A stretch of 50,131 nt of DNA from Candidatus Polarisedimenticolia bacterium (GTDB lineage: Bacteria; Acidobacteriota; Polarisedimenticolia; Gp22-AA2; AA152). The stretch covers positions 1 through 50,131 of the forward strand of contig DASYRE010000060.1 of the NCBI GenBank assembly GCA_036004685.1, given 5' to 3'. Under the pieces are notes generated by a model, which searched no databases, was not told the origin of the DNA, and was given only the letters and a program-made list of their open reading frames with translations. How positions within the stretch are numbered: position 1 is the first letter of the stretch; the number at the start of each line of letters is the position of its first letter. Below, one piece after another: positions 1-50,131 of the stretch. The translations under genes were made by a program, and so were the position numbers.

Positions 1-121
1 TCGCCCGCTTGGCTCGAAGCGAGATCATCAACACGATCTTGACGGATAGGACTCATCGGAACTCCGAGATCATGCTGGAGAGAAGAAAAACTCTCTCAAA
101 TCGCTATTTTTCCGCAGCCTG
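1..121 (+). mobile_element. IS5-family element, right end only
   Basis: These bases match, with a few substitutions, the tail that follows the transposase stop codon at 4439-4575, and also the reverse complement of 49996-50131. The element ends in TCCGCAGCCTG at position 121 and is followed by CTAA, which fits the YTAR target duplication of the IS5 subgroup. The transposase body must lie to the left of the window. The IS sits directly against the stop codon of the neighbouring DUF3024 gene. Confidence 0.8.
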
Positions 122-468
122 CTAACCGAAGAAGCACGAAAACTTGTCCTCCTTCACCGTCTTCAGGAACAGCTTAAGCGTGCCCACCGCTTTGACCGGC
201 TCGTATGAATGCCACTTTAAGTCTGCTCTCTGCCAATAAATCCTCCAAACCCCCAGCCGCTTGTTCCATGTGGCCTTGGCAATTGCGTCCTCATGCCTTT
301 CATTCGGACGCTGAAATGCCGGTCGAATCTCAAACAACTCAACGCTTGTCCCATAATGCGATAACCGAGATCCAGCTTTGACCTGATGTGCACAGGTGGA
401 CGGTTCGCCTCCAGCCACGCATTCAGAACACGCTTGTTTTGTGCGATCTCTATATCAGTAAAAGCCAT
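122..468 (-). pseudogene. DUF3024-family protein, frameshifted
   Basis: Two overlapping frames together give one DUF3024 protein of about 115 residues. The first frame (start 468) supplies the N-terminus ending DLGYRI. The second supplies VELFEIRP, the tryptophan-rich core WNKRLGVWRIYWQRADLKWH and the family's closing CFFG. The family normally reads GQSVE at the join. The DNA near 346-347 has AA where AAA would restore the frame, so a single-base deletion is the simplest explanation. Function of the family is unknown. It is the cassette furthest from the attI-like site, and its stop codon abuts the terminal IS5 copy, so no attC is left for it. The frameshift could be true decay or a sequencing error. 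Confidence 0.75.
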
Positions 469-479
469 TTTCTTCTGGC

Positions 480-636
480 ACCTAACGACGCGTATAAGCT
501 GCGGCGGGAACCTGACCCGAAACCGCGCAACGAAGCCCGAGACCGAGAAGAAACAACGGCGGCATCGAAAGGAACACCAACACCACTTCAGAAGAAGTGT
601 GCCTATTGACGGCCGGGGGCCTTATAAGAGTTAGCC
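480..636 (-). repeat. putative long attC recombination site
   Basis: On the plus strand the segment opens with ACCTAAC (480-486) and closes with GTTAGCC (630-636), the reverse-complement order of attC core sites for minus-strand cassettes. GTTAGCC overlaps the stop codon of the Mrr-like gene. An inner CGTATAAGCTGCGGCGGG resembles one arm of the other attC sites in this window. The matching second arm is poor, and at 157 bp the site is longer than usual, so it may be a fused or decayed site. Confidence 0.5.
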
Positions 637-1418
637 AAACCCGTCGCTTCTCTCACCGAGATCAAATGGTTCTATATGATGGAGCTCTGCGAGGCTGCGG
701 AGCTCTTCAGTCCCTTCGATCACAGTGACGGCGCCTTCCTGAGCTTCCCGTCGTTGCTCACTCGTAAGGCGACCGGTCGTAACGAAGATGGCTGAACCGA
801 CTCGGCGAGCGAAGCAACCCGCTAGAAACTTCAGCCATTCGGTCTGAGTTGGAGCGTTATTCGTTTGGTGCAGCTTCACCTGCACGCCAATGTTTCGTGG
901 TTCATCGCTCGCGTCGCCGATTCGCGAGCCGACGAAATCGAGGCCTCGCTCGGTGCTCTTGTGCACACCTGGTGGTACCAGGCGTAGTGAGGGTACGCCG
1001 AGCGAAGGAACCGGAGCACCCACTTCTCGAAGGCGGTTCCTTTCGCGGCGTTCGGTGGAACTCCCTCCTCGCTACCCGTGTCGACGTTGACGGCGACTTC
1101 CGATGCCTGGGGAGCTGATCCGGCGAACTCACGGCCTTCCGGGGTGACACGCCATCCGGGACGATTCTTGTCGTGTGGATAGACATAGCCCGCTTCGACC
1201 GCCACGCTATTCACGAAGAAGCGGAGGCTCGCGCGACCCTGGTCCGAAAGGGTGAAGCCGAGGGGGCGCACCTGTACTTCAAGGGCATCGTACAGGTCAG
1301 CCATCTGCGCTTCGCCGCTGCGCTCGATGATCCGTCTGAGCGCGACTCGGATCTGTTCGTCGCCGGAAAACCCAGCCTCGAACCCAGTTGCCTGTCGAAC
1401 TTGTTGGGTCGCCATCAT
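631..1418 (-). pseudogene. Mrr-like restriction endonuclease, frameshifted
   Basis: The N-terminal frame (start ATG at 1418) holds a winged-helix-like region and then AFEKWVLRFLRSAYPHYAWYHQ. The C-terminal frame holds GLDFVGSR...IGVQVKLH, that is the D...QxK core of the PD-(D/E)xK/Mrr nuclease fold, and ends at 631. Such proteins cut modified or foreign DNA (type IV-like restriction) in the cytoplasm; that role is known for the family and is not shown here. The two frames join near 968-969, where GG in place of GGG would explain a one-base deletion. The GTTAGCC core of a putative attC overlaps the stop codon, as expected for a gene cassette. Confidence 0.65.
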
Positions 1419-1426
1419 TCAGTTCA

Positions 1427-1515
1427 GGCTAACGGCCGCGGCTGAGCTGCGCCGCGCTGGTAAAAGAGCCATCCTACAGTTTACGCGCGGCGTCAGCTCC
1501 AGCCCCTAGTTAGGC
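1427..1515 (-). repeat. attC site
   Basis: Core-like GGCTAAC (1427-1433) and GTTAGGC (1509-1515) flank two complementary arms, GCGGCTGAGCTGCGCCGCGC and GCGCGGCGTCAGCTCC, separated by a loop. This is the imperfect inverted repeat of an attC (59-be). It lies downstream of the DHFR-like gene and upstream of the Mrr-like gene on the minus strand, where a cassette boundary is expected. Confidence 0.85.
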
Positions 1516-1602
1516 AGCGCGAATTCGCATGCTAAGTACGACACGCCAAGCGACCGCTGGCGGCCCGATGTAGAAGGAACGACGACCTGGGAATCATAGA
1601 CT

Positions 1603-2168
<566 letters not shown>

Positions 2169-2184
2169 TATGTGCTCCTGAAGC

Positions 2185-2257
2185 GGGCAACGCTCCGCTG
2201 CAACCGGTTGTTATGCGCCAATGAATGAACGTATTCGGCTCCAAGCCGAAGTTATAC
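2185..2257 (-). repeat. degenerate or chimeric attC
   Basis: GTTATAC (2251-2257) overlaps the stop codon of the upstream cassette gene. It is preceded by CGGCTCCAAGCC, the same half-arm seen in the attC sites at 5241 and 5788. A second core-like GTTATGC lies at 2210-2216, with an unrelated arm, CGCTCCGCTGCAACCGG. The two halves do not pair, so this looks like a site assembled from two attC types or decayed. A short perfect hairpin, TTCGGCTCCAAGCCGAA, lies inside it. Confidence 0.45.
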
Positions 2258-2787
2258 GCCGGCGTCGCCGGCTTCCGGATACCACCATCCGAAAAACTCC
2301 TCAACAGCCTTTGGGCCAAGCTCGAGCACGGCTTCGGCGAGGCGCGTTTGACCCCGCGAGACCAAGAGTGCGGCTGCGGCCGCCTGACCAAACACATGAT
2401 CCCAGGCGTAGCGACTTTGCCGATGCACGGCATCCGCAAGAAGTGAGATTGCTTTCACGTAGCCACCTACCAAATCTTCAGGTATAGGCAGTGCATTCCT
2501 GCTGCCCTGGCGGTGAACCTCAACAGACGCAGGAAACGCAAAGAAATGCCAAGCGCACGGGCCGTCGACTGCCAGCGCGATTCGAACGATATGAGGGACC
2601 GTGGCATAACACGCGTCATACACGGTGCCTTGATGATGAACGGTGCCCCATAAGAACTCCCACGTCTCCTCATCTGCGTGGTGCGGAGCTCGTTCCAGTA
2701 CTCGGAGATATCTGGCACATCGCTCGCGATGCCAAATGCATGGTGTAGTTCAACCCACCGGCCGCTGCTCAGTGACAGGACTTCCAT
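2252..2787 (-). pseudogene. cassette gene of unknown function, frameshifted
   Basis: The likely start is ATG 2787 (MEVLSLSSGRWVELHHAFG). A second frame continues EFLWGTVHHQGTVYDACYA, then TVPHIVRIA, and ends at 2252 in FGWWYP. I recall the LWG.hHQG.VY.A.YA.P pattern from uncharacterised, often HEAT-like, bacterial proteins, but I cannot assign a function. The frames join near 2674-2676, where one missing base (CAG for CAGG) would restore TQDEETWEFLWG. The stop codon overlaps an attC core. The start lies just downstream of the attC at 2799-2884, leaving almost no leader, as is usual for cassettes. Confidence 0.6.
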
Positions 2788-2798
2788 TGCTCCTCGTG

Positions 2799-2884
2799 CG
2801 TATAAAGCTGCGGCGTGCGAGCGGCGGCGGTTCTTGCCGTGTGAGCGCGTGCCGCACGCCGGCAGCTTAATTCGCATGTTATAC
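2799..2884 (-). repeat. attC site
   Basis: The arms AGCTGCGGCGTGCGAGCG and CGTGCCGCACGCCGGCAGCT pair imperfectly around a GC-rich loop. The right core is GTTATAC (2878-2884); the left core is degenerate (GCGTATAA). The arms are close to those at 26227-26321 in the second array, so the two arrays share an attC subfamily. It ends the DUF6883/DUF4926 cassette. Confidence 0.8.
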
Positions 2885-2897
2885 GCCGTGCTCTCGT

Positions 2898-3131
2898 TCA
2901 GGCCGTACGGGTGAGCGGACGTACAGCAACGAGATCGGAGTCAGAGATTGGACGGACGTCTGAGAATTTGAGCGTAACGAGAGCAGTTGTGCGGCCAGAC
3001 GCTGTCACGAACTCGACTTCGAGGCCATCAGGCGGGTAGAGCTCAACCACGGCGCCAAGATCTCCAGCCTTAAGTCCATGAGCAGGGAGGTCCCGGATAA
3101 GAACAACGGTGTCGAGCGCTTGGTAGTCCAT
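2898..3131 (-). CDS. DUF4926 domain protein
   Basis: This 77-residue protein fits DUF4926 along its whole length: TVVLIRDLP..GLKAGDLGAVVE, then YPPDGLEVEFVTASG and the closing SDVRP region, which together look like a small SH3-like beta barrel. It starts two bases after the stop of the DUF6883 gene, so the two are almost certainly cotranscribed in one two-gene cassette. DUF4926 and DUF6883 genes are often neighbours, and the pair is suspected, not proven, to act as a toxin-antitoxin-like module. The frame is intact, unlike the four cassettes beyond it. Confidence 0.75.
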   Translation of the reverse strand: MDYQALDTVVLIRDLPAHGLKAGDLGAVVELYPPDGLEVEFVTASGRTTALVTLKFSDVRPISDSDLVAVRPLTRTA

Positions 3132-3133
3132 GG

Positions 3134-3466
3134 CTACCTCGGGAAAACCGTCACGAGTCGCGGGGGTGCCCCAGGGGTTGGAAGAATCCAGACCGTTGTA
3201 ACCTCCAAGGCAATTCCGCTCGGTCCTCTAAGAATACCCGAAATCGAGTATTTCTGGCCATATTCGCTGGCTTCGCCCAGGATAGCTTCTCCATTCCGAG
3301 CCCGGTCCAGAATGGCGGACCTCAGATCGACCCAGTTCGCAGCGTCGAAGCCCGCCCGGGCGAGGAATGCGGCTTTGAAACGGCCGATGGGGTGGGACTT
3401 CGATAACAGATATTCTCGAACCTTCCGCTCGTCGACGATAGCCCGCTCTGCGTTTGGAAGTTTCAT
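3134..3466 (-). CDS. DUF6883 domain protein
   Basis: The 110-residue protein begins MKLPNAERAIVDERKVREYL, then SHPIGRFKAAFLARAGF, and ends LVTVFPR, which is the DUF6883 pattern (helical start, central GRFKA.FF, then a beta-rich half with TVWIL). Function is unknown. The proline- and glycine-rich C-terminal half and the usual link with DUF4926 suggest a small cytoplasmic partner pair. It is the first gene of a two-gene cassette bounded by attC sites 3500-3593 and 2799-2884. The start codon ATG 3466 is the only sensible one. Confidence 0.75.
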   Translation of the reverse strand: MKLPNAERAIVDERKVREYLLSKSHPIGRFKAAFLARAGFDAANWVDLRSAILDRARNGEAILGEASEYGQKYSISGILRGPSGIALEVTTVWILPTPGAPPRLVTVFPR

Positions 3467-3499
3467 GACCCTTCAGCTTCTCTCAGTGCCATCCAGTGC

Positions 3500-3593
3500 G
3501 TATAACGTTCCGGCTAAGCTGCGGCGCGCGTGCTCAGCCACTCAATCCGGCACCGACCTCTCGCGCGCCGCCAGCTTCAGCCGGTTGTTAGCC
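3500..3593 (-). repeat. attC site
   Basis: GTATAAC (3500-3506) and GTTAGCC (3587-3593) bound the arms GCTAAGCTGCGGCGCGCG and CGCGCGCCGCCAGCTTCAGC, which pair well across a 35-base variable loop. The right core overlaps the stop codon of the truncated cassette gene at 3588. Confidence 0.88.
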
Positions 3594-3757
3594 GGAGCGG
3601 TCCGCCTCACGTACGCCAACGAAACCCTCAGTCGTCACGTCGAACTTCGAGAACCCTAATTCGACCATCGCGCGTTGGAGCGTTGGGGTTAACTCTGTTC
3701 CGTACACTTCCACTTCGCTCCACGGTGGGATGTGCGAATACTCGCCATGATGGAGAT
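3588..3757 (-). pseudogene. C-terminal remnant of a cassette gene cut by IS5
   Basis: A minus-strand frame open from the IS junction reads GDLHHGEYSHIPPWSEVEVY, then GTELTPTLQRAMVELGFSKF, and stops at 3588 inside an attC core. About 56 residues remain. Upstream (higher coordinates) the sequence changes abruptly to IS5 transposase near 3757. The family is not recognised. The piece shows that the IS, or the deletion that removed the IS left end, destroyed the 5' part of this cassette. Confidence 0.6.
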
Positions 3758-4438
3758 CGCCGGCTTCTCTCGGATGAGCACTTCACGGTGGATGGGACGC
3801 TGGTGGAGGCTTGGGCCGGCCACAAGAGCTTCAAGCCGAAGGACGAGGCTGCGAGGAAGCCGCCGGAGGATCCGGGGAATCCGACGGTGGACTTCACCGG
3901 GCAGAAGCGCTCGAACAAGACCCATGCGTCGACGACCGATAAGGACGCTCTTCTTTATCGCAAATCCTTTGGGACCGAATCGAAGCTGTGCTTCGCGGGC
4001 CACCTCTTGATGGACAATCGGCACGGCTTGGCGGTGGACGTCGAGCTGACCCAGGCCACGGGCCTCTCGGAGCGCGAAGCGGCCCTGAGAATGGCGGGAA
4101 GGATTGGCGGCTTCCAGCGGGTGACCCTGGGCGCGGACAAGGCGTTCGACGTTCGCGAGTTCGTTGGCACGCTCCGGGTAATGAAGGTGACGCCTCACAT
4201 TGCCGGGAAGAATGCGAGCTACAGCGCCATCGATGGAAGAACGAAACGATTTGCTGGGTACGTCTTGAGCCAGAGGAAGCGCAAGCGAGTCGAAGAGATC
4301 TTCGGTTGGCTTAAGACCGTCGCGCTGCTGCGGAAGACGCGGCACCGGGGCCTGGCGCGTGTCGGCTGGATGTTCACCTTCGCCACGGCCATCTACAACT
4401 TGGTTCGAATGAAAAACCTGGCGGCGGCAACCGGATGA
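3758..4438 (+). pseudogene. IS5-family transposase, N-terminally truncated
   Basis: The frame reads LLSDEHFTVDGTLVEAWAGH, a middle LGADKAFDVREFV, and RKRVEEIFGWLKT near the end, giving the D, D and E of the DDE catalytic triad. The usual N-terminal helical domain is absent. The open frame upstream of 3758 belongs to unrelated cassette and attC sequence, so the protein cannot start normally and should not be active by itself. It would be mobilisable only by a full copy, which the contig-end IS fragments imply exists nearby. Confidence 0.85.
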
Positions 4439-4575
4439 AGTCGTCCGCGACGCCTCGCCCGCTTGGATCGAAGCGAGATCATCAACACGATCTTGATGGA
4501 TAGAACCCATCGGGACTCCGAGATCAGGCTGGAGAGAAGAGGAACTCTCTCAAATCGCTATTTTTCCGCAGCCTG
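3758..4575 (+). mobile_element. IS5-family element, 5'-truncated
   Basis: The right end matches 1-121 and the reverse complement of 49996-50131, finishing in CCGCAGCCTG at 4575 and followed by TTAG, a YTAR-type target. The left end, with its inverted repeat and the N-terminal third of the transposase, is missing: homology starts abruptly near 3758. It is inserted in the cassette array, opposite in orientation to the cassette genes. The adjoining TTAGGC resembles an attC core site. Confidence 0.8.
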
Positions 4576-4586
4576 TTAGGCACCCG

Positions 4587-5183
4587 TTAACCCCCTGCGA
4601 CCCATTCGAAGACACCCAGAACCCGGCCATCATTCGCGTCGATTAGGACACTTCTACCATCGGCCCCGTACTTACTTTCGTGAAGGGTATTCGACACGCC
4701 CCATACATAGCCGAATTGGCGATTCCAAGTAAAACCCACACTCCATGGCTTGATGCCGGGCTCCAAGCCGGCCTTCCCAGAAACCTCGCGCGCAGTAGCG
4801 TCATTGTAGGGAAAAACGCATTCAAGTGGACTGGCGATGCACGGTGGCACGCCAGACAAGTCTGAGACTTTGCCGTCAGGATCGACAACGCAACTAATGA
4901 CTTCGTCAACGAAGTGGGTTTCGGGCATGCGGAATTTGAACGTTACCATGCAGTAAGGTCGCTGCATATACTCGGCACAGGCTTCCGGGTGCTCGATGCA
5001 ATGGGCAGACGGTGGAAAGTACTTTGCACTTTGCGGACTGATGTACTTCCCATAGAAGTCAGAGCCTACCAGTGCGATGATCGCCTGACTAGCGGGCACG
5101 TAGACTTGGCCACATTCCGGCTCACCACCCCAGATCATTCCCACAAGCATTAGCGGGAGTGCCACGAAGCTAAGGAATCGCAT
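4587..5183 (-). CDS. secreted cassette protein of unknown function
   Basis: I chose the start at 5183 because it opens with a signal peptide (MRFLSFVALPLMLVGMIWGG). The longer frame upstream runs through the attC site at 5241-5304. The mature protein of about 180 residues is cysteine-rich (CGQVYVPASQ, CIEHPEACAEY, CVVDPDGKV, PPCIASPLECVF) and should form disulfides outside the cytoplasm. No family is recognised. It is the third cassette from the attI-like site and is intact. The IS5 copy lies 11 bases beyond its stop and has removed or split its own attC. Confidence 0.65.
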   Translation of the reverse strand: MRFLSFVALPLMLVGMIWGGEPECGQVYVPASQAIIALVGSDFYGKYISPQSAKYFPPSAHCIEHPEACAEYMQRPYCMVTFKFRMPETHFVDEVISCVVDPDGKVSDLSGVPPCIASPLECVFPYNDATAREVSGKAGLEPGIKPWSVGFTWNRQFGYVWGVSNTLHESKYGADGRSVLIDANDGRVLGVFEWVAGG

Positions 5184-5240
5184 GGACGTTTTTGGCCTAC
5201 AAGCAGATGCAGACACCTTGCCGTTTGCTCCTTCGGGTGT

Positions 5241-5304
5241 GCCTAACCGATGCGGGTTGAGCCGCGGCCAGCTTTTGGCCGTCGGCTCCAAGCCGAGGTT
5301 AGCC
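5241..5304 (-). repeat. attC site
   Basis: A compact 64-bp site runs from GCCTAAC (5241-5247) to GTTAGCC (5298-5304), with the arms GGTTGAGCCGCGGCC and GGCCGTCGGCTCC around a TTTT-containing loop. It is almost identical to the next site at 5788-5850. It follows the membrane-protein cassette. Confidence 0.92.
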
Positions 5305-5315
5305 GGCCGTTCGCT

Positions 5316-5762
5316 TCAACCGCGATATTCACTGACCAAGATCCCTACCATTACTATAGCGAGGAGAGGAAGCCACGAGGTGATGAAGTGCAGTGCAACC
5401 TGCTCCTCTGGCTCAAAGTAGGGATTGTAGGTTGTCGTGAAACTCGTACTGTGCCAGACCGCGAACAAGAGCGCCATACCAATGCCTGCGACGAGGCTAT
5501 ACCGCAGCAACTTCCTGCCCCACGACGGGAGCTGACTGCGGCGGAGTTTTTCCAGGAAGAGCTGTGTGGACAGAGCCAGTAGTAAAAGAATCAGCAGGCC
5601 CGGTAATTTGAAGTAGATGAATTGCCAAACTTGGAATCCGACCCCGTTCGCGTACGACTCGGGTGTCTCAGGCAGGGCAAGTTTGGTGCTGACGGTCGCG
5701 TATCCATAGCCAACCGTTAACACGGCCCAGAATAGTACCGTCAACAGCATTGCCCTCGACAT
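5316..5762 (-). CDS. small integral membrane cassette protein
   Basis: The 148-residue protein has about four predicted membrane spans: LLTVLFWAVLTVGYGYA (residues 6-22), LPGLLILLLLALSTQLFL (53-70), YSLVAGIGMALLFAVW (88-103) and LPLLAIVMVGILV (131-143). A basic stretch, KLRRSQLPSWGRKLLR, sits between the second and third. No enzymatic motif is seen and the family is not recognised. It is the second cassette from the attI-like site and is flanked by two nearly identical attC sites, which suggests both cassettes came from one source array. Confidence 0.7.
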   Translation of the reverse strand: MSRAMLLTVLFWAVLTVGYGYATVSTKLALPETPESYANGVGFQVWQFIYFKLPGLLILLLLALSTQLFLEKLRRSQLPSWGRKLLRYSLVAGIGMALLFAVWHSTSFTTTYNPYFEPEEQVALHFITSWLPLLAIVMVGILVSEYRG

Positions 5763-5787
5763 AATCCCTATCTCGATTTCCAGGTCC

Positions 5788-5850
5788 GGCTAACGATGCG
5801 GGTTGAGCCGCGGCGCGCTTTTCGCCGTCGGCTCCAAGCCGGGGTTAGCG
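5788..5850 (-). repeat. attC site
   Basis: GGCTAAC (5788-5794) and GTTAGCG (5844-5850) enclose GGTTGAGCCGCGGCGCGC and CGCCGTCGGCTCCAAGCC. Apart from a few loop bases it matches the site at 5241-5304. The right core contains the stop codon of the first cassette gene. Confidence 0.92.
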
Positions 5851-6315
5851 GGCACGTTCACCCTTCCACGCGACGACAAGAGGGTCCTTGGCCCACGTTG
5901 CGTCATACCTTCCCTCAGCCGTGCAATTGTCCCTGCTCGCGATCGGTAGCAAACTCCAGACATGTGGTGGGATCGTTGGCTCGCCCTTGACCCTTACCGC
6001 TCGGCCGGCAGATTGGACAGTAAGAAACAACCAGAAGACGAATAGCGGATTTGGCTCCCCACCGTGGACAAAATCCATCCAGCCTTCGGCCTGAACCTCA
6101 CCTGCCGTGTTGAGCACCCGTACTCCAGAAAGACTCTCCAGCATCGCATCGGCAAGACTCGTACAGTGACCTTCCTGACAGGATTGAGACCAGTCAATGG
6201 CGAGACCGGAGGGGGTGAGCCCATAGGGCAGCAGGTCATTGAGAAGCTGGCGCTCCACTTCTGACCTCAAATCAGGCCCCATCCGCTCGACTTCATAGGA
6301 CAATGCTCGGTCCAT
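5845..6315 (-). CDS. first-cassette protein of unknown function
   Basis: A 156-residue soluble protein with no signal peptide. Recognisable stretches are an acidic start, EVERMGPDLRSEVERQLLN, and a central GYxFVHGGEPNPLFVFWLF-like segment at about residues 83-98, which may be buried or membrane-associated. No family is assigned. It is the cassette next to the attI-like site. The start ATG 6315 lies only 11 bases from the core site GTTAGCG, with no clear ribosome-binding site, so expression must depend on a promoter inside the leader at 6337-6508. Its stop codon overlaps the attC core at 5844-5850. Confidence 0.65.
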   Translation of the reverse strand: MDRALSYEVERMGPDLRSEVERQLLNDLLPYGLTPSGLAIDWSQSCQEGHCTSLADAMLESLSGVRVLNTAGEVQAEGWMDFVHGGEPNPLFVFWLFLTVQSAGRAVRVKGEPTIPPHVWSLLPIASRDNCTAEGRYDATWAKDPLVVAWKGERAR

Positions 6316-6325
6316 GACAATGTCC

Positions 6326-6508
6326 CGCTAACTAGCTTTGTGCCGATCCCCATTATTTGATAGGGCGGCGGGAATGGCGAGAATAAAAAATAGTGCTGCG
6401 AGGGAGCGTTTCGGAAAGCCGCCTGAATGCAACGCGATAGAGCGCGCGCGACCGGTTTCGGGGACGACTTTTCGCCGAAATAGACTGACCTGTACGAAAA
6501 AATATGGC
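6326..6508 (-). other. attI-like site and conserved leader, copy 1
   Basis: The core CGCTAAC/GTTAGCG lies at 6326-6332. Upstream of it on the minus strand is a leader (6337-6508) repeated at 28043-28215. The blocks shared by the two copies, on the plus strand, are TTTGTGCCGATCCCCATTAT, ATAAAAAATAGTGCTGC and CTGACCTGTACGAAAAAATA. Each copy stands at the same place: at the head of a cassette array and directly beyond the 3' end, or deletion scar, of intI. That is the position of attI and the cassette promoter. I could not point to a convincing -35/-10 pair in it. Confidence 0.7.
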
Positions 6509-6529
6509 TGCGAGCGGCGGGCTGGGGAG

Positions 6530-6700
6530 TCATGGCTTGACCTCTCCGGTGGGTGACGTCGGCGGGCACCCGAGCCGGTCCATCGGGCTGCGGACCGCGG
6601 CGGGTCCGCGGTTGAGGACGTGGGTGTAGATCATCGTGGTGCTCACGTCTTTATGTCCGAGGAGCTCCTGCACGGTCCGGATGTCGTAGCCGTCCTCGAG
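6530..6700 (-). pseudogene. intI: integron integrase, C-terminal fragment
   Basis: The last 56 residues of an integron integrase remain: [20 protein letters not shown] and [12 protein letters not shown], followed by the VRSPMD tail. The histidine of LLGHKDV and the tyrosine nucleophile of YTHV are present. The matching N-terminal part, with the arginine and lysine of the active site, is at 11125-12033 on the same strand, and the break falls inside the ATHLL/LEDGYD junction of the family. The stop codon lies about 20 bp from the leader of array 1. It is therefore one half of an interrupted intI, not a separate gene. Confidence 0.9.
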
Positions 6701-6754
6701 TCGCTTTATCGCTGCCGGATGGTCCAAAACGTGACACCCATGCGCATCGATCAC

Positions 6755-7165
6755 CTATCGTTTGCGCGGGACGGACCTGACCTTGAGCCGGACACCTCCT
6801 GGGAATGCCCAGTGGCGATAGGCCTCGATCCATTCGGCACCTCCAGGTGGCGGGAAAGGCAGTGGCATGTCGAGGATGGGGATGGCCTGCCGGCTCCTGC
6901 CTCGGCGGCAGATTGCGACGATCTCGTCAGCCTGCGTGAGGTCGATCCGCTCCACAGTAACCGTCACTCCCAGCACCAAGGTCTCGAACGGCAGCCCCAG
7001 GTTGTCTTCCAACATCGTCAGGAACCCCGTCTTCTGCTCAGATTCACCATAGGCGTCGACGGTGGCTTCTTTGACGAGCTTTTCTAAGAGAATCTTTTTT
7101 GGTGGCCAGCGACGATCTCCTTTCTCAGAGGCTCGTCGTCCTTTCCTTATACGATTTCGCGTCAT
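6755..7165 (-). CDS. small acidic/basic partner protein of the primase-helicase
   Basis: I chose the start ATG 7165 because it overlaps the helicase stop codon as ATGA, which implies translational coupling. The longer frame, starting at 7198, has no support. The 136-residue protein has a basic N-terminus (TRNRIRKGRRASEKGDRRW). It then reads VDAYGESEQKTGFLTMLEDN, LPFETLVLGVTVTVERIDL and EIVAICRRGRSRQAIPI, and ends GAEWIEAYRHW. Related short proteins are often labelled calcium-binding, but I see no EF-hand. Its role is probably tied to the upstream gene. Confidence 0.6.
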   Translation of the reverse strand: MTRNRIRKGRRASEKGDRRWPPKKILLEKLVKEATVDAYGESEQKTGFLTMLEDNLGLPFETLVLGVTVTVERIDLTQADEIVAICRRGRSRQAIPILDMPLPFPPPGGAEWIEAYRHWAFPGGVRLKVRSVPRKR

Positions 7166-9681
7166 GGGCCTTCTCCCCCCAGGTCGTCGAAGTGACAAGG
7201 AGCCTTCTCGTCATATTCGACGTGGGGTTCGTCGACAGGGTCCGAATAGTTGGAGGGCGGCTCGCCGCGCACATAACCGAGGGCCCGGTATGCTCGCAGC
7301 CGCTTCTCGAACATGCGCCGCAGCACAGGCACCGAACCGTCGACATAATCGAAAATACGCACGGTTGTCTTCCCGGGGCGGATCCGATGCAGGCGACCTG
7401 CGTACTGTGCCAGCGTTCCCTTCCACGAGATTGGCATAGCAAGGAAAAGAGTATCGAGTCTGATGTCGTCGAACCCTTCACCGATGTACCGCCCGGTCGC
7501 AAGGATAAGTCGCTCCTCGTCCTCCGGTATTTCGGCGAGCTGGGTGACGAGCTTCTGCCGCTGCTTGGGGGTTCCACCACCTCGGAGCACGATAAGGTTG
7601 CGGACGAAGCCACGCAGCTTCGCCGCGAAATAATCGAGGTGATCACGCCTCTCGGTCAGCAGGACCGGAGACGCCCCAAGTTCGACAGCCCGAATCACGT
7701 CGTCGAGGACGAGGCGGTTGCGCTGCTCATCGGCCGCCAGAGCCCCGTAAATGTCTTGAATCCCGACCTCATTCGGCACTGCTTTCAGCCAAAAGCTTGT
7801 CTCACGAACGACGAGCTCATATTTGAACAGTTGCCTCGCAGCGGGGCTCTTCGCTTCCACGCAAAAACGTGCGGGTCCGAGCTGCATCTCCAGAATCGGG
7901 TGATGACCGTCGCGGCGATTCGGCGTCGCTGTGAGCCCCAGGACGTATCGTGCCTTGACCTCCGAAAGAACACGCTCGAACGACACAGCCGGGACATGGT
8001 GGCACTCGTCCACGATGACATGTCCGTAGGTGGCGACGATATCGTCGACGTGTTCCCCACGGACCAGACTCTGAATCATCGCCACATCCAAGATACTGTT
8101 GGCATTGCGTTTCCCGCCTCCAATCTGTCCCACTTCCTTCTCGTCGACGCCTAGAAAGGCTGAAATCTGGGCAACCCACTGGTCGAGCAGCGGCCTCCGG
8201 TGAACGAGGATGAGGGTGCTGCGACCCCGTTGAGCGATCAGGTGAGCCCCGAGAACGGTCTTCCCGATCCCGGGGGGTCCGACGAATACGCCGATGTCGT
8301 GGGGAAGGAGTGCCTTTGCTGCGCGCTCCTGGAGCGGTGTGAGCTCGCCGCGAAACTGGAAGCATAATGGTTGGCCCTCGTGACGCTGATCATCGAGCGA
8401 GAGCTTGATGTCATACCTTTTCAGGAGCCCCTCGACCGCGCTGCGGCAGCCGCGTGGCAACGCAATGTGGCGCGGCAACTCCTGGGCGCAGGAGATTACG
8501 CGCGGCGTCTTCGCGATCGAAAGTCGCATCGACTGCCTTCTGTAGAACTCAGGGTTTTGGAAGGCGGCAAGGCGCTTGATCTCGTTGAGCAACGGTGACG
8601 GGACGGCATCCTTGTCGATAAAAAGCCGCTGGGCGAGGACGGCGTTCACTTCGCTTGGCAGCGGCCCGGGAATGGACGAGCGGCCGGAATTGCCCATTGG
8701 CAACTGCCTGCGTGGTTCGGTCCCCTCATCATCCATAGGTTCGGCAATCCTCACACCTACGACCGCATCCCGACGCTCAGCCTCCCGCGCGATCGCCTCG
8801 ACCCCTTCAGGTTCAAGCCTCGGGACCGCCGCGAGGTAGGCCCATTGATCGAGGTAAGGCTCGAACCCCGCATCGAGGAAGACGGTATTCCCGCGTCGGC
8901 GAGCTTCATACTGAAGGGGCAGGGCGATGAGGTTCCCGAAGCCCCCATGTGGCATTGTGTCCTGGTTTGGGAAGAGCCGGTCGTATGAATCCATGCTGAG
9001 CTGGTGTCGACGGGCCATTGTCTCGGTGAGAAGGTGGGATCCCATTTTCCGGGCGAGGGCCGACGGGATGGGGGATGCAAAAAAGAACCAGGCGTGGGCA
9101 CCATTGCCCGACCGGGATCGCTCCAGGGAACAAGGAACTCCCATGATTCGGCAGGTTTCGATGAAACTGGCCACATCTTCCTTCCAAGAAGCCTTGTCGA
9201 AATCGACAGCAAGAAACCAGCATGTAGCGTCGCGGAGCAGTGGGTACACTCCCATTACATGGCGACCCCGGAGGTGACCCAGAACGACCTGGTCGTTTAC
9301 GGAGAGGAAGGCTTGGTTCGGACACTCCCCGCATCGGATTTTGGGAAGCTCGCAAACACCCTTCACGAACTTGTTCGCGCACGCGGGCGCATAGCCCGAC
9401 TGGCCACTTTTCTTGCTTAGGAAGCGGGTTGGGAAGACATCGTCACGCCCGCGAAAGAGGGATCGGAAAAGCGCCACCTTCTCCACAGCTGAGATCGGAC
9501 CCGAAGGGCGATTCACGGCCGAAACGTGGCTGCCCGGAACCTGGAGACGGATGGTGGCCTCCAGCTCGCGTCGTAGTGCCTTCAGACGCTCACAAGATTC
9601 TTTTCGTTCAGAATTGAGTTTAGCGAGGCGGCCCTCTTCCTGGGCGATGAGCGAGAGCAGATCCGCCCTCGTGGACTTCAT
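7162..9681 (-). CDS. archaeo-eukaryotic primase / SF2 helicase fusion (TOTE conflict type)
   Basis: This 839-residue protein starts with a coiled coil (about 10-45). A primase domain of the AEP superfamily follows: a cysteine cluster (CANKFVKGVCELPKIRCGEC, 101-120), the metal-binding DFD (160-162) and GAHAW (195-199). The C-terminal half is an SF2 helicase/translocase with Walker A GPPGIGKT (468-475), DECH (558-561), TATPN (584-588) and motif VI QYAGRLHRIRP. The primase domain is the one I know as the TOTE conflict-system primase, found in mobile systems thought to act against invading DNA. That role is inference. No nuclease domain is visible in the protein itself. It is the centre of the island that splits intI and is coupled to the downstream small gene. 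Confidence 0.82.
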   Translation of the reverse strand: MKSTRADLLSLIAQEEGRLAKLNSERKESCERLKALRRELEATIRLQVPGSHVSAVNRPSGPISAVEKVALFRSLFRGRDDVFPTRFLSKKSGQSGYAPACANKFVKGVCELPKIRCGECPNQAFLSVNDQVVLGHLRGRHVMGVYPLLRDATCWFLAVDFDKASWKEDVASFIETCRIMGVPCSLERSRSGNGAHAWFFFASPIPSALARKMGSHLLTETMARRHQLSMDSYDRLFPNQDTMPHGGFGNLIALPLQYEARRRGNTVFLDAGFEPYLDQWAYLAAVPRLEPEGVEAIAREAERRDAVVGVRIAEPMDDEGTEPRRQLPMGNSGRSSIPGPLPSEVNAVLAQRLFIDKDAVPSPLLNEIKRLAAFQNPEFYRRQSMRLSIAKTPRVISCAQELPRHIALPRGCRSAVEGLLKRYDIKLSLDDQRHEGQPLCFQFRGELTPLQERAAKALLPHDIGVFVGPPGIGKTVLGAHLIAQRGRSTLILVHRRPLLDQWVAQISAFLGVDEKEVGQIGGGKRNANSILDVAMIQSLVRGEHVDDIVATYGHVIVDECHHVPAVSFERVLSEVKARYVLGLTATPNRRDGHHPILEMQLGPARFCVEAKSPAARQLFKYELVVRETSFWLKAVPNEVGIQDIYGALAADEQRNRLVLDDVIRAVELGASPVLLTERRDHLDYFAAKLRGFVRNLIVLRGGGTPKQRQKLVTQLAEIPEDEERLILATGRYIGEGFDDIRLDTLFLAMPISWKGTLAQYAGRLHRIRPGKTTVRIFDYVDGSVPVLRRMFEKRLRAYRALGYVRGEPPSNYSDPVDEPHVEYDEKAPCHFDDLGGEGP

Positions 9682-9894
9682 TCGATTCCCATGCCGGTGC
9701 GACGATCCGGCTCCTATCGACTCGTGTCAGGAAGAGCGTGCGAAATGTCTCAGGGACGTACGTCCGGGGGCGTTCGTTCGCAGTCCGCCGGTCGCCTTCT
9801 CATGGTTTCAGCTTTCGCAGGAGCTTCATCTGCCAGTATCCAAGAAGGCAGTGCACCGACGGACATTCTAAAGGTGCATTTCCCAACGGGAGGA

Positions 9895-10278
9895 TTAAGT
9901 TGCGCCACCATCTCCGATCGGAAGTGGACGCACACGATGGCGACCCTCCTCGATCACGACGACGGCGCCCCTTCCCAGAGCTTCTGAACACTTGTCAAGA
10001 ACGACGGACAGGCGATCGATGACGTGTGCGGTGCGGGTGTTGTGGAGACGGAAAACCACCACGCTCACGGTGCGCCCGCGCGCAAGTGCCGCGATTTCGC
10101 CGAAGTCGAGATCGAAGGTAAGTACGATTCGACTCTCGGCAATCGCCTTCGCGAAGATTTCGCCGTTCGGAAGTCGGTGAAGACCCTCATCGCGGAGGTG
10201 AACCGGCTCGTGACCGTGTTCGCGAAGCCACGTAACGACGCGAACGTCCACACCCATATCCACAAGGAATCTCACCAT
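9895..10278 (-). CDS. DUF5615 PIN-like toxin candidate
   Basis: The 127-residue protein reads MVRFLVDMGVDVRVVTWLRE and later AKAIAESRIVLTFDLDFGEI. This is the DUF5615 (Mut7-C/PIN-like) pattern, with an early aspartate and a later D.DF pair that would bind metal in the ribonuclease fold. It lies 12 bp after a DUF433 gene, the usual antitoxin partner, so the two form a type II toxin-antitoxin pair by analogy. The C-terminal residues beyond about 110 (HRVRPLPIGDGG) are variable. Confidence 0.82.
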   Translation of the reverse strand: MVRFLVDMGVDVRVVTWLREHGHEPVHLRDEGLHRLPNGEIFAKAIAESRIVLTFDLDFGEIAALARGRTVSVVVFRLHNTRTAHVIDRLSVVLDKCSEALGRGAVVVIEEGRHRVRPLPIGDGGAT

Positions 10279-10290
10279 CTTCTCCGCTGT

Positions 10291-10512
10291 CTACTGGGTG
10301 ACGTGGACCTGCTCTTGAGCGAGCCATGCAGCGTATCCGAGAGCCTGCTGAATATCCTCGCGCTCAAGGTCCGGGTATCCGGCCAGGATTTCCTCGAAAG
10401 TGGCTCCATGGGCGATCTGCCCTACGATCACCGAAACGGGGATTCGCATCCCGCGGATGCACGCTCGCCCGCCCAGGATCTGAGGGTCGAAGGTGATCCG
10501 GTCGAACTCCAT
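10291..10512 (-). CDS. DUF433 antitoxin candidate
   Basis: The start ATG 10512 is fixed by AAAGGAGGT a few bases upstream; the longer frame to 10587 has no such site. The 73-residue protein reads FDRITFDPQILGGRACIRGM, then RIPVSVIVGQIAHGATFEEI and LAGYPDLEREDIQQAL. That is DUF433, a small HTH-like fold that serves as DNA-binding antitoxin to DUF5615 proteins. The pair is probably autoregulated at its own promoter upstream of 10512. Confidence 0.85.
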   Translation of the reverse strand: MEFDRITFDPQILGGRACIRGMRIPVSVIVGQIAHGATFEEILAGYPDLEREDIQQALGYAAWLAQEQVHVTQ

Positions 10513-10661
10513 CTTGGCACCTCCTTTGCTGCCTATACTAACCCTCTCCGCGGGTATTTCGCATCCCGCCGGTTCCTTCGTGTTCATAAGGCTCGGAAGC
10601 GAATTTCCGCGCCCTCGAATTTCGGGCGAGTGGCTATCATGCCGGGGCGCCCTGAACGCCG

Positions 10662-11117
10662 CTACTCAAGTTCCGATCGGACCGGCTTGGGAGATTTCCG
10701 TTCCAGGAACATTTTCACCTTTTCACGAAATCGCTTTGGGGGGCTCGTTGCCCCGGTTTCCCAACGGGCTATTGTGCAGCGATCCACGCCGATCAGAATG
10801 GCCAGCCGTTCCTGTGAAATCGCGAGGGATCTCCGGCAGGCAGTCAGCCTCTCGCCTAGGTCTTCAATCTTCTCAAGAGCCTGAACCCCCAGGAACTCGT
10901 TGAGCTTAGGCGCTACCCACCGCGCCGGAGCAATTCCACGACGCTCCCAGTTCTCCACGCTCTTCTTGTCGACGCCCAGCACCTTCGCCAGCTTCCTCTG
11001 ACTCAGCCCCAAGTCCATCCTGCGCTTCCGAATCCGGTCCCCAAGGGTCCTGACTTCACGAGGGTAGCCCGTCGGCAGCCGCTTCTGTCCCCGGAGGGTG
11101 ACATGGCAAAAAGGCAA
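10662..11117 (-). CDS. tandem XRE-type HTH regulator
   Basis: Two helix-turn-helix domains are visible: RTLGDRIRKRRMDLGLSQRK with LGVDKKSVENWE (about 23-60), and LGERLTACRRSLAISQERL with IGVDRCTIARWETG (about 87-122). The N-terminal CHVTLRGQKRLPTGYP segment is shared by many relatives, so the protein is nearly complete. However, its only upstream start is a TTG at 11117, very close to the island boundary, and the start may have been altered by the insertion. It overlaps the out-of-frame tail of the intI fragment. It probably controls the conflict genes of the island. Confidence 0.75.
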   Translation of the reverse strand: MPFCHVTLRGQKRLPTGYPREVRTLGDRIRKRRMDLGLSQRKLAKVLGVDKKSVENWERRGIAPARWVAPKLNEFLGVQALEKIEDLGERLTACRRSLAISQERLAILIGVDRCTIARWETGATSPPKRFREKVKMFLERKSPKPVRSELE

Positions 11118-12033
11118 CGCCTTGCAGCAGATGGGTCGCGAAGGAATGCCGGAAGGTGTGGCAGCTGGCGGGCTTGGTGATCCCGGCCCGGCGGACGGCC
11201 TTGAAGACCTCCCGCTGGATCGCCGATTCGTGGAAGTGATGGCGCCGGACCTGCCGGGCCCGCGGTTCCGCGTACCGCCGCGAGGCGGGGAAGACCCATT
11301 GCCAGCTCCAGTCCCGGCCGGCCTGGGGATATTTCCGCCCCAGGGCCTCGGGTAGCTCGACCCAGCCGGCGCCGAGCAGGAGATCGGCTTGATGCTGTGA
11401 CCGGACGAACTCCAGGTGCCGCCTCAGCCTCTCCTGCGCGATGGCGGGGAGCAGCGTCACGCGATCCTTGTTCCCCTTGCCGCGCCGCACGATGATCTGG
11501 CTGGCACCGAAGTCGACGTCCTTGATCCTCAGGCGCAGAGCCTCGGTCAACCTCAACCCGCCGCCATAGAGCAGCGTCACGACCAGCCAGGGGATTCCGC
11601 CGAGATGCCCGAGGATCGCCCGCACTTCGTCGCGGGCGAGGACCGTTGGAAGCCGCCGGGGCCCGCGGGCCCGGACGAACCCTTCCAGCCAGGCGAGGTC
11701 GCGGCGCAGCACCGTGCCGTAAAGGAACAGAAGCGCGCATAGCGCCTGGTTCTGGGTCGAGGACGCCACTTTGTGGTGAATGGCGAGGCTGGTCAGGAAA
11801 CGGGTCACTTCCTCCTGGCCGAGCGGGGAGGGATGGCGCTTGCCGTGGAAGAGGATGAACCGCCGGATCCAGCCGACGTAGGCCTCCTCGGTCCGGGGGC
11901 TGTAATGCTCGGCGCGCAGGCGCCTGCGGACTTCGTCGAGGAACCTCGGTTTGTCCGCGGAGGGCCGCGAGTCGGGAGTGATGACCAGGGGCATCGGCAC
12001 GGTGGTGTCGGGGGAGTCGAGATGGGCGATCAT
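11056..12033 (-). pseudogene. intI: integron integrase, N-terminal fragment
   Basis: Starting at ATG 12033 (MIAHLDSPD), the frame follows an integron-type tyrosine recombinase for about 303 residues. It has the core-binding domain (about 30-125), the active-site arginine in GGGLRLTEAL (R161), the lysines of GKGNKDRV, the extra IntI segment with LPEALGRKYP and WSWQWVFP (about 226-270), and HTFRHSFATHLL (292-303). Homology stops at about 11125. The remaining residues to 11056 (VAFLPCHPPG...) are island sequence. The missing end, with the catalytic tyrosine, is at 6530-6700. The fragment alone cannot be active. A conserved promoter lies upstream at 12088-12116. Confidence 0.9.
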
Positions 12034-12040
12034 TCGAACC

Positions 12041-12120
12041 CCCGGGGAAATGGCTCTCCTGGCTCGGAATGGGGGCGCGTTGGTGAAACTATACGCCGCC
12101 GGAGGCTTTGGCGCAAGGAC
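12041..12120 (-). promoter_or_regulatory. intI promoter region (Pint), copy 1
   Basis: On the minus strand, TTGCGC (12116-12111) and TATAGT (12093-12088) are spaced by 17 bases, about 55 bp upstream of the intI start. The surrounding 80 bp (GGCTCTCCTG, CTCGGA, GAAACTATA, CAAGG) recur at 28250-28330. This shows that the second array once had the same integrase promoter. Confidence 0.7.
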
Positions 12121-12220
12121 GGGTCGGACGCCCACGGCGGCGAACGCGGGGGATAAGCCGCACCCGAGCCTGGCCAATTAGGGCGATGCGCGTCGAAGAA
12201 GGGGCCCGCCGCGTTCGCCG

Positions 12221-12910
12221 TCAGTGAGTCTCGGTCGAGCCCCACAGCTCCTTCAACCGCTGGTCGCGGCCGCAGGAGAATCGATAGAACTTGTAGCGGA
12301 CGGGGTTCTTCATGTAGTAGTCCTGATGATAATCCTCGGCGGGATAGAAGGCCGTGGCTTGAACGATCTCGGTGACCAGCGGCTGCTTGAAGCGCCCACT
12401 GCTCTCCAGCTCCTTCTTCGATTCCTCCGCGAGCCTCTTCTGCTCGTCGTTGTGATAGAAGATTTCGCTGCGGTATTGCTCTCCGACGTCGCAGAACTGG
12501 CGGCCCTTCGCCAGCGGGTCGACGTTGTGCCAGAACACCTCCAGGAGCTTTCGATAGCCGACCTTGGCGGGATCGAAGAGAACCTGGAGCGCTTCGGCGT
12601 GACCGGTCGTCCCGGACGAGACTTGCTCGTAGGTGGGGTTTACGGTGCGCCCGCCCGTGTATCCCGAGGTCGTGGAGATTACGCCGTCGATCTTGTCGAA
12701 GGGCGGCTCCATGCACCAGAAACACCCGCCCGCGAATGTGGCGGTTTCGTATTTGTCCATCGGTTTTCCTTTCGCGTCTTGTCCGACGGCTTGGTTGCCT
12801 CCGCATCCGGCTAGAGCCAGCAGGGCCAGGATCGCGGCGAAGCGCCCTACCCTCGTTTTCATGCTCGGGTTCGCGGCGCTGGCGGCCGCATGGCAGCGCT
12901 TCATCGTCAC
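12221..12910 (-). CDS. msrA: peptide methionine sulfoxide reductase A, lipoprotein form
   Basis: MsrA reduces the S-epimer of methionine sulfoxide. The catalytic GCFWC lies in ATFAGGCFWCMEPPF. Further landmarks are GYTGG, a GHAEAL box and the YHQDYY C-terminal signature. The N-terminus holds a lipoprotein signal (AAILALLALAGCGG), so the enzyme is probably anchored in the periplasm. The GTG at 12910 overlaps the msrB stop codon, which implies coupling; ATG 12904 or ATG 12862 are alternative starts, the last beginning directly at the signal peptide. It forms an operon with msrB for repair of oxidised envelope proteins. Confidence 0.93.
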   Translation of the reverse strand: MTMKRCHAAASAANPSMKTRVGRFAAILALLALAGCGGNQAVGQDAKGKPMDKYETATFAGGCFWCMEPPFDKIDGVISTTSGYTGGRTVNPTYEQVSSGTTGHAEALQVLFDPAKVGYRKLLEVFWHNVDPLAKGRQFCDVGEQYRSEIFYHNDEQKRLAEESKKELESSGRFKQPLVTEIVQATAFYPAEDYHQDYYMKNPVRYKFYRFSCGRDQRLKELWGSTETH

Positions 12911-13470
12911 GTCCTGAGCGCCGGCAGCGGCGTCCCCTCGGGCGCGAACTCCAGCGCGACGCCGTTGTTGCAGTACCGCAGCCCGGTGGGTGCGGGGCCG
13001 TCGTTGAAGACGTGTCCCTGATGGCCGCCGCAGCGGATGCAGTGGTACTCGGTCCGCGGCAAGAACAGCTTGAAGTCCCGCCTCGTTCCGATGTGCCCTT
13101 CAAGCGGCCGGAAGAAGCTTGGCCAGCCGGTGCCGCTGTCGAACTTGGCCTCCGAGCTGAACAGGGGAAGGCGGCAGGCCGCGCAAAGAAACGTGCCGTG
13201 GTGCTTCTCCTCGTTCAAGGGGCTCGTGAAGGCCCGCTCGGTCGACTCCTCGAACAGGACGGCGTACTGCTGCGGCGTGAGGAGCTTCCGCCACTCCGCC
13301 AAAGGCTTGCTCAGCTTCTCGATCTTTCCCGCCGATTCGCTCTTCTCTCCCGATTTCTCGGGCATTTTCGCGCCCTCCTTTCCGAAGTCGGACGCCGGGA
13401 AGAGAAGCCATCCCAGCGCCGCGGCCATCCCGCCATGAACGAACTCCCTGCGTCGCATCGCACCTCTCAT
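12907..13470 (-). CDS. msrB: peptide methionine-R-sulfoxide reductase B
   Basis: MsrB reduces the R-epimer of methionine sulfoxide. The structural zinc is bound by CAAC and CIRCGGHQGHVF. FDSGTGWPSF and the catalytic cysteine in RYCNNGVALEF are all present. An N-terminal MRRREFVHGGMAAALGWLLF segment looks like a Tat or other export signal, matching the lipoprotein signal of the neighbouring msrA. The two genes overlap by four bases. The protein is 187 residues long, including about 60 residues of signal and linker before the domain. Confidence 0.93.
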   Translation of the reverse strand: MRGAMRRREFVHGGMAAALGWLLFPASDFGKEGAKMPEKSGEKSESAGKIEKLSKPLAEWRKLLTPQQYAVLFEESTERAFTSPLNEEKHHGTFLCAACRLPLFSSEAKFDSGTGWPSFFRPLEGHIGTRRDFKLFLPRTEYHCIRCGGHQGHVFNDGPAPTGLRYCNNGVALEFAPEGTPLPALRT

Positions 13471-13855
13471 GAATTGGCCTGGATTAGTAAGACTGGATTA
13501 ATCGGCCCTCTTTGGATGCTCCGCGCCTCGAGAAGTTTCGGAATTATCTGGAAACAGCCGGGTTCCTATGCCGCGGCTCGACCCTGGCGAAAGCCTGCAC
13601 CCCTGATGGGGCACTTGCTCCAGGCTCGGACCAGGCGGATTTCCCACATCTCATTACGGCGCAAGACCTTATCCATTCTAGCTATATCGAGATCGGAATC
13701 CACCATTTCGCCCGGATTGCAGGTAAGAAAGCCGTTGACTCGCCCGGACCCGTACCATCCTACCGATGCCCGACTGGATTGCGGTGAAGAAGCCATCGAG
13801 CTGAAACTGAGGATGTCCGGCCGGCAGTCAATGTGAAGAAGGTCTCTTCGGTAAT
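13471..13855 (+). other. intergenic stretch without recognised gene
   Basis: These 385 bases lie between the divergent start of msrB and the 3' end of glk. Short open frames occur on both strands, but none has a recognisable domain or ribosome-binding site. I see no tRNA, repeat or terminator. A sequence TTGACT at about 13736 is a lone -35-like hexamer without a good partner. Confidence 0.5.
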
Positions 13856-14836
13856 TCAATCCGACTCGGAGAGCCGGCGCGAGGCGTAGCGAGCGGCGCC
13901 CTTCAAGGTGATCTTCTCATCGAGAATCAGGCGCACCGGCATCGTCTCGAGCAGGGGACGCATCCGCCCCTTGCCGAAAAAGGACTCGAGGAAACCGCCT
14001 TCCTTGATCTTGGGAAGGAGCTTCGGCGCGATGCCGCCGCCGACGTACACGCCTCCCGTGGCCATGATCTTCAGCGCCAGGTTGCCCGCCTCCGCCCCGA
14101 AGAGCGACACGAAAAGCTCGACCGTCTCGGTGCAAAGCGGTGGGCCTCCGGCGAGAGCTGCCCGGCCGATGACCGCCGCCGGGTCGCCCTCGCGCAGCTC
14201 CTGGGCGAGCCATTCCGGTTCTTCCCCGCCGCCGGCGCGCAGGAACAGATAGATGTGGTGAAGACCCGGCCCTGAGACGACGCGCTCCCAGCTCACGGTT
14301 CGATGTTGGACCAGGAGGTGCTGGAGGAGAGCGATCTCGCGCGCGTCACGCGGGGCGAAGCCGGCGTGGCCTCCCTCCGTGGCGCAGGGATGGTGCTCTT
14401 GGCCGTCCCAGAAGAGCGCCGCCTCGCCAAGGCCGGTTCCGGCGGCGATGAGGGCGGCGTTTCCCCCTCGCTGCGGATCCCCCTCGTTCAAGACTTCCGT
14501 GTCGCTGGGCGTGAGGGCCGGAATGCCGTGGGCCGTCGCCTCGAGGTCGTTCAGCAGTGCCACGCTCGGGAGGTTGAGCTGGCGCGCCAGCTCGCCGGCG
14601 TCCACCCTCCAGGGGAGGTTGGTGATCTTGCTTCTACCGTCGCGCACCGGACCGGCGACGCCGAAGCAGGCCCGGTCCACGGCCGCGCCCGTTGCAGCCA
14701 GGAACGCCGCGATCACCTCTCCGAGACCGGCATGCCGGGCGCTCGGATAGGTGCGCTCTTCCAGCAGCCGCAGGCCGTCGTCGAAGAGAGCGAGGCGGCT
14801 GTGCGTGCCGCCGACGTCCCCCGCCAGGATCACCAC
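13856..14836 (-). CDS. glk: glucokinase, ROK/Glk type
   Basis: The protein phosphorylates glucose with ATP. It has the N-terminal phosphate-binding loop AGDVGGTHSRLALF, FGVAGPV, LLNDLEA with the catalytic aspartate, the GTGLG adenosine loop, EGGHAGFAP (glucose-binding E and H) and a C-terminal GGVYVGGGIAPK. I prefer the GTG start at 14836, because AGGTAAAG precedes it and the family starts about there; an ATG at 14911 would add 25 unrelated residues. It is divergent from the GH57 gene and close to galT and glgA, which fits glucose entry into storage metabolism. Confidence 0.9.
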   Translation of the reverse strand: MVILAGDVGGTHSRLALFDDGLRLLEERTYPSARHAGLGEVIAAFLAATGAAVDRACFGVAGPVRDGRSKITNLPWRVDAGELARQLNLPSVALLNDLEATAHGIPALTPSDTEVLNEGDPQRGGNAALIAAGTGLGEAALFWDGQEHHPCATEGGHAGFAPRDAREIALLQHLLVQHRTVSWERVVSGPGLHHIYLFLRAGGGEEPEWLAQELREGDPAAVIGRAALAGGPPLCTETVELFVSLFGAEAGNLALKIMATGGVYVGGGIAPKLLPKIKEGGFLESFFGKGRMRPLLETMPVRLILDEKITLKGAARYASRRLSESD

Positions 14837-15022
14837 TTCTTTACCTAGAATGCACAGCGCCTTCCGGATCGGGCGGCCGCGAAAAGCTCCCACGATCGCC
14901 TCAGGGATCATAACCGACTATCGATTTCCGGACCTGTCGCGAGATTCCATCCGTTCCGCCCCGCCACTTTTTGCTCCACCCCCCGCCCTTCCTGTCTTGT
15001 TGTACCATCTGCCTGGAAAATC

Positions 15023-17203
15023 ATGAAAAAGACCTCTCTCGCGCTGCTTTGGCACCTTCACCAGCCCCTTTACCGGCTGCGGGGCGAGAAGACCTGTTTT
15101 CTCCCGTGGGTCCGCCTGCATGCCATCCGCTCCTATTACGACATGATCCGGGTCCTGGAGGAGTTTCCCGAGATGCGCGTGACGTTCAACCTCGTCCCGG
15201 TCCTCGTGGAGCAGATCCGGGCCTACGAATCGGGAGCGGGAGATCTCTTCCTCGAGACGGGCGCCGTCCCGGCGGAGGATCTGGACGAAAGGCGGCGGGC
15301 CTTCCTTCTGGAGCATTTCTTCTCGGCCCATGAAAGAGAGATGATCGGCGCGTTTCCCCGCTTCGCGGAGCTGAAGACGCGCCGGGATCGGGCGCTGCGG
15401 TTTCGCGGGCCGGCGGAGGCCTGGAAGGAATTCTCGACCGACGACCTGCGCGACCTCCAGGCGCTTTTCGACCTCTCGTGGCTCGGGTTCAAGGCGCGGG
15501 AGGACTTCCCGGAGATCGAGGCCCTGGCCCGCCAGGGGGGGAAATTCGCGCAGCACGACATCCGGCGAATCCACGAGGTCGAGCGTGAGATCTTGAAGTC
15601 CGTGCTGCCGCTTTATCGGGAAGCCGCCGGGCGGGGGCAGATCGAGATCAGCGCCTCCCCTTACGCCCACCCGATCCTGCCTTTGCTCCTGGACACCGAT
15701 TCCGCCAAGGAGGCGATGCCTCAGGGTTCCTTGCCGCCGCGCTTCCGCCGCCCGGAAGACGCCCGCGCCCAGGTGGAGAACGCTCTCGACCGGATGGAGC
15801 GGGAGCTGGGGATGCGTCCTCGCGGCGTGTGGCCCTCGGAAGGCTCGTTGAGCCAGGAGACCGCCGAGATCCTGGCCTCGTGCGGCGTGCGGTGGGCGGG
15901 AAGCGACGAAGAGGTCCTGGCGAGATCGGATCGGCGGGAGCCGGCCGACATCAGCATGCCGTGGCGCTCCGGCGCGGGCCGGGAAAAAATAAGCCTCGTC
16001 TTTCGGGACCACGATCTCTCCGATCGGATTGGCTTTGTCTACTCCGGCATGGAGGCGGGCCGCGCCGTGGAGGATTTCCTCGGCGGGGCGGAGCAGCGCA
16101 TGGCCGGCCGGGAGGGGAATCTTCTCTTCGTCGCGCTCGACGGCGAGAACCCTTGGGAGAGCTTTAGGGGATCGGGAGCCGATTTTCTTCGCCGGCTCTA
16201 CGCCTCGATTCTCGCCAGCCCGCGCTTCGCCGGCTCGACCGTCAGCGAGGCCGTCGAGGCCTCGGCCCAAACGGGGGAGATTCGCCGCCTGCACGCGGGA
16301 AGCTGGATTCGGGCCGACTTCGGGACGTGGATCGGCGGTCCCGAGAAGAACGAGGCGTGGACGATCCTCGGCGGCGCCCGATCCGACCTCTCGGCGGCTC
16401 TGGACGATCCCCGGATCGACGCGGAACGTCGCGGCGAGGCGTGGGGGTCGCTGCGGGCCGCCGAAGGAAGCGACTGGTTCTGGTGGCTGGACGGGCAGTT
16501 CAGCACCGACCACCGTCTCCAGTTCGATGAGCTGTTCCGCGGACACCTTCGCCAGGCCTACGAGTCTCTCGGCCGCGACGCACCTGCATCTCTGTCCCTG
16601 CCCATTCCGCGGCCGGCGCCGGCCGGCGCCGAGGGATCGATCGTCGAGCCCCCCGCCTGGCTGGCTCCGAAGCTGGATGGGTATGAGGGAGACTTCTTCG
16701 AATGGGAGGGGGCCGCGACGCTTCGCTGGCCGAGGCTCAGCCCCTCCTCGACACTGGAGCGATCCAAAGCGTTGTTCGAGGCGATTCGTCTCGGCTTCTC
16801 CCGCACCGGCGATTTCTTTCTCCGGATCGATCCTCCCGCCGCGGCGAACTCCGGCTATTTCGGCAATCTCTGGCTGACGCTCGAGCTCAAGGGGAGCGGG
16901 GCGATGAAGGCGGTGGCGCTCGACCTCGACGAGGCCGGGAATCTCCGCCAGGCGTTGCGCGAGGACCTTCCCCGCGAGGTGGGTGTCGCCGCCGCCGGCT
17001 CGGGGAGGCCCTCAGGCGCCACGGCGATGGCCCGCAAGATCTTCGAGATGGCCGTTCCCGGCGGCGAGACGGGTCTCAAGCCGGGAGAGGAAGCGGAGAT
17101 CCGCATCGCCCTCGGACTGGGTGGCGAGCCGATCACCTTGCGCGAGATTCGCATCCGCGTGCCGGCCTTCTCCTCGGGCTCCGGCCCCTGGAACGCGCTT
17201 TGA
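15023..17203 (+). CDS. GH57 glycoside hydrolase
   Basis: The protein is an alpha-glucan-active family 57 glycosidase of 726 residues and the amylase/alpha-mannosidase-like type. It opens LLWHLHQPLYR, the conserved HQP motif, and has FNLVPVLVEQ. WPSEGSLS contains the probable nucleophile E273, and ALDGENPWE contains the probable acid/base D373. After about residue 430 comes an all-beta C-terminal part, with WWLDGQF and TDHRLQFDELFR before it. There is no signal peptide, so it acts inside the cell, probably on glycogen or maltodextrin. The context (glk, galT, glgA) supports that. The exact bond specificity cannot be read from sequence. Confidence 0.88.
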   Translation: MKKTSLALLWHLHQPLYRLRGEKTCFLPWVRLHAIRSYYDMIRVLEEFPEMRVTFNLVPVLVEQIRAYESGAGDLFLETGAVPAEDLDERRRAFLLEHFFSAHEREMIGAFPRFAELKTRRDRALRFRGPAEAWKEFSTDDLRDLQALFDLSWLGFKAREDFPEIEALARQGGKFAQHDIRRIHEVEREILKSVLPLYREAAGRGQIEISASPYAHPILPLLLDTDSAKEAMPQGSLPPRFRRPEDARAQVENALDRMERELGMRPRGVWPSEGSLSQETAEILASCGVRWAGSDEEVLARSDRREPADISMPWRSGAGREKISLVFRDHDLSDRIGFVYSGMEAGRAVEDFLGGAEQRMAGREGNLLFVALDGENPWESFRGSGADFLRRLYASILASPRFAGSTVSEAVEASAQTGEIRRLHAGSWIRADFGTWIGGPEKNEAWTILGGARSDLSAALDDPRIDAERRGEAWGSLRAAEGSDWFWWLDGQFSTDHRLQFDELFRGHLRQAYESLGRDAPASLSLPIPRPAPAGAEGSIVEPPAWLAPKLDGYEGDFFEWEGAATLRWPRLSPSSTLERSKALFEAIRLGFSRTGDFFLRIDPPAAANSGYFGNLWLTLELKGSGAMKAVALDLDEAGNLRQALREDLPREVGVAAAGSGRPSGATAMARKIFEMAVPGGETGLKPGEEAEIRIALGLGGEPITLREIRIRVPAFSSGSGPWNAL

Positions 17204-17209
17204 GTAGAG

Positions 17210-17243
17210 GGCTGACATAGATGGAAGGCTGACATAGCTGGAG
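17210..17243 (+). repeat. short tandem repeat
   Basis: Two 17-bp units, GGCTGACATAGATGGAA and GGCTGACATAGCTGGAG, stand directly after the GH57 stop and just before the galT promoter. They differ at two positions. Possibly a duplicated operator, more likely a replication slip. Confidence 0.6.
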
Positions 17244-17250
17244 GGAGGGC

Positions 17251-17279
17251 TTGGCGCCGGAATCCTGGGCGTCTATATT
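17251..17279 (+). promoter_or_regulatory. sigma70-like promoter for galT-glgA
   Basis: TTGGCG (17251-17256) and TATATT (17274-17279) are separated by 17 bases, 41 bp before the galT start. The galT start itself is preceded by AGAAGGAG. Confidence 0.5.
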
Positions 17280-17319
17280 GTTCCAGCCCGCGAGGCGAGC
17301 CGCGGAAGAAGGAGCCTGA

Positions 17320-18378
17320 ATGTCGTCGGAGCTGAGGAAAGATCCCGTCCTGGGCCGCTGGGTGATCATCGCCGGGGAGCGCAGCAAGCGGCCGAATCCT
17401 TTTCGGAACTATCCCATGAAAGTGGAGGAGACCAAGCCCTGCCCTTTCTGCCCCGGCCACGAGGAGGAGACGCCGCCGCAGATCCTCGCCTATCCCGCCT
17501 TCGAGGCGGGCCCCTCCCGATGGAGCGTCCGGGTCGTGCCCAACCGGTTTCCGGCGCTGAGAATCGAGGGCGAGCTCGACCAGCGCGGCGAGGGACTCTA
17601 CGACAAGATGCGGGGCATCGGCGCCCACGAGGTCGTCATCGAGATCCCGCAGCACGACTCCGACCCCGCGAGCTACCCGCCCCGGCAGATGAGCGAGATG
17701 ATCCGGGCCTACCGGGAGCGGGTGATCGATCTGCTGCGCGACAGCCGCTTTCGCTCCGTCCTCGTCTTCAAGAACCAGGGGGCCGCCGCGGGAGCCACCC
17801 TGGCCCACCCGCACTCCCAGATCATCGCCCTGCCGATCGTCCCGGCACGCATCGTCTCGGAGCTCGCCGGCGCGGCGAAGTATCACGAATACCGGGGACG
17901 ATGCATCTACTGCGACATCCTCTCCCAGGAGCTCTCCGACACCCGGCGGCTGGTGGTGCAGAACAACGATTTCGTCGCCTACGCTCCCTACGCCTCCCGG
18001 TTCCCCTTCGAAGTCAGCATCCTGCCGCGCGTCCACAACGCGTTCTTCTGGGAGATCTCCGATGCGCAGATGAAGAGCCTGGCGGAGATCCTCCAGGACG
18101 TTCTGCGGCGCTACAAGCTGGCTCTCAAGGACCCCCCCTATAACTACATCTTTCACACCGCTCCGCCGGGGCACCGCCGGCCGGCCTATTACCACTGGCA
18201 GGTCGAGGTCATCCCGAAGCTCTCCGAGGCGGCCGGGTTCGAGTGGGGCAGCGGCTTCTACATCAATCCGATGCCGCCCGAGGAAGCGGCGGAGCACCTG
18301 CGCGATCTGCACCGCTTCATGGACATCCCGGCGGGCCACCTCCTCGCGGGGAAGGGCTCCGGCGATGCCGCCGATTGA
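17320..18378 (+). CDS. galT: galactose-1-phosphate uridylyltransferase
   Basis: This histidine-triad-like nucleotidyltransferase transfers UMP between UDP-glucose and galactose-1-phosphate, or a related hexose phosphate. It shows RWVIIAGERSKRP near the start, the zinc site CPFCPGHE, VVPNRFPAL and the active-site HPHSQ (H163/H165), then CIYCDIL and YHWQVEVIPKL. Length 352 is normal. AGAAGGAG precedes the ATG. The stop overlaps the glgA start by 14 bases, so the two are cotranscribed. Pairing with a glycogen synthase suggests sugar-nucleotide supply; some bacterial GalT-like enzymes use ADP-sugars, which cannot be excluded. Confidence 0.92.
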   Translation: MSSELRKDPVLGRWVIIAGERSKRPNPFRNYPMKVEETKPCPFCPGHEEETPPQILAYPAFEAGPSRWSVRVVPNRFPALRIEGELDQRGEGLYDKMRGIGAHEVVIEIPQHDSDPASYPPRQMSEMIRAYRERVIDLLRDSRFRSVLVFKNQGAAAGATLAHPHSQIIALPIVPARIVSELAGAAKYHEYRGRCIYCDILSQELSDTRRLVVQNNDFVAYAPYASRFPFEVSILPRVHNAFFWEISDAQMKSLAEILQDVLRRYKLALKDPPYNYIFHTAPPGHRRPAYYHWQVEVIPKLSEAAGFEWGSGFYINPMPPEEAAEHLRDLHRFMDIPAGHLLAGKGSGDAAD

Positions 18379-19894
18379 GATCTGGCAGGCCGCTTCGGAG
18401 GCGCGGCCGCTCGCGCAGACCGGCGGATTAGGCGACGTGCTGCGGGCCCTGCCCGCCGCCCAGGCGCGTCTCGGCCACCGCGTGCGCCGGCTCCTTCCGG
18501 CCTATGGCGGCGTCGATCGCGCCGGCTTCGTCCCCGAGCCGCCGGCGCTGAGCGTGCCGCTCGGCACGGACGCGGTGCCGGTCCGGTTCCTGTCGCGCCT
18601 GGGCGAGGACGGCGTCGTCACGACGCTGGTGGAGTGCGACGAGCTGTTCGGGCGCCGGGAGCTCTACGGCCCTCCGGGCGCCGAGTTCCCCGACAACCCG
18701 CGCCGTTTCACGCTCCTGGCGCGGGCCATCGTCGAATGGGCGGGTCGCGTCGCGCGGCCTCCCGACGTGCTCCACGTTCACGACTGGCACGTCGCGCTGG
18801 CGCCCCTCTTCGTCCGCTTCGCTCCTCCGCCCTCGCGCTCGCTGCGGACCGTCCTGACGATCCACAACCTCGGCTATCAGGGGAAGTACCCCGCCGCGGA
18901 GATGCAGTGGCTTTCCCTGGGACGCGATCTCGAAGCCAGGCTCTTCCATCCGGAGGGGATCGAGTTCTACGGCGGGATCAACTTCCTCAAGGCGGGGATC
19001 CTCTTCGCCGATCGGATCACGACCGTCAGCCCGAATTATGCCCGCGAGATCCTGACGCCGGAATTCGGATGCGGACTGGAAGGAGTGCTCGCCGGCCGGC
19101 GCGACCATCTCACCGGCATCCTCAACGGCGCCGACTACGACCTGTGGAACCCGGAGACCGACGCGGCGCTGCCGCGCCGCTACGGCGCCGATTCCCTGGA
19201 AGGGCGCGCAGCCGACCCCTCCGGGAAGGAGGAGGCGCGCCAGGCCCTGCGCCGGGAGTTCGGCCTGCGGCCCGCCAAGCGGCCGCTCCTGGGAGTCGTC
19301 AGCCGCCTCGCGCACCAGAAGGGGATCGATCTCCTCGCCGAGGCGGCGCCCGCGCTCTGGAAGGAGGGGGCCGACCTCGCCGTCCTCGGAACCGGCGATC
19401 CCGACCTCGTCGATCGACTCCGCCGCCTCAAGGAGGAGCAGCCGCATCGCCTCGGGCTGAAGATCCAGTACGACGATCGCTGCGCCCACCTGGTGGTGGC
19501 GGGAAGCGACTTCGTCCTCGTGCCGTCGCGCTATGAGCCTTGCGGTCTGGTGCAGATGCACGCGCTGCGCTACGGGACGCCGCCGATCGTCACCCGCACC
19601 GGCGGCCTCGCCGACACGGTGAAAGACGAAACGGAATCACCCGGAGCCGGCACCGGGTTCATCATGCGGGATCCGAGCGCGGAGGCGCTCGTGGAGGCCA
19701 GCGGTCGCGGCATGACGCTGCGCCAGAAGCGTCCGGCGGCGTGGCGGGAGCTGCAGCGCCGCGCCATGGCCGAGGAATTCTCTTGGGAGATGGCGGCGCG
19801 CCGCTACATCGAGCTCTACCAAGAACCCGCGGAGTCGGCGGAGGCGAGAAGGACTCCGGAGCCGGAGCGTCCCTCCGTCAGCCTGGCGGAGTAG
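18365..19894 (+). CDS. glgA: glycogen (starch) synthase, GT5
   Basis: The enzyme adds glucose from ADP- or UDP-glucose to growing alpha-1,4-glucan. The N-terminal half has QTGGLGDVLRALPAA (the nucleotide-sugar loop usually written KTGGL), HVHDWHVALAPLF, TIHNLGYQGKYP and ILNGADYDLWNP. The C-terminal half has VSRLAHQKGIDLL, the E of VPSRYEPCGLVQMHALRYG and RTGGLADTV. At 509 residues it is full length. The start ATG 18365 lies within the galT coding end. It is the last gene of the galT-glgA operon. Confidence 0.93.
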   Translation: MPPIEIWQAASEARPLAQTGGLGDVLRALPAAQARLGHRVRRLLPAYGGVDRAGFVPEPPALSVPLGTDAVPVRFLSRLGEDGVVTTLVECDELFGRRELYGPPGAEFPDNPRRFTLLARAIVEWAGRVARPPDVLHVHDWHVALAPLFVRFAPPPSRSLRTVLTIHNLGYQGKYPAAEMQWLSLGRDLEARLFHPEGIEFYGGINFLKAGILFADRITTVSPNYAREILTPEFGCGLEGVLAGRRDHLTGILNGADYDLWNPETDAALPRRYGADSLEGRAADPSGKEEARQALRREFGLRPAKRPLLGVVSRLAHQKGIDLLAEAAPALWKEGADLAVLGTGDPDLVDRLRRLKEEQPHRLGLKIQYDDRCAHLVVAGSDFVLVPSRYEPCGLVQMHALRYGTPPIVTRTGGLADTVKDETESPGAGTGFIMRDPSAEALVEASGRGMTLRQKRPAAWRELQRRAMAEEFSWEMAARRYIELYQEPAESAEARRTPEPERPSVSLAE

Positions 19895-19938
19895 AGCGGG
19901 AGCAGGATTCTATTGCCACGATTTCCGGCTCTCTTCAC

Positions 19939-20466
19939 CTACGAAGGCCCTGCGGCTGCTCTCGCCGGGTTGCGCCACACCCCGTCGACTTCCGGCGGCA
20001 GCGACCCGAGGCGGGAGAGGAACAGCGCGATGCGCCAGATGTCCTCGTCCTCCATCATGCCGTTCCAGGCCCCCATCCCCGAATATCGGATGCCGTGTTT
20101 GGTGACCCAATAGATCTCCGGCACCGTCAGATCCGGAGCATGGTGGGAGAATTGCGGCGCGCGCGGGTAGTAGTTCTTGGAGCCCCAAAGGCTCGGACCC
20201 TTGGAACCGCCGTGGCAACCGGCGCAGTTGTTCCGGTAGAGCTTCATGCCCGCCAATATGGTCGGATCGTCGGGCGCCAGAGGAGCGGTGAGGCCCTTGG
20301 CGCTCCTGGCCAGGGACTTGTCGAGAGCCAGCTCGGCAAGCTCCTCCTCCCACCCGGGAGGCTGGCCCGTCGCGGACACCGGAAGGCGCCCAAGCCAGGC
20401 GGAGAGAATCAGCAGGAGCGGGACGGTGGCAATACCGAGAAGGAAGGCCGCTAGAACTCTCTTCAT
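19939..20466 (-). CDS. membrane-anchored class I cytochrome c
   Basis: A 175-residue protein with an uncleaved or signal-like N-terminal helix (VLAAFLLGIATVPLLLILSA). A single haem-binding motif, CAGCH, lies in LYRNNCAGCHGGSKGP (about residue 83). A likely distal methionine is in YSGMGAWNGMMEDEDIW, and the DIWRIALFLSRL helix closes the cytochrome fold. It would sit in the periplasm as an electron carrier. No oxidase or reductase partner lies next to it. It is convergent with glgA and stands just before the DUF4386 pseudogene on the same strand. Confidence 0.88.
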   Translation of the reverse strand: MKRVLAAFLLGIATVPLLLILSAWLGRLPVSATGQPPGWEEELAELALDKSLARSAKGLTAPLAPDDPTILAGMKLYRNNCAGCHGGSKGPSLWGSKNYYPRAPQFSHHAPDLTVPEIYWVTKHGIRYSGMGAWNGMMEDEDIWRIALFLSRLGSLPPEVDGVWRNPARAAAGPS

Positions 20467-20515
20467 CGTTGGGCTCCAAGCCTGCGGCGCGCCGGCGGGT
20501 TCCGCTGGTTGTCGG

Positions 20516-21203
20516 TCACTTCACTCCTGAGCCGCTTCGCGCGCCGGCCTCGGCGACCCCCTTGAAGAGCAGCCAAAACCCGAGCGGGACTTCGAACGCG
20601 AGCATCGGCAGCCACATGTAACCAGTCACCGGTCCCATGAGCCAGCCCGCGACCTGCAGGGGCGTGCCAACCACCACGAGGACCGACGCGAGCACGCCGA
20701 TCCAGGCGAGCGCGGCGGGGACCAACCGTCCGCGCAGCAAGAGATATGAAAAGATCAAGCTCCCCACGGCGAAGAACGGCGCGCCCAGCATGACGCTCTG
20801 GGGTGGTATCAGCAGGGAAGCGCCGAGGGTATTCGCCGACACGCCTTCCGCGGCCGCTGGCCCGGCTCCGCCCGTCGCGACCCACAGCAGCGCCAGCATG
20901 CTCGGGATGCCGATCGCGCCCAGCGGCGAGCCGAAAGGCCATCACCAGGAGCGCCAGCTCGTGGTCCTCGTCACGCGTGATCCCATAGAGCGTCACGGCC
21001 AGCACGATGGCCGAGAAGCAGCTGAGAAGCGTGAGCAGGATGACGAGGCGAACGTCGGAGACGTGCTCGGCGACGCGCGCGAGCTTGCCGGCGAACCCTT
21101 CGGCGTTGGTCGCGCGGCTCATCAGGACCATGCTTGGGAAGGCGACCCCGATGTAGAAGAGGAACGTGAAGCCGGCGACCCGAGCGCTGGTCCTGCGAGT
21201 CAT
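20516..21203 (-). pseudogene. DUF4386 membrane protein, frameshifted
   Basis: The first frame (start ATG 21203) reads RTSARVAGFTFLFYIGVAFP, then a four-helix style start ending LALLVMAFRLAAG. The second frame continues GIPSMLALLWVATGG, VSANTLGASLL and GYMWLPMLAFEVPLGFWLLF to 20516. Together they give a normal DUF4386 integral membrane protein of about 228 residues. The join is at about 20919-20921, where GGG in place of GGGG would account for the shift. Function of the family is unknown. No clear attC is attached, so whether it belongs to the second array is open. Confidence 0.75.
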
Positions 21204-21335
21204 CTCGCCTCCTCCAATCGTTGAGACTGGCGACACCGAGTATCGTCAAGACCAGTTTCCGCAGGAAGGGTGCAAGCTGAAGCGTGATTGGCAATGGCCT
21301 CGCTGCTCAGGGAGCTGCGGCGTCTGTCCGGCGGC

Positions 21336-21812
21336 CTATTCGTGTGGATGAAGTGTTGTGGTGTCCTCTTCCTCGTGCTCACCTGCGTTGAAAAACCTCC
21401 AATCGCCCCTTGTATCGAAGTCGAATGCACCAACATATTCGGTTGGCGGCGAATCGAGCGGTGGCTGGAACTCACTTCGGTTGGCAATTGCCCATCTTCT
21501 CAGGTCCACGTCCTTTCCGTATCTCCCATCGACTGCGAGCGTATAAATTGCGTCACTTTTTCTATAGAGATTGACTAGGCAACGACCGCCGGTGTCCGAA
21601 GGTTCTATTTCGGCCTCTTTCCGACCCTTGCCGCCATTCACGATAAATACACTTCGATGGTATTCGGCGAGCGGAGGGTTGTGTTGATGCAAGGCAACGC
21701 CTATGACGATGGTCGAGCCAGGGACCTGATAATGCGCTGAGTATTCGTGAGCCATGCACGCAAGGCTACTCAAGGCAATGTAAATGACGATGGAAATGAA
21801 AGCCCGATTCAC
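21336..21812 (-). CDS. small lipoprotein-like protein of unknown function
   Basis: A GTG start at 21812 is preferred because it opens directly with the signal peptide NRAFISIVIYIALSSLACMA, whose LSSLAC fits a lipobox; the ATG at 21881 would put basic residues ahead of it. The mature part contains VIGVALHQHNPPLAEYHRSV, GGRCLVNLYRKSDAIYTLAV and WRFFNAGEHEEEDTTTLH. No family is recognised. Cassette-like size and strand, but I could not find an unambiguous attC on either side. Confidence 0.55.
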   Translation of the reverse strand: MNRAFISIVIYIALSSLACMAHEYSAHYQVPGSTIVIGVALHQHNPPLAEYHRSVFIVNGGKGRKEAEIEPSDTGGRCLVNLYRKSDAIYTLAVDGRYGKDVDLRRWAIANRSEFQPPLDSPPTEYVGAFDFDTRGDWRFFNAGEHEEEDTTTLHPHE

Positions 21813-21966
21813 ACCGATGCCCCCCGTGCGTCTCGGCTCAGGCGGGCGACCGAACGCTCGACGCGGCGCTCGCCTCGCCAACCCCCCGCCGTTGCCGGCC
21901 CATGGGTATCGCGACGCGGTCGCCCCTTGCCGCTGCGGAGCAGTCTTCCCGGAGCCGCGATGGATC

Positions 21967-22329
21967 TCAGGCCCGCGGCTGGAACAACTCCACCGGGTTG
22001 CCCGACGGATCGTCGAGAATGATCTGGGCGCCGCCCGGCCCGGTCACGATATCATTCATGCGGAACGATACCCCCGCCGCACGCAGCCGCGCAACTTCCG
22101 CGGCGAGATCAGCGACCTCGAGATGGACGTGGTTCCACCCGCCCGGCACCTGGCGGCGACCGTCTGGCAACGGACGCTTCCCCGAGCTGCCATCACCGCT
22201 GAGAAGGAGCCGCACGCCGTCCCGTACGACCGAGACGAAAGCCGGCGAGGCGTCATGCTCTATGGTGAAACCGAGGAGTGTCGTATAGAAACGCGCCGCC
22301 GCTGGGACGTCGTCAATCATGTAGCGCAC
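21967..22329 (-). CDS. VOC (glyoxalase/bleomycin-resistance) family protein
   Basis: The roughly 120-residue protein reads VRYMIDDVPAAARFYTTLLG, FVSVVRDGVRLLLSG, then GGWNHVHLEVADLAAEVARL and GGAQIILDDPSGNPVELFQP. This is the paired beta-alpha-beta-beta-beta layout of the VOC fold, with likely metal ligands H (in NHVHLEV) and E (in PVELFQP). The GTG at 22329, or the ATG three codons later, fits the family start better than the upstream ATG at 22434. Substrate is unknown. It could be a degraded-array cassette. Confidence 0.85.
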   Translation of the reverse strand: MRYMIDDVPAAARFYTTLLGFTIEHDASPAFVSVVRDGVRLLLSGDGSSGKRPLPDGRRQVPGGWNHVHLEVADLAAEVARLRAAGVSFRMNDIVTGPGGAQIILDDPSGNPVELFQPRA

Positions 22330-22368
22330 GCCGACCCTGGAGATTCCGTATTCCCTCCTAGATAATCG

Positions 22369-22456
22369 CGCTAGGTTGAGCCGCCAAGCCGCGCCGGCAG
22401 GGAGGCCGGCTCGAGCGAAGGCCGGTTCGGGCATCGGCTTAACACAGGGTTAGTGT
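22369..22456 (-). repeat. possible degenerate attC
   Basis: CGCTAGGTTGAGCCG near 22369 and CGGCTTAAC...GTTAGTG near 22434-22456 are loosely related to core plus arm of an attC, with a GC-rich centre. It lies just after the DUF885 gene on the minus strand. Both cores deviate from consensus, so this is only a candidate. Confidence 0.3.
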
Positions 22457-22503
22457 GAAGCCGTCGCGCCTTGATGGCAAGGCTGCGATCCCTTGCCGTG
22501 AAC

Positions 22504-24453
22504 CTATGTCGCCGGGCCACGGGAGCTTGCCCCCGCGCCGCTGGCGGTCGCAATGTAGGAGTCGACGTTCGTCGCCAGCACGTCGAGCGGCACATTGCCG
22601 CCAAGTACCACGGCATCGTTGAACGCCTTCAGATCGAAGCTCGATCCCAACGCCGCCGTCGCTTTGTCGCGCTGCCGATTGATCTCGCTGTGGCCGACCT
22701 TGTACCCGCAGGCCTGGCCCGGCCAGGAGCAATAGCGGTCGACTTCGCCGGCGACTTCCAGAGGGTTTGAGCCGTTTACCTCCACGAAATAGCGGACGCC
22801 TCGCTCCCGGGTCCATCGTCTCGCGTGAATCCCGGTATCGACCACCAAACGGCAGGCGCGGAAAGCGATTGACTGGAGATAGCCGAGCCTTCCGATCGGA
22901 TCGCTCTCATAGGCGCCGAGCTCATCGGCGAGCTGCTCGGCGTACAAAGCCCAGCCCTCCGAGTAGGCGTTGAAGCCAAGCATCTGCCGGATCAGCGGCA
23001 TTTGATGGGTATACTCACCCTGCCAGATGTGACCGGGAATCGCCTCGTGAAAGGTGAGATCGGCGAGGCTGTACCGGCTGTGCAGATCGGTGGTCCTGAG
23101 ATTGATCCAGAACCGGCCCGGGATCTTGCCATCGATCGACCCGGCGCCGCCATAGGCGCCGGGCGCTCCCGGCTCTTCTTCCGGGGGGAGCCGTCTCACC
23201 TCCAGGTTGGGCTTCACCAGATGATGGAAAGCTCGCGGCATCTGCCGCCGAATCCACCGGAGCCGGCCTTCGATGAACGCCAGTATTTCGGCTCGGCCCT
23301 TGTCGCCTTCCGGAAACTTGTATCGCGGGTCCTGGGCCAGCCCCCGCATCCGGTCTCCGACGGAGCCCTGCGAAAGCCCGAGTTGCTTGAGAATCGTGTC
23401 CATCCTGGCGTGCAGGCGCTCGAGCTCGCTTCGGGCCAATTCGTGCACTTCGTCCGGCGAAAGAGTGGTCGTGGTCGAGGCTTTGAGCGCCCACCGGTAG
23501 AAGTCCTCTCCTCGGGGACGTGCCCAGATGCCGGCGTCGTCCGTCGCGACGGCTCGCTCGGTCTCGAGCTCATGGATCTGGCGCTCGAGCGCGGGAGCGA
23601 TCTGTTGTGCTGCGATGCGCCGGGCACGGTCGGCCCATCCCCCGGGGATGTTCTTGGTGCGTCGGGTTATCGATTCCACCAGCGACCCGCCGGCGCGCGC
23701 ATTCTGGGCCGACAACTTGAGTTGAGTGAGCGCCTTGTCGAGTAGGAAGCCTGGAGGAACAATCCCTATCATCCGTGCCGCCTGCAGGCGACCCAGCTCT
23801 CCGTCCAGCTGCCGCGCGTACGATTCCAGTCGGGCAAGATAGGCCTCGGCGTCGGCGGAATTCTCGATCGGGTGCTCGCTGTCGAGGAAGCGGGGGACGT
23901 CGAGATACGCTCCGACATTCTGGATCACGACGTAGGGCGTATTGCGCCAACCCCCAACTCTGATGTCGCCGTAGGGAAGCGCGAAGCCCTCGAGTGCGGT
24001 AACGAACGCGCTCCGGACCACGGCGATGCTCGTGCGCACCGGATGCGAGAGATCGGCAGTGGTGAGGGCGGTGAGGCGCGCAAGCGCCGTGCGAACCTGC
24101 CCCGCCACGCGCTGAACGCCCTCCGCCGAGCGATCGGTCAGGTGCGACCTGAGAGCCGCCCGGGAGCCGGTATCGATCCCGAGGGAGGTCGCGGTTTCGG
24201 GGAAGAGGAGAAGCAGATCCTCGGCGATCCGATCGAGCAGAGCGACGGCCCGGGCGTCGCCCGGTGTTGCCGGCGTTGCCGGGCGCGGCCCGCGGGAGTG
24301 GGCGCAGGCAGATAAGAGTGGCAGGGCGCCCGCCGACAGCAGCGCCGCCAGCAGGTCGCGCCGGCTCAAACGTGGATGGGACAAGGAGTCTGGGTCTCCG
24401 TCATGCCAAGCGGCCGCGCGGCCCAGCGTTTGGGGCGGCCCCGAGTGCCTCAC
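22504..24453 (-). CDS. DUF885 zinc-peptidase-like lipoprotein
   Basis: A 649-residue DUF885 protein. The N-terminus carries a twin-arginine-like lipoprotein signal (SRRDLLAALLSAGALPLLSA followed by C), so the protein is exported and lipid-anchored. A TTG at about 24384 may be the real start, as the first 23 residues look spurious. The C-terminal half holds HEAIPGHIWQ, an HExxxH-type metal site, and FNAYSEGWALYAEQLADELG with the third ligand glutamate. Such proteins are believed to be metallocarboxypeptidases; substrate unknown. At nearly 2 kb it is too big for a typical cassette and is more likely a chromosomal neighbour of the second array. Confidence 0.85.
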   Translation of the reverse strand: MRHSGPPQTLGRAAAWHDGDPDSLSHPRLSRRDLLAALLSAGALPLLSACAHSRGPRPATPATPGDARAVALLDRIAEDLLLLFPETATSLGIDTGSRAALRSHLTDRSAEGVQRVAGQVRTALARLTALTTADLSHPVRTSIAVVRSAFVTALEGFALPYGDIRVGGWRNTPYVVIQNVGAYLDVPRFLDSEHPIENSADAEAYLARLESYARQLDGELGRLQAARMIGIVPPGFLLDKALTQLKLSAQNARAGGSLVESITRRTKNIPGGWADRARRIAAQQIAPALERQIHELETERAVATDDAGIWARPRGEDFYRWALKASTTTTLSPDEVHELARSELERLHARMDTILKQLGLSQGSVGDRMRGLAQDPRYKFPEGDKGRAEILAFIEGRLRWIRRQMPRAFHHLVKPNLEVRRLPPEEEPGAPGAYGGAGSIDGKIPGRFWINLRTTDLHSRYSLADLTFHEAIPGHIWQGEYTHQMPLIRQMLGFNAYSEGWALYAEQLADELGAYESDPIGRLGYLQSIAFRACRLVVDTGIHARRWTRERGVRYFVEVNGSNPLEVAGEVDRYCSWPGQACGYKVGHSEINRQRDKATAALGSSFDLKAFNDAVVLGGNVPLDVLATNVDSYIATASGAGASSRGPAT

Positions 24454-24539
24454 TCACGGATGGATGAAGGCGCTTAGTCCGCCTACTCATGATTGACCAG
24501 GGCCGAGGTGATGTATCCGATTACCAGCCGTGAGGCTAG

Positions 24540-24600
24540 CGTATTGCCCCGTTAAGGAGTCGGCCGTTCTGCGGCTGGTCGCCTTTAAGGGCGGGCTAGG
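24540..24600 (-). repeat. degenerate attC
   Basis: The plus strand reads CGTTAAGGAGTCGGCCG, a short loop, then CGGCTGGTCGCCTTTAAGGG and GGGCTAGGC. The arms GTCGGCCG and CGGCTGG pair partly. The right core is GCTAGGC instead of GTTAGGC and lies inside the last codons of the membrane-protein gene. Probably a decayed cassette end. Confidence 0.45.
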
Positions 24601-25076
24601 CAGCAGGTGCACTTGCCAATGATCCATCCAGTGCCTGCAAAAAGCACCAGGTAAGCGATCCCGGGTATTAAATGGGCGGCCAATGTCTGAGGCTGCCCGG
24701 GAAAGGCGCTAGCACTCCGAACCAAGTCGACCTCCTCGACCGTGTAAAACCAGTGATACGTGCGATTGCTCGCTATGAGGGCATGCAGGATCCGCAAGAA
24801 TCCGAATACAGAAAGTGAACTGACGGCAGCGCTAACTGCGGCGGGCACACCCGGGGATGACGGGACCACATAATTGCCTAGAACGATCAGCCAGCCAATT
24901 GGAGCGATTGTGATGGTAAGCATGGACACGGCGATTCTCCAGGCGACCCGCTGGCGATCCTCGCCTTTCCGCCAGAGCGATGCTGTATCGAATGCCCTAA
25001 ACCGCGACGCCCCCCCGAGAGCAAGCGCCCAGAAGAACGCATAGAAAAAGAGGAGGGAGTTCGTTCCGTTATCCAT
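24585..25076 (-). CDS. cassette-borne membrane protein of unknown function
   Basis: The 163-residue protein has about four membrane segments: SLLFFYAFFWALALGGAS (7-24), ISVMLTI-like helix with APIGWLIVLGNYV (45-70), VSAAVSSLSVFGFLRILHAL (82-101) and LIPGIAYLVLFAGTGWIIG (136-154). It ends in CTCCLARP. No family is recognised. It lies between a clear attC (25099-25158, belonging to the upstream FRG cassette) and a degenerate one, and so is the most distal gene that can be placed in array 2 with some confidence. Confidence 0.65.
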   Translation of the reverse strand: MDNGTNSLLFFYAFFWALALGGASRFRAFDTASLWRKGEDRQRVAWRIAVSMLTITIAPIGWLIVLGNYVVPSSPGVPAAVSAAVSSLSVFGFLRILHALIASNRTYHWFYTVEEVDLVRSASAFPGQPQTLAAHLIPGIAYLVLFAGTGWIIGKCTCCLARP

Positions 25077-25098
25077 AAAGCATCATCATATCTTGGCT

Positions 25099-25158
25099 GC
25101 CTAACGTGCGCGTTCACCAGCGCCGTTCTCCGGCGCCGGCTGCAACGCAAGGTTATGC
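25099..25158 (-). repeat. attC site
   Basis: A compact 60-bp site from GCCTAAC (25099-25105) to GTTATGC (25152-25158), with the arms CACCAGCGCCG and CGGCGCCGGCTGC around TTCTC. It lies 10 bp after the FRG gene on the minus strand. Confidence 0.9.
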
Positions 25159-25167
25159 TTTGATCCG

Positions 25168-26205
25168 TTAGCGAGCGGCATCCTCCTCCTTGGAAGTTCG
25201 TACAAGGATGACTACTCCCTTGAGGGTCTCAATGAACGCCTGCTTCTTTGTCTCCCAATCGTCACGCATCTTTGCGAGCGTGGCCGGATCGGCAGGCGAT
25301 GCTACTTCTGACTCGAACCTGACGTCATTCTCCGCCTCAATTTGACGCAGTACCTCCTGCATGTCTTTCGTGCCGATATCGAGCCCGTTGCGCGACAGAT
25401 CTTCGATGGTCGCGATGCCATTTGCAACGGGAAGAAGGCGAGAGTGCTTTATCGCCGTCGCCCACTCTTGCAGCGGATCAACCGGCATCAATGCCTCGCC
25501 GCCATCAAACAGATCCAGCAAGCGCTCGCCGAGTGCAGCCGAGTGATCAAATGAAACGGCTTCGACCACAGGAAGGTCCTCGAAATCTTCCCCAAGCATC
25601 AACTCCATTGTCCATGCCCATTGGGCATGTGGTCGCGCAAATGGTTGCAGATCAATCCACTTGATCCGACCGAATCCGATCGCCTCATTGGAGCCAACCC
25701 AGTCGACGCGATAGAGGATTCCCCGGCCCTTGGTCCTTGGCTCCCACCGGCCATCGCGTAGCTCACAACACGCGAAGAACAACGCGACTTCCATCGATTC
25801 GGTCAAGTCGATGTAGCCGGTAGCCAGTTCGTAGTGCTGGGCAAGCGCCGTCCGGTCGAGTGCATATCGTTCGCCCCTTGCCCATTCGAAGACGGGATGA
25901 GACTTCAGTATCTCTGCGTACCAATTGACGCGAATCAGGTCAGCAACAAGGCGCAGCTGTTCGTGCGGCTCCAGTTCGCCAAGAGCCCTTGCCCTTGTAG
26001 TCATCCCACGGGCAATAGATGCTGTGCAGGACCAGTATCGGCGACTCTGGCCCCTGTACAAGTATCGGATTCCATGCGACGGCGCTAATCCCCTTTCTCC
26101 GTCGGGGTTCTGCCACCAAGTCCACGCGCGCTTTACTTTTCCGACACAACCATGCTGATCGATCCAGGCTAATAACGTCGAGTGAGGGACGTAGCCGAGA
26201 TTCAT
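25168..26205 (-). CDS. FRG-domain protein
   Basis: The 345-residue protein has IRYLYRGQSRRYW (the YRGQ/FRG motif, about residue 50), HPVFEWARGER, ALAQHYELATGYIDLTESME (the family's QH.G..T...D.T) and VALFFACCELR. FRG domains occur in mobile and phage-defence genes; their biochemical action is not established. The C-terminal 100 residues (helical, AENDVRFESEVASP) look separate. The ATG at 26205 is preferred over the one at 26211, since AGGAG is eight bases upstream of it and only two from the other. Intact cassette in array 2, bounded by good attC sites. Confidence 0.85.
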   Translation of the reverse strand: MNLGYVPHSTLLAWIDQHGCVGKVKRAWTWWQNPDGERGLAPSHGIRYLYRGQSRRYWSCTASIARGMTTRARALGELEPHEQLRLVADLIRVNWYAEILKSHPVFEWARGERYALDRTALAQHYELATGYIDLTESMEVALFFACCELRDGRWEPRTKGRGILYRVDWVGSNEAIGFGRIKWIDLQPFARPHAQWAWTMELMLGEDFEDLPVVEAVSFDHSAALGERLLDLFDGGEALMPVDPLQEWATAIKHSRLLPVANGIATIEDLSRNGLDIGTKDMQEVLRQIEAENDVRFESEVASPADPATLAKMRDDWETKKQAFIETLKGVVILVRTSKEEDAAR

Positions 26206-26226
26206 GTGCATCTCTCCTGATCGGAA

Positions 26227-26321
26227 GCATAACGCATGGTCAAGATGCGGCGTGCGAGCGCCGACGCATCCTGCCGTGCGTGAGCGTGCCGCACGCCGTC
26301 AGCTTAATGCGCTGGTTGGGC
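26227..26321 (-). repeat. attC site
   Basis: From GCATAAC (26227-26233) to GTTGGGC (26315-26321). The arms GATGCGGCGTGCGAGCG and CGTGCCGCACGCCGTCAGC match those of the array 1 site at 2799-2884 closely, with a longer loop. It marks the boundary between the FRG cassette and the next one. Confidence 0.85.
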
Positions 26322-26656
26322 CGCTCACCTTCAGTCGAAGAAGCCCAATACCTCATCTGACCACTCATGACCTGCCGACGAAAACCCGCCCGCAGCAGGT
26401 TTCGGTAAACCCCGTGCGGCAGTAGCCTCGACTTTTCACGAAGTCGAAAGCGGCATGGGGATAGCCGTTAATTCTGAGGATGACACTAAACCGCCGACCC
26501 CGTAAACGCCTTGGGTTCCGCACCCCGGAGGAATGCTATGTCCCCTGAACCCTTTTGTTGCACTTCAAGGTTGATATCAAACCGCTCCCAGGAGCACGGC
26601 CTCGCCCTCGCGCTCACCCTCGACGTACCGTAATTTCTGCCAGAACCGCATGATTC
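26322..26656 (-). other. cassette segment with no intact gene
   Basis: These 335 bases follow the SnoaL-like gene up to the attC at 26227-26321. On the minus strand, short open frames near the attC look like the end of a lost coding region, but none is complete. On the plus strand the middle carries the end of an IS30-type transposase (separate entry). The region is best read as a decayed cassette invaded by an IS. Confidence 0.5.
26480..26580 (+). mobile_element. IS30-family remnant (3' end)
   Basis: The frame from 26480 reads MTLNRRPRKRLGFRTPEECY and stops at 26546-26548. This is the closing LN.RPRKRLG(F/Y)RTPEE signature of IS30 transposases. It is followed by TTGTTGCACTTCAAGGTTGA, resembling an IS30-type terminal repeat. 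Only about 100 bp remain; the rest of the transposase and the other end are gone. Confidence 0.7.
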
Positions 26657-27121
26657 CTATTGCGTGGTCATCAGCGAATAGTGATTCGCCACCAGCTGCC
26701 ACCTCCCGTCCGTCATGACCCAGACGCGCGTGAAACGGTTTTCGCGCGGGACGTCCTTGCCCTTGTCCTGTCCGACCATCGTGGAACGACCGGTCTCCAC
26801 CACGGTATTTCCATACACGCGCACGCGAACCTCGGCGGTGGTGATGGATTGGTACGTCAGCGCATGCGTTGTGAAGTCAGCGATGACCTCTGCCTTGTTA
26901 CGCACGACGCCGGTCGGTCCGATGCCGAGAAAGTCATCGGCATAGATGCGGCGAAGCGCGATGGTGTCGGCAGCGATCTGCGCGCGAATCCGCTCCTGAT
27001 CCTGCTGCTGAACGGCCTGCTTGGTACTCGCCGCATCCCGTGTCCGTGCGCTCTGCTGCTGCGCGATGGTGCTCGAGACGGCCGACAGCACGAGCGCAGC
27101 GATGATCGACGTTCGTTTCAT
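26657..27121 (-). CDS. secreted SnoaL/DUF4440-like protein
   Basis: The likely start is ATG 27121 (MKRTSIIAALVLSAVSSTIA), which opens with a signal peptide. The mature 130 residues read IAADTIALRRIYADDFLGIG, NKAEVIADFT and RFTRVWVMTDGRWQLVANHY. This is the cone-shaped NTF2/SnoaL fold of DUF4440 proteins, with the family-typical aspartate of DDF and a W at the end. No catalytic role can be assigned. It is the second cassette from the attI-like site of array 2. Its own cassette end is blurred by the IS30 remnant. Confidence 0.85.
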   Translation of the reverse strand: MKRTSIIAALVLSAVSSTIAQQQSARTRDAASTKQAVQQQDQERIRAQIAADTIALRRIYADDFLGIGPTGVVRNKAEVIADFTTHALTYQSITTAEVRVRVYGNTVVETGRSTMVGQDKGKDVPRENRFTRVWVMTDGRWQLVANHYSLMTTQ

Positions 27122-27313
27122 TAGACCCTCCATAGGAGCCGGATCGTAAGCTACTGCGGGTAGAGATGGCTGCGTCCAACGGCCGGTGGGTTGGCATTAG
27201 GGTTCGCGCCGGGCATGTAGCGAGCCCGCATTTGCCGGAGTGCCTTACGTCGTAATTCATCGACAACGCGTCACAGTCTCGTGTCGCATGGTCGAGTCGT
27301 CGGAACGGGTGCG

Positions 27314-27376
27314 GCCTAACGATTGCCATTCAGCCGCCGGCTGATTTTGCCGGTCGGCTGCAAGGGCGGGTTAGAC
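27314..27376 (-). repeat. attC site
   Basis: From GCCTAAC (27314-27320) to GTTAGAC (27370-27376), 63 bp, with the arms CAGCCGCCGGC and GCCGGTCGGCTG around TGATTTT. It is the cassette end of the gene at 27381-27890, whose stop lies five bases away. Confidence 0.92.
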
Positions 27377-27380
27377 CGCT

Positions 27381-27890
27381 TCATTTTGGTGCTCCAAGAA
27401 CAGCAGTAGCGAGATCAGGATTCTTGTTTAGCGCATCAACAGATGCCGGGTTACCGGCCGTCGCCTCGAGCACAAAGTGGCCCACGGCTTGAACAGTCTC
27501 CTTCTTAGCACCGCCGTCTGCACCCTTTACAAGGAATACGTTGCTATTCTCCAGCGGGAATGACTTGCCTTGAACAAGCGCAGTTTTCATATCGGCTGAT
27601 ATCGTCAGGCTCAGCACAAGGTCGTCGGAGATGAGCTTGTAGGACGCATCCTTGCCACCATCTCGATGATAATTAAAATCGGTCTTCCACTTTCGGTTGT
27701 GCCAACCGGGAGCACCAATGAAGTAGACGATAGCAAGGGCGCGAGGTTTGCCGTCAACGACTTCATTAAGCCACATCGACACTGTACTTTCCGAAAGTGG
27801 GAACGCTCCGATGCCTTCGACCTTTCCGGCAGCAGTGGCAGTAGCGGTGAAAAGAAGAATGGTTGCGAGCCCTATGCGGAGTTTGTGCAT
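27381..27890 (-). CDS. secreted first-cassette protein of array 2
   Basis: A 169-residue protein with the signal peptide MHKLRIGLATILLFTATATA. The mature part contains VSMWLNEVVDGKPRALAIVY, FIGAPGWHNRKWKTDFNYH and a C-terminal ATAGNPASVDALNKNPDLA. No family is recognised. GAGGAC stands a few bases before ATG 27890. The gene begins 24 bp after the core site GTCTAAC (27914-27920). That places it as the cassette nearest the recombination site, and it is intact. Confidence 0.7.
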   Translation of the reverse strand: MHKLRIGLATILLFTATATAAGKVEGIGAFPLSESTVSMWLNEVVDGKPRALAIVYFIGAPGWHNRKWKTDFNYHRDGGKDASYKLISDDLVLSLTISADMKTALVQGKSFPLENSNVFLVKGADGGAKKETVQAVGHFVLEATAGNPASVDALNKNPDLATAVLGAPK

Positions 27891-27913
27891 CTCGTGTCCT
27901 CTGTTCGCAGGCG

Positions 27914-28215
27914 GTCTAACTAGTCACAATGGAACGACCGGCTCCGATTCGCAGCGTCGAAGGTTACGCTGCGGGTCGGACGACCAACGTAGCGCAGAGC
28001 TACATGCGAAAGGAGCTGGTCGCCCCGATCGCCTCCCACCGATTTGTGCCGATCCCCATTATTTGATAGAGCTGCACGGACGGCGAGGATAAAAAATAGT
28101 GCTGCAAGAGTCTTTTCGGGAAAGCTCCTTGCAATCCAAGGACATACGATGCGAGAGCGCTCTTTCATCGGAGTCTTCCGCCGAAATAGGCTGACCTGTA
28201 CGAAAAAATAGGGCC
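27914..28215 (-). other. attI-like site and conserved leader, copy 2
   Basis: The leader at 28043-28215 repeats 6337-6508 with the same conserved blocks (TTTGTGCCGATCCCCATTAT, ATAAAAAATAGTGCTGC, CTGACCTGTACGAAAAAATA). Unlike copy 1, about 120 bp separate it from the first core site, GTCTAAC (27914-27920). That spacer contains CCGATTCGCAGCGT and ACGCTGCGGGTCGG, which can form a hairpin. Both copies keep the bases CTA next to the core (CTAGTTAG on the minus strand), so the spacer may be an insertion or a remnant cassette. Confidence 0.65.
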
Positions 28216-28249
28216 GCGTGGGAGGGCGGGACGGGCTTTCATAAAGACT

Positions 28250-28330
28250 CCCGGAAACGGCTCTCCTGTCTCGGATGTGGGGGCGGGTGCTAGATGAAAC
28301 TATAAGCCCGTCATGCGCTGGCACGCAAGG
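28250..28330 (-). promoter_or_regulatory. intI promoter region (Pint), copy 2, without intI
   Basis: This 80-bp block repeats 12041-12120 (GGCTCTCCTG, CTCGGA, GAAACTATA, CAAGG). On the minus strand TTGCGT (28328-28323) and TATAGT (28304-28299) are 18 bases apart. The ATG that corresponds to the intI start falls at about 28241-28239. It is followed after a few bases by sequence matching the region just beyond the intI stop of copy 1, so the coding sequence has been lost almost exactly end to end. Confidence 0.65.
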
Positions 28331-28386
28331 CCGGCGAGGCGCTTTCCGGGCTTTCTGCAGAAGCATAGGTCGCGGGGAAGAAAGGC

Positions 28387-30837
28387 TCAGGAGTTGACGG
28401 CGATCTTGTAGCGGCACCCTTCGGCGTCGCAGAAGTGCGTCACGCCGTCCCGCTTCGTGATCTTCTCCAGCAGGTAGGGTTTGCCGCAGTTGGGGCACTT
28501 CTCGGCCAGGGGGCGGTACCAGGTCACGAAATCGCACTCGGGATACCGGTTGCAGCCGAAGAAGGTCTTGCCGCGGCGCGACTTGCGCTCGACGATCTGG
28601 CCGCCGCACTTGGGGCAGCCCACCCCGACCTCCTTCAGCTTGATGTAGCGGCAGGTCGGATAGCTGCTGCAAGCGGTGAACTCGCCGAAGCGGCCGTCCT
28701 TCACCGCCAGGTTCTTGCCGCAGGTCGGACACTTCTCCTCGAGGATCCGATCGGGCTTGCGGGTGATGTTCCCTTCCTTGTCGACGTGGATCTTCTTCGT
28801 GTTCTTGCACTCGGGGTAGGTGCTGCAGGCGAGGAACTGGCCGAAGCGCCCCTTGCGCAGCACCATCGGGCTGCCGCATTTGTCGCAGGTGGCCTTCACT
28901 TCGGGAACGGGCTCTTCGCCGCCGGCGCCCCCTTCGGCGCCGCTCCCGTTGGCGGCGAGCTCCTGGGTGTTCTTGCACTCGGGATAGCCGGAGCAGGCGA
29001 GGAAGCGGCCGTAGCGGCCCCACTTGATCACCATCGGCTTGCCGCACTTGCCGCACACCTCTTCGGTCGGCGTCTCTTCGCGCTTGACGTTGCGCATCTG
29101 GCGGCTGGCGCGCTTCAGATCCTTGGAGAACTTGCCGTAGAACTCCTCCATCGCGTCCTGCCACTTCATCTTGCCGTCCTCGATCTCGTCCAGCTCCTCC
29201 TCCATCCGCGCCGTGTAGGTGACGTTCACCAGATCGCCGAAGTGCTCGACCAGGAGGTCGGTCACCAGCATGCCCAGCTCGGTGGGGACGAACTTCCCCT
29301 CCTCCTTCAGCGCGTATTCCCGGTTCTGCAGGGTGGCCAGGATCGTGGCGTAGGTGCTCGGCCGCCCGATGCCGTCCTCCTCGAGCTCCTTGACCAGGCC
29401 CGCCTCCGTGAAGCGCGGCGGCGGTTGGGTGAAATGTTGCTTCGGATCGAGGTTCAGGAGCTTGAGGGTCTGCCCTCTTTCCAGGGGAGGGAGCCGACGG
29501 TCGTCATCGGATTCGGGCGCCTCGGTCCTGGCAAGGACGGACTGCTCCGGAGTCGGATCCTGATAGACGGCGAAATAGCCGGGGAAGCGCAGCACCTGGC
29601 CGTTCGCCCGGAAGGTGTTGCCCGCCGCGGTGATGTCGGCGGTGGTGACGTCGAAAACCGCCGGATTCATCTGCGAGGCGACGAAGCGGTTCCAGATCAG
29701 CTGGTACAGGCGGAACTCGTCGCGCCCGAGGAATTTCTCCACGCGGTCGGGGGCGTTCTCGAGCGCGGTGGGGCGGATCGCCTCGTGGGCCCCCTGGGAC
29801 ATGCGCCCCACCTTGAAGTAGCGGGGCTCGTCGGGCAGGAAGTCCTTTCCGTGGACCCTCTCGATGTACTCGCGGACCTGCGCCAGCGCCTCCGGGGCCA
29901 CGCGGGTGGAGTCGGTCCTCATGTAGGTGATCAACCCGACCGCCCCCTCCTCGCCCAGATCGACGCCTTCGTAGAGGTGCTGCGCGATGGTCATCGTCTT
30001 CTTCACAGTGAAGCCCAGCTTGCGGGCCGCTTCCTGCTGCAGCTTGCTGGTGCTGAACGGCGGAGGAGAGGTGCGCTTCTTCTCCTTCGACTCCACCTCG
30101 GCGACGACCCAGTCGGCGGCGCGCACCGCGTCGGCGATCCGGTGGGTGACGGCGCCCTCCTTCAGCTCCGCCTTCTCCTCTCCGATCCGCAGGAGCTTGG
30201 CGTCGAACGCCGGCGGCTGGTCCCCCTCCAGCGTCGCGGTCAGGGACCAGTACTCCTCGGGCGTGAAGGCCTTGATCTCGCGCTCGCGCTCCACGATGAT
30301 CCGCAGCGCCACCGACTGCACGCGCCCGGCCGAGAGGCCGCGCCGCACCTTGTCCCAGAGCAGCGGGCTGATCTTGTAGCCGACCAGGCGGTCGAGGATC
30401 CGCCGCGCCTGCTGGGCGTCGACCTTGTTGAGGTCGATCTTCTCGGGATGCTCGATGCCGTAGAGGACGGCGCGCTTGGTGATCTCGTTGAACGCGACGC
30501 GGTAGAGCTTCTTGTTGACCTTCTTCAGCTCCTCGGAGAGGTGCCAGCAGATCGCCTCTCCCTCGCGATCGGGGTCGGGGGCGAGGTAGATCGCCTCGGC
30601 CCCTTTCGCCTCCTTCTTCAGATCGTCCAGGACCTTCTTGCGGCCCGGAAGGACTTCGTAGGTCGGCTTGAACCCCTTCTTCTCGTCGACCCCCAGGGTC
30701 TTCTTCGGGAGATCCCGCACGTGACCCATGGAGGCCTTGACCGAGAACTTCCGGCCGAGGAACTTGTTGATCGTCTTCGCCTTGGCCGGCGACTCCACGA
30801 TGACCAGCGACTTGCCGGCTGCTGCGCTCTTACTCAA
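28387..30837 (-). CDS. topA: DNA topoisomerase I
   Basis: Type IA topoisomerase of 816 residues that relaxes negative supercoils. The TOPRIM domain opens KSLVIVESPAKAKTINKFLG, with acidic residues in APDPDREGEAICWHL. The active-site tyrosine lies in TYMRTDSTRVA. RPTALENAPDRV and GIGRPSTYATIL are further family landmarks. The C-terminus holds five four-cysteine zinc ribbons (CGKCGKP, CDKCGSP, CPTCGKN, CPKCGGQ, CPNCGKP), which is at the high end for the family. The start is a TTG at 30837 inside the last codons of dprA (8-bp overlap), so the two are one operon. Confidence 0.96.
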   Translation of the reverse strand: MSKSAAAGKSLVIVESPAKAKTINKFLGRKFSVKASMGHVRDLPKKTLGVDEKKGFKPTYEVLPGRKKVLDDLKKEAKGAEAIYLAPDPDREGEAICWHLSEELKKVNKKLYRVAFNEITKRAVLYGIEHPEKIDLNKVDAQQARRILDRLVGYKISPLLWDKVRRGLSAGRVQSVALRIIVEREREIKAFTPEEYWSLTATLEGDQPPAFDAKLLRIGEEKAELKEGAVTHRIADAVRAADWVVAEVESKEKKRTSPPPFSTSKLQQEAARKLGFTVKKTMTIAQHLYEGVDLGEEGAVGLITYMRTDSTRVAPEALAQVREYIERVHGKDFLPDEPRYFKVGRMSQGAHEAIRPTALENAPDRVEKFLGRDEFRLYQLIWNRFVASQMNPAVFDVTTADITAAGNTFRANGQVLRFPGYFAVYQDPTPEQSVLARTEAPESDDDRRLPPLERGQTLKLLNLDPKQHFTQPPPRFTEAGLVKELEEDGIGRPSTYATILATLQNREYALKEEGKFVPTELGMLVTDLLVEHFGDLVNVTYTARMEEELDEIEDGKMKWQDAMEEFYGKFSKDLKRASRQMRNVKREETPTEEVCGKCGKPMVIKWGRYGRFLACSGYPECKNTQELAANGSGAEGGAGGEEPVPEVKATCDKCGSPMVLRKGRFGQFLACSTYPECKNTKKIHVDKEGNITRKPDRILEEKCPTCGKNLAVKDGRFGEFTACSSYPTCRYIKLKEVGVGCPKCGGQIVERKSRRGKTFFGCNRYPECDFVTWYRPLAEKCPNCGKPYLLEKITKRDGVTHFCDAEGCRYKIAVNS

Positions 30838-31951
30838 GCTCCGCTCTCCTTCGTCTCCGGATGAACCGGCGGCCCGGAAGCCGCCTCACCCGATCGTTTA
30901 TCTCCAGATCCAGCAACACGGCCAGAAGCGGCCCCGGCTCCATCTTGGCTCGCGCCGCGAGATCGTCCACTCCGACGCCTTCATCGCCCGGGACCAGCGC
31001 CAGCACGCGTCCCGCCTCCCCCGCCTCGGGCGTATCGAGATCCTCCGGCCTCATCACGGGCGCCTCGGGGGAAAGCTGGACGCCCGGAATCTCCTCGAGA
31101 ACGTCGCGGCCTCGCATCACCAGCTTGGCGCCCTGCTGGATCAGGAAGTTCGGACCCAGCGCGCCGCGCGCCGTCACGTTGCCCGGCACGGCGAACACCT
31201 CGCGCCCCTGCTCGAGCGCCATCCTCACCGTGATCAGCGAGCCGCTGCGGGGCGCCGCTTCGACCACCACGACTCCCCGGCCGATGCCGCTGATCAACCG
31301 GTTCCGCACCGGGAAATTCCCGGGCAGGGGAGCCGTTCCCAGCGGGAACTCGCTCAGGATCGCCCCGTGATCGGCGATCGCCTCGGCCAGCCGGCGGCTC
31401 TCGGGAGGATAGATCCGATCGATCCCCGAACCGAGAAACGCCACCGTCCTGCCCCGCGCCTCCAGCGCTCCGCGGTGCGCCGCCTCGTCGATCCCCCGCG
31501 CCATGCCGCTCACCACCGTGACTCCGGCGCCGGCGATCTCGCCCGCCAGGAAGCGGGACATCTCCAGCCCGTAAGGGCTCGCCCGTCTCGACCCGACCAT
31601 TGCCACCGCCGGATCGTCCTCCGGCCGCAAGGAGCCCCTCGCGTAAAGGACCGAGGGAGGATCCGCAAGCTGGTCGAGGATCGCCGGGAACTCGGGATCG
31701 TCCCGGATCAGGATCCGGATCGATCGGCGATCCGCGCTCGCCATCTCCGCCGCGGCCGCGTCGAGCAGCCGCGGATCCAGGAGCCGCGCGGCGAGCCTCG
31801 GGGTGACGGCGGGAACCCCGGCGATCGCTTCGGCGGGCGCGGTGAGGATCGCCCGGGGGTCTCGGAAGCGCGCAAGCAAGCTCCGCGCGATCGACGGACA
31901 CCGGGACAGCGCCAGGTTCAGCGCCACCCACCAGACTCTCGAATTCCCCAA
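30830..31951 (-). CDS. dprA: DNA-processing protein DprA
   Basis: DprA protects incoming single-stranded DNA and loads RecA during natural transformation. The SAM-like N-terminus is followed by the Rossmann-like core: VAMVGSRRASPYG, VVSGMARGIDEAAHRGAL, TVAFLGSGIDRIYPPE, SEFPLGTAPLPGNFPVRNRL and EQGREVFAVPGN. A C-terminal winged helix, VDDLAARAKMEPGPLLAVL, closes it. The TTG at 31951 (or GTG 31927) is chosen because the promoter at 31990-32017 rules out the longer frame to 32110. It is transcribed with topA, a common pairing. Its presence bears on how foreign cassettes could have entered. Confidence 0.93.
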   Translation of the reverse strand: MGNSRVWWVALNLALSRCPSIARSLLARFRDPRAILTAPAEAIAGVPAVTPRLAARLLDPRLLDAAAAEMASADRRSIRILIRDDPEFPAILDQLADPPSVLYARGSLRPEDDPAVAMVGSRRASPYGLEMSRFLAGEIAGAGVTVVSGMARGIDEAAHRGALEARGRTVAFLGSGIDRIYPPESRRLAEAIADHGAILSEFPLGTAPLPGNFPVRNRLISGIGRGVVVVEAAPRSGSLITVRMALEQGREVFAVPGNVTARGALGPNFLIQQGAKLVMRGRDVLEEIPGVQLSPEAPVMRPEDLDTPEAGEAGRVLALVPGDEGVGVDDLAARAKMEPGPLLAVLLDLEINDRVRRLPGRRFIRRRRRAELE

Positions 31952-31989
31952 ACGGCTTCTCCCGTCCGGGGCGCGGAAGCGCGGGATAA

Positions 31990-32017
31990 AATATAGAAAG
32001 CCTCCCGGCGTTGTCAA
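31990..32017 (-). promoter_or_regulatory. sigma70 promoter for dprA-topA
   Basis: The minus strand has a consensus TTGACA (32017-32012), a 16-base spacer and TATATT (31995-31990). It lies about 40 bp before the chosen dprA start. It is divergent from the promoter at 32139-32166. Confidence 0.75.
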
Positions 32018-32138
32018 GAAATCGCCTCCGGGCGCGGCCCGCGCGCCGTGGCGTGATCGGGGCCGCGCCGAGCCGCGCTTCCCGCTCTTTCCAGGGCGTT
32101 TCGGGGACAAAACGGCGCGGCCGATTCCCTCCCGGAAG

Positions 32139-32166
32139 TTGCATCCCGCCTCCCAAATCCTATATT
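32139..32166 (+). promoter_or_regulatory. sigma70-like promoter for the exopolysaccharide locus
   Basis: TTGCAT (32139-32144) and TATATT (32161-32166) are spaced by 16 bases. The first gene starts at 32304, leaving a 5' untranslated region of roughly 130 bases. No second promoter is apparent before the following genes, which overlap or nearly touch. Confidence 0.55.
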
Positions 32167-32303
32167 TGTTCCGCGGAGATTCGGGCCGGGGACCCTGGCG
32201 CGATTCGTGTGCCCTGCGTTAAGATGCCCGCGCCTTCGCGGAATGCGCGCCCGTGACCTGCCCGGACGCGATTCGATGAGGGTCCCGCGGTGGGGAAGCC
32301 CGC

Positions 32304-35114
32304 ATGCCAGTTTCGAAATCGCGCGCCAGGGGGCCGGCGGTGATTCTCTCGGTCCTCCTGGCGCTCTCCTCCCTTCCGGCCGGCGACGGGCGCCCCGAGC
32401 CTTCGCGGCCCAAAGTCTCCGCTCCCGAAGAAGCGCTCTACGAACAGGCCCTGGGCCACTACCGCTCCGGGCGGTTCCCCGAGGCGGCGGCGCTGCTCGA
32501 GAAGGGCAGGCAGCGATATCCGCGCAACGCCGGGCTCGCCGCACTGCTCGGCTGGACGCGGCTGCGTCTTGCCGATCTCCCGGGCGCGCGGGCCGCGTTC
32601 GAGTCGGTCCTTTCCGCCGAGCCGCGATCGGCGGACGGCCGGACGGGCCTCGGCTTCGTGGCGCTGCGCCAGAAGCGGATGGCGGAGGCGGAAGCGAATT
32701 TCCTGAAGGCGGTGCAGCTCGATCCGCAGAGCGGCGAAGCGTGGAAGGGCCTGGGGATGGCCCGCCGGAGCCGCGACGATCGGAAGGGGGCGCACGAAGC
32801 GCTGGAGCGCTCCGTCGCGTTGAACCCGCAGGACGCCGAGGCCCGGGCGCTGCTGGCGCAGGTCGCCGGCCCTGACGGGATCCTGGAAGAGCGGCGCGCC
32901 CGCCGCCAGGCCTCGGAAGGCAAGCCGGTCGTCCTGGTTTCGAGGGTAGGCAAGGGGAGGCTCGAAGTCCGGGAGCGCGGCGAGTTCGTCCCCCTGTTTC
33001 TCAAGGGGATCAACCTCGGCACCGCCCTGCCGGGGAAATTCCCGGCGGAGTTCCCCGACGATCCGGCGCTCTACCGCCGCTGGTTCGACCAGATGGGAGA
33101 GATGGGCCTGAACACCGTGCGGCTCTACACGCTCCATCCCCCGTCGCTGTATCGCGCGCTGAAAGAGCATAACGAGGAGCGTCCCGATCGGAAGCTCTGG
33201 CTGGTCCAGGGGGTCTGGACCGAATTGCCCGAGGACGACGACTACGACGGCGAGCGCTTCATGGAGGGTTTCCGCGCCGAGATCCATCGCGTCATCGACG
33301 CCGTGCACGGCAATCTGGAGGTTCCCTCCCGTCCGGGCCACGCGCATGGAGTTTACGACGCCGATCTCTCGGGCGATCTCCTCGCCTACCTCTTGGGACG
33401 GGAGTGGGAGCCCTACTCCGTGGTCGCCTACGAGAAGCGCAAGCCGGCGCGGCCGGCCCATTCCGGCGACTACGTCAGGACTTCGCCTCAGGCGCGCCCC
33501 TTCGAGGCGTGGCTCGCGTCGATCTGCGATCTGACGGCGCGCTACGAGACCGAGCAGTACCGGGTGCAGCATCCGATCGGCTATGTCTCCTGGCCGACGC
33601 TCGATCCGCTGCGCCACCCGACCGAGGCCACGGCACGGGAAGAGACGGCGATCCGCAAAAAGCGCGGCGAGAAGATGTCGGAGCCGATCCTCGAATACGA
33701 CAACGACGCCGTCGACATCGATTCCCTGCACCTCGCGGCCACCGAGAAATTCGCGGCAGGATTCTTCGCTTCCTACCACGCCTATCCCTACTATCCGGAG
33801 TTCATGGTCCTCGATCCCGATTACGGCAAGGCGCGTGACGCCGAGGGGCCGAGCCATTACTTCGGCTATCTGAAGGATCTCAAGGCGCATCACGGCGATC
33901 AGCCCGTCGTGATCGCCGAGTTCGGGGTCCCCACCTCGCGCGGCATCGCGCACCTGCAGCCGGAAGGCCAGCATCACGGCGGGCACAACGCCGTGGAGCA
34001 GGGGAAGATCGACGCGCGGCTGTTCCGGGACATCCACGACGCCGGCCTGGCCGGGGGAATCCTGTTCTCGTGGATGGACGAGTGGTTCAAGCGCAACTGG
34101 CTGGTCATGCCCTTCGAAGCACCGCCCGAGCGTAAGCCGTTCTGGCTCAACGCTCTGGATGCCGAGGAGAACTATGGCATCCTGGGCGCCTATCCCGGCC
34201 GGCGGGGCTGGAAGATCGTGCTCGACGGGAAGGGAGAGGACTGGGCCTCCGTGCGGCCGCTCTATATAGATGATGCAGCCCGGGCAGGCGAAAAAACGAC
34301 GAAACAGGGCTTCCACCGCTTGCGCGGATTCCGCGTGACCTCGGACGAGGCCTACATCTACATGAGGCTCGACCTCGATGCCGGATCGGGCGCGCCGGAC
34401 TGGTCGGCTTCACAGTACTGGGTGGGAATCGACACCTACGACGCGCAGCGCGGCGATCACCGGTTTCCCAATCCGGCGAACGTCACCACCCCCGCCGGGA
34501 TGGAGTTCCTGCTGCAGATCGCCGGAGAGAAGAGCCGCCTCCTGGTGAGCCGTCCCTACGACCTGTTCACCAACCGGAACCGGCGGCCCTACCGTTCCGT
34601 CGAAGGGCATCGAGGCGACTTCATCGAGATCGAGGTGTTCACGAACCGGGATCGGTATGGCCGGGACGGCACCTACTTCCCTCCCCAGGGTTACAGCCGC
34701 AGCCCGCTGCGGCGCGGATCGCTCGATCCCGCGTCGGCCGATTACGACACCCTGGCCGATTGGATCGAAAGCCCCGCCGGCGACCTGATCGAAGTGCGGA
34801 TCCCGTGGGGACTCCTCAACGTGACCGACCCCTCGTCGCACCAGGTGGTCCACGAGGAGGCGCCGCGCACGGGGCTGGTCGCCACGCGCCGGACCGAAAG
34901 CTTCCGGTTTCACCTGCTCTCGCTGCAAGGCAAGGGAGGCGCCTGGAGCGTGGTGGATCGCTTCCCGCGGGAAGCGCGGCCGGCGCTCGCGAGCTTCCCC
35001 ACGTTTCGCTGGCCCGGCTGGGAGGAGCCGACGTACCACCTGAGGCTCAAGGAAGGCTACGGTATTCTCAAAGAGGCGCTCAAGGACATTCCGGAGCATG
35101 ACGATGCGAATTAG
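32304..35114 (+). CDS. exported TPR / TIM-barrel glycosidase-like protein
   Basis: This 936-residue protein starts with a signal peptide (AVILSVLLALSSLPAGDG). Four or so TPR units follow (about 43-190; for example ALGHYRSGRFPEAAALLEKG). A (beta/alpha)8 glycosidase-like domain (about 205-600) has FLKGINLGTALPG, GLNTVRLYTLHPP and VVIAEFGVPTSRG, whose E539 fits the nucleophile of clan-A hydrolases. GGILFSWMDEWFKRNW is the last barrel strand. The C-terminal third (about 620-930), with YIYMRLDLDAGSG and YWVGIDTYDAQRGDHRFP, resembles a carbohydrate-binding or DOMON/CBM9-like fold. In context it probably trims or binds the secreted polysaccharide in the periplasm. Specificity is unknown. It overlaps the next gene by 17 bp. 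Confidence 0.75.
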   Translation: MPVSKSRARGPAVILSVLLALSSLPAGDGRPEPSRPKVSAPEEALYEQALGHYRSGRFPEAAALLEKGRQRYPRNAGLAALLGWTRLRLADLPGARAAFESVLSAEPRSADGRTGLGFVALRQKRMAEAEANFLKAVQLDPQSGEAWKGLGMARRSRDDRKGAHEALERSVALNPQDAEARALLAQVAGPDGILEERRARRQASEGKPVVLVSRVGKGRLEVRERGEFVPLFLKGINLGTALPGKFPAEFPDDPALYRRWFDQMGEMGLNTVRLYTLHPPSLYRALKEHNEERPDRKLWLVQGVWTELPEDDDYDGERFMEGFRAEIHRVIDAVHGNLEVPSRPGHAHGVYDADLSGDLLAYLLGREWEPYSVVAYEKRKPARPAHSGDYVRTSPQARPFEAWLASICDLTARYETEQYRVQHPIGYVSWPTLDPLRHPTEATAREETAIRKKRGEKMSEPILEYDNDAVDIDSLHLAATEKFAAGFFASYHAYPYYPEFMVLDPDYGKARDAEGPSHYFGYLKDLKAHHGDQPVVIAEFGVPTSRGIAHLQPEGQHHGGHNAVEQGKIDARLFRDIHDAGLAGGILFSWMDEWFKRNWLVMPFEAPPERKPFWLNALDAEENYGILGAYPGRRGWKIVLDGKGEDWASVRPLYIDDAARAGEKTTKQGFHRLRGFRVTSDEAYIYMRLDLDAGSGAPDWSASQYWVGIDTYDAQRGDHRFPNPANVTTPAGMEFLLQIAGEKSRLLVSRPYDLFTNRNRRPYRSVEGHRGDFIEIEVFTNRDRYGRDGTYFPPQGYSRSPLRRGSLDPASADYDTLADWIESPAGDLIEVRIPWGLLNVTDPSSHQVVHEEAPRTGLVATRRTESFRFHLLSLQGKGGAWSVVDRFPREARPALASFPTFRWPGWEEPTYHLRLKEGYGILKEALKDIPEHDDAN

Positions 35115-36738
35115 GTGGCTCCCGGTCCTGCTGCTCGCCGCCTCCCTCGCCGCGCCGCCCGGTCTCGCGGCGGGCGATCTGAAATCCCAGGCCGAGGAGG
35201 CTTTCCGGAACGACCGGTACGCCGAGGCGATCGAGCTCTACCGCAAGATCCTGGCGGACTCCCCGAGAGACACCTTCGCGCTCAAGCGCCTGGCGCTGGT
35301 CCTCTCCTGGGAGAACCGCCTCGACGAGTCGATCGACGCCTATGGGCGGCTGCTGTCGATCGATCCCTCGGACGACGAGGCGAAGCGGGAGCTGGCCAAG
35401 ATCGAGTCGTGGGACGGGCGCTTCTCCGATTCGGAAGAACACTACCGGAGCCTGATCCAGACGCACCCCTCCGACGCCTCCCTCAAGCTGAGCCTGGCGG
35501 AAATCCTCGGCTGGCAGGGAAAGATGAAAGAGGCGCGGGCGATCTACCAGCCTCTGATCGACGCGAAGGACCACGCCGTCGAGGCGGCGGCCGGAATGGG
35601 CGACGTCGCGGCGTGGGAGGGCAAGCTGGAGGAGGCCGCCCGCTGGTACCGCCAGGTGCTGAAAGCCGATCCCAACAACGAGAAGGCGAGCGTCGGGCTC
35701 GCCCGCGTCCACCACGAGCAGGGCAAGGATCGGTTGGCGGTGATGGAAGTGGACCGGGCGGTGGAGAAGTTTCCGAAGAGCCGCGAGGCGAAGAAGGCAC
35801 TTCGCGAGATCCACGATCCCCTGCGTTCCTTCCTGACCGCCTCCTTCGACCGGATCCTCGACACCGATTCGAACGACCTGAAGATCGGCCGGCTCGATTT
35901 CAACGTCCATCCCGATCCCCAGACCACCCTGGACGTCGTGCTGTCGCACTACGATGCCGCCTTCCGGTGCGACGTCGCGGGCCATTGCCCGGGCGCGGTC
36001 GTGAACCGGGACGCCGACACCCAGGGCGACTCGCTGACCCTGGTCTACGGCACGCGCTTCAGCGACATCCTGTTTCTCAACGGCCGGATCGGCGCCGACC
36101 GCCAGGAAAGCTTTGACGGCGACGACCTGACCCGCCTGGTGGGCGGGGCCTCCTTCGACGTCTACCCGATTCAGAACATGGGCTTCGGCGGCAGCGCCAG
36201 CCGCGAATCGCTCTTCGACACCGCCCGGCTGATCGACCAGCACCTCCGGCTGCACGCCCTCAACGGCCGGTACGACTGGCGGATCACGCCGCGCTGGCGC
36301 TGGCGCGTGAGCGCCCAGCACGCCTGGTTTTCGGACGACAACGAGCGGAACGTCGGCGCCACCTCGCTCGAGTGGATCGTGCCGCTGCCCCGGCCGCGCC
36401 TCCGCCTCACCTATGCCTCGCGATGGCTCGCCTACGACAAGGATCTCGACGACGGGTACTTCGATCCGCGCCGCTTCTGGGCCAACCTTCTCACCGCCTC
36501 CGTCGCCGGCGATTTCCATCACCGGAGCTTCTACTACTCCGCGGACGTGACGGGGGGGTTCCAGACCATCAACCGCGGGAATCGGGACTCCGTCTTCGGC
36601 TTCGAGCTGCTCGGGGGATGGAACGCCGCCCGCCACCTCGCCTTCGAGGCCACCTACGGCAAGACCAACTACGCCCAGCAAATCGCGACGGGCTTCGAAA
36701 GCCATCACTACGGCTTCCTCCTGAAGATCATCTTTTGA
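35098..36738 (+). CDS. TPR / outer-membrane beta-barrel protein (YaiO-like)
   Basis: The 546-residue protein has a signal peptide (WLPVLLLAASLAAPPGLAAG) and about six TPR repeats (35-235; AEEAFRNDRYAEAIELYRKI and similar). A C-terminal barrel (about 245-546) of alternating aromatic strands ends YGFLLKIIF, with the terminal phenylalanine needed for barrel insertion. This layout matches YaiO- or PgaA-like export proteins that guide a polysaccharide through the outer membrane. The gene overlaps the upstream glycosidase gene and leads into the CheY-like gene after 22 bp, so it is part of one operon. Confidence 0.85.
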   Translation: MTMRIRWLPVLLLAASLAAPPGLAAGDLKSQAEEAFRNDRYAEAIELYRKILADSPRDTFALKRLALVLSWENRLDESIDAYGRLLSIDPSDDEAKRELAKIESWDGRFSDSEEHYRSLIQTHPSDASLKLSLAEILGWQGKMKEARAIYQPLIDAKDHAVEAAAGMGDVAAWEGKLEEAARWYRQVLKADPNNEKASVGLARVHHEQGKDRLAVMEVDRAVEKFPKSREAKKALREIHDPLRSFLTASFDRILDTDSNDLKIGRLDFNVHPDPQTTLDVVLSHYDAAFRCDVAGHCPGAVVNRDADTQGDSLTLVYGTRFSDILFLNGRIGADRQESFDGDDLTRLVGGASFDVYPIQNMGFGGSASRESLFDTARLIDQHLRLHALNGRYDWRITPRWRWRVSAQHAWFSDDNERNVGATSLEWIVPLPRPRLRLTYASRWLAYDKDLDDGYFDPRRFWANLLTASVAGDFHHRSFYYSADVTGGFQTINRGNRDSVFGFELLGGWNAARHLAFEATYGKTNYAQQIATGFESHHYGFLLKIIF

Positions 36739-36760
36739 GGGAGAGAAAGGACTTTTTCCG

Positions 36761-37150
36761 ATGAGCCACCCGAAAATCCTGGTCGCCGACGACGACAGCA
36801 CCATCCGACGCTTCATCGTCACCCTGCTCGCCGATCGAGGCTATGAGATTCACGAAGCGGTCGACGGGGAGCAAGCCTTCAAGGTGGCGGAGAGCGTGAA
36901 GCCCGACCTGATGCTCCTGGATCTCATCATGCCCTACCGCGACGGCTTCGACGTCCTGTACGACCTCAAGCACGATCCCGCGACGTCGGAAATCCCGATC
37001 ATCATCATGTCGGTGAAGGACCGCGAAGAGGAGATCGTCAAGGGGCTGAACATGGGCGCCGAGGACTACGTCGTGAAGCCTTTCAACTCGCTCGAGCTGG
37101 TGGCCCGGGTGAGGAAGATTCTGGAGCGGGAGAACCGCCGGGCGGGGTGA
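36761..37150 (+). CDS. CheY-like response regulator (receiver only)
   Basis: A stand-alone receiver domain of 129 residues: ILVADDDSTIRR (acidic pocket), the phosphorylatable D54 in LMLLDLIMP, S in IIIMSVKD and the conserved lysine in YVVKPFN. There is no output domain and no kinase nearby. Located between the barrel and the HEAT-repeat genes, it probably switches polysaccharide synthesis by protein contact. AGAAAGGA precedes the ATG. Confidence 0.92.
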   Translation: MSHPKILVADDDSTIRRFIVTLLADRGYEIHEAVDGEQAFKVAESVKPDLMLLDLIMPYRDGFDVLYDLKHDPATSEIPIIIMSVKDREEEIVKGLNMGAEDYVVKPFNSLELVARVRKILERENRRAG

Positions 37151-37154
37151 AGCG

Positions 37155-38399
37155 GTGGAGAACATGTCCGAGATTCTCATCCGGGCGCTCTGGATCCTGG
37201 GCGGCGTCCTGTTCTTCCTGTCGATCTACATCATCGCCAACAAGGCGCTGCGGGAGACGACGGAGCGGCGGGTCGCCTGGATGCGCGGCGAGCTCGAGCC
37301 GAAGGTCCTGGAGTACCTGAACGGCAAGGGAGAGCGGCTGGGCGCCGTGCTTCCTCCCCTCGGCCGGACCGAGCGGCGGGTGGTGGAAGAGGTGCTCCTC
37401 GACAACGGGCGGTTCCTCAAGGGGAACGCCCGCGATCGGATCACTGCCGCGTGCGAGGATCTGGGCTACGTGCGGGATCGGACGCGCCAGCTCAAGAGCT
37501 CCCGCTGGTGGAGGCGCGCCGAGGCCGCCGAGAAGCTCGGCACGATGAAGAGCCCGAAGGCCACCGCGGAGCTCATCGCCCTGATGCGCGACGAGATGCC
37601 CGAGGTCCGGATGCGGGCGGCCCGCGCCCTCGGACAGTTGGAGACGCGCAGCAGCGTCAAGCCCCTCATAGGGACCCTCCAGGATCCCAACCGGTGGTCG
37701 GCGCTGCGCATCGCCGACATCCTGGCCGGGATGGGGCCCGAGGCGGCCGACGAGCTGGTCGAGAGCTTCGCCACCCTTCCGGCCAAGGCCCGCGTGGCGG
37801 CCGTCGACTGCCTGGGGCGCGTGAAGAGCCACCGCGCCGCGGGGCTGCTCATCAAGCTCCTGTCGGATCCCGACCGCGACCTCCGCGCCCGCGCAGCCCA
37901 TTCCCTCGGCCTGATCGGCGACCCGAACTTCACGCCCGACCTGCAGAGGGCGCTCAAGGACCCCGCCTGGCCGGTGCGGGCCATGGCGGCCAAGGCCCTC
38001 GGGAAGCTGGGGCGCCCCGAGGCGGTGGCGCCGCTCTTCGACCTCCTCAAGGACCGTGAGTGGTGGGTGAGAATCAACGCGGCCGAAGGGCTCCGGTCGA
38101 TGGGCGACCGCGGCCTCGCCGCTCTGGTGAACGCCATCGACTCCGAGGATCGCTACGCCCGCCACGCCGCCGTGGCCACCCTGGAAGGGGCCGGCGTGCT
38201 CGATCAATACGTGGAGAAGCTCGTCTCGGCGGACGAGCAGGAGCGCGAGGCGGCGCTGACTCTCATCCGGAAGATCGTGGCGGCGGAGCGCACCGACCAC
38301 CTGATGCAGGCGGCGTCGCGGCATGCCCAGGAGAAGGTGCGGGAGCAGCTGGCGCGCCTTCTCGCCCCCGGCGACGTGAAAGTGCAGGTGAAGGCGTGA
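37155..38399 (+). CDS. membrane-anchored HEAT-repeat protein
   Basis: A 414-residue protein with one N-terminal membrane helix (ALWILGGVLFFLSIYIIANK) and a long cytoplasmic array of HEAT-like repeats from about residue 115 on. Examples are VRMRAARALGQLETRSSVKP, LRARAAHSLGLIGDPNFTPD and VRAMAAKALGKLGRPEAVAP. Such solenoids bind other proteins. The start may be GTG 37155 or ATG 37164. It lies five bases after the receiver gene, and its stop overlaps the synthase start as GTGA. I infer that it couples the receiver to the synthase at the inner membrane. Confidence 0.85.
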   Translation: MENMSEILIRALWILGGVLFFLSIYIIANKALRETTERRVAWMRGELEPKVLEYLNGKGERLGAVLPPLGRTERRVVEEVLLDNGRFLKGNARDRITAACEDLGYVRDRTRQLKSSRWWRRAEAAEKLGTMKSPKATAELIALMRDEMPEVRMRAARALGQLETRSSVKPLIGTLQDPNRWSALRIADILAGMGPEAADELVESFATLPAKARVAAVDCLGRVKSHRAAGLLIKLLSDPDRDLRARAAHSLGLIGDPNFTPDLQRALKDPAWPVRAMAAKALGKLGRPEAVAPLFDLLKDREWWVRINAAEGLRSMGDRGLAALVNAIDSEDRYARHAAVATLEGAGVLDQYVEKLVSADEQEREAALTLIRKIVAAERTDHLMQAASRHAQEKVREQLARLLAPGDVKVQVKA

Positions 38400-39859
38400 T
38401 CTTCCTTTCGCTCTTTCTCTCCATCGACTGGCACCAGCTTCTGCTGCAATCGGTCGTCGGCTTCAACCGCTACGTCCTCTATTATTTCCTCACGCTCAAC
38501 ACCGTCTACCTGCTGCTGTTCATCGTCTCGCTCTTCGAGGTGGTCCGCTTCGTCCGCCGGACCTTCTTCTCGGACTACCAACAGATCCTCAAATCCGAGA
38601 TGACCTGGCCGATCTCGATCATCGTTCCGGCTCACAACGAGGAGCGCGGCATCGTGGAGACGGTCCGGTCGCTGCTGCAGCTCAACTACGGCGAGTTCGA
38701 GGTCCTGGTGGTCAACGACGGATCCAAGGACAACACCCTGGAGCGGCTCGTCCGTGCCTTCGACTTGAGGAAGACCGACCGGATCTACCGGCGGACCCTG
38801 CCGACGGCCCGGGTGAGGGGCATCTACGCGTCGCTCGAAGTCCCGAACCTGGTCGTCGTCGACAAGGAGCAGGGGGGGAAGTCCGACGCCCTCAACACCG
38901 GCATCAACCTCTCCCGGTACCCCCTCTTCTGCTCGGTGGACGCCGACTCGGTCATCGAGGAGAACGCACTGCTGCGCGTCGTCAAGCCCTTCATGGAGCA
39001 TCCGGAGGAGATGGTGGCGGTGGGCGGCATCGTCCGAATCGTCAACGGCTGCGAGGTGCGGGACGGCCGGGTGGTCCGCATCTCCCTGCCGCGCAAGGCG
39101 CTGCCCGTGTTCCAGGTCGTGGAGTACTTGAGAGCCTTCCTCTCCGGGCGGATCGGCTGGAGCGTCCTGCGGTCCCTGCTCATCATCTCCGGGGCCTTCG
39201 GGCTGTACAAGAAGAGCGACGTGGTGGCGGTGGGCGGCTATGATTCCTTCACCGACACCGAGGACCTGGAGCTGGTCGTGAAGCTCCACGAGCACCTCAA
39301 GAAGCAGAAGACCAAATACCGCATCGTCTTCGTCCCGGATCCCGTCTGCTGGACCGAGGTCCCGGAGCGGTTCAAGACGCTCCTCTTGCAGCGCAACCGC
39401 TGGCATCGCGGCATGCTCCAGTCGTTCTCCCGCCACTGGCGGATGCTCCTGAACCCGCGTTACGGCGTCATCGGCACCGTGGCCCTCCCTTACTTCCTGC
39501 TCTTCGAAGTGCTGGGGCCGTTCGTCGAGGTGCTCGGCTACCTGAGCGTCATCCTCGCCTACTTCCTCGGGATCCTGAACATGGAGTTCTTCCTCCTCTT
39601 CCTGCTCGTGGCCATCTTCTACGGGGTGTTCCTGTCGATCGCGGCGGTCCTGCTGGAGGAGATCTCCTTCCGACGCTATCCCGCCTGGGAGGACCTGGCA
39701 CGCCTCATCTGGTACGCCGTCTGGGAGAACCTCGGCTTCCGCCAGCTCCTCGCCCTGTTCAAAGTGAAGGCCTTCTTCGACTTCATCCTCCGCCGGCGGC
39801 GCTGGGGAGAGATGGGCCACCGCGGCTTCCAGCCGGCCGCCCCGGTGGCCTACCGGTAA
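38396..39859 (+). CDS. processive GT2 polysaccharide synthase
   Basis: A 487-residue membrane glycosyltransferase starting with a GTG at 38396 that overlaps the HEAT gene stop; the longer upstream frame is a shadow. N-terminal helix YLLLFIVSLFEVVRFV, then the GT-A domain: ISIIVPAHNEERGIVETV, VNDGSKDNTL, DADS (about residue 182), the TED motif (about 288) and QRNRW (332-336), the QxxRW site of processive beta-glycan synthases. C-terminal helices follow (LPYFLLFEVLGPFVEVLGYL, FFLLFLLVAIFYGVFLSIAA). It resembles PgaC/IcaA- and cellulose-type synthases. The sugar cannot be told from sequence. There is no PilZ domain, so a c-di-GMP switch is not evident. Confidence 0.92.
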   Translation: MIFLSLFLSIDWHQLLLQSVVGFNRYVLYYFLTLNTVYLLLFIVSLFEVVRFVRRTFFSDYQQILKSEMTWPISIIVPAHNEERGIVETVRSLLQLNYGEFEVLVVNDGSKDNTLERLVRAFDLRKTDRIYRRTLPTARVRGIYASLEVPNLVVVDKEQGGKSDALNTGINLSRYPLFCSVDADSVIEENALLRVVKPFMEHPEEMVAVGGIVRIVNGCEVRDGRVVRISLPRKALPVFQVVEYLRAFLSGRIGWSVLRSLLIISGAFGLYKKSDVVAVGGYDSFTDTEDLELVVKLHEHLKKQKTKYRIVFVPDPVCWTEVPERFKTLLLQRNRWHRGMLQSFSRHWRMLLNPRYGVIGTVALPYFLLFEVLGPFVEVLGYLSVILAYFLGILNMEFFLLFLLVAIFYGVFLSIAAVLLEEISFRRYPAWEDLARLIWYAVWENLGFRQLLALFKVKAFFDFILRRRRWGEMGHRGFQPAAPVAYR

Positions 39860-40127
39860 GAGGAGGCAGAGGCCTCCCTTCAGGTGCCGTTGGCCGTGCC
39901 GCTGCGACCGGCATCGACCGCCGGCGCGCGGCATGCGGCTCCCGGGCTCCTGCCTCATTCCATCACTTGCCCATGGAAATCCCGGCCCTCGATCGGCTAC
40001 ATTATCGGGCGCTCCGAAGGGTCGCGCTGCAGTCGGGGACGCCTTCGGCGGCGACAGCCCAAGGTTTCCGCGACGACCTCGCGCCGGAATTGGCGGCGCG
40101 ACGGCATGGGAAAGGTGGCAACGGGCC

Positions 40128-40484
40128 ATGGCGAGATTGATCGACGCCCCGAAGGTGATCGAAGCCGCCGGGAACAAGCCGAAGCGGATCGAGGAGTTCA
40201 TCGGACGCGTCAACAGCGGCACGGCGGCGGTGAGCGTCGCTCGGATGAAGAGCCCCCCGGGCTGGGAAGAGCCGGGGCAGACGCCGGAGTTCGATGAGTT
40301 CACCCTGGTGCTCGCCGGCTCCCTGCGGGTCGAGACGAAACAGGGGTTTCTGGAGGTCGGGGCCGGCCAGGCGGTCGAGACGCGCGCCGGAGAATGGGTC
40401 CGTTACAGCACTCCCGAAGGGGCGGAATACGTGGCGGTCTGCATCCCTGCCTTTTCCCCGGCCACGGTCCACCGGGACTCCTGA
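40128..40484 (+). CDS. cupin-domain protein
   Basis: A 118-residue single-domain beta barrel starting at ATG 40128 (MARLIDAPKVIEAAGNKPKR). The cupin features are GWEEPGQTPEFDEFTLVLAG, LRVETKQGFLEVGAGQAVET and AEYVAVCIPAF. Metal-binding histidines of the classic motif are largely missing, with E and D in their place. Function is unknown. The 268 bases before it, after the synthase gene, hold no recognisable gene. Confidence 0.75.
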   Translation: MARLIDAPKVIEAAGNKPKRIEEFIGRVNSGTAAVSVARMKSPPGWEEPGQTPEFDEFTLVLAGSLRVETKQGFLEVGAGQAVETRAGEWVRYSTPEGAEYVAVCIPAFSPATVHRDS

Positions 40485-40642
40485 CTCTTCCCGCGAATTC
40501 AATTCGTGAAACCGCTGCTCATTCCGCGTCGCGGCGATTGCCCCGGACCGCCCCCTCGAAGTATATTCAGCGCTCCCCCAAAGCTCGAAAGGCCTGATTC
40601 AAGGCGATCTGGGCCCAATTCCCCCCGGGGGCGGAGCGGAAC

Positions 40643-41002
40643 GTGGAAAAAGTGAACCTGGCGGAAAAGCTCGGACAGTTTGCCGAACACTGGCAGCCGA
40701 AAATCGTCGGCGAGCTCGATGGGTTCATGATGAAGCTCGTCAAGTTCCAGGGCGAGTTCGTCTGGCACAAACATGATAGAGAAGACGAGCTGTTCCTGGT
40801 CCTCGAGGGCCGCCTGTCGATGCGGCTCCGGGATCGGACGATCGACCTGGAGTCCGGGGAATTCCTCATCGTACCGAAAGGAGTGGAGCACCTTCCGGTC
40901 GCCGAGAAGGAGGTCCACGTGCTTCTCTTCGAGCCCTCTTCTACCCTGAACACCGGCAACGTGCGCAACGCGCGGACCATCGACGCGCCCGAACGGATTT
41001 GA
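40643..41002 (+). CDS. cupin-domain protein, mannose-6-phosphate-isomerase-like
   Basis: The 119-residue protein shows a classic cupin: FVWHKHDREDELFLVLEGRL (motif 1, with H, H, E as metal ligands) and GEFLIVPKGVEHLPVAEKEV (motif 2, histidine in GVEH). It starts MEKVNLAEKLGQFAEHWQPK. Proteins of this kind act as small isomerases or as uncharacterised metal-binding proteins in the cytoplasm. It is followed closely by a DUF4242 gene. Confidence 0.88.
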   Translation: MEKVNLAEKLGQFAEHWQPKIVGELDGFMMKLVKFQGEFVWHKHDREDELFLVLEGRLSMRLRDRTIDLESGEFLIVPKGVEHLPVAEKEVHVLLFEPSSTLNTGNVRNARTIDAPERI

Positions 41003-41031
41003 TTCGAACCCTGACCAAGGAGGAACCGGCC

Positions 41032-41304
41032 ATGCCCAAGTACGTCATCGAGCGCGAGCTTCCCGGGGCGGGAAAGCTCACCCCGGAGCAGCTGCACTCC
41101 GTCGCCCAGAAATCGTGCGGTGTCATCCGGGAAATCGGCCCGCAGATTCAATGGATCCAGAGCTACGTCACCGACGACAAGATCTATTGCGTCTACATCG
41201 CGCCGGATGAGGATACGGTCCGCAAGCACGCCCAGATGGGCGGCTTCCCGGCCAACCGTGTCTCCCAGGTCCGGGCGATCTTCGACCCGACGACTTCGGA
41301 GTAA
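41032..41304 (+). CDS. DUF4242 / SCO4226-like nickel-binding protein
   Basis: A 90-residue protein: MPKYVIERELPGAGKLTPEQ, then SYVTDDKIYCVYIAPDEDTV and HAQMGGFPANRVSQVRAIFD. This is the DUF4242 pattern; the SCO4226 relative binds nickel. The start at 41032 is fixed by AAGGAGGA upstream; the frame from 40999 overlaps the previous gene without need. Confidence 0.88.
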   Translation: MPKYVIERELPGAGKLTPEQLHSVAQKSCGVIREIGPQIQWIQSYVTDDKIYCVYIAPDEDTVRKHAQMGGFPANRVSQVRAIFDPTTSE

Positions 41305-41396
41305 GGGGGCCGCTGCGAGCGATTCGCGGTTCGCGGCGCCGGGGCCGCCACCCTCCCGGCGGCGACCTGGAGATAAGAGAGGCAGGGCGTTGAAGC

Positions 41397-41924
41397 GTGG
41401 ATGCCGACATCCTGAATGCCATCTTCATCCAGACCCTCGCGTCGATCGCGGGGGTCTTCATCGGGGCCCTGGCGGCGCTCGCGATCGATCATCACAACAC
41501 GCGGAGCCGCCAAAGACGTCGCGCCCGAACGCTCACCCGGATCCTGACCCAGGAGCTGACGGAGAACTACCAGACGCTGAAGGCCGTGCAGCCGGCCTTT
41601 GAGAAGACGAACTGGGGAAAGAGCTTCTACCTCAGCACGGTGGCTTGGGAGACGGCCCTCGCGAGCGGCGATCTGCCGGAGATTCTCGGTTACGACCTCG
41701 CCGACACCCTGGCGGTGCAATATGGATGGCTGTCGCGCATCCGCTACTACGTCGACCTGCTGACCCGTCTCTGGCTCGCGCCTCAGGGGATCCACGGCTA
41801 CGAGGAGATCCGCTCCGGCTTCCGGAGCGCCATCCTCTCGGCGATAAAGGAGGCCCTGGAGGGGCACCAGCGAGTCATGGAGCGCATCGGTGACGGAGGG
41901 CTCGCCGGGAGCAGCTCGACATGA
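41397..41924 (+). CDS. membrane-anchored protein of unknown function
   Basis: A GTG start at 41397 gives a 175-residue protein. It has one N-terminal membrane helix (IFIQTLASIAGVFIGALAAL, about 9-28), a basic stop-transfer stretch (HHNTRSRQRRRAR) and a helical cytoplasmic part containing YQTLKAVQPAFEKTNWGKSF and IRYYVDLLTRLWLAPQ. The family is not recognised. Its stop overlaps the start of the next gene as ATGA, so they are coupled. Confidence 0.6.
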   Translation: MDADILNAIFIQTLASIAGVFIGALAALAIDHHNTRSRQRRRARTLTRILTQELTENYQTLKAVQPAFEKTNWGKSFYLSTVAWETALASGDLPEILGYDLADTLAVQYGWLSRIRYYVDLLTRLWLAPQGIHGYEEIRSGFRSAILSAIKEALEGHQRVMERIGDGGLAGSSST

Positions 41925-42229
41925 CCGAACTCCCCATCGCCTGCACGCTTTCGGGCGTCGCGCGCCAGGAGCGCGGCGAGAAGCTCGCCCGGATTCTGGC
42001 GCGCGTCGAGGAGTCGCGACGCCTCGACGAAGGACTGGCGCTGCGCTTTCCGGGAGGCGATCCGGTTCTGGAGGAGGTCTCCGAGCTGATCCGCCTGGAG
42101 CGGCAGTGCTGCGCCTTTCTCACTTTCCGCCTGACGGTCGAGCCGGGAGGCGGCCCCATCTGGCTGGAGCTGTCCGGGCCCTCGGGGACCGGCGCCTTCC
42201 TCGAGGCGGAGCTGGGGATGTACTTGTAG
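41921..42229 (+). CDS. small conserved protein with ERQCC motif
   Basis: The 102-residue cytoplasmic protein reads CTLSGVARQERGEKLARILA, LALRFPGG and LIRLERQCCAFLTFRLTVEP, then GGGPIWLELSGPSGTGAFLE. The paired cysteines of RQCC could bind metal. I remember similar short proteins next to metal-resistance genes, but the function is unknown. Translation is coupled to the membrane protein upstream (four-base overlap). Confidence 0.6.
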   Translation: MTELPIACTLSGVARQERGEKLARILARVEESRRLDEGLALRFPGGDPVLEEVSELIRLERQCCAFLTFRLTVEPGGGPIWLELSGPSGTGAFLEAELGMYL

Positions 42230-42317
42230 AACCCTGAAGGTAGGGAACCTGGACGCGTGCTGAGCGGGTTTGCGGCGAGCATCTCTGCAGAAGCGATGTG
42301 GGGGGTGGAGAATGGCG

Positions 42318-43499
42318 ATGCAGTCGACCACGAGCCTGGTCCTCGGCGGCGGCATGGGCGGGCTGGCCACGGCCCGGACCCTGCGCGGATTGCTGCCGGC
42401 AGAGCACCGCATCACCGTCGTCGACGCGGCAGCCGACTTCTCCGTTGGGGCGACGAACATCTGGCTCGCGACCGGGAGGGCCCGGCGCGAGGAGCTGGCC
42501 CGGCCGAGGGAAGCGCTTCTCCCCGCCGGAGTCGATCTCGTCGAAGCCGCGGTGACGCGGGTCGATCCCGCAAGCGGCGAGGTCGAGACCAGCGCGGGCC
42601 GGCTGCGCGGCGACTACGTCGTCATCGCCCTCGGGGCGGACGTCAGCATGAAAGCGCTTCCGGGCCTGGACTCGGCCGAGACGTTCTACACGCAGGACGG
42701 GGCGGAACGGCTCGCCGCCCGGCTGCGGGACTTCGCGGGAGGCGACCTCGTCCTCCTGATCCCGCGCCTGCCGTTCAAATGCCCGGCGGCGCCCTACGAG
42801 GCCGCCTTCGTCATCGAGCGCCTGCTCGGCGAGCGAGGGCTGGCGGAGCGCTCGCGGATCAGCATCCACACCGTCGAGGAGACGCCGCTCGGGGCGGCCG
42901 GCCCGGAGGCGGGCAAGCGGCTGCGGGAAGCGCTGGCCGCGCGCGGCATCGAATTCCATCCGGGCAGGAAAGTTTCGACTATCGATCCGGGGCAGCGCGG
43001 CGTCCTGTTCGAGGACGGGACCCAAGCGCGCTTCGACCTCTTGATCGCCGTCCCCGTCCACGAGGCGCCGCGCGCCGCGCGCGACTCGGGCCTGACTTCC
43101 GAGACGGGCTGGATCCCGGTCGATCCCGGGACCTTCCGGGTGGCGTCGCGCCAGGGCCCGGTTCCCGTCTACGCCGTCGGCGACGTGACGGTCCTGCCTC
43201 TGCCCGGCCGCTTCCGGCCGGATCGCCCTCTGGCGCTCCCGAAGGCGGGAGTCTTCGCGGAAGCCCAGGGAAAGGCCGTGGCGCGGGACATCGCCGCCCG
43301 GGCTCTCGGCGGAGGATCGCCGGAGCGCTTCGACGGGAAGGGATACTGCTTTCTCGAGACGGGCGGCGGCGAGGCGATGAAGGTGGAAGGCTCGTTCCTC
43401 GATCTGCCGCATCCGGAAGGGCGGCTCTGCGAGGCCGATGCGGCGACTCACCAATTGAAACGGGACTGGGTGGATCGATGGCTGACCGGAAGGATCTGA
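42318..43499 (+). CDS. FAD/NAD(P) oxidoreductase, sulfide:quinone-reductase-like
   Basis: The 393-residue protein has SLVLGGGMGGLATARTLRGL (FAD dinucleotide-binding loop), TNIWLATG, VIALGADVSM, a cysteine in PFKCPAAPYEAAFVIE as in SQR-like enzymes, VPVYAVGDVTVLPLPG and YCFLETGGGEAMKVEG. The ATG at 42318 has GGAG seven bases upstream and is preferred over 42312 and 42270. It probably passes electrons to membrane quinones. Whether sulfide is the donor is unproven, as the third catalytic cysteine is not clear. Overlaps the next gene by 22 bp. Confidence 0.82.
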   Translation: MQSTTSLVLGGGMGGLATARTLRGLLPAEHRITVVDAAADFSVGATNIWLATGRARREELARPREALLPAGVDLVEAAVTRVDPASGEVETSAGRLRGDYVVIALGADVSMKALPGLDSAETFYTQDGAERLAARLRDFAGGDLVLLIPRLPFKCPAAPYEAAFVIERLLGERGLAERSRISIHTVEETPLGAAGPEAGKRLREALAARGIEFHPGRKVSTIDPGQRGVLFEDGTQARFDLLIAVPVHEAPRAARDSGLTSETGWIPVDPGTFRVASRQGPVPVYAVGDVTVLPLPGRFRPDRPLALPKAGVFAEAQGKAVARDIAARALGGGSPERFDGKGYCFLETGGGEAMKVEGSFLDLPHPEGRLCEADAATHQLKRDWVDRWLTGRI

Positions 43500-44929
43500 A
43501 CCCTGGCGACCTGCAGGAGTTCCGCGACACGGGCCGTCGCCTCATCGACCTGCTGGCCGACTATCTGGAGCGGGTGGACGATCGGCCGGTCTTTCCCCGT
43601 GTCGATCCGGCCGCGCTCGCCCGCCTGTTCGACGAGCCGCTGCCGCGCCGCGCGACGCCACTGCCGGAGATCGTTGCCGAGCTGGAGGAGAAGCTGCTGC
43701 CTTACTGCACCCACGTGAACCACCCCGGCTATTTCGGGCTGATCACGCCCACGCCGGCGCCCGCCGGGATTCTCGGAGATCTGATCGCTTCGGCGCTCAA
43801 CCAGAACGTCGGCGCCTACGTCATCGGCCCTTCGGCGACGGCGCTCGAGCGGCAGACGATCCGCTGGCTGACCGATCTCGCGGGGTACGACTCCGGAAGC
43901 GGCGGGAACCTCACCAGCGGCGGGACGATGGCGAATTTCATCGGCTTGAAGCTGGCGCGCGACTGGGCGTCGGGAGACGCCGCGCAACACGAAGGGGTGA
44001 CCGGCCGGTGGGCCGCCTACACCTCGGAGGAGCGCCACGTCTCGGTGGACAAGGCGGTCGACGCCGTCGGGATCGGCCGGTCGGGGTTGCGCATCCTGCC
44101 GACCGACGATCAGTTCCGTATCCGGATCGAGGCCCTCGAGGCGGCCCTGGCCGAGGATCGGAAGAAGGGGATCCGGCCGATGTGCATCATCGCCATGGGC
44201 GGGAGCACGAACACCGGGGCGGTCGATCCGCTCTCCGACCTGCGGCGCATCGCCGACCGGGAGAAGGCGTGGCTGCACGTCGACGCCGCCTACGGCGGCG
44301 GGATGCTGCTGTCGCAGAAATACCCGGGCCGCCTGGCAGACCTCGCGCTGGCCGATTCGATCGTCCTCGATCCCCACAAATGGTTCTACGCGCCGCTCGA
44401 CGCGGGAGCGATCCTGGTCAAGGACGAGACCCGTCTGACGCGCTCCTTCGGCCTGCAGCCTCCGTACCTCACCGATCCGGCCGACCGGGGGGAGCAGTAC
44501 AATTACTACGTCCATGGCTTCGAGCAGTCGCGGCGCTTCCGCGGGCTCAAGGTCTGGATGGGGCTGAAGCGCTACGGCGCCGCCGAGCTGGGGCGCTGGA
44601 TCGACGGCAACGTGGACCAGGCGTTGCGCCTGTACGAGGGCTGCCGGAGCACTCCCGATTTCGAGGCGGCGGTGAAGCCGCCGATGTCGGCGATCTGCCT
44701 GCGATACCGGGGCGGCGAGATCGACGAGGATCGCCGCGCCCGGCTGCACGCGGAGGTCGCCCGGCGCGTCGTGGACACGGGAAAATTCTGGATCTCGACG
44801 ACGATTCTCAAAGGGCGCTGGTGGTTCCGGATCAATCCGGTCAACTTCCGCACCCGCGACGAGCACGTCGACGCCCTCTTCGATCTCTTACAAGCGGAGT
44901 GCGAGCGCTCGCGGCTCGAGACAAATTGA
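43478..44929 (+). CDS. group II PLP-dependent amino-acid decarboxylase
   Basis: A 483-residue enzyme of the aromatic-amino-acid/glutamate decarboxylase group. Landmarks are HVNHPGYFGLITPTPAPAGI, NLTSGGTMANFIGLKLARD, HVDAAYGGGMLL (the aspartate that pairs with the PLP nitrogen) and DPHKWFYAPLDAGAILVKD with the PLP-binding lysine. A C-terminal WWFRINPVNFRTRDEHVDAL region is also typical. Substrate cannot be fixed from sequence; an aromatic amino acid is most likely. The start ATG 43478 lies inside the end of the oxidoreductase gene. Confidence 0.92.
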   Translation: MADRKDLNPGDLQEFRDTGRRLIDLLADYLERVDDRPVFPRVDPAALARLFDEPLPRRATPLPEIVAELEEKLLPYCTHVNHPGYFGLITPTPAPAGILGDLIASALNQNVGAYVIGPSATALERQTIRWLTDLAGYDSGSGGNLTSGGTMANFIGLKLARDWASGDAAQHEGVTGRWAAYTSEERHVSVDKAVDAVGIGRSGLRILPTDDQFRIRIEALEAALAEDRKKGIRPMCIIAMGGSTNTGAVDPLSDLRRIADREKAWLHVDAAYGGGMLLSQKYPGRLADLALADSIVLDPHKWFYAPLDAGAILVKDETRLTRSFGLQPPYLTDPADRGEQYNYYVHGFEQSRRFRGLKVWMGLKRYGAAELGRWIDGNVDQALRLYEGCRSTPDFEAAVKPPMSAICLRYRGGEIDEDRRARLHAEVARRVVDTGKFWISTTILKGRWWFRINPVNFRTRDEHVDALFDLLQAECERSRLETN

Positions 44930-45011
44930 CTCTGGAAGTCGTAAGCCGCAGCAGTCTCGGTCCGGCGGGCCGTGGTTTCCAAGACTCGATAGATCCTCTG
45001 GAGCGCAATCC

Positions 45012-45773
45012 ATGATGGACGTGGAAAATCGGCAGGGCATCGCCATCCTGCGGCTCCGGCACGGCCGGGCGAACGCGCTCGACGTGGAGCTGTGCCGGGC
45101 CGTCCTGAAGTTCTTCGAGAAATCGGCAAGGGGTCCCGCGGCGAGCGTGGTGGTCACCGCCGAGGACGGGATCTTCTCCGCGGGGGTCGACCTCCTGCGG
45201 GTCCTCGACGGCGGCGCACGCTACGTCCGGGAGCTGCTTCCGCTGCTTCATGATTTCTGCGAGACGATCTTCAGCTTCCCCCATCCGCTCGTCGCCGCGA
45301 TCAACGGTCACGCCGTCGCCGGCGGATGCATCTTCGCCTGCATGGCCGATCACCGCGTCATGGCGCGCGGCTCCGGCCGGATCGGCGTCCCGGAGCTGTC
45401 GGTCGGCGTGCCGTTTCCGCCGGCCCCGCTCGAGATCATGCGGTTCGTCCTCCCGTCCCAACACCTGAGCCGGGTCATGTATGGCGGCGCCACTTACGAT
45501 CCCGAAGAGGCGCGGGAGTTCGGCCTGGTGGATGAAGTCGTGGCGCCGGAGGAGCTGTTGGATCGCGGCGTCGCCGCGGCACGCCGTCTGGGGGAGGTCC
45601 ATCCCGAGACGTTCAGCCTGACCAAGTCGCAGCTGCGCGCTCCGGCGCTGGAGCGGATGCGCGCCGGCCAGGATGAAATCCAGCAGGTCGCCGAGGAGAT
45701 CTGGACCACGCCGGAGGCGCTGCGGCGCATCCGCGCCCACGTCGACCGCACCTTCGGCGGGAAGAAAGGATAG
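45012..45773 (+). CDS. enoyl-CoA hydratase/isomerase family protein
   Basis: The 253-residue crotonase-fold protein has [20 protein letters not shown], the oxyanion-hole segments [11 protein letters not shown] and [20 protein letters not shown], and [20 protein letters not shown]. The usual catalytic glutamates of hydratases are not obvious, as the segment after GGG reads CIFACMADH, so the reaction could be isomerase- or hydrolase-like. ATG 45012, or the ATG at 45015, is the start. Confidence 0.88.
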
Positions 45774-45795
45774 CGGACGCATCCAGGAGGTCGTA

Positions 45796-46194
45796 GTGGC
45801 ACCCCGCTCGTCGTCAAAGGACGATCCCAGGCAGGCCAGGAGGCAGGTGAAAACCTATCTTGCGTCCTTGCCGCCCGCCGCCCGAAGGCGCCTGACGAAG
45901 CTGCGCCAGGCCATCCGCGCCGCGGCCCCCGGCGCCGTCGAGAGCTTCGGCTACGGAATCCCTGCCTTCCGGCTCGATGGACGGCCGCTCGTCTATTACG
46001 CTGCCTGGAAACATCACACCAGCCTCTATCCGATGACGGCGGCGATCCGGCGCGCCCACGCCGGCGAGCTGAAAGGTTACGGGACCTCCAAGGGAACGAT
46101 TCGGTTTCCTCTCGCCGAGCCGCTGCCGGCGGATCTCGTCAGGCGGCTCGTCAGAGCGCGTATCGTCGAAGTGCGAACGAGGGCCAAGCGATGA
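45796..46194 (+). CDS. DUF1801 (YdhG-like) protein
   Basis: A 132-residue protein from a GTG at 45796 with AGGAGG five bases upstream; the frame further upstream overlaps the hydratase. Pattern: [52 protein letters not shown] and [20 protein letters not shown]. This is the DUF1801 fold (YdhG/YjbR-like, small cytoplasmic) of unknown function. Its stop overlaps the next gene as ATGA. Confidence 0.9.
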
Positions 46195-46676
46195 GCGCGC
46201 GTGAGAAAACACGCGAAGTGAAGATCACCGAGGCCTCCGAAGCGGACCGGGAAACCGTCCTGTTCCTCGTGGAGCGCCTCCTGAAAGAGCTGGAAGACAA
46301 TCCCGAGGAGTTTCAGGGGGTCGACCCGGCGAAGGTGCTCCGGGATCTCGATGCCGCGCCCGAGCGGTTCACCGCCTTCCTGGCGCGGGACGGCCAGGAC
46401 GCCCCGATCGGCGTGGCGACGGTCGTGGAGACGTTCGCGATCTACGCCGGCGGCCACTACGGCGTGATCGATGAGATGTACGTCGTCCCCGACCGCCGCG
46501 GCGAGGGCATCGGCGAGAGGCTGCTGGAAGCCGTGAAGGAGCACGGGCGCCGGAGAGGCTGGCTCCGCGTCGACGTGACCGCCCCGCCCGAAAAGCGTTG
46601 GAAGCGCACGGTGAAGTTCTATGAAGCCGCCGGCTTCGTCTTCACCGGACCGAAGCTCAGGCACAAGCTGCGATGA
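46191..46676 (+). CDS. GNAT-family N-acetyltransferase
   Basis: A 161-residue protein with the GNAT core: [40 protein letters not shown] (motif A, acetyl-CoA pyrophosphate loop RRGEGIG) and [18 protein letters not shown] (motif B end). Substrate unknown. It is translationally coupled on both sides (ATGA overlaps), in a four-gene string from 45796 to 48047. Confidence 0.92.
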
Positions 46677-47299
46677 GCAAAACCACTCTGAAGATTCATC
46701 CGGCCACCGAGTCGCGCTGGGCCGACCTGGAGGCGCTGTTCGGCGAGCGCGGTGCCTGCGGCGGTTGCTGGTGCATGGTCTGGCGCCTTCCGAGGAAGGA
46801 TTGGTTGGCCGGAAAAGGGGCCGGGAATCGCCGGGCGCTGAGGAAGCTCGTCCGCCACGGCGCAAGCCCGGGAGTCCTGGGTTATCTCGGAGAGGAGGCG
46901 ATCGCCTGGTGCTCGGTGGCGCCGCGCGCCGATTACGTATTCCTGGCCAATTCCCGCGTCCACAGTCCGGTCGATACGGAGCCGGTCTGGTCGGTCTCGT
47001 GCCTCTTCGTCAAGAAGGAGCACCGGCGGCACGGCATCTCCGCGCTGATGCTCCAAGGCGCCGTCGAATTCGCGGCGCGGCATGGCGCGCGAATCGTGGA
47101 GGGCTATCCGGTCGTCCCGGCCATGATGAAGATGCCGGATCCCTTCATCTGGACCGGCACTCCCGCCGCCTTCACGGTGGCCGGCTTCAAGGAAGTCCTG
47201 AGGCGCTCGCGCAGCCGGCCGATCATGCGTGTGACGATCCCGCCGAAGCTCCGAGGCCGGAGAGTGAGTGCCGCGCGTGGCCGCGCCTCCGCCCCTTGA
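46673..47299 (+). CDS. GNAT-family acetyltransferase with cysteine-rich start
   Basis: The 208-residue protein has CGGCWCMVWRLPRKDW near residue 30, GEEAIAWCSVAPRADYVFLA, and the acetyl-CoA site VSCLFVKKEHRRHGISALML (RRHGIS loop), followed by AHGARIVEGYPV-like and FTVAGFKEVLRRS. I recall the GGCWCM...R signature from a distinct branch of bacterial GNATs whose substrate is unknown. Starts in the ATGA overlap with the first GNAT gene. Confidence 0.85.
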   Translation: MSKTTLKIHPATESRWADLEALFGERGACGGCWCMVWRLPRKDWLAGKGAGNRRALRKLVRHGASPGVLGYLGEEAIAWCSVAPRADYVFLANSRVHSPVDTEPVWSVSCLFVKKEHRRHGISALMLQGAVEFAARHGARIVEGYPVVPAMMKMPDPFIWTGTPAAFTVAGFKEVLRRSRSRPIMRVTIPPKLRGRRVSAARGRASAP

Positions 47300-48047
47300 G
47301 ATCCCCGAAGCTCTTCGCGACGCTCTGCGAGCCTGCCGGCACGTCGTCGTCCTGACTGGCGCCGGAATGTCGGCCGAAAGCGGTCTGCCGACTTTCCGGG
47401 AGCCGCTGACGGGCCTCTGGGCGAAGTACCGTCCCGAGGAGCTGGCGACCCCTCAGGCTTTCCGCCGCGATCCGCGCCTCGTCTGGGAATGGTACGAATG
47501 GCGCCGCGGGCTGGTCGCGGGGGCCGACCCGAATCCGGGCCATTACGCCCTGGTGGAGCTGGAGCGGCGCGTCCCGAGCCTGACCCTTCTGACCCAGAAC
47601 GTCGATGGACTCCACGCGCGCGCCGGCAGCCGGGACGTCGTGGAGCTGCACGGCAACATCGGCCGAAGCAAGTGCTTCGATCGCCACCATCCGGCGGCGA
47701 CCTGGTCCTCGCAGGGCGCGGTCCCGCCTCGCTGCGGACAGTGCGGCAGCCTCCTCCGGCCCGACGTCGTCTGGTTCGGGGAGAGTCTTCCCGTCGCGGC
47801 GCTGCAGGCGGCGCAGCTCGCTCTCGAGGAGTGCGATCTCTTCCTGTCGATCGGAACCTCGGGAAGCGTCCAGCCGGCGGCCTCGTTCTCCTTTCACGCC
47901 CGCGCCGCGGGGGCGCGCGTCGCCATCATCAATCCGGAATGGCAGGGGCCCACCGACCCGGAGGATTTCCTCCTGCGCGGCCGCTCGGGCGAAGTCCTGC
48001 CGGCCCTCGTCCGCTCGGCCTGGCCGGAGAGGGAGAGGGCGCAGTGA
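47268..48047 (+). CDS. cobB: Sir2-type NAD-dependent protein deacylase
   Basis: The 259-residue sirtuin removes acyl groups from lysines using NAD. It has VVVLTGAGMSAESGLPTFRE, the TQNVDGLHARAGSR box, the catalytic histidine in VVELHGNIGRSKC, PDVVWFGESLP and SIGTSGSVQPA. The zinc-binding part is unusual: the first pair reads KCFDRHH instead of CxxC, while the second pair, RCGQC, is normal, so a histidine may replace a cysteine. It starts with a GTG inside the end of the GNAT gene. Neighbouring acetyltransferases and a deacylase make functional sense. Confidence 0.92.
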   Translation: MPRVAAPPPLEIPEALRDALRACRHVVVLTGAGMSAESGLPTFREPLTGLWAKYRPEELATPQAFRRDPRLVWEWYEWRRGLVAGADPNPGHYALVELERRVPSLTLLTQNVDGLHARAGSRDVVELHGNIGRSKCFDRHHPAATWSSQGAVPPRCGQCGSLLRPDVVWFGESLPVAALQAAQLALEECDLFLSIGTSGSVQPAASFSFHARAAGARVAIINPEWQGPTDPEDFLLRGRSGEVLPALVRSAWPERERAQ

Positions 48048-48092
48048 ACTGTCGTTCGCGGAGCGGGTAAAATACTTCCGAAGGAGAAGGCC

Positions 48093-48863
48093 ATGTTCCG
48101 AAACGCCGTCGTTCGGCCTCCGGGTCCCGATTTCCTCCGGGGGATCACGACCTCCCGGCTCGGACCGCCGGTCTACGAGAAGGCCCTCGCCCAGCACCGC
48201 GCCTATTGCGAGGCGCTGGAGCGCTGCGGGCTCAGCTTGACGCGCCTCGAGCCCGATCCGCGGCATCCCGACGGGACGTTCGTGGAGGACGCGGCGATCG
48301 TGACCCCGGGCGTCGCCGTCCTCACGCGTCCCGGATCCGAAACCCGGCGGGGCGAGGTGGCGAGCGTCGAAGCAGCTCTGGCGCGTTTCTATCCGAAGCT
48401 GGAGCGGATCGTCCCGCCCGGCACCCTCGACGGCGGGGACGTGTGCGACGCCGGCGACCGGTTCTTCATCGGCCTGTCGGAGAGGACCAACGAGCCGGGC
48501 GCGCGCCAGCTCGCCGCGTTCTTGGAAGAGGAGGGCCGCCGCTGCACCCTCGTCGACATCCGCGGCACTCCGGGAATCCTCCACCTGAAAAGCGGTCTCG
48601 CCTTCCTGGGCGAGGGGCGCCTGGCGGTCATCGAGGCTCTGGCGGAACGGGAAGATTTCCGCGGCTTCGAGATCCTCCGCATCGCCCCGGGTGAGGAATA
48701 TGCCGCCAACTGCGTACGGGTCAACGACGCGCTCCTCGTCGCCGCCGGGTTTCCCCAAACCGAGCAGCGTCTCCGCCGCATGGGCTGCTCGGTCGTGCCG
48801 CTGGAGGTGTCGGAGTTCCAGAAGATGGACGGAGGCTTGAGCTGCATCTCGCTGCGCTTCTGA
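48093..48863 (+). CDS. dimethylarginine dimethylaminohydrolase-like amidinotransferase-fold enzyme
   Basis: A 256-residue DDAH-type enzyme. The guanidine-modifying fold shows in DGTFVEDAAIVTPGVAVLTR, TLDGGDVCDAGDRFFIGLSE, the catalytic histidine in GILHLKSGLAFLG and the closing catalytic cysteine in GGLSCISLRF. It would hydrolyse methylated arginine or a related guanidino compound to citrulline and an amine. GAAGGAG stands before ATG 48093. Confidence 0.9.
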   Translation: MFRNAVVRPPGPDFLRGITTSRLGPPVYEKALAQHRAYCEALERCGLSLTRLEPDPRHPDGTFVEDAAIVTPGVAVLTRPGSETRRGEVASVEAALARFYPKLERIVPPGTLDGGDVCDAGDRFFIGLSERTNEPGARQLAAFLEEEGRRCTLVDIRGTPGILHLKSGLAFLGEGRLAVIEALAEREDFRGFEILRIAPGEEYAANCVRVNDALLVAAGFPQTEQRLRRMGCSVVPLEVSEFQKMDGGLSCISLRF

Positions 48864-48955
48864 GACCCGCGGGAATCGTCCGGAACTGCGTTCGGGTCAC
48901 CCTCGCCCGTCGCCGCGGCCTCTTCGCCCTGCTGCTCGCCGCGGGGCTCGGTCTC

Positions 48956-49771
48956 TTGATGGCGAGGGCTGGCCGCGTCGCGGCCGGCACGGAGCGCCTC
49001 ACGGGCAATCCCTGGCAGAAACTCGAGCGCGGACTGGAGCTGGGGACTTTCCCGGCGCCGCGGCCGTCGGAGTGGGGAGACTCGCTCATCCGCGTCCTGC
49101 GCATCGATCCGGCGCGCTTCGAGCTGCGGCTTTTGAACGCCTCGGCCCCCGGGCAGGGACGGCCGCTTCCCGCCAAGGAATGGTGCCGGCGCAACGGCCT
49201 CGTCGCGGCGATCAACGCCAGCATGTACCGCACCGATTATCGGACGAGCGTGTCGCTCATGCGGACGGGCGATCACGTGAACAACCCATCGCTTTCGAAG
49301 GACAAATCGATCCTCGCCTTCGACCCGCGCGTCAACGGCGTGCCCCCCGTCACCATCCTGGATCGCGAGTGCGACGACTTCGATGCTTTGAAAAGGCGCT
49401 ACCAGAGCTTCGTGCAAAGCATCCGCATGATCTCCTGCAAGGGCGAGAACGTCTGGAGCCCGCAGCCCCGGAAGTGGAGCACGGCGGCCATCGGCACGGA
49501 CCGCAAGGGGAGGATCCTCTTCATCCACGTCCGCTCGCCCTACTCGACCCACGATCTGATCGAGATGCTCCGGGCCCTCCCCTTGAGCCTCACCCGCGCG
49601 ATGTACTCCGAAGGAGGCACCGAGGCGCAGCTCTACGTCCAGGGCCCCGACCGCGACTACGAGTTCCTGGGCGCCGCCGCGGCCTCGAGCGGCAAGGAAT
49701 CCCAAATCCAGGTCGCCTGGCCCATCCCCAACGTCGTCGGCATCGCGCGGAAGCAAGCTGGGTCACGCTGA
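48956..49771 (+). CDS. phosphodiester glycosidase (NAGPA-like) family protein
   Basis: The 271-residue frame holds NAGPA-type motifs: WGDSLIRVLRIDPARFELRL, GLVAAINASMYRTDYRTSVS, TAAIGTDRKGRILFIHVRSP and MYSEGGTEAQLYVQG. Its start is odd. In the same frame, upstream of TTG 48956, lies a fine export signal (RRRGLFALLLAAGLGLLMAR), but I see no ATG, GTG or TTG between it and the preceding stop. The true start may be a CTG near 48860, or a base may be wrong. The domain removes sugar from phosphodiester links, probably outside the cytoplasm. Confidence 0.75.
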   Translation: MMARAGRVAAGTERLTGNPWQKLERGLELGTFPAPRPSEWGDSLIRVLRIDPARFELRLLNASAPGQGRPLPAKEWCRRNGLVAAINASMYRTDYRTSVSLMRTGDHVNNPSLSKDKSILAFDPRVNGVPPVTILDRECDDFDALKRRYQSFVQSIRMISCKGENVWSPQPRKWSTAAIGTDRKGRILFIHVRSPYSTHDLIEMLRALPLSLTRAMYSEGGTEAQLYVQGPDRDYEFLGAAAASSGKESQIQVAWPIPNVVGIARKQAGSR

Positions 49772-49795
49772 ACGACGTCGAATGGACGAGACAAC

Positions 49796-49995
49796 ATGAC
49801 TCTATTGGCCCGGCTGGATCCCTCTACGTATTCAGATGATCAGCTTGTCGGGGTCGCGGCTGTTTCGCAAGGAGAACTGCCAGATCCCGTGCCGGATGAG
49901 CGGTGGCAATACATCCCGGAGCGTGTGTGGAGTCGGATCCAACACCTTGGCTCGGCGTACGAACTCCACTTTGCGGCCCTGGTGGAGCCTGTTAG
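49796..49995 (+). pseudogene. gene truncated by the right-end IS5
   Basis: An open frame from ATG 49796 reads MTLLARLDPSTYSDDQLVGV, then ELPDPVPDERWQYIPERVWS and RIQHLGSAYELHFAALVEPV, after which it runs into the IS end at 49996. About 65 residues of the original protein remain. The family is not recognised. TTAG (49992-49995) next to the IS end is the expected target duplication. Confidence 0.55.
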
Positions 49996-50131
49996 CAGGC
50001 TGCGGAACAATAGCGATTTGAGAGAGTTCCTCTTCTCTCCAGCATGATCTCGGAGTCCCGATGAGTCCTATCCGTCAAGATCGTGTTGATGATCTCGCTT
50101 CGAGCCAAGCGGGCGAGGCGTGGCGAACGAC
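49996..50131 (-). mobile_element. IS5-family element, right end, inverted
   Basis: This is the reverse complement of the IS tail at 4439-4575 and, more closely, of 1-121, starting CAGGCTGCGGAAC. The body lies beyond the window. It is oriented opposite to the copy at the left end, so the contig is bounded by two outward-lying IS copies, which is a typical assembly break at a repeated element. Confidence 0.85.

Follow-up and report, generated by a model that had tools for sequence, protein, structure and literature searches.

Attachment-site platforms without an integrase gene accompany a chromosomal integron in a Polarisedimenticolia genome and recur across its order

Introduction

In class 1 integrons the attachment site attI1 carries the IntI sites L, R, DR1 and DR2, and mobile integrons can contain delta-attI cassettes, in which the attC is replaced by a truncated attI, as outlined in PMC12901181. 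Treponema-type integrons, as summarised in PMC3607928, have intI transcribed toward attI and one attI per integron. Arrays of attC sites without intI (CALIN elements) occur at several chromosomal loci (PMC9024848, PMC8618304, PMC12444791); they are described as common and of debated origin, with off-target insertion, loss of intI and rearrangement put forward (PMC8618304), and their origins and mobilisation in trans are discussed in PMC8618304, PMC12444791 and PMC9668308. In the account of IntegronFinder 2, attI sites outside class 1 are poorly described and are not detected (PMC9024848), so CALINs headed by an attI would be missed. Among open-access titles and abstract openings (subscription papers and preprints aside), we found no description of intI-less arrays headed by an attI and a promoter.

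Here we analyse a leader element from a window of 50,131 nucleotides (the whole stretch of DNA under study). Like attI1 of class 1, the element adjoins intI at the start of an array, has a GTT core and, in some copies, upstream direct repeats; unlike attI1 as outlined in that source, it comprises three blocks over ~175 bp, accompanies a co-oriented intI and occurs in several copies per genome, most of them without intI. As in the Treponema type, intI and the cassettes run in one direction and attI lies downstream of intI, but here intI-less copies stand at other loci. These solitary units resemble CALINs in being intI-less attC arrays that occupy several chromosomal loci, and differ from them, as described, in that an identifiable attI, in most cases together with a promoter, stands at their start; they are CALINs headed by a promoter and an attI. 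Like delta-attI cassettes they place attI sequence away from its usual position, but here a whole attI region heads the array.

Results

Leader copies and conserved blocks

We refer to the genome of the window as G000 (C60 is the window contig, and C46 and C11 are other contigs of the same genome), to a genome from another genus of its family as G001, and to three genomes of a sister family as G004, G005 and G007; the order sample comprised 12 genomes. The sequence-only reading had described two conserved leader copies with identical blocks and variable sequence between them, and this description held. The sequence CTGACCTGTACGAAAAAATA is present exactly at 6485-6504 and 28191-28210 and nowhere else (0 expected, from 100 shuffles), so that the two leader copies are offset by 21,706 bp. 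They contain two ungapped repeats, one of 83 nt (82% identity) and one of 43 nt (91%). Over its ~175 bp the leader at 6327-6512 matches C60:28043-28218 (78% identity, E 3.0e-28) and C46:909-1097 (76%, E 1.2e-30), and a profile search recovered a fourth, diverged copy at C11:3381-3428 (E 9.8e-6). The genome holds at least four leader/attI regions, three of them without intI.

Among three G000 copies the blocks are 90–96% identical and the spacers between them 49–69%, and among the G001 copies the corresponding figures are 92–100% and 56–67%, in both cases with the blocks picked on the same alignments. When blocks defined on G000 were tested on two solitary G001 copies (C245 against C97), the values were 0.91 versus 0.57 (p 6e-7). 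Conservation of blocks within a genome while spacers diverge points to selection, and because the G001 copies all lack intI, it seems that either the sites were retained to serve an integrase whose gene lies elsewhere or intI was lost late.

Block 2 is a direct repeat of block 1 (Table 1). The repeat was reached in none of 60 shuffles for array 1, G005 and G007 and in 3 of 60 for array 2, and it was not significant against shuffles in C46, C11, G001 and G004; a repeat profile from the sister family (f2, built from 18 of its 21 repeats) did not find the blocks in the window's family. The conserved blocks could plausibly be accessory sites bound by the integrase. By eye, two loci of another genome of the order (G006 C40, L079, and C103, L073) show three near-tandem direct repeats of ~26 bp ending at the core, clearer than the repeats in the window's family.

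Where block 3 differs between G000 and G001, it does so mostly at third codon positions, as would be expected if it encoded a leader peptide or another short product (SNNGDRHK...) and were not a DNA site. We rejected this origin and consider it very improbable, given that the frame is broken in C46 and G001, that the copies share no start, and that in G004, G005 and G007 the corresponding position has no reading frame for SNNGDRHK....

Table 1. Positions of leader, core, integrase, promoter and attC features in the window, and membership of the two classes of unit.
Feature	Position	Strand	Basis or detail
attI core of array 1, GCTAG^TTAGC; first cassette begins here	6327..6332	-	sequence; CTAG^TTAG also in C46, variant in C11
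Leader block 3, adjoining core, CTATCAAATAATGGGGATCGGCACAAA	6337..6363	-	27/27 bases same in copy 2; variant in 3/3 G001 copies
Leader block 2, CAGCACTATTTTTTATTCTCGCC, direct repeat of block 1	6376..6398	-	sequence comparison
Leader block 1, CATATTTTTTCGTACAGGTCAGTCTATTTCGGCG	6473..6506	-	sequence comparison
intI C-terminal piece, 74-aa frame, TIGR02249 positions 245-315, TAG within stretch	6530..6754	-	profile match
intI N-terminal piece, TIGR02249 positions 1-274, 365 bits, co-oriented with array 1	11056..12033	-	profile match
Promoter-like pair upstream of intI, TTGCGC-17-TATAGT	12088..12116	-	pattern
Array 1 attC: 5787-5851, 5240-5305, 3499-3594, 2788-2885, 1427-1516; weak 2185-2258	1427..5851	-	covariance models
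Promoter-like pair of solitary array-2 unit, TTGCGT-18-TATAGT, 248 bp before GGCACAAA	28299..28328	-	pattern
Second leader copy, solitary, without intI, downstream of topA (Pfam)	28043..28218	-	sequence match
Displaced core of array 2, CTAG^TTAGAC, ~117 bp from leader	27914..27920	-	sequence
Array 2 attC: 27313-27377, 26226-26322, 25098-25159, 24533-24602	24533..27377	-	covariance models
intI-linked units			G000 array 1, G004 C109, G005 C117, G006 C40, G007 C13
Solitary units			G000 array 2, C46, C11; G001 C180, C245, C97; G004 C8, C22; G005 C139, C109 (no core); G006 C103; G007 C48, C18; G011 C22

Array 1 and its divided integrase gene

On the minus strand, array 1 reads promoter-like pair, N-terminal part of intI, an insertion of ~4.4 kb, C-terminal part of intI, leader, core and cassettes; the cassettes of both arrays lie on the minus strand, which corrects the earlier account. 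The proposal that the leader is the attI at the recombination end is supported: it follows immediately on the intI stop at 6530, has a GTTAG core with attC arrays behind it, and has the same layout next to intact intI in relatives. By the definition of attI as lying between intI and the first cassette, array 1 and its order relatives qualify and the solitary copies by definition do not. Array 1 lacks the intact integrase of a complete integron, its N- and C-pieces being ~4.4 kb apart, and since this interrupted gene is the sole intI of G000, an intact enzyme is absent now.

Two genes were recognised in the ~4.4-kb insertion that splits intI (window 6712-11122), an HTH gene and one for a protein of 839 aa that combines AEP-TOTE primase and helicase domains (a TOTE conflict system), and in G002, from another genus of the family, intI is broken at the same codon and a related HTH gene is present. 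Within array 1 there is an IS-like element with a transposase-like frame (window 1-124 and 4455-4578; 3530-4438), and because an end of this element is also the start of the contig, array 1 probably continues.

Array 2, solitary units and attC sites

The earlier claim that the leader stands at the start of both arrays held for array 1 and needed qualification for array 2, where the order is topA, promoter-like pair, leader, ~117 bp of other sequence, core and four attC sites. With the last block (28043) ~117 bp from the core, the attI there looks split; the intervening sequence (window 27926-28042, between GGCACAAA and the core) contains inverted repeats. C46 and C11 repeat the array-2 layout behind different genes. 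Four attC sites and an intI piece 16 kb away place array 2 among CALINs, defined by at least two attC and no neighbouring intI.

Two covariance models, trained on attCs identified by visual inspection, recovered the attC sites of both arrays; a first scan by duplex threshold had been too strict, and long and short attCs aligned poorly with each other. The training sets held most array-1 sites and three of the four array-2 sites, so independent support comes from the site at 24533-24602 and from sites in other genomes. Arrays 1 and 2 have the same attC subfamilies (D2, D5) in common. Every solitary unit with more than 650 bp behind its core (9/9) is followed by attC sites; the units with none in view are G007 C18, G001 C180, G001 C245 and G005 C139, with 9–618 bp behind the core, and G005 C109, which has no core. 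At G000:C31:174500-175298 (L051) lies a cluster of attC sites whose boxes are degenerate and for which no leader could be recognised.

A predicted promoter upstream of intI rather than within the leader

The suggestion of a cassette promoter inside the leader is not supported in that form: a weak consensus match on the cassette strand is present in copy 1 only, and there is none in copy 2 or C46. Instead, the best-supported predicted promoter is upstream of intI, where the pattern TTG-N19..22-TATA[AGT]T occurs in 5/5 regions (G000, G002, G004, G005, G007). The same pattern is found in 10 of the 14 solitary units, 172–357 bp before the core in the nine of these that bear a core (array 2 being measured to GGCACAAA), and is absent from the three G001 units and G006 C103. 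Its null is at most 0.0015 per region, for 15 regions comprising the five with intI and ten solitary ones (seven positive); three further solitary units, G004 C22, G005 C139 and G011 C22, are positive. In blastn comparisons the promoter and 5′ UTR of intI aligned with C46 (E 7e-6) and with array 2 (E 0.002), and C46 retains the start-codon region of intI.

Recurrence within the order

Allowing at most two mismatches, the block 3 pattern occurs in only two genomes, G000 and G001 (three copies), of the 396 that sample the phylum. A scan of genome_contigs with the same block gave six matches in unrelated taxa, at about chance level and with at most a weak score, and viral_contigs gave none. In the sister family, G004, G005 and G007 each have one intact intI pointing at the array and preceded by TTGC..TATAGT/TATATT, and in each the leader runs up to a GTTA core; their leaders recur at G004 C8, G005 C109, G007 C48 and G007 C18.

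Of 60 genomes searched at E ≤0.01 with an attI-end model trained on 13 copies, seven gave a match; these seven belong to the 12 sampled from the order, and the 48 genomes outside it gave none. The five held-out places (G011 C22, G004 C22, G006 C103, G005 C139 and G006 C40, a set that excludes the weaker G005:C36 and G006:C196) each lie beside attC, a promoter-like pair or intI. The idea that the leader could serve as a probe for integrons lacking intI is supported within the order, where 5/5 opened places adjoin a part of an integron, and fails beyond it (0/48 genomes). Short matches in G049 and G051 were set aside as chance: the former is inside a coding-looking stretch where no attI core was seen, and the latter falls where a signal-peptide-like gene begins.

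Attachment-site platforms without intI are an order-wide trait: there are 14 solitary units (one truncated, G005 C109, where the contig ends after the promoter and first repeat) in 7 of the 12 order genomes. The GTT core is in place in 11 of the 13 that have a core region; that of array 2 is displaced and that of G011 C22 is CTT. Among the genomes searched for the integrase gene (G000-G005, G007, G009), a single intI passed the cut-off in each of G000, G002, G004, G005 and G007, the genes of G000 and G002 being cut short at one and the same codon; none passed it in G001, G003 or G009, and no genome searched had more than one. Likeness between attI regions is 0.74–0.75 within G000 (array 1, array 2, C46) and 0.77–0.85 within G001, and 0.52–0.62 between these two genomes of different genera; the attI tree resolved two families and one pair only.

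Discussion

With anatomy, copy number, attC adjacency and block conservation directly observed, we consider it likely that the G000 leader is the attI of a chromosomal integron with its promoter upstream of intI, and that three platforms without intI were filled in trans. The attI region would consist of blocks ending in the crossover core, with intI and cassettes co-oriented, and activity of the promoter upstream of intI, which we infer, would probably drive both. In three G000 regions intI would have disappeared, whereas promoter, array and blocks (the latter diverged in C11) were retained, and these regions would probably have been filled by the one integrase of the genome while it was intact, through predicted IntI binding and service in trans. 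In favour of this reading are the closer likeness of attI copies within G000 and within G001 than between the two, the attC subfamilies common to arrays 1 and 2, and the alignment of C46 and array 2 with the region preceding intI. Several features speak against this reading: intI of G000 is broken, array 2 has a displaced core and the C11 copy has diverged; the promoter pattern is absent from G006 C103 and from all three units of G001, and G001 has no intI over the cut-off; and the direct repeats are insignificant in most copies and the C31 attC cluster has no leader.

The same solitary units could instead be dead remnants of separate complete integrons that each lost their own intI and received no service in trans, an account that we rate somewhat below an even chance. 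Retention of the intI start-codon region in C46, the broken intI of G000 and G002, the divergence of C11 and the splitting of array 2 all fit such decay, as does the resemblance of a solitary attI to that of another genome (G007 C48 scores 0.80 against the intI-linked attI of G005 and 0.29 against that of G007 itself). Yet IntI queries translated in the correct frame (G004, G005, the N- and C-pieces of G000, and G002N) found no intI remnant in the ~700–800 bp upstream of the 14 solitary units, and blocks were kept while spacers diverged among G001 copies that all lack intI.

The genes flanking solitary units differ from unit to unit (topA, VgrG-like, MFS transporter, Phenol_MetA_deg, ArgJ, M20 peptidase, DUF309 and others), and two G001 units have ~12 bp in common at their left edge, as might be expected if promoter, attI and array moved as one unit, through IntI acting at secondary sites or through unrelated transposition, and landed behind unrelated genes. 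Visual inspection showed neither terminal repeats nor target duplications, and we regard such movement as unlikely.

Returning to filling in trans, the presence of several attI sites, most with a promoter and without intI, means that one enzyme may have fed several scattered collections. A tentative extension, which we would not favour over its negation, is that the integron in this order is distributed, with one intI and two to four promoter-plus-attI platforms that would each build and express an array in trans. If the platforms do work in trans, a cell could have several first positions expressed simultaneously, and the unit would be defined by attI, not by intI.

As to cargo, the first cassette of the C46 array (L004 226-906) encodes a HEPN_AbiU2-domain protein, and the array-2 cassettes include SnoaL-like and FRG-domain proteins.

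Follow-up and report, generated by a model that had tools for sequence, protein, structure and literature searches.

How an integron integrase gene came to lie in two pieces, with several kilobases of other genes between them, and what kind of DNA parted it, are the questions raised by this locus. The window analysed here is the entire contig C60 of genome G000 (50,131 bp), and in it inserted DNA has cut a single integron integrase gene (intI) in two while removing almost none of its sequence. The N-terminal part occupies positions 11128-12030 of the minus strand (301 codons, ending ..SFATHL(L); TIGR02249, E 3.8e-108, profile positions 1-272 of 315), and its reading frame continues for 22 codons inside the inserted ‘island’ before reaching a stop. 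The C-terminal part, at 6530-6700 on the same strand, contains both LLGHKDV and, within YTHV, the catalytic tyrosine, and extends to the very end of the profile (315 of 315). The open reading frame to which it belongs (6530-6754) matches TIGR02249 over positions 260-315 (E 7.6e-24); the genuine intI sequence begins at the L|EDGYD junction, such that the match to positions 260-272 is made by sequence from the end of the island.

Each junction falls at a crossover dinucleotide, CT, found at 11126-11127 on the N side of intI and at 6699-6700 on its C side (both minus strand), with 4,427 bp separating the two crossover points; beyond this common CT, no target-site duplication was found at the junctions. 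Joining the two parts at CT yields a 357-amino-acid product, which can be aligned without a break across the junction to the IntI proteins of all 22 relatives compared, at 56-64% identity (22 of the 23 loci L006-L028 were kept after a length and motif filter); between them, the two parts match TIGR02249 from its first position to its last, with the IntI-specific segment and the catalytic tyrosine included. An earlier note, made from the letters of this DNA, had placed the fragments here, both on the same strand, and had called them complementary parts broken between ATHLL and EDGYD with near-zero loss; the profile matches and the alignment of the joined product (such a join had been that note's proposed check) bear this out. 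It had also allowed that relatives might carry two independent recombinase genes instead; the THLLE motif is, however, uninterrupted in 23 of the 25 intI loci inspected, the exceptions being G000 itself and G002; among the 23, L007 and L015 have the motif but diverge further on. A genome-wide search of G000 found no second full-length IntI, and we rejected the three further matches, which span 53-83 residues with E-values of 2.7e-6 or worse, as too weak to supply IntI activity. Finally, the same island, which the earlier note had suggested looking for in related genomes, is present at the same codon of the intI of G002 (QHVQ01000093.1, an Acidobacteria MAG of the same family and another genus); there the island (A) abuts a second element (B), the far end of A meeting the left end of B at another CT.

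The island has five genes, all on the minus strand. At the end facing the N-terminal part of intI sits a double-HTH gene (10662-11117; HTH_31, E 2.5e-16, in two stretches), followed by a DUF433 gene (10291-10587; PF04255, E 5.4e-25), a DUF5615 gene (9895-10278; PF18480, E 1.3e-22), an 839-amino-acid primase-helicase combining AEP-TOTE and ResIII/DEAD helicase domains (7162-9681; PF22548, E 2.2e-95), and a 147-amino-acid gene with a weak resemblance to calcium-binding CcbP (6755-7198; PF11535, E 1.8e-4). Pfam thus recovers everything that the earlier note had named (the TOTE-type primase-helicase, the DUF433/DUF5615 pair and the double HTH) and adds the CcbP-like gene, which is about 92% identical in DNA in G002. 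By its domain match, the large protein is the AEP-TOTE primase-helicase that marks the TOTE conflict system; its best PADLOC match is PrimPol (E 2.1e-88), and it has matches on 302 plasmid records and, at E 1e-60, in 19 of 149 relatives. We take DUF433 to be the likely antitoxin-like partner of DUF5615, itself a possible PIN-like toxin, and our guess is that the pair and the primase-helicase are cargo, concerned with replication or maintenance. A related primase-helicase followed by a CcbP-like gene also occurs outside intI, in L054 (G007:C35, 4949-9635), where it is preceded by a pair that is AbiE-like by reading. No Rfam family was matched at the gathering threshold. The description of the locus as a defence-like island lodged in an integrase has survived in part: the insertion stands, but a site-specific integrative element fits better than a defence island, given kin of the island in comM and the links to large serine recombinases (LSRs) described below.

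In our view the island probably belongs to the site-specific integrative elements of the LSR kind, or is an LSR-less derivative of one, with the conserved THLL|E codons in intI as its attachment site. Our reasons are the precise CT junctions, a half-site held in common with LSR elements in comM, and independent entries into intI. The half-site is best seen at the HTH end of the island, where an attP-like sequence with one mismatch to TGYGTTGCCYTTTTGC lies at 11106-11121 (minus strand), four bases from the core; it overlaps the HTH gene, whose TTG start codon falls inside it. Among the 100,230 16-mers of the window, this is the only one with three or fewer mismatches to TGYGTTGCCYTTTTGC. At the same distance of 4 nt from the core, the HTH ends of A and B in G002 also have one mismatch each, and that of a comM element in G270 has none; inverted, and with equal spacing, the motif recurs at the LSR ends of the comM elements of G270, G348 and G312 (two, three and one mismatches, respectively). 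When eight loci were scanned for the motif, four of the six matches fell at element ends and two did not.

Homologues of the HTH protein are found in 9 of 297 genomes of the phylum, G000 included. Thirteen HTH ends could be examined, comprising 11 places from the phylum search together with L081 and L082 (L080 and L083 duplicate the records of G002 and G010). Three adjoin intI and five adjoin comM (G041, G303, G064, contig C45 of G270, and L082), one is that of element B behind A, three adjoin other sequence (contig C382 of G270, G174 and G010), and the last, in G284, stands at a contig end. The half-site is present with 0-3 mismatches at 12 of the 13, the remaining one being cut by a contig end. 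In four of the five comM cases, comM and the HTH gene are oppositely oriented. In G270, an LSR (Resolvase and Recombinase domains) comes after the N-terminal half of comM, the last letters of which are ..AATCCATG, and the C-terminal half, preceded by the HTH gene, starts ATGCCAG, so that ATG is common to both; the halves are on separate contigs, each being the sole such match in G270. LSRs 69% identical to this one follow the N-terminal half of comM in G348 and G312, and only 7 of 396 genomes have a match to it at E 1e-25. The core in comM is TG, as against CT in intI; this difference and the placing of the G270 halves on two contigs both count against the LSR reading.

A Pfam search of the island proteins found no recombinase gene, and hence no LSR with its resolvase and recombinase domains; we likewise saw no LSR beside most of the HTH-ended elements, for which contig breaks are one likely reason, nor any element in intI that carries one. 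PF07508 is matched in 5 of the 11 genomes searched (mostly HTH carriers): G002 has no such match, and the only one in G000 is an LSR fragment at the start of contig C5, with one side beyond the contig end. An LSR in G304 was considered as a partner for intI and set aside, as it is not adjacent to intI on its 4.2 kb contig; in the phylum of G304, 4 of 95 genomes have HTH matches and only G304 has the half-site pattern. Plasmid and phage collections gave no HTH match, and viral contigs gave no relative of the primase-helicase and a single HTH match, which is weak and 30 residues long.

In a different account, the island was inserted by some other enzyme supplied in trans, such as a transposase or a tyrosine recombinase, and the motif simply reflects how conserved the HTH protein is at its start. 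In favour of this, the island lacks an enzyme of its own, its far end lacks the motif, and at HTH ends the half-site also encodes the conserved start of that protein (ALPFC). Moreover, tyrosine recombinases do enter this gene: in G066 and G345, intI is split at HTLRH|SFAT, about seven codons upstream of THLL|E, by elements carrying three tandem tyrosine recombinases (about 2106-5559 in L174, G066:C35, and about 1585-4978 in L192, G345:C127; confirmed by Pfam in G066 and by reading in G345), which we take to be examples of the ‘recombinase in trio’. Like the island, these split intI within its conserved catalytic region, but they do so at another site, bring their own three recombinases on board, and have different, palindromic ends (CTATGCCG/CGGCATAG). 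The motif, for its part, occurs with the same 4-nt spacing at the LSR ends of three comM elements, ends that carry no HTH gene; there it does fall within coding sequence, in the 3' part of the LSR gene, and common coding is therefore no explanation for its presence at both kinds of end. We regard insertion by such an enzyme as unlikely.

That the island entered different intI genes independently is shown by comparison of G000 with G002. The two loci align across 5,256 bp, and 26 of 30 island blocks of 150 bp are 88-98% identical (the remaining four being 77, 82, 87 and 87%), with a fall to 68-73% DNA identity in the next five 150-bp blocks, which lie within intI. It might be argued that a single insertion in the common ancestor of the two genomes was inherited vertically and that the island has since evolved more slowly than intI, as the two agree in both codon and gene order; yet third-codon differences amount to 12% for the CcbP-like gene, 13% for the primase-helicase, 23% for DUF5615, 1% for DUF433 and 15% for HTH, as against 50% for intI, with a step at the boundary, and comM is only 69.9% identical in DNA between the genomes, all of which makes vertical descent very improbable. 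Because most island blocks are 88-98% identical, where intI and comM stand at around 70%, the divergence indicates that the island is more recent than the split of the two genera and that it entered the intI genes of G000 and G002 separately. A contig from Rokuibacteriota (L081) adds a third instance of the cut at the same codon: here, 72 residues of IntI that share 50% identity with residues 230-301 of the N-terminal part (E 1.3e-18) break off at SFKTRL, where an HTH gene of the same kind adjoins them.

At its far end (6701-6736, minus strand), the island has no half-site. There are 11 mismatches at the expected offset, against one at the HTH end, so inverted attP half-sites do not flank it and it is not a complete LSR element. 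What this stretch does contain is 13 residues in frame with the C-terminal part of intI that are weakly intI-like, and are also aligned by TIGR02249. Scored against a motif derived from intact sites (66 unique 36-mers, with Xer recombinases included besides IntI), the far end ranks in the top 0.6% of window 36-mers for G000 and the top 0.2% for G002, with log-odds that are nonetheless negative (-35 and -29 bits, compared with +53 for a real site), so that the resemblance is suggestive only. On one reading, and a weak one, the far end might serve as an attB-like half into which B could insert behind A. The left ends of A and B in G002 are 77-78% identical over 126-127 bp, and the difference between the two copies at around 23% of sites led us to reject an assembly overlap as the cause of the repeat. 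The G002 contig stops at element B, and no C-terminal part of intI was found in that genome, the matches at E 2.3e-7 and 3.3e-6 being other recombinases.

Beyond the C-terminal part of intI lies a cassette array, within which the contig starts. The best three of the eight attC-like candidates listed are minus-strand hairpins at 5788-5850, 5241-5304 and 1427-1515; further array repeats are found at about 2235, 2858 and 3567, and three of the array proteins have no NCBIfam match. A repeat pair of 124 bp (1-124 and 4455-4578) is 93% identical, and the copy at the contig end is probably the reason that the assembly stops there. The cassette genes and intI are on one strand, which therefore puts the array beyond the 3' end of intI, the less usual arrangement. 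Although the island is neighbour to this array and its hairpins, the notion that it is itself one or more large gene cassettes, put by the integron into its own integrase gene, is scarcely credible, since its junctions are CT rather than G|TT and the eight attC-like candidates listed for 1-13000 all lie away from the island ends.

Returning to the LSR-type element, we suggest the following sequence of events. A related LSR would have crossed over at CT in intI, and may have come from the lost end of the element, from a partner element (B of G002, for example) or from some other source, with the HTH protein as a possible regulator of integration or excision. Insertion would take the catalytic tyrosine off the main IntI product, and this truncated protein, lacking that residue, is therefore unlikely to be active. 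The integron's integrase could then no longer shuffle the cassette array, which, it is reasonable to infer, the split has left frozen. More tentatively, and with rather less conviction, we speculate that this could be one member of a lineage of serine-recombinase-type elements specialised on intI, which use the start of the HTH gene as a half-site, carry a primase-helicase and a toxin-antitoxin-like pair, and present an attB-like far end for stacking; taken with the three-recombinase elements, intI might then be a recurrent hotspot, and such insertions a route to fixed arrays.

How does this compare with what has been published? Durrant et al. 2022 (PMC10083194) describe LSR targeting of a Mg-chelatase-like gene, which we here identify as comM; the word ‘integron’ is absent from the main text of that paper. 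The island resembles published LSR elements in its insertion at a conserved codon, its two-base core, its related half-site and HTH end, and its kinship with elements that target gene-transfer genes; it differs in that the target is intI, in the lack of an LSR, and in having only one recognisable half-site. Titles and abstract openings in the literature on serine recombinases with intI, comM or competence, a set that leaves most subscription papers outside, contain no report of intI as an LSR target, and the same is true of those in which comM is paired with an integron integrase. Loss of intI from an integron that itself persists is familiar: in the portions of the two papers used here, 43% of integrase genes seemed inactivated (Cambray 2011, PMC3108266) and inactivation of intI1 restored fitness (Starikova 2012, PMC3510236). 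The causes given in those portions are frameshifts, nonsense mutations and laboratory insertions, whereas here it is probably a site-specific element. If an element does repeatedly enter intI at one codon, it would be a separate cause of integrase inactivity beside the point mutations treated there, and possibly a reversible one, because precise excision could restore the gene. A recombinase gene would also join the gene-transfer genes (comM, competence genes) as a landing site for serine recombinases, and a concrete half-site and target are now at hand for testing.

The C-terminal part of intI has matches in at least 139 of 396 genomes of the phylum. We fetched 20 intI regions, picked mostly for short open frames; apart from the three-recombinase elements, and a C-terminal part with the same kind of end near position 466 of L178 (G294:C66), these contain whole motifs, frameshifts or fragments. 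Several further arrangements were seen around comM. In L076 (G303:C22, 2834-3876), a C-terminal part of comM lies between two pieces of HTH gene, perhaps as a result of stacked elements, and an apparently whole comM is present on another contig of G303. Fragments of comM occupy both ends of the 5 kb contig L078 (G064:C85, 1-174 and 4808-5002), as though the element were tandem or circular. Lastly, in L109 (G284:C27, 6813-8396) a second large serine recombinase lies next to a fragment of comM, at a different point of the gene (before LEDGE).

Follow-up and report, generated by a model that had tools for sequence, protein, structure and literature searches.

Putative promoter–attI heads without an integrase gene recur in a Polarisedimenticolia bacterium and its relatives

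The usual description of an integron comprises one integrase, one attI site, and one cassette array. Clusters of attC sites lacking an integron integrase are known as CALINs (PMC8618304, PMC12444791); the origins proposed for them include loss of intI, and a functional IntI can mobilize such arrays in trans (PMC12444791). An inverse integron layout has been described for the chromosomal integron of Treponema denticola, and T. phagedenis is reported to have lost intI while retaining attC (PMC3607928). Outside class 1, attI sites are poorly described and are not detected by IntegronFinder 2.0 (PMC9024848), and heads of the kind discussed below would therefore be overlooked. Here, we describe a window (the whole stretch of DNA analyzed, 50,131 nucleotides) from Candidatus Polarisedimenticolia bacterium, a soil member of the Acidobacteriota, in which a first-pass annotation had pointed to a second integron head that had lost its integrase gene. 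Judged from its sequence, the feature is larger than this, namely, a recurrent integrase-less head found in two families. In what follows, the genome of the window is G000, heads 1 and 2 lie in the window, and head 3 lies on contig C46.

Head 1 lies wholly on the – strand, with the promoter at 12116, intI at 12033–6530, attI at 6525–6328, and the cassettes below 6315. The intI promoter (TTGCGC N17 TATAGT), 5′UTR, and start codon occupy 12031–12116, the 5′ part of intI 11126–12033, and the 3′ part, which includes the region of the catalytic tyrosine as well as the stop codon (TCA, 6530–6532), 6530–6700. The IntI fragment matches the integron integrase family (TIGR02249) with 365.8 bits against a cut-off of 265, covering positions 1–274 of 315; the match ends there because an element of ~4.4 kb (6701–11125) interrupts intI, with the tyrosine part lying beyond the insert. 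As intI is transcribed toward attI and codirectionally with the cassettes, head 1 has the inverse (Treponema-type) layout, and since promoter, intI, leader, and cassettes all run leftward, the leader, which separates intI from the first cassette, is the attI (leader and core, 6328–6525; core, 6328–6335). In each of heads 1–3, the core CTAGTTAG abuts the first cassette; it is a predicted attI core of the G/TTRRRY type for IntI recombination.

The interrupting element, which carries HTH, DUF433, DUF5615, and TOTE primase–helicase genes, is 91.8% identical to one in G002 (contig C144), a genome of another genus, where it sits in the same intI codon. The intI parts of the two genomes are 71.3% identical, with a dN of 0.19 vs a dS of 1.33, so the IntI protein was under selection. 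The simplest reading is that of two recent independent insertions at one preferred site, with IntI under selection until then. We note that the element is flanked by CT, that it contains a DUF433/DUF5615 pair and no recognized transposase, and that an apparent second tandem copy is present in G002; it looks like a site-specific element targeting integrase genes.

Head 2 is likewise on the – strand and has the same parts with no integrase gene between them. The repeat of the leader proposed in the first-pass annotation (28043–28215 against 6337–6508) is real, with pairwise alignment within the window matching 28043–28230 to 6337–6525 at 77.2% identity over 193 columns (E 5e-30), as is the repeat of the intI promoter (28253–28308 against 12046–12097, 80% identity, E 3e-7), the full promoter/5′UTR correspondence extending over 28253–28328 and 12046–12116. 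A profile that included a relative's head, and also head 2 itself, extended the head 2 block to the –35 box (28240–28329, 75 bits). These two parts flank the interrupted intI in head 1 and lie ~35 bp apart in head 2, as had been claimed. The former intI promoter, the conserved 5′UTR, and the ATG (28242–28240) thus occupy 28240–28328, with a –35 box TTGCGT at 28328–28323, N18, and a –10 box TATAGT at 28304–28299, and the attI leader, with its distal and proximal conserved blocks, occupies 28043–28219. While the leader and the promoter do fall within the interval originally drawn for this head (28043–28330), its attI core (CTAACTAG; CTAGTTAG on the – strand) lies outside it, at 27916–27923, where it adjoins the first cassette. 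Leader and core are both homologous to their head 1 counterparts, and are separated by a segment of ~119 bp (27924–28042) that is missing from heads 1 and 3 and for which a search of the genome for repeats returned nothing except one 31-bp match elsewhere. Although both "leader" and "intI promoter" were correctly seen as real, the leader is an attI, the integron is inverse, and the promoter that once served intI is now directed across attI toward the cassettes.

The proposal that intI was deleted cleanly from head 2 holds in part. The CAT triplet of the intI start in head 1 (12031–12033) does have its counterpart in head 2 (28240–28242), and the junction fits an ATGA/ATGA microhomology between the intI start and stop, but the resemblance to what lies past the intI stop is weak and brief right at the junction, and the deletion may not have been exact. 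The junction in head 3 is different, so intI was probably lost separately from these two heads. On the sequence, head 2 consists of a promoter and an attI with no intI, and three cassettes with attC sites lie behind it. Head 2 does not have the intI in cis that a complete integron has, the sole intI of the genome being the interrupted gene at 6530–12033.

We searched for attC sites as hairpins bounded by R″/R′ motifs. Array 2 (24585–27915, – strand, the left end not firmly placed) contains sites at 27376–27314, 26321–26227, and 25158–25099, all three on the strand of head 2, as expected of cassettes in one orientation, and its cassettes include DUF4440 and FRG-domain proteins. Array 1 (1–6327, – strand) contains sites at 5850–5788, 5304–5241, 3593–3500, and 1515–1427, as well as a repeat-defined attC at 2880–2805 (– strand), and is interrupted by an insertion sequence. 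One pair of attC sites from the two arrays is 84.5% identical, and the arrays share an attC family. Sites of this kind were found behind every G000 head (heads 1 and 2 and those on C46 and C11), while ~48 kb of sequence on the same contigs and strand, used as a control, gave one weak attC match. With three attC sites and no neighboring intI, array 2 would count as a CALIN on the threshold of at least two such sites; however, the usual CALIN description has no attI or promoter head before the array, and array 2 has both. Separately, sequence that is 93–97% identical occurs at 1–124, 4455–4578, and 49993–50131 (inverted at the contig ends), beside a DDE transposase gene, and an insertion sequence probably ended the assembly there.

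The first-pass annotation had the genome's duplicated head, with its lost intI and its own attC array, right in substance but counted only two heads. G000 has at least four, three of them without an integrase. In profile searches, the C46 head (907–1249) scored 148.8 bits for the leader and 83.5 bits for the promoter block; its order is promoter, 5′UTR, ATG, ~55 bp, leader, core, and cassette, with no intI. The stretch at its start resembles the first 7 intI codons (15/21 bases, MIAHLDS vs MTIHPES), and the C46 head therefore derives from an intI-bearing head. Its first cassette (locus L007, 226–906) encodes an AbiU2-like HEPN protein, and is possibly a phage-defense cassette. The C11 head (3384–3737) is strongly decayed and more diverged than the other G000 heads, with weak leader (21 bits) and promoter (14.5 bits) matches whose order, strand, and spacing are nevertheless those of a head. 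A further weak leader match on C46 (36463–36601, L098; 20.9 bits, no core or promoter) is possibly the remnant of a fifth head.

Heads without intI also recur in related genomes, although profiles were needed to see this, as head 2 DNA used as a query against 59 relatives gave no match outside G000. Similar integrase-less heads are present in four other genomes (G001, G003, G005, and G007). G001, from the same family as G000, has three integrase-less leaders at three different sites, one of which (on C97) has an attC within the sequence fetched; no intI was found in this genome even at E 0.01. G003 has one head, with the promoter present and intI absent, and no intI was found in the genome. 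When the attI of the G005 intI was used as the query in the sister family, it yielded heads G007:C48, G007:C18, and G005:C109, in which TTGC-N17–19-TATA(G/T)T stands directly before the leader with no intI between. A strict promoter pattern (f2) had matched only heads with intI, and the leader search then gave more. The intI open frames of G005 and G007 are complete and run through the catalytic tyrosine, while intI is broken or was not found in G000, G001, G002, and G003. The integrase-less leaders of G007 resemble the attI of G005 (81%) and not that of the intI in G007 itself, and the present IntI of G007 may therefore not be their partner. All but a few of these genomes are draft MAGs, and several heads are near contig ends: G005:C109 is truncated at the contig end near attI, and G007:C18 ends just inside the first cassette. 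Wherever downstream sequence was available, the repeat was not seen without cassettes. A search with the attI core pattern gave no match in public genome and viral collections, which perhaps do not cover the genome of the window and those near it.

Heads 1–3 of G000, G001:C245, G001:C97, G002:C144, G007:C48, and G007:C18 tend to follow a gene of the same direction at a distance of no more than ~200 bp from its 3′ end, the genes ahead of heads being msrA, topA, vgrG, a transporter, an argJ-like gene, and a peptidase. When the preinsertion site at topA was sought in relatives, unrelated sequence was found there, and boundaries could therefore not be drawn.

Both the promoter and the attI retain recognizable structure in these heads. 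The promoter TTGC-N17–19-TATA(G/T)T is present in 11/11 of the heads examined that have a promoter, whether or not they have intI, and lies 176–375 bp from the core in heads without intI vs ~1.25–1.3 kb in intact heads, close enough that it could drive the first cassettes directly. When the leaders of heads 1–3 are compared, most identity falls in two blocks, one distal (TATTTTTTCGTACAGGTCAG.CTATTTCG) and one proximal that reaches the core, and the spacer between them is diverged; this clustering exceeds that in all 20,000 permutations (mosaic p < 5e-5), and the G001 leaders show the same two-block mosaic. With conserved sites defined on other copies, heads 2 and 3 differ at 11/85 conserved sites (13%) vs 32/108 others (30%, p = 0.004), and the G001 pairs at 7–17% of conserved sites vs 31–45% elsewhere (p ≤ 3e-5). 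In a plain clustering test, the head 2–head 3 pair alone is weakly mosaic (p = 0.03), and constraint after intI loss may therefore be weak here; part of the leader conservation may predate the intI losses. The strongest conservation includes sequence adjoining the crossover core. An SOS/LexA reading of the distal block is a candidate. The idea that the leader holds a small conserved ORF is unsupported, as the frames differ between copies.

The reading we lean toward, and regard as reasonably probable on these sequence comparisons, is that these are dispersed promoter–attI heads that lost intI and were served in trans by one integrase. A head, with or without cassettes, would have been duplicated into other places on the chromosome, often immediately after a gene of the same direction; the surplus intI genes would then have been lost by deletion, leaving promoter and attI in place; the single IntI that remained would have acted in trans and inserted cassettes at every attI by recombination; and, in heads stripped of intI, the former intI promoter would transcribe directly into the first cassettes. 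Here, we infer the action in trans, the promoter activity, and the order of events. A single integrase could act on every head in trans; mobilization of CALIN cassettes in trans is accepted (PMC12444791), and IntI1 uses extra attI sites (PMC12901181). The broader proposal that this Acidobacteriota order has a hub-and-spokes arrangement, in which one intI would act in trans on several integrase-less heads, each feeding an expressed array, strikes us as evenly poised. Against heads served in trans stand the lack of an intact intI in G000 and of any intI found in G001 or G003, the split attI of head 2, the mismatch between the G007 leaders and the attI of that genome's own intI, the weakness of the C11 head, and the draft state of the MAGs. 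The G000 system is probably stalled, with intI interrupted and the head 2 attI split by ~119 bp, and head 2 may be inert for these same two reasons.

The main rival, which we consider unlikely though worth serious weight, is that the heads are relics: extra intI copies decayed after integron duplications and left promoter and attI behind, giving ordinary CALINs with a fossil head and nothing acting now. The broken or missing intI in G000, G001, G002, and G003, the split attI of head 2, the nearly uniform divergence between heads 2 and 3 (p = 0.03), and the strong decay of the C11 head all fit such an account. It is less easily squared with the promoter spacing and two attI blocks, which many integrase-less heads retain despite divergence of the spacer, with the similar heads in G005 and G007, where the intI frame is complete, or with the TOTE insertion into intI, which looks recent. 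Retention of the promoter and 5′UTR without intI, facing the cassettes at close range, could also mean that the head was kept as an expression platform, for a promoter and leader driving adjacent cassettes and not for attI recombination. We consider this improbable, as the three heads of G001 keep the attI blocks yet have no such promoter, and the strongest conservation takes in the sequence beside the crossover core.

That the integrase-less head is itself a mobile or ancestral unit, which spread without intI so that most copies never had it, seems to us highly improbable: different chromosomal sites in different genera, repeated expansion within lineages (leaders of one genome resemble each other more than those of other genomes), and the one truncated layout common to the G001 heads would suit it, but head 3 keeps its likeness to the first 7 intI codons and head 2 keeps the intI start codon and 5′UTR, so that both derive from intI-bearing heads, and no boundary repeats were seen. 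An unrelated dispersed repeat is rejected, as the repeat is specific to integron heads, extends to the promoter/5′UTR, and has attC cassettes behind all G000 copies, and an assembly artifact is unlikely, with heads 1 and 2 on one contig and integrase-less junctions that differ between copies and genomes.

If heads served in trans are the correct explanation, one enzyme could govern cassette capture and expression at scattered places on the chromosome, some CALINs would have heads outside the scope of current software, and the origin of CALINs would be directly testable with natural heads from one genome. In the open-access literature, we found no description of such heads under several, solo, or orphan attI sites, although absence there is no proof of novelty. 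Array 2 is like a CALIN in that its attC cassettes have no adjacent intI, and unlike one in that a recognizable promoter and attI head is kept before the array, with several copies per genome. Head 1 shares the inverse layout of the Treponema denticola type; however, the part of that report considered here describes one attI per integron and no dispersed integrase-less attI heads (PMC3607928). The repeated inactivation of intI and the extra cassette clusters at several chromosomal sites recall the chromosomal integrons of Xanthomonas, where, in the part of the work drawn on here, the extra clusters are not described as having an attI or promoter head and the retained intI genes are at ilvD (PMC12444791). 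Finally, the delta-attI-type cassettes of class 1 and 2 integrons likewise provide IntI1 with additional usable attI sites, whole or partial, at positions other than the normal head, but these are short pieces (attI1 variants of 14–18 nt and one complete 65-bp site) that replace attC within one mobile-integron array (PMC12901181), whereas here whole promoter–attI heads lie at separate chromosomal sites.
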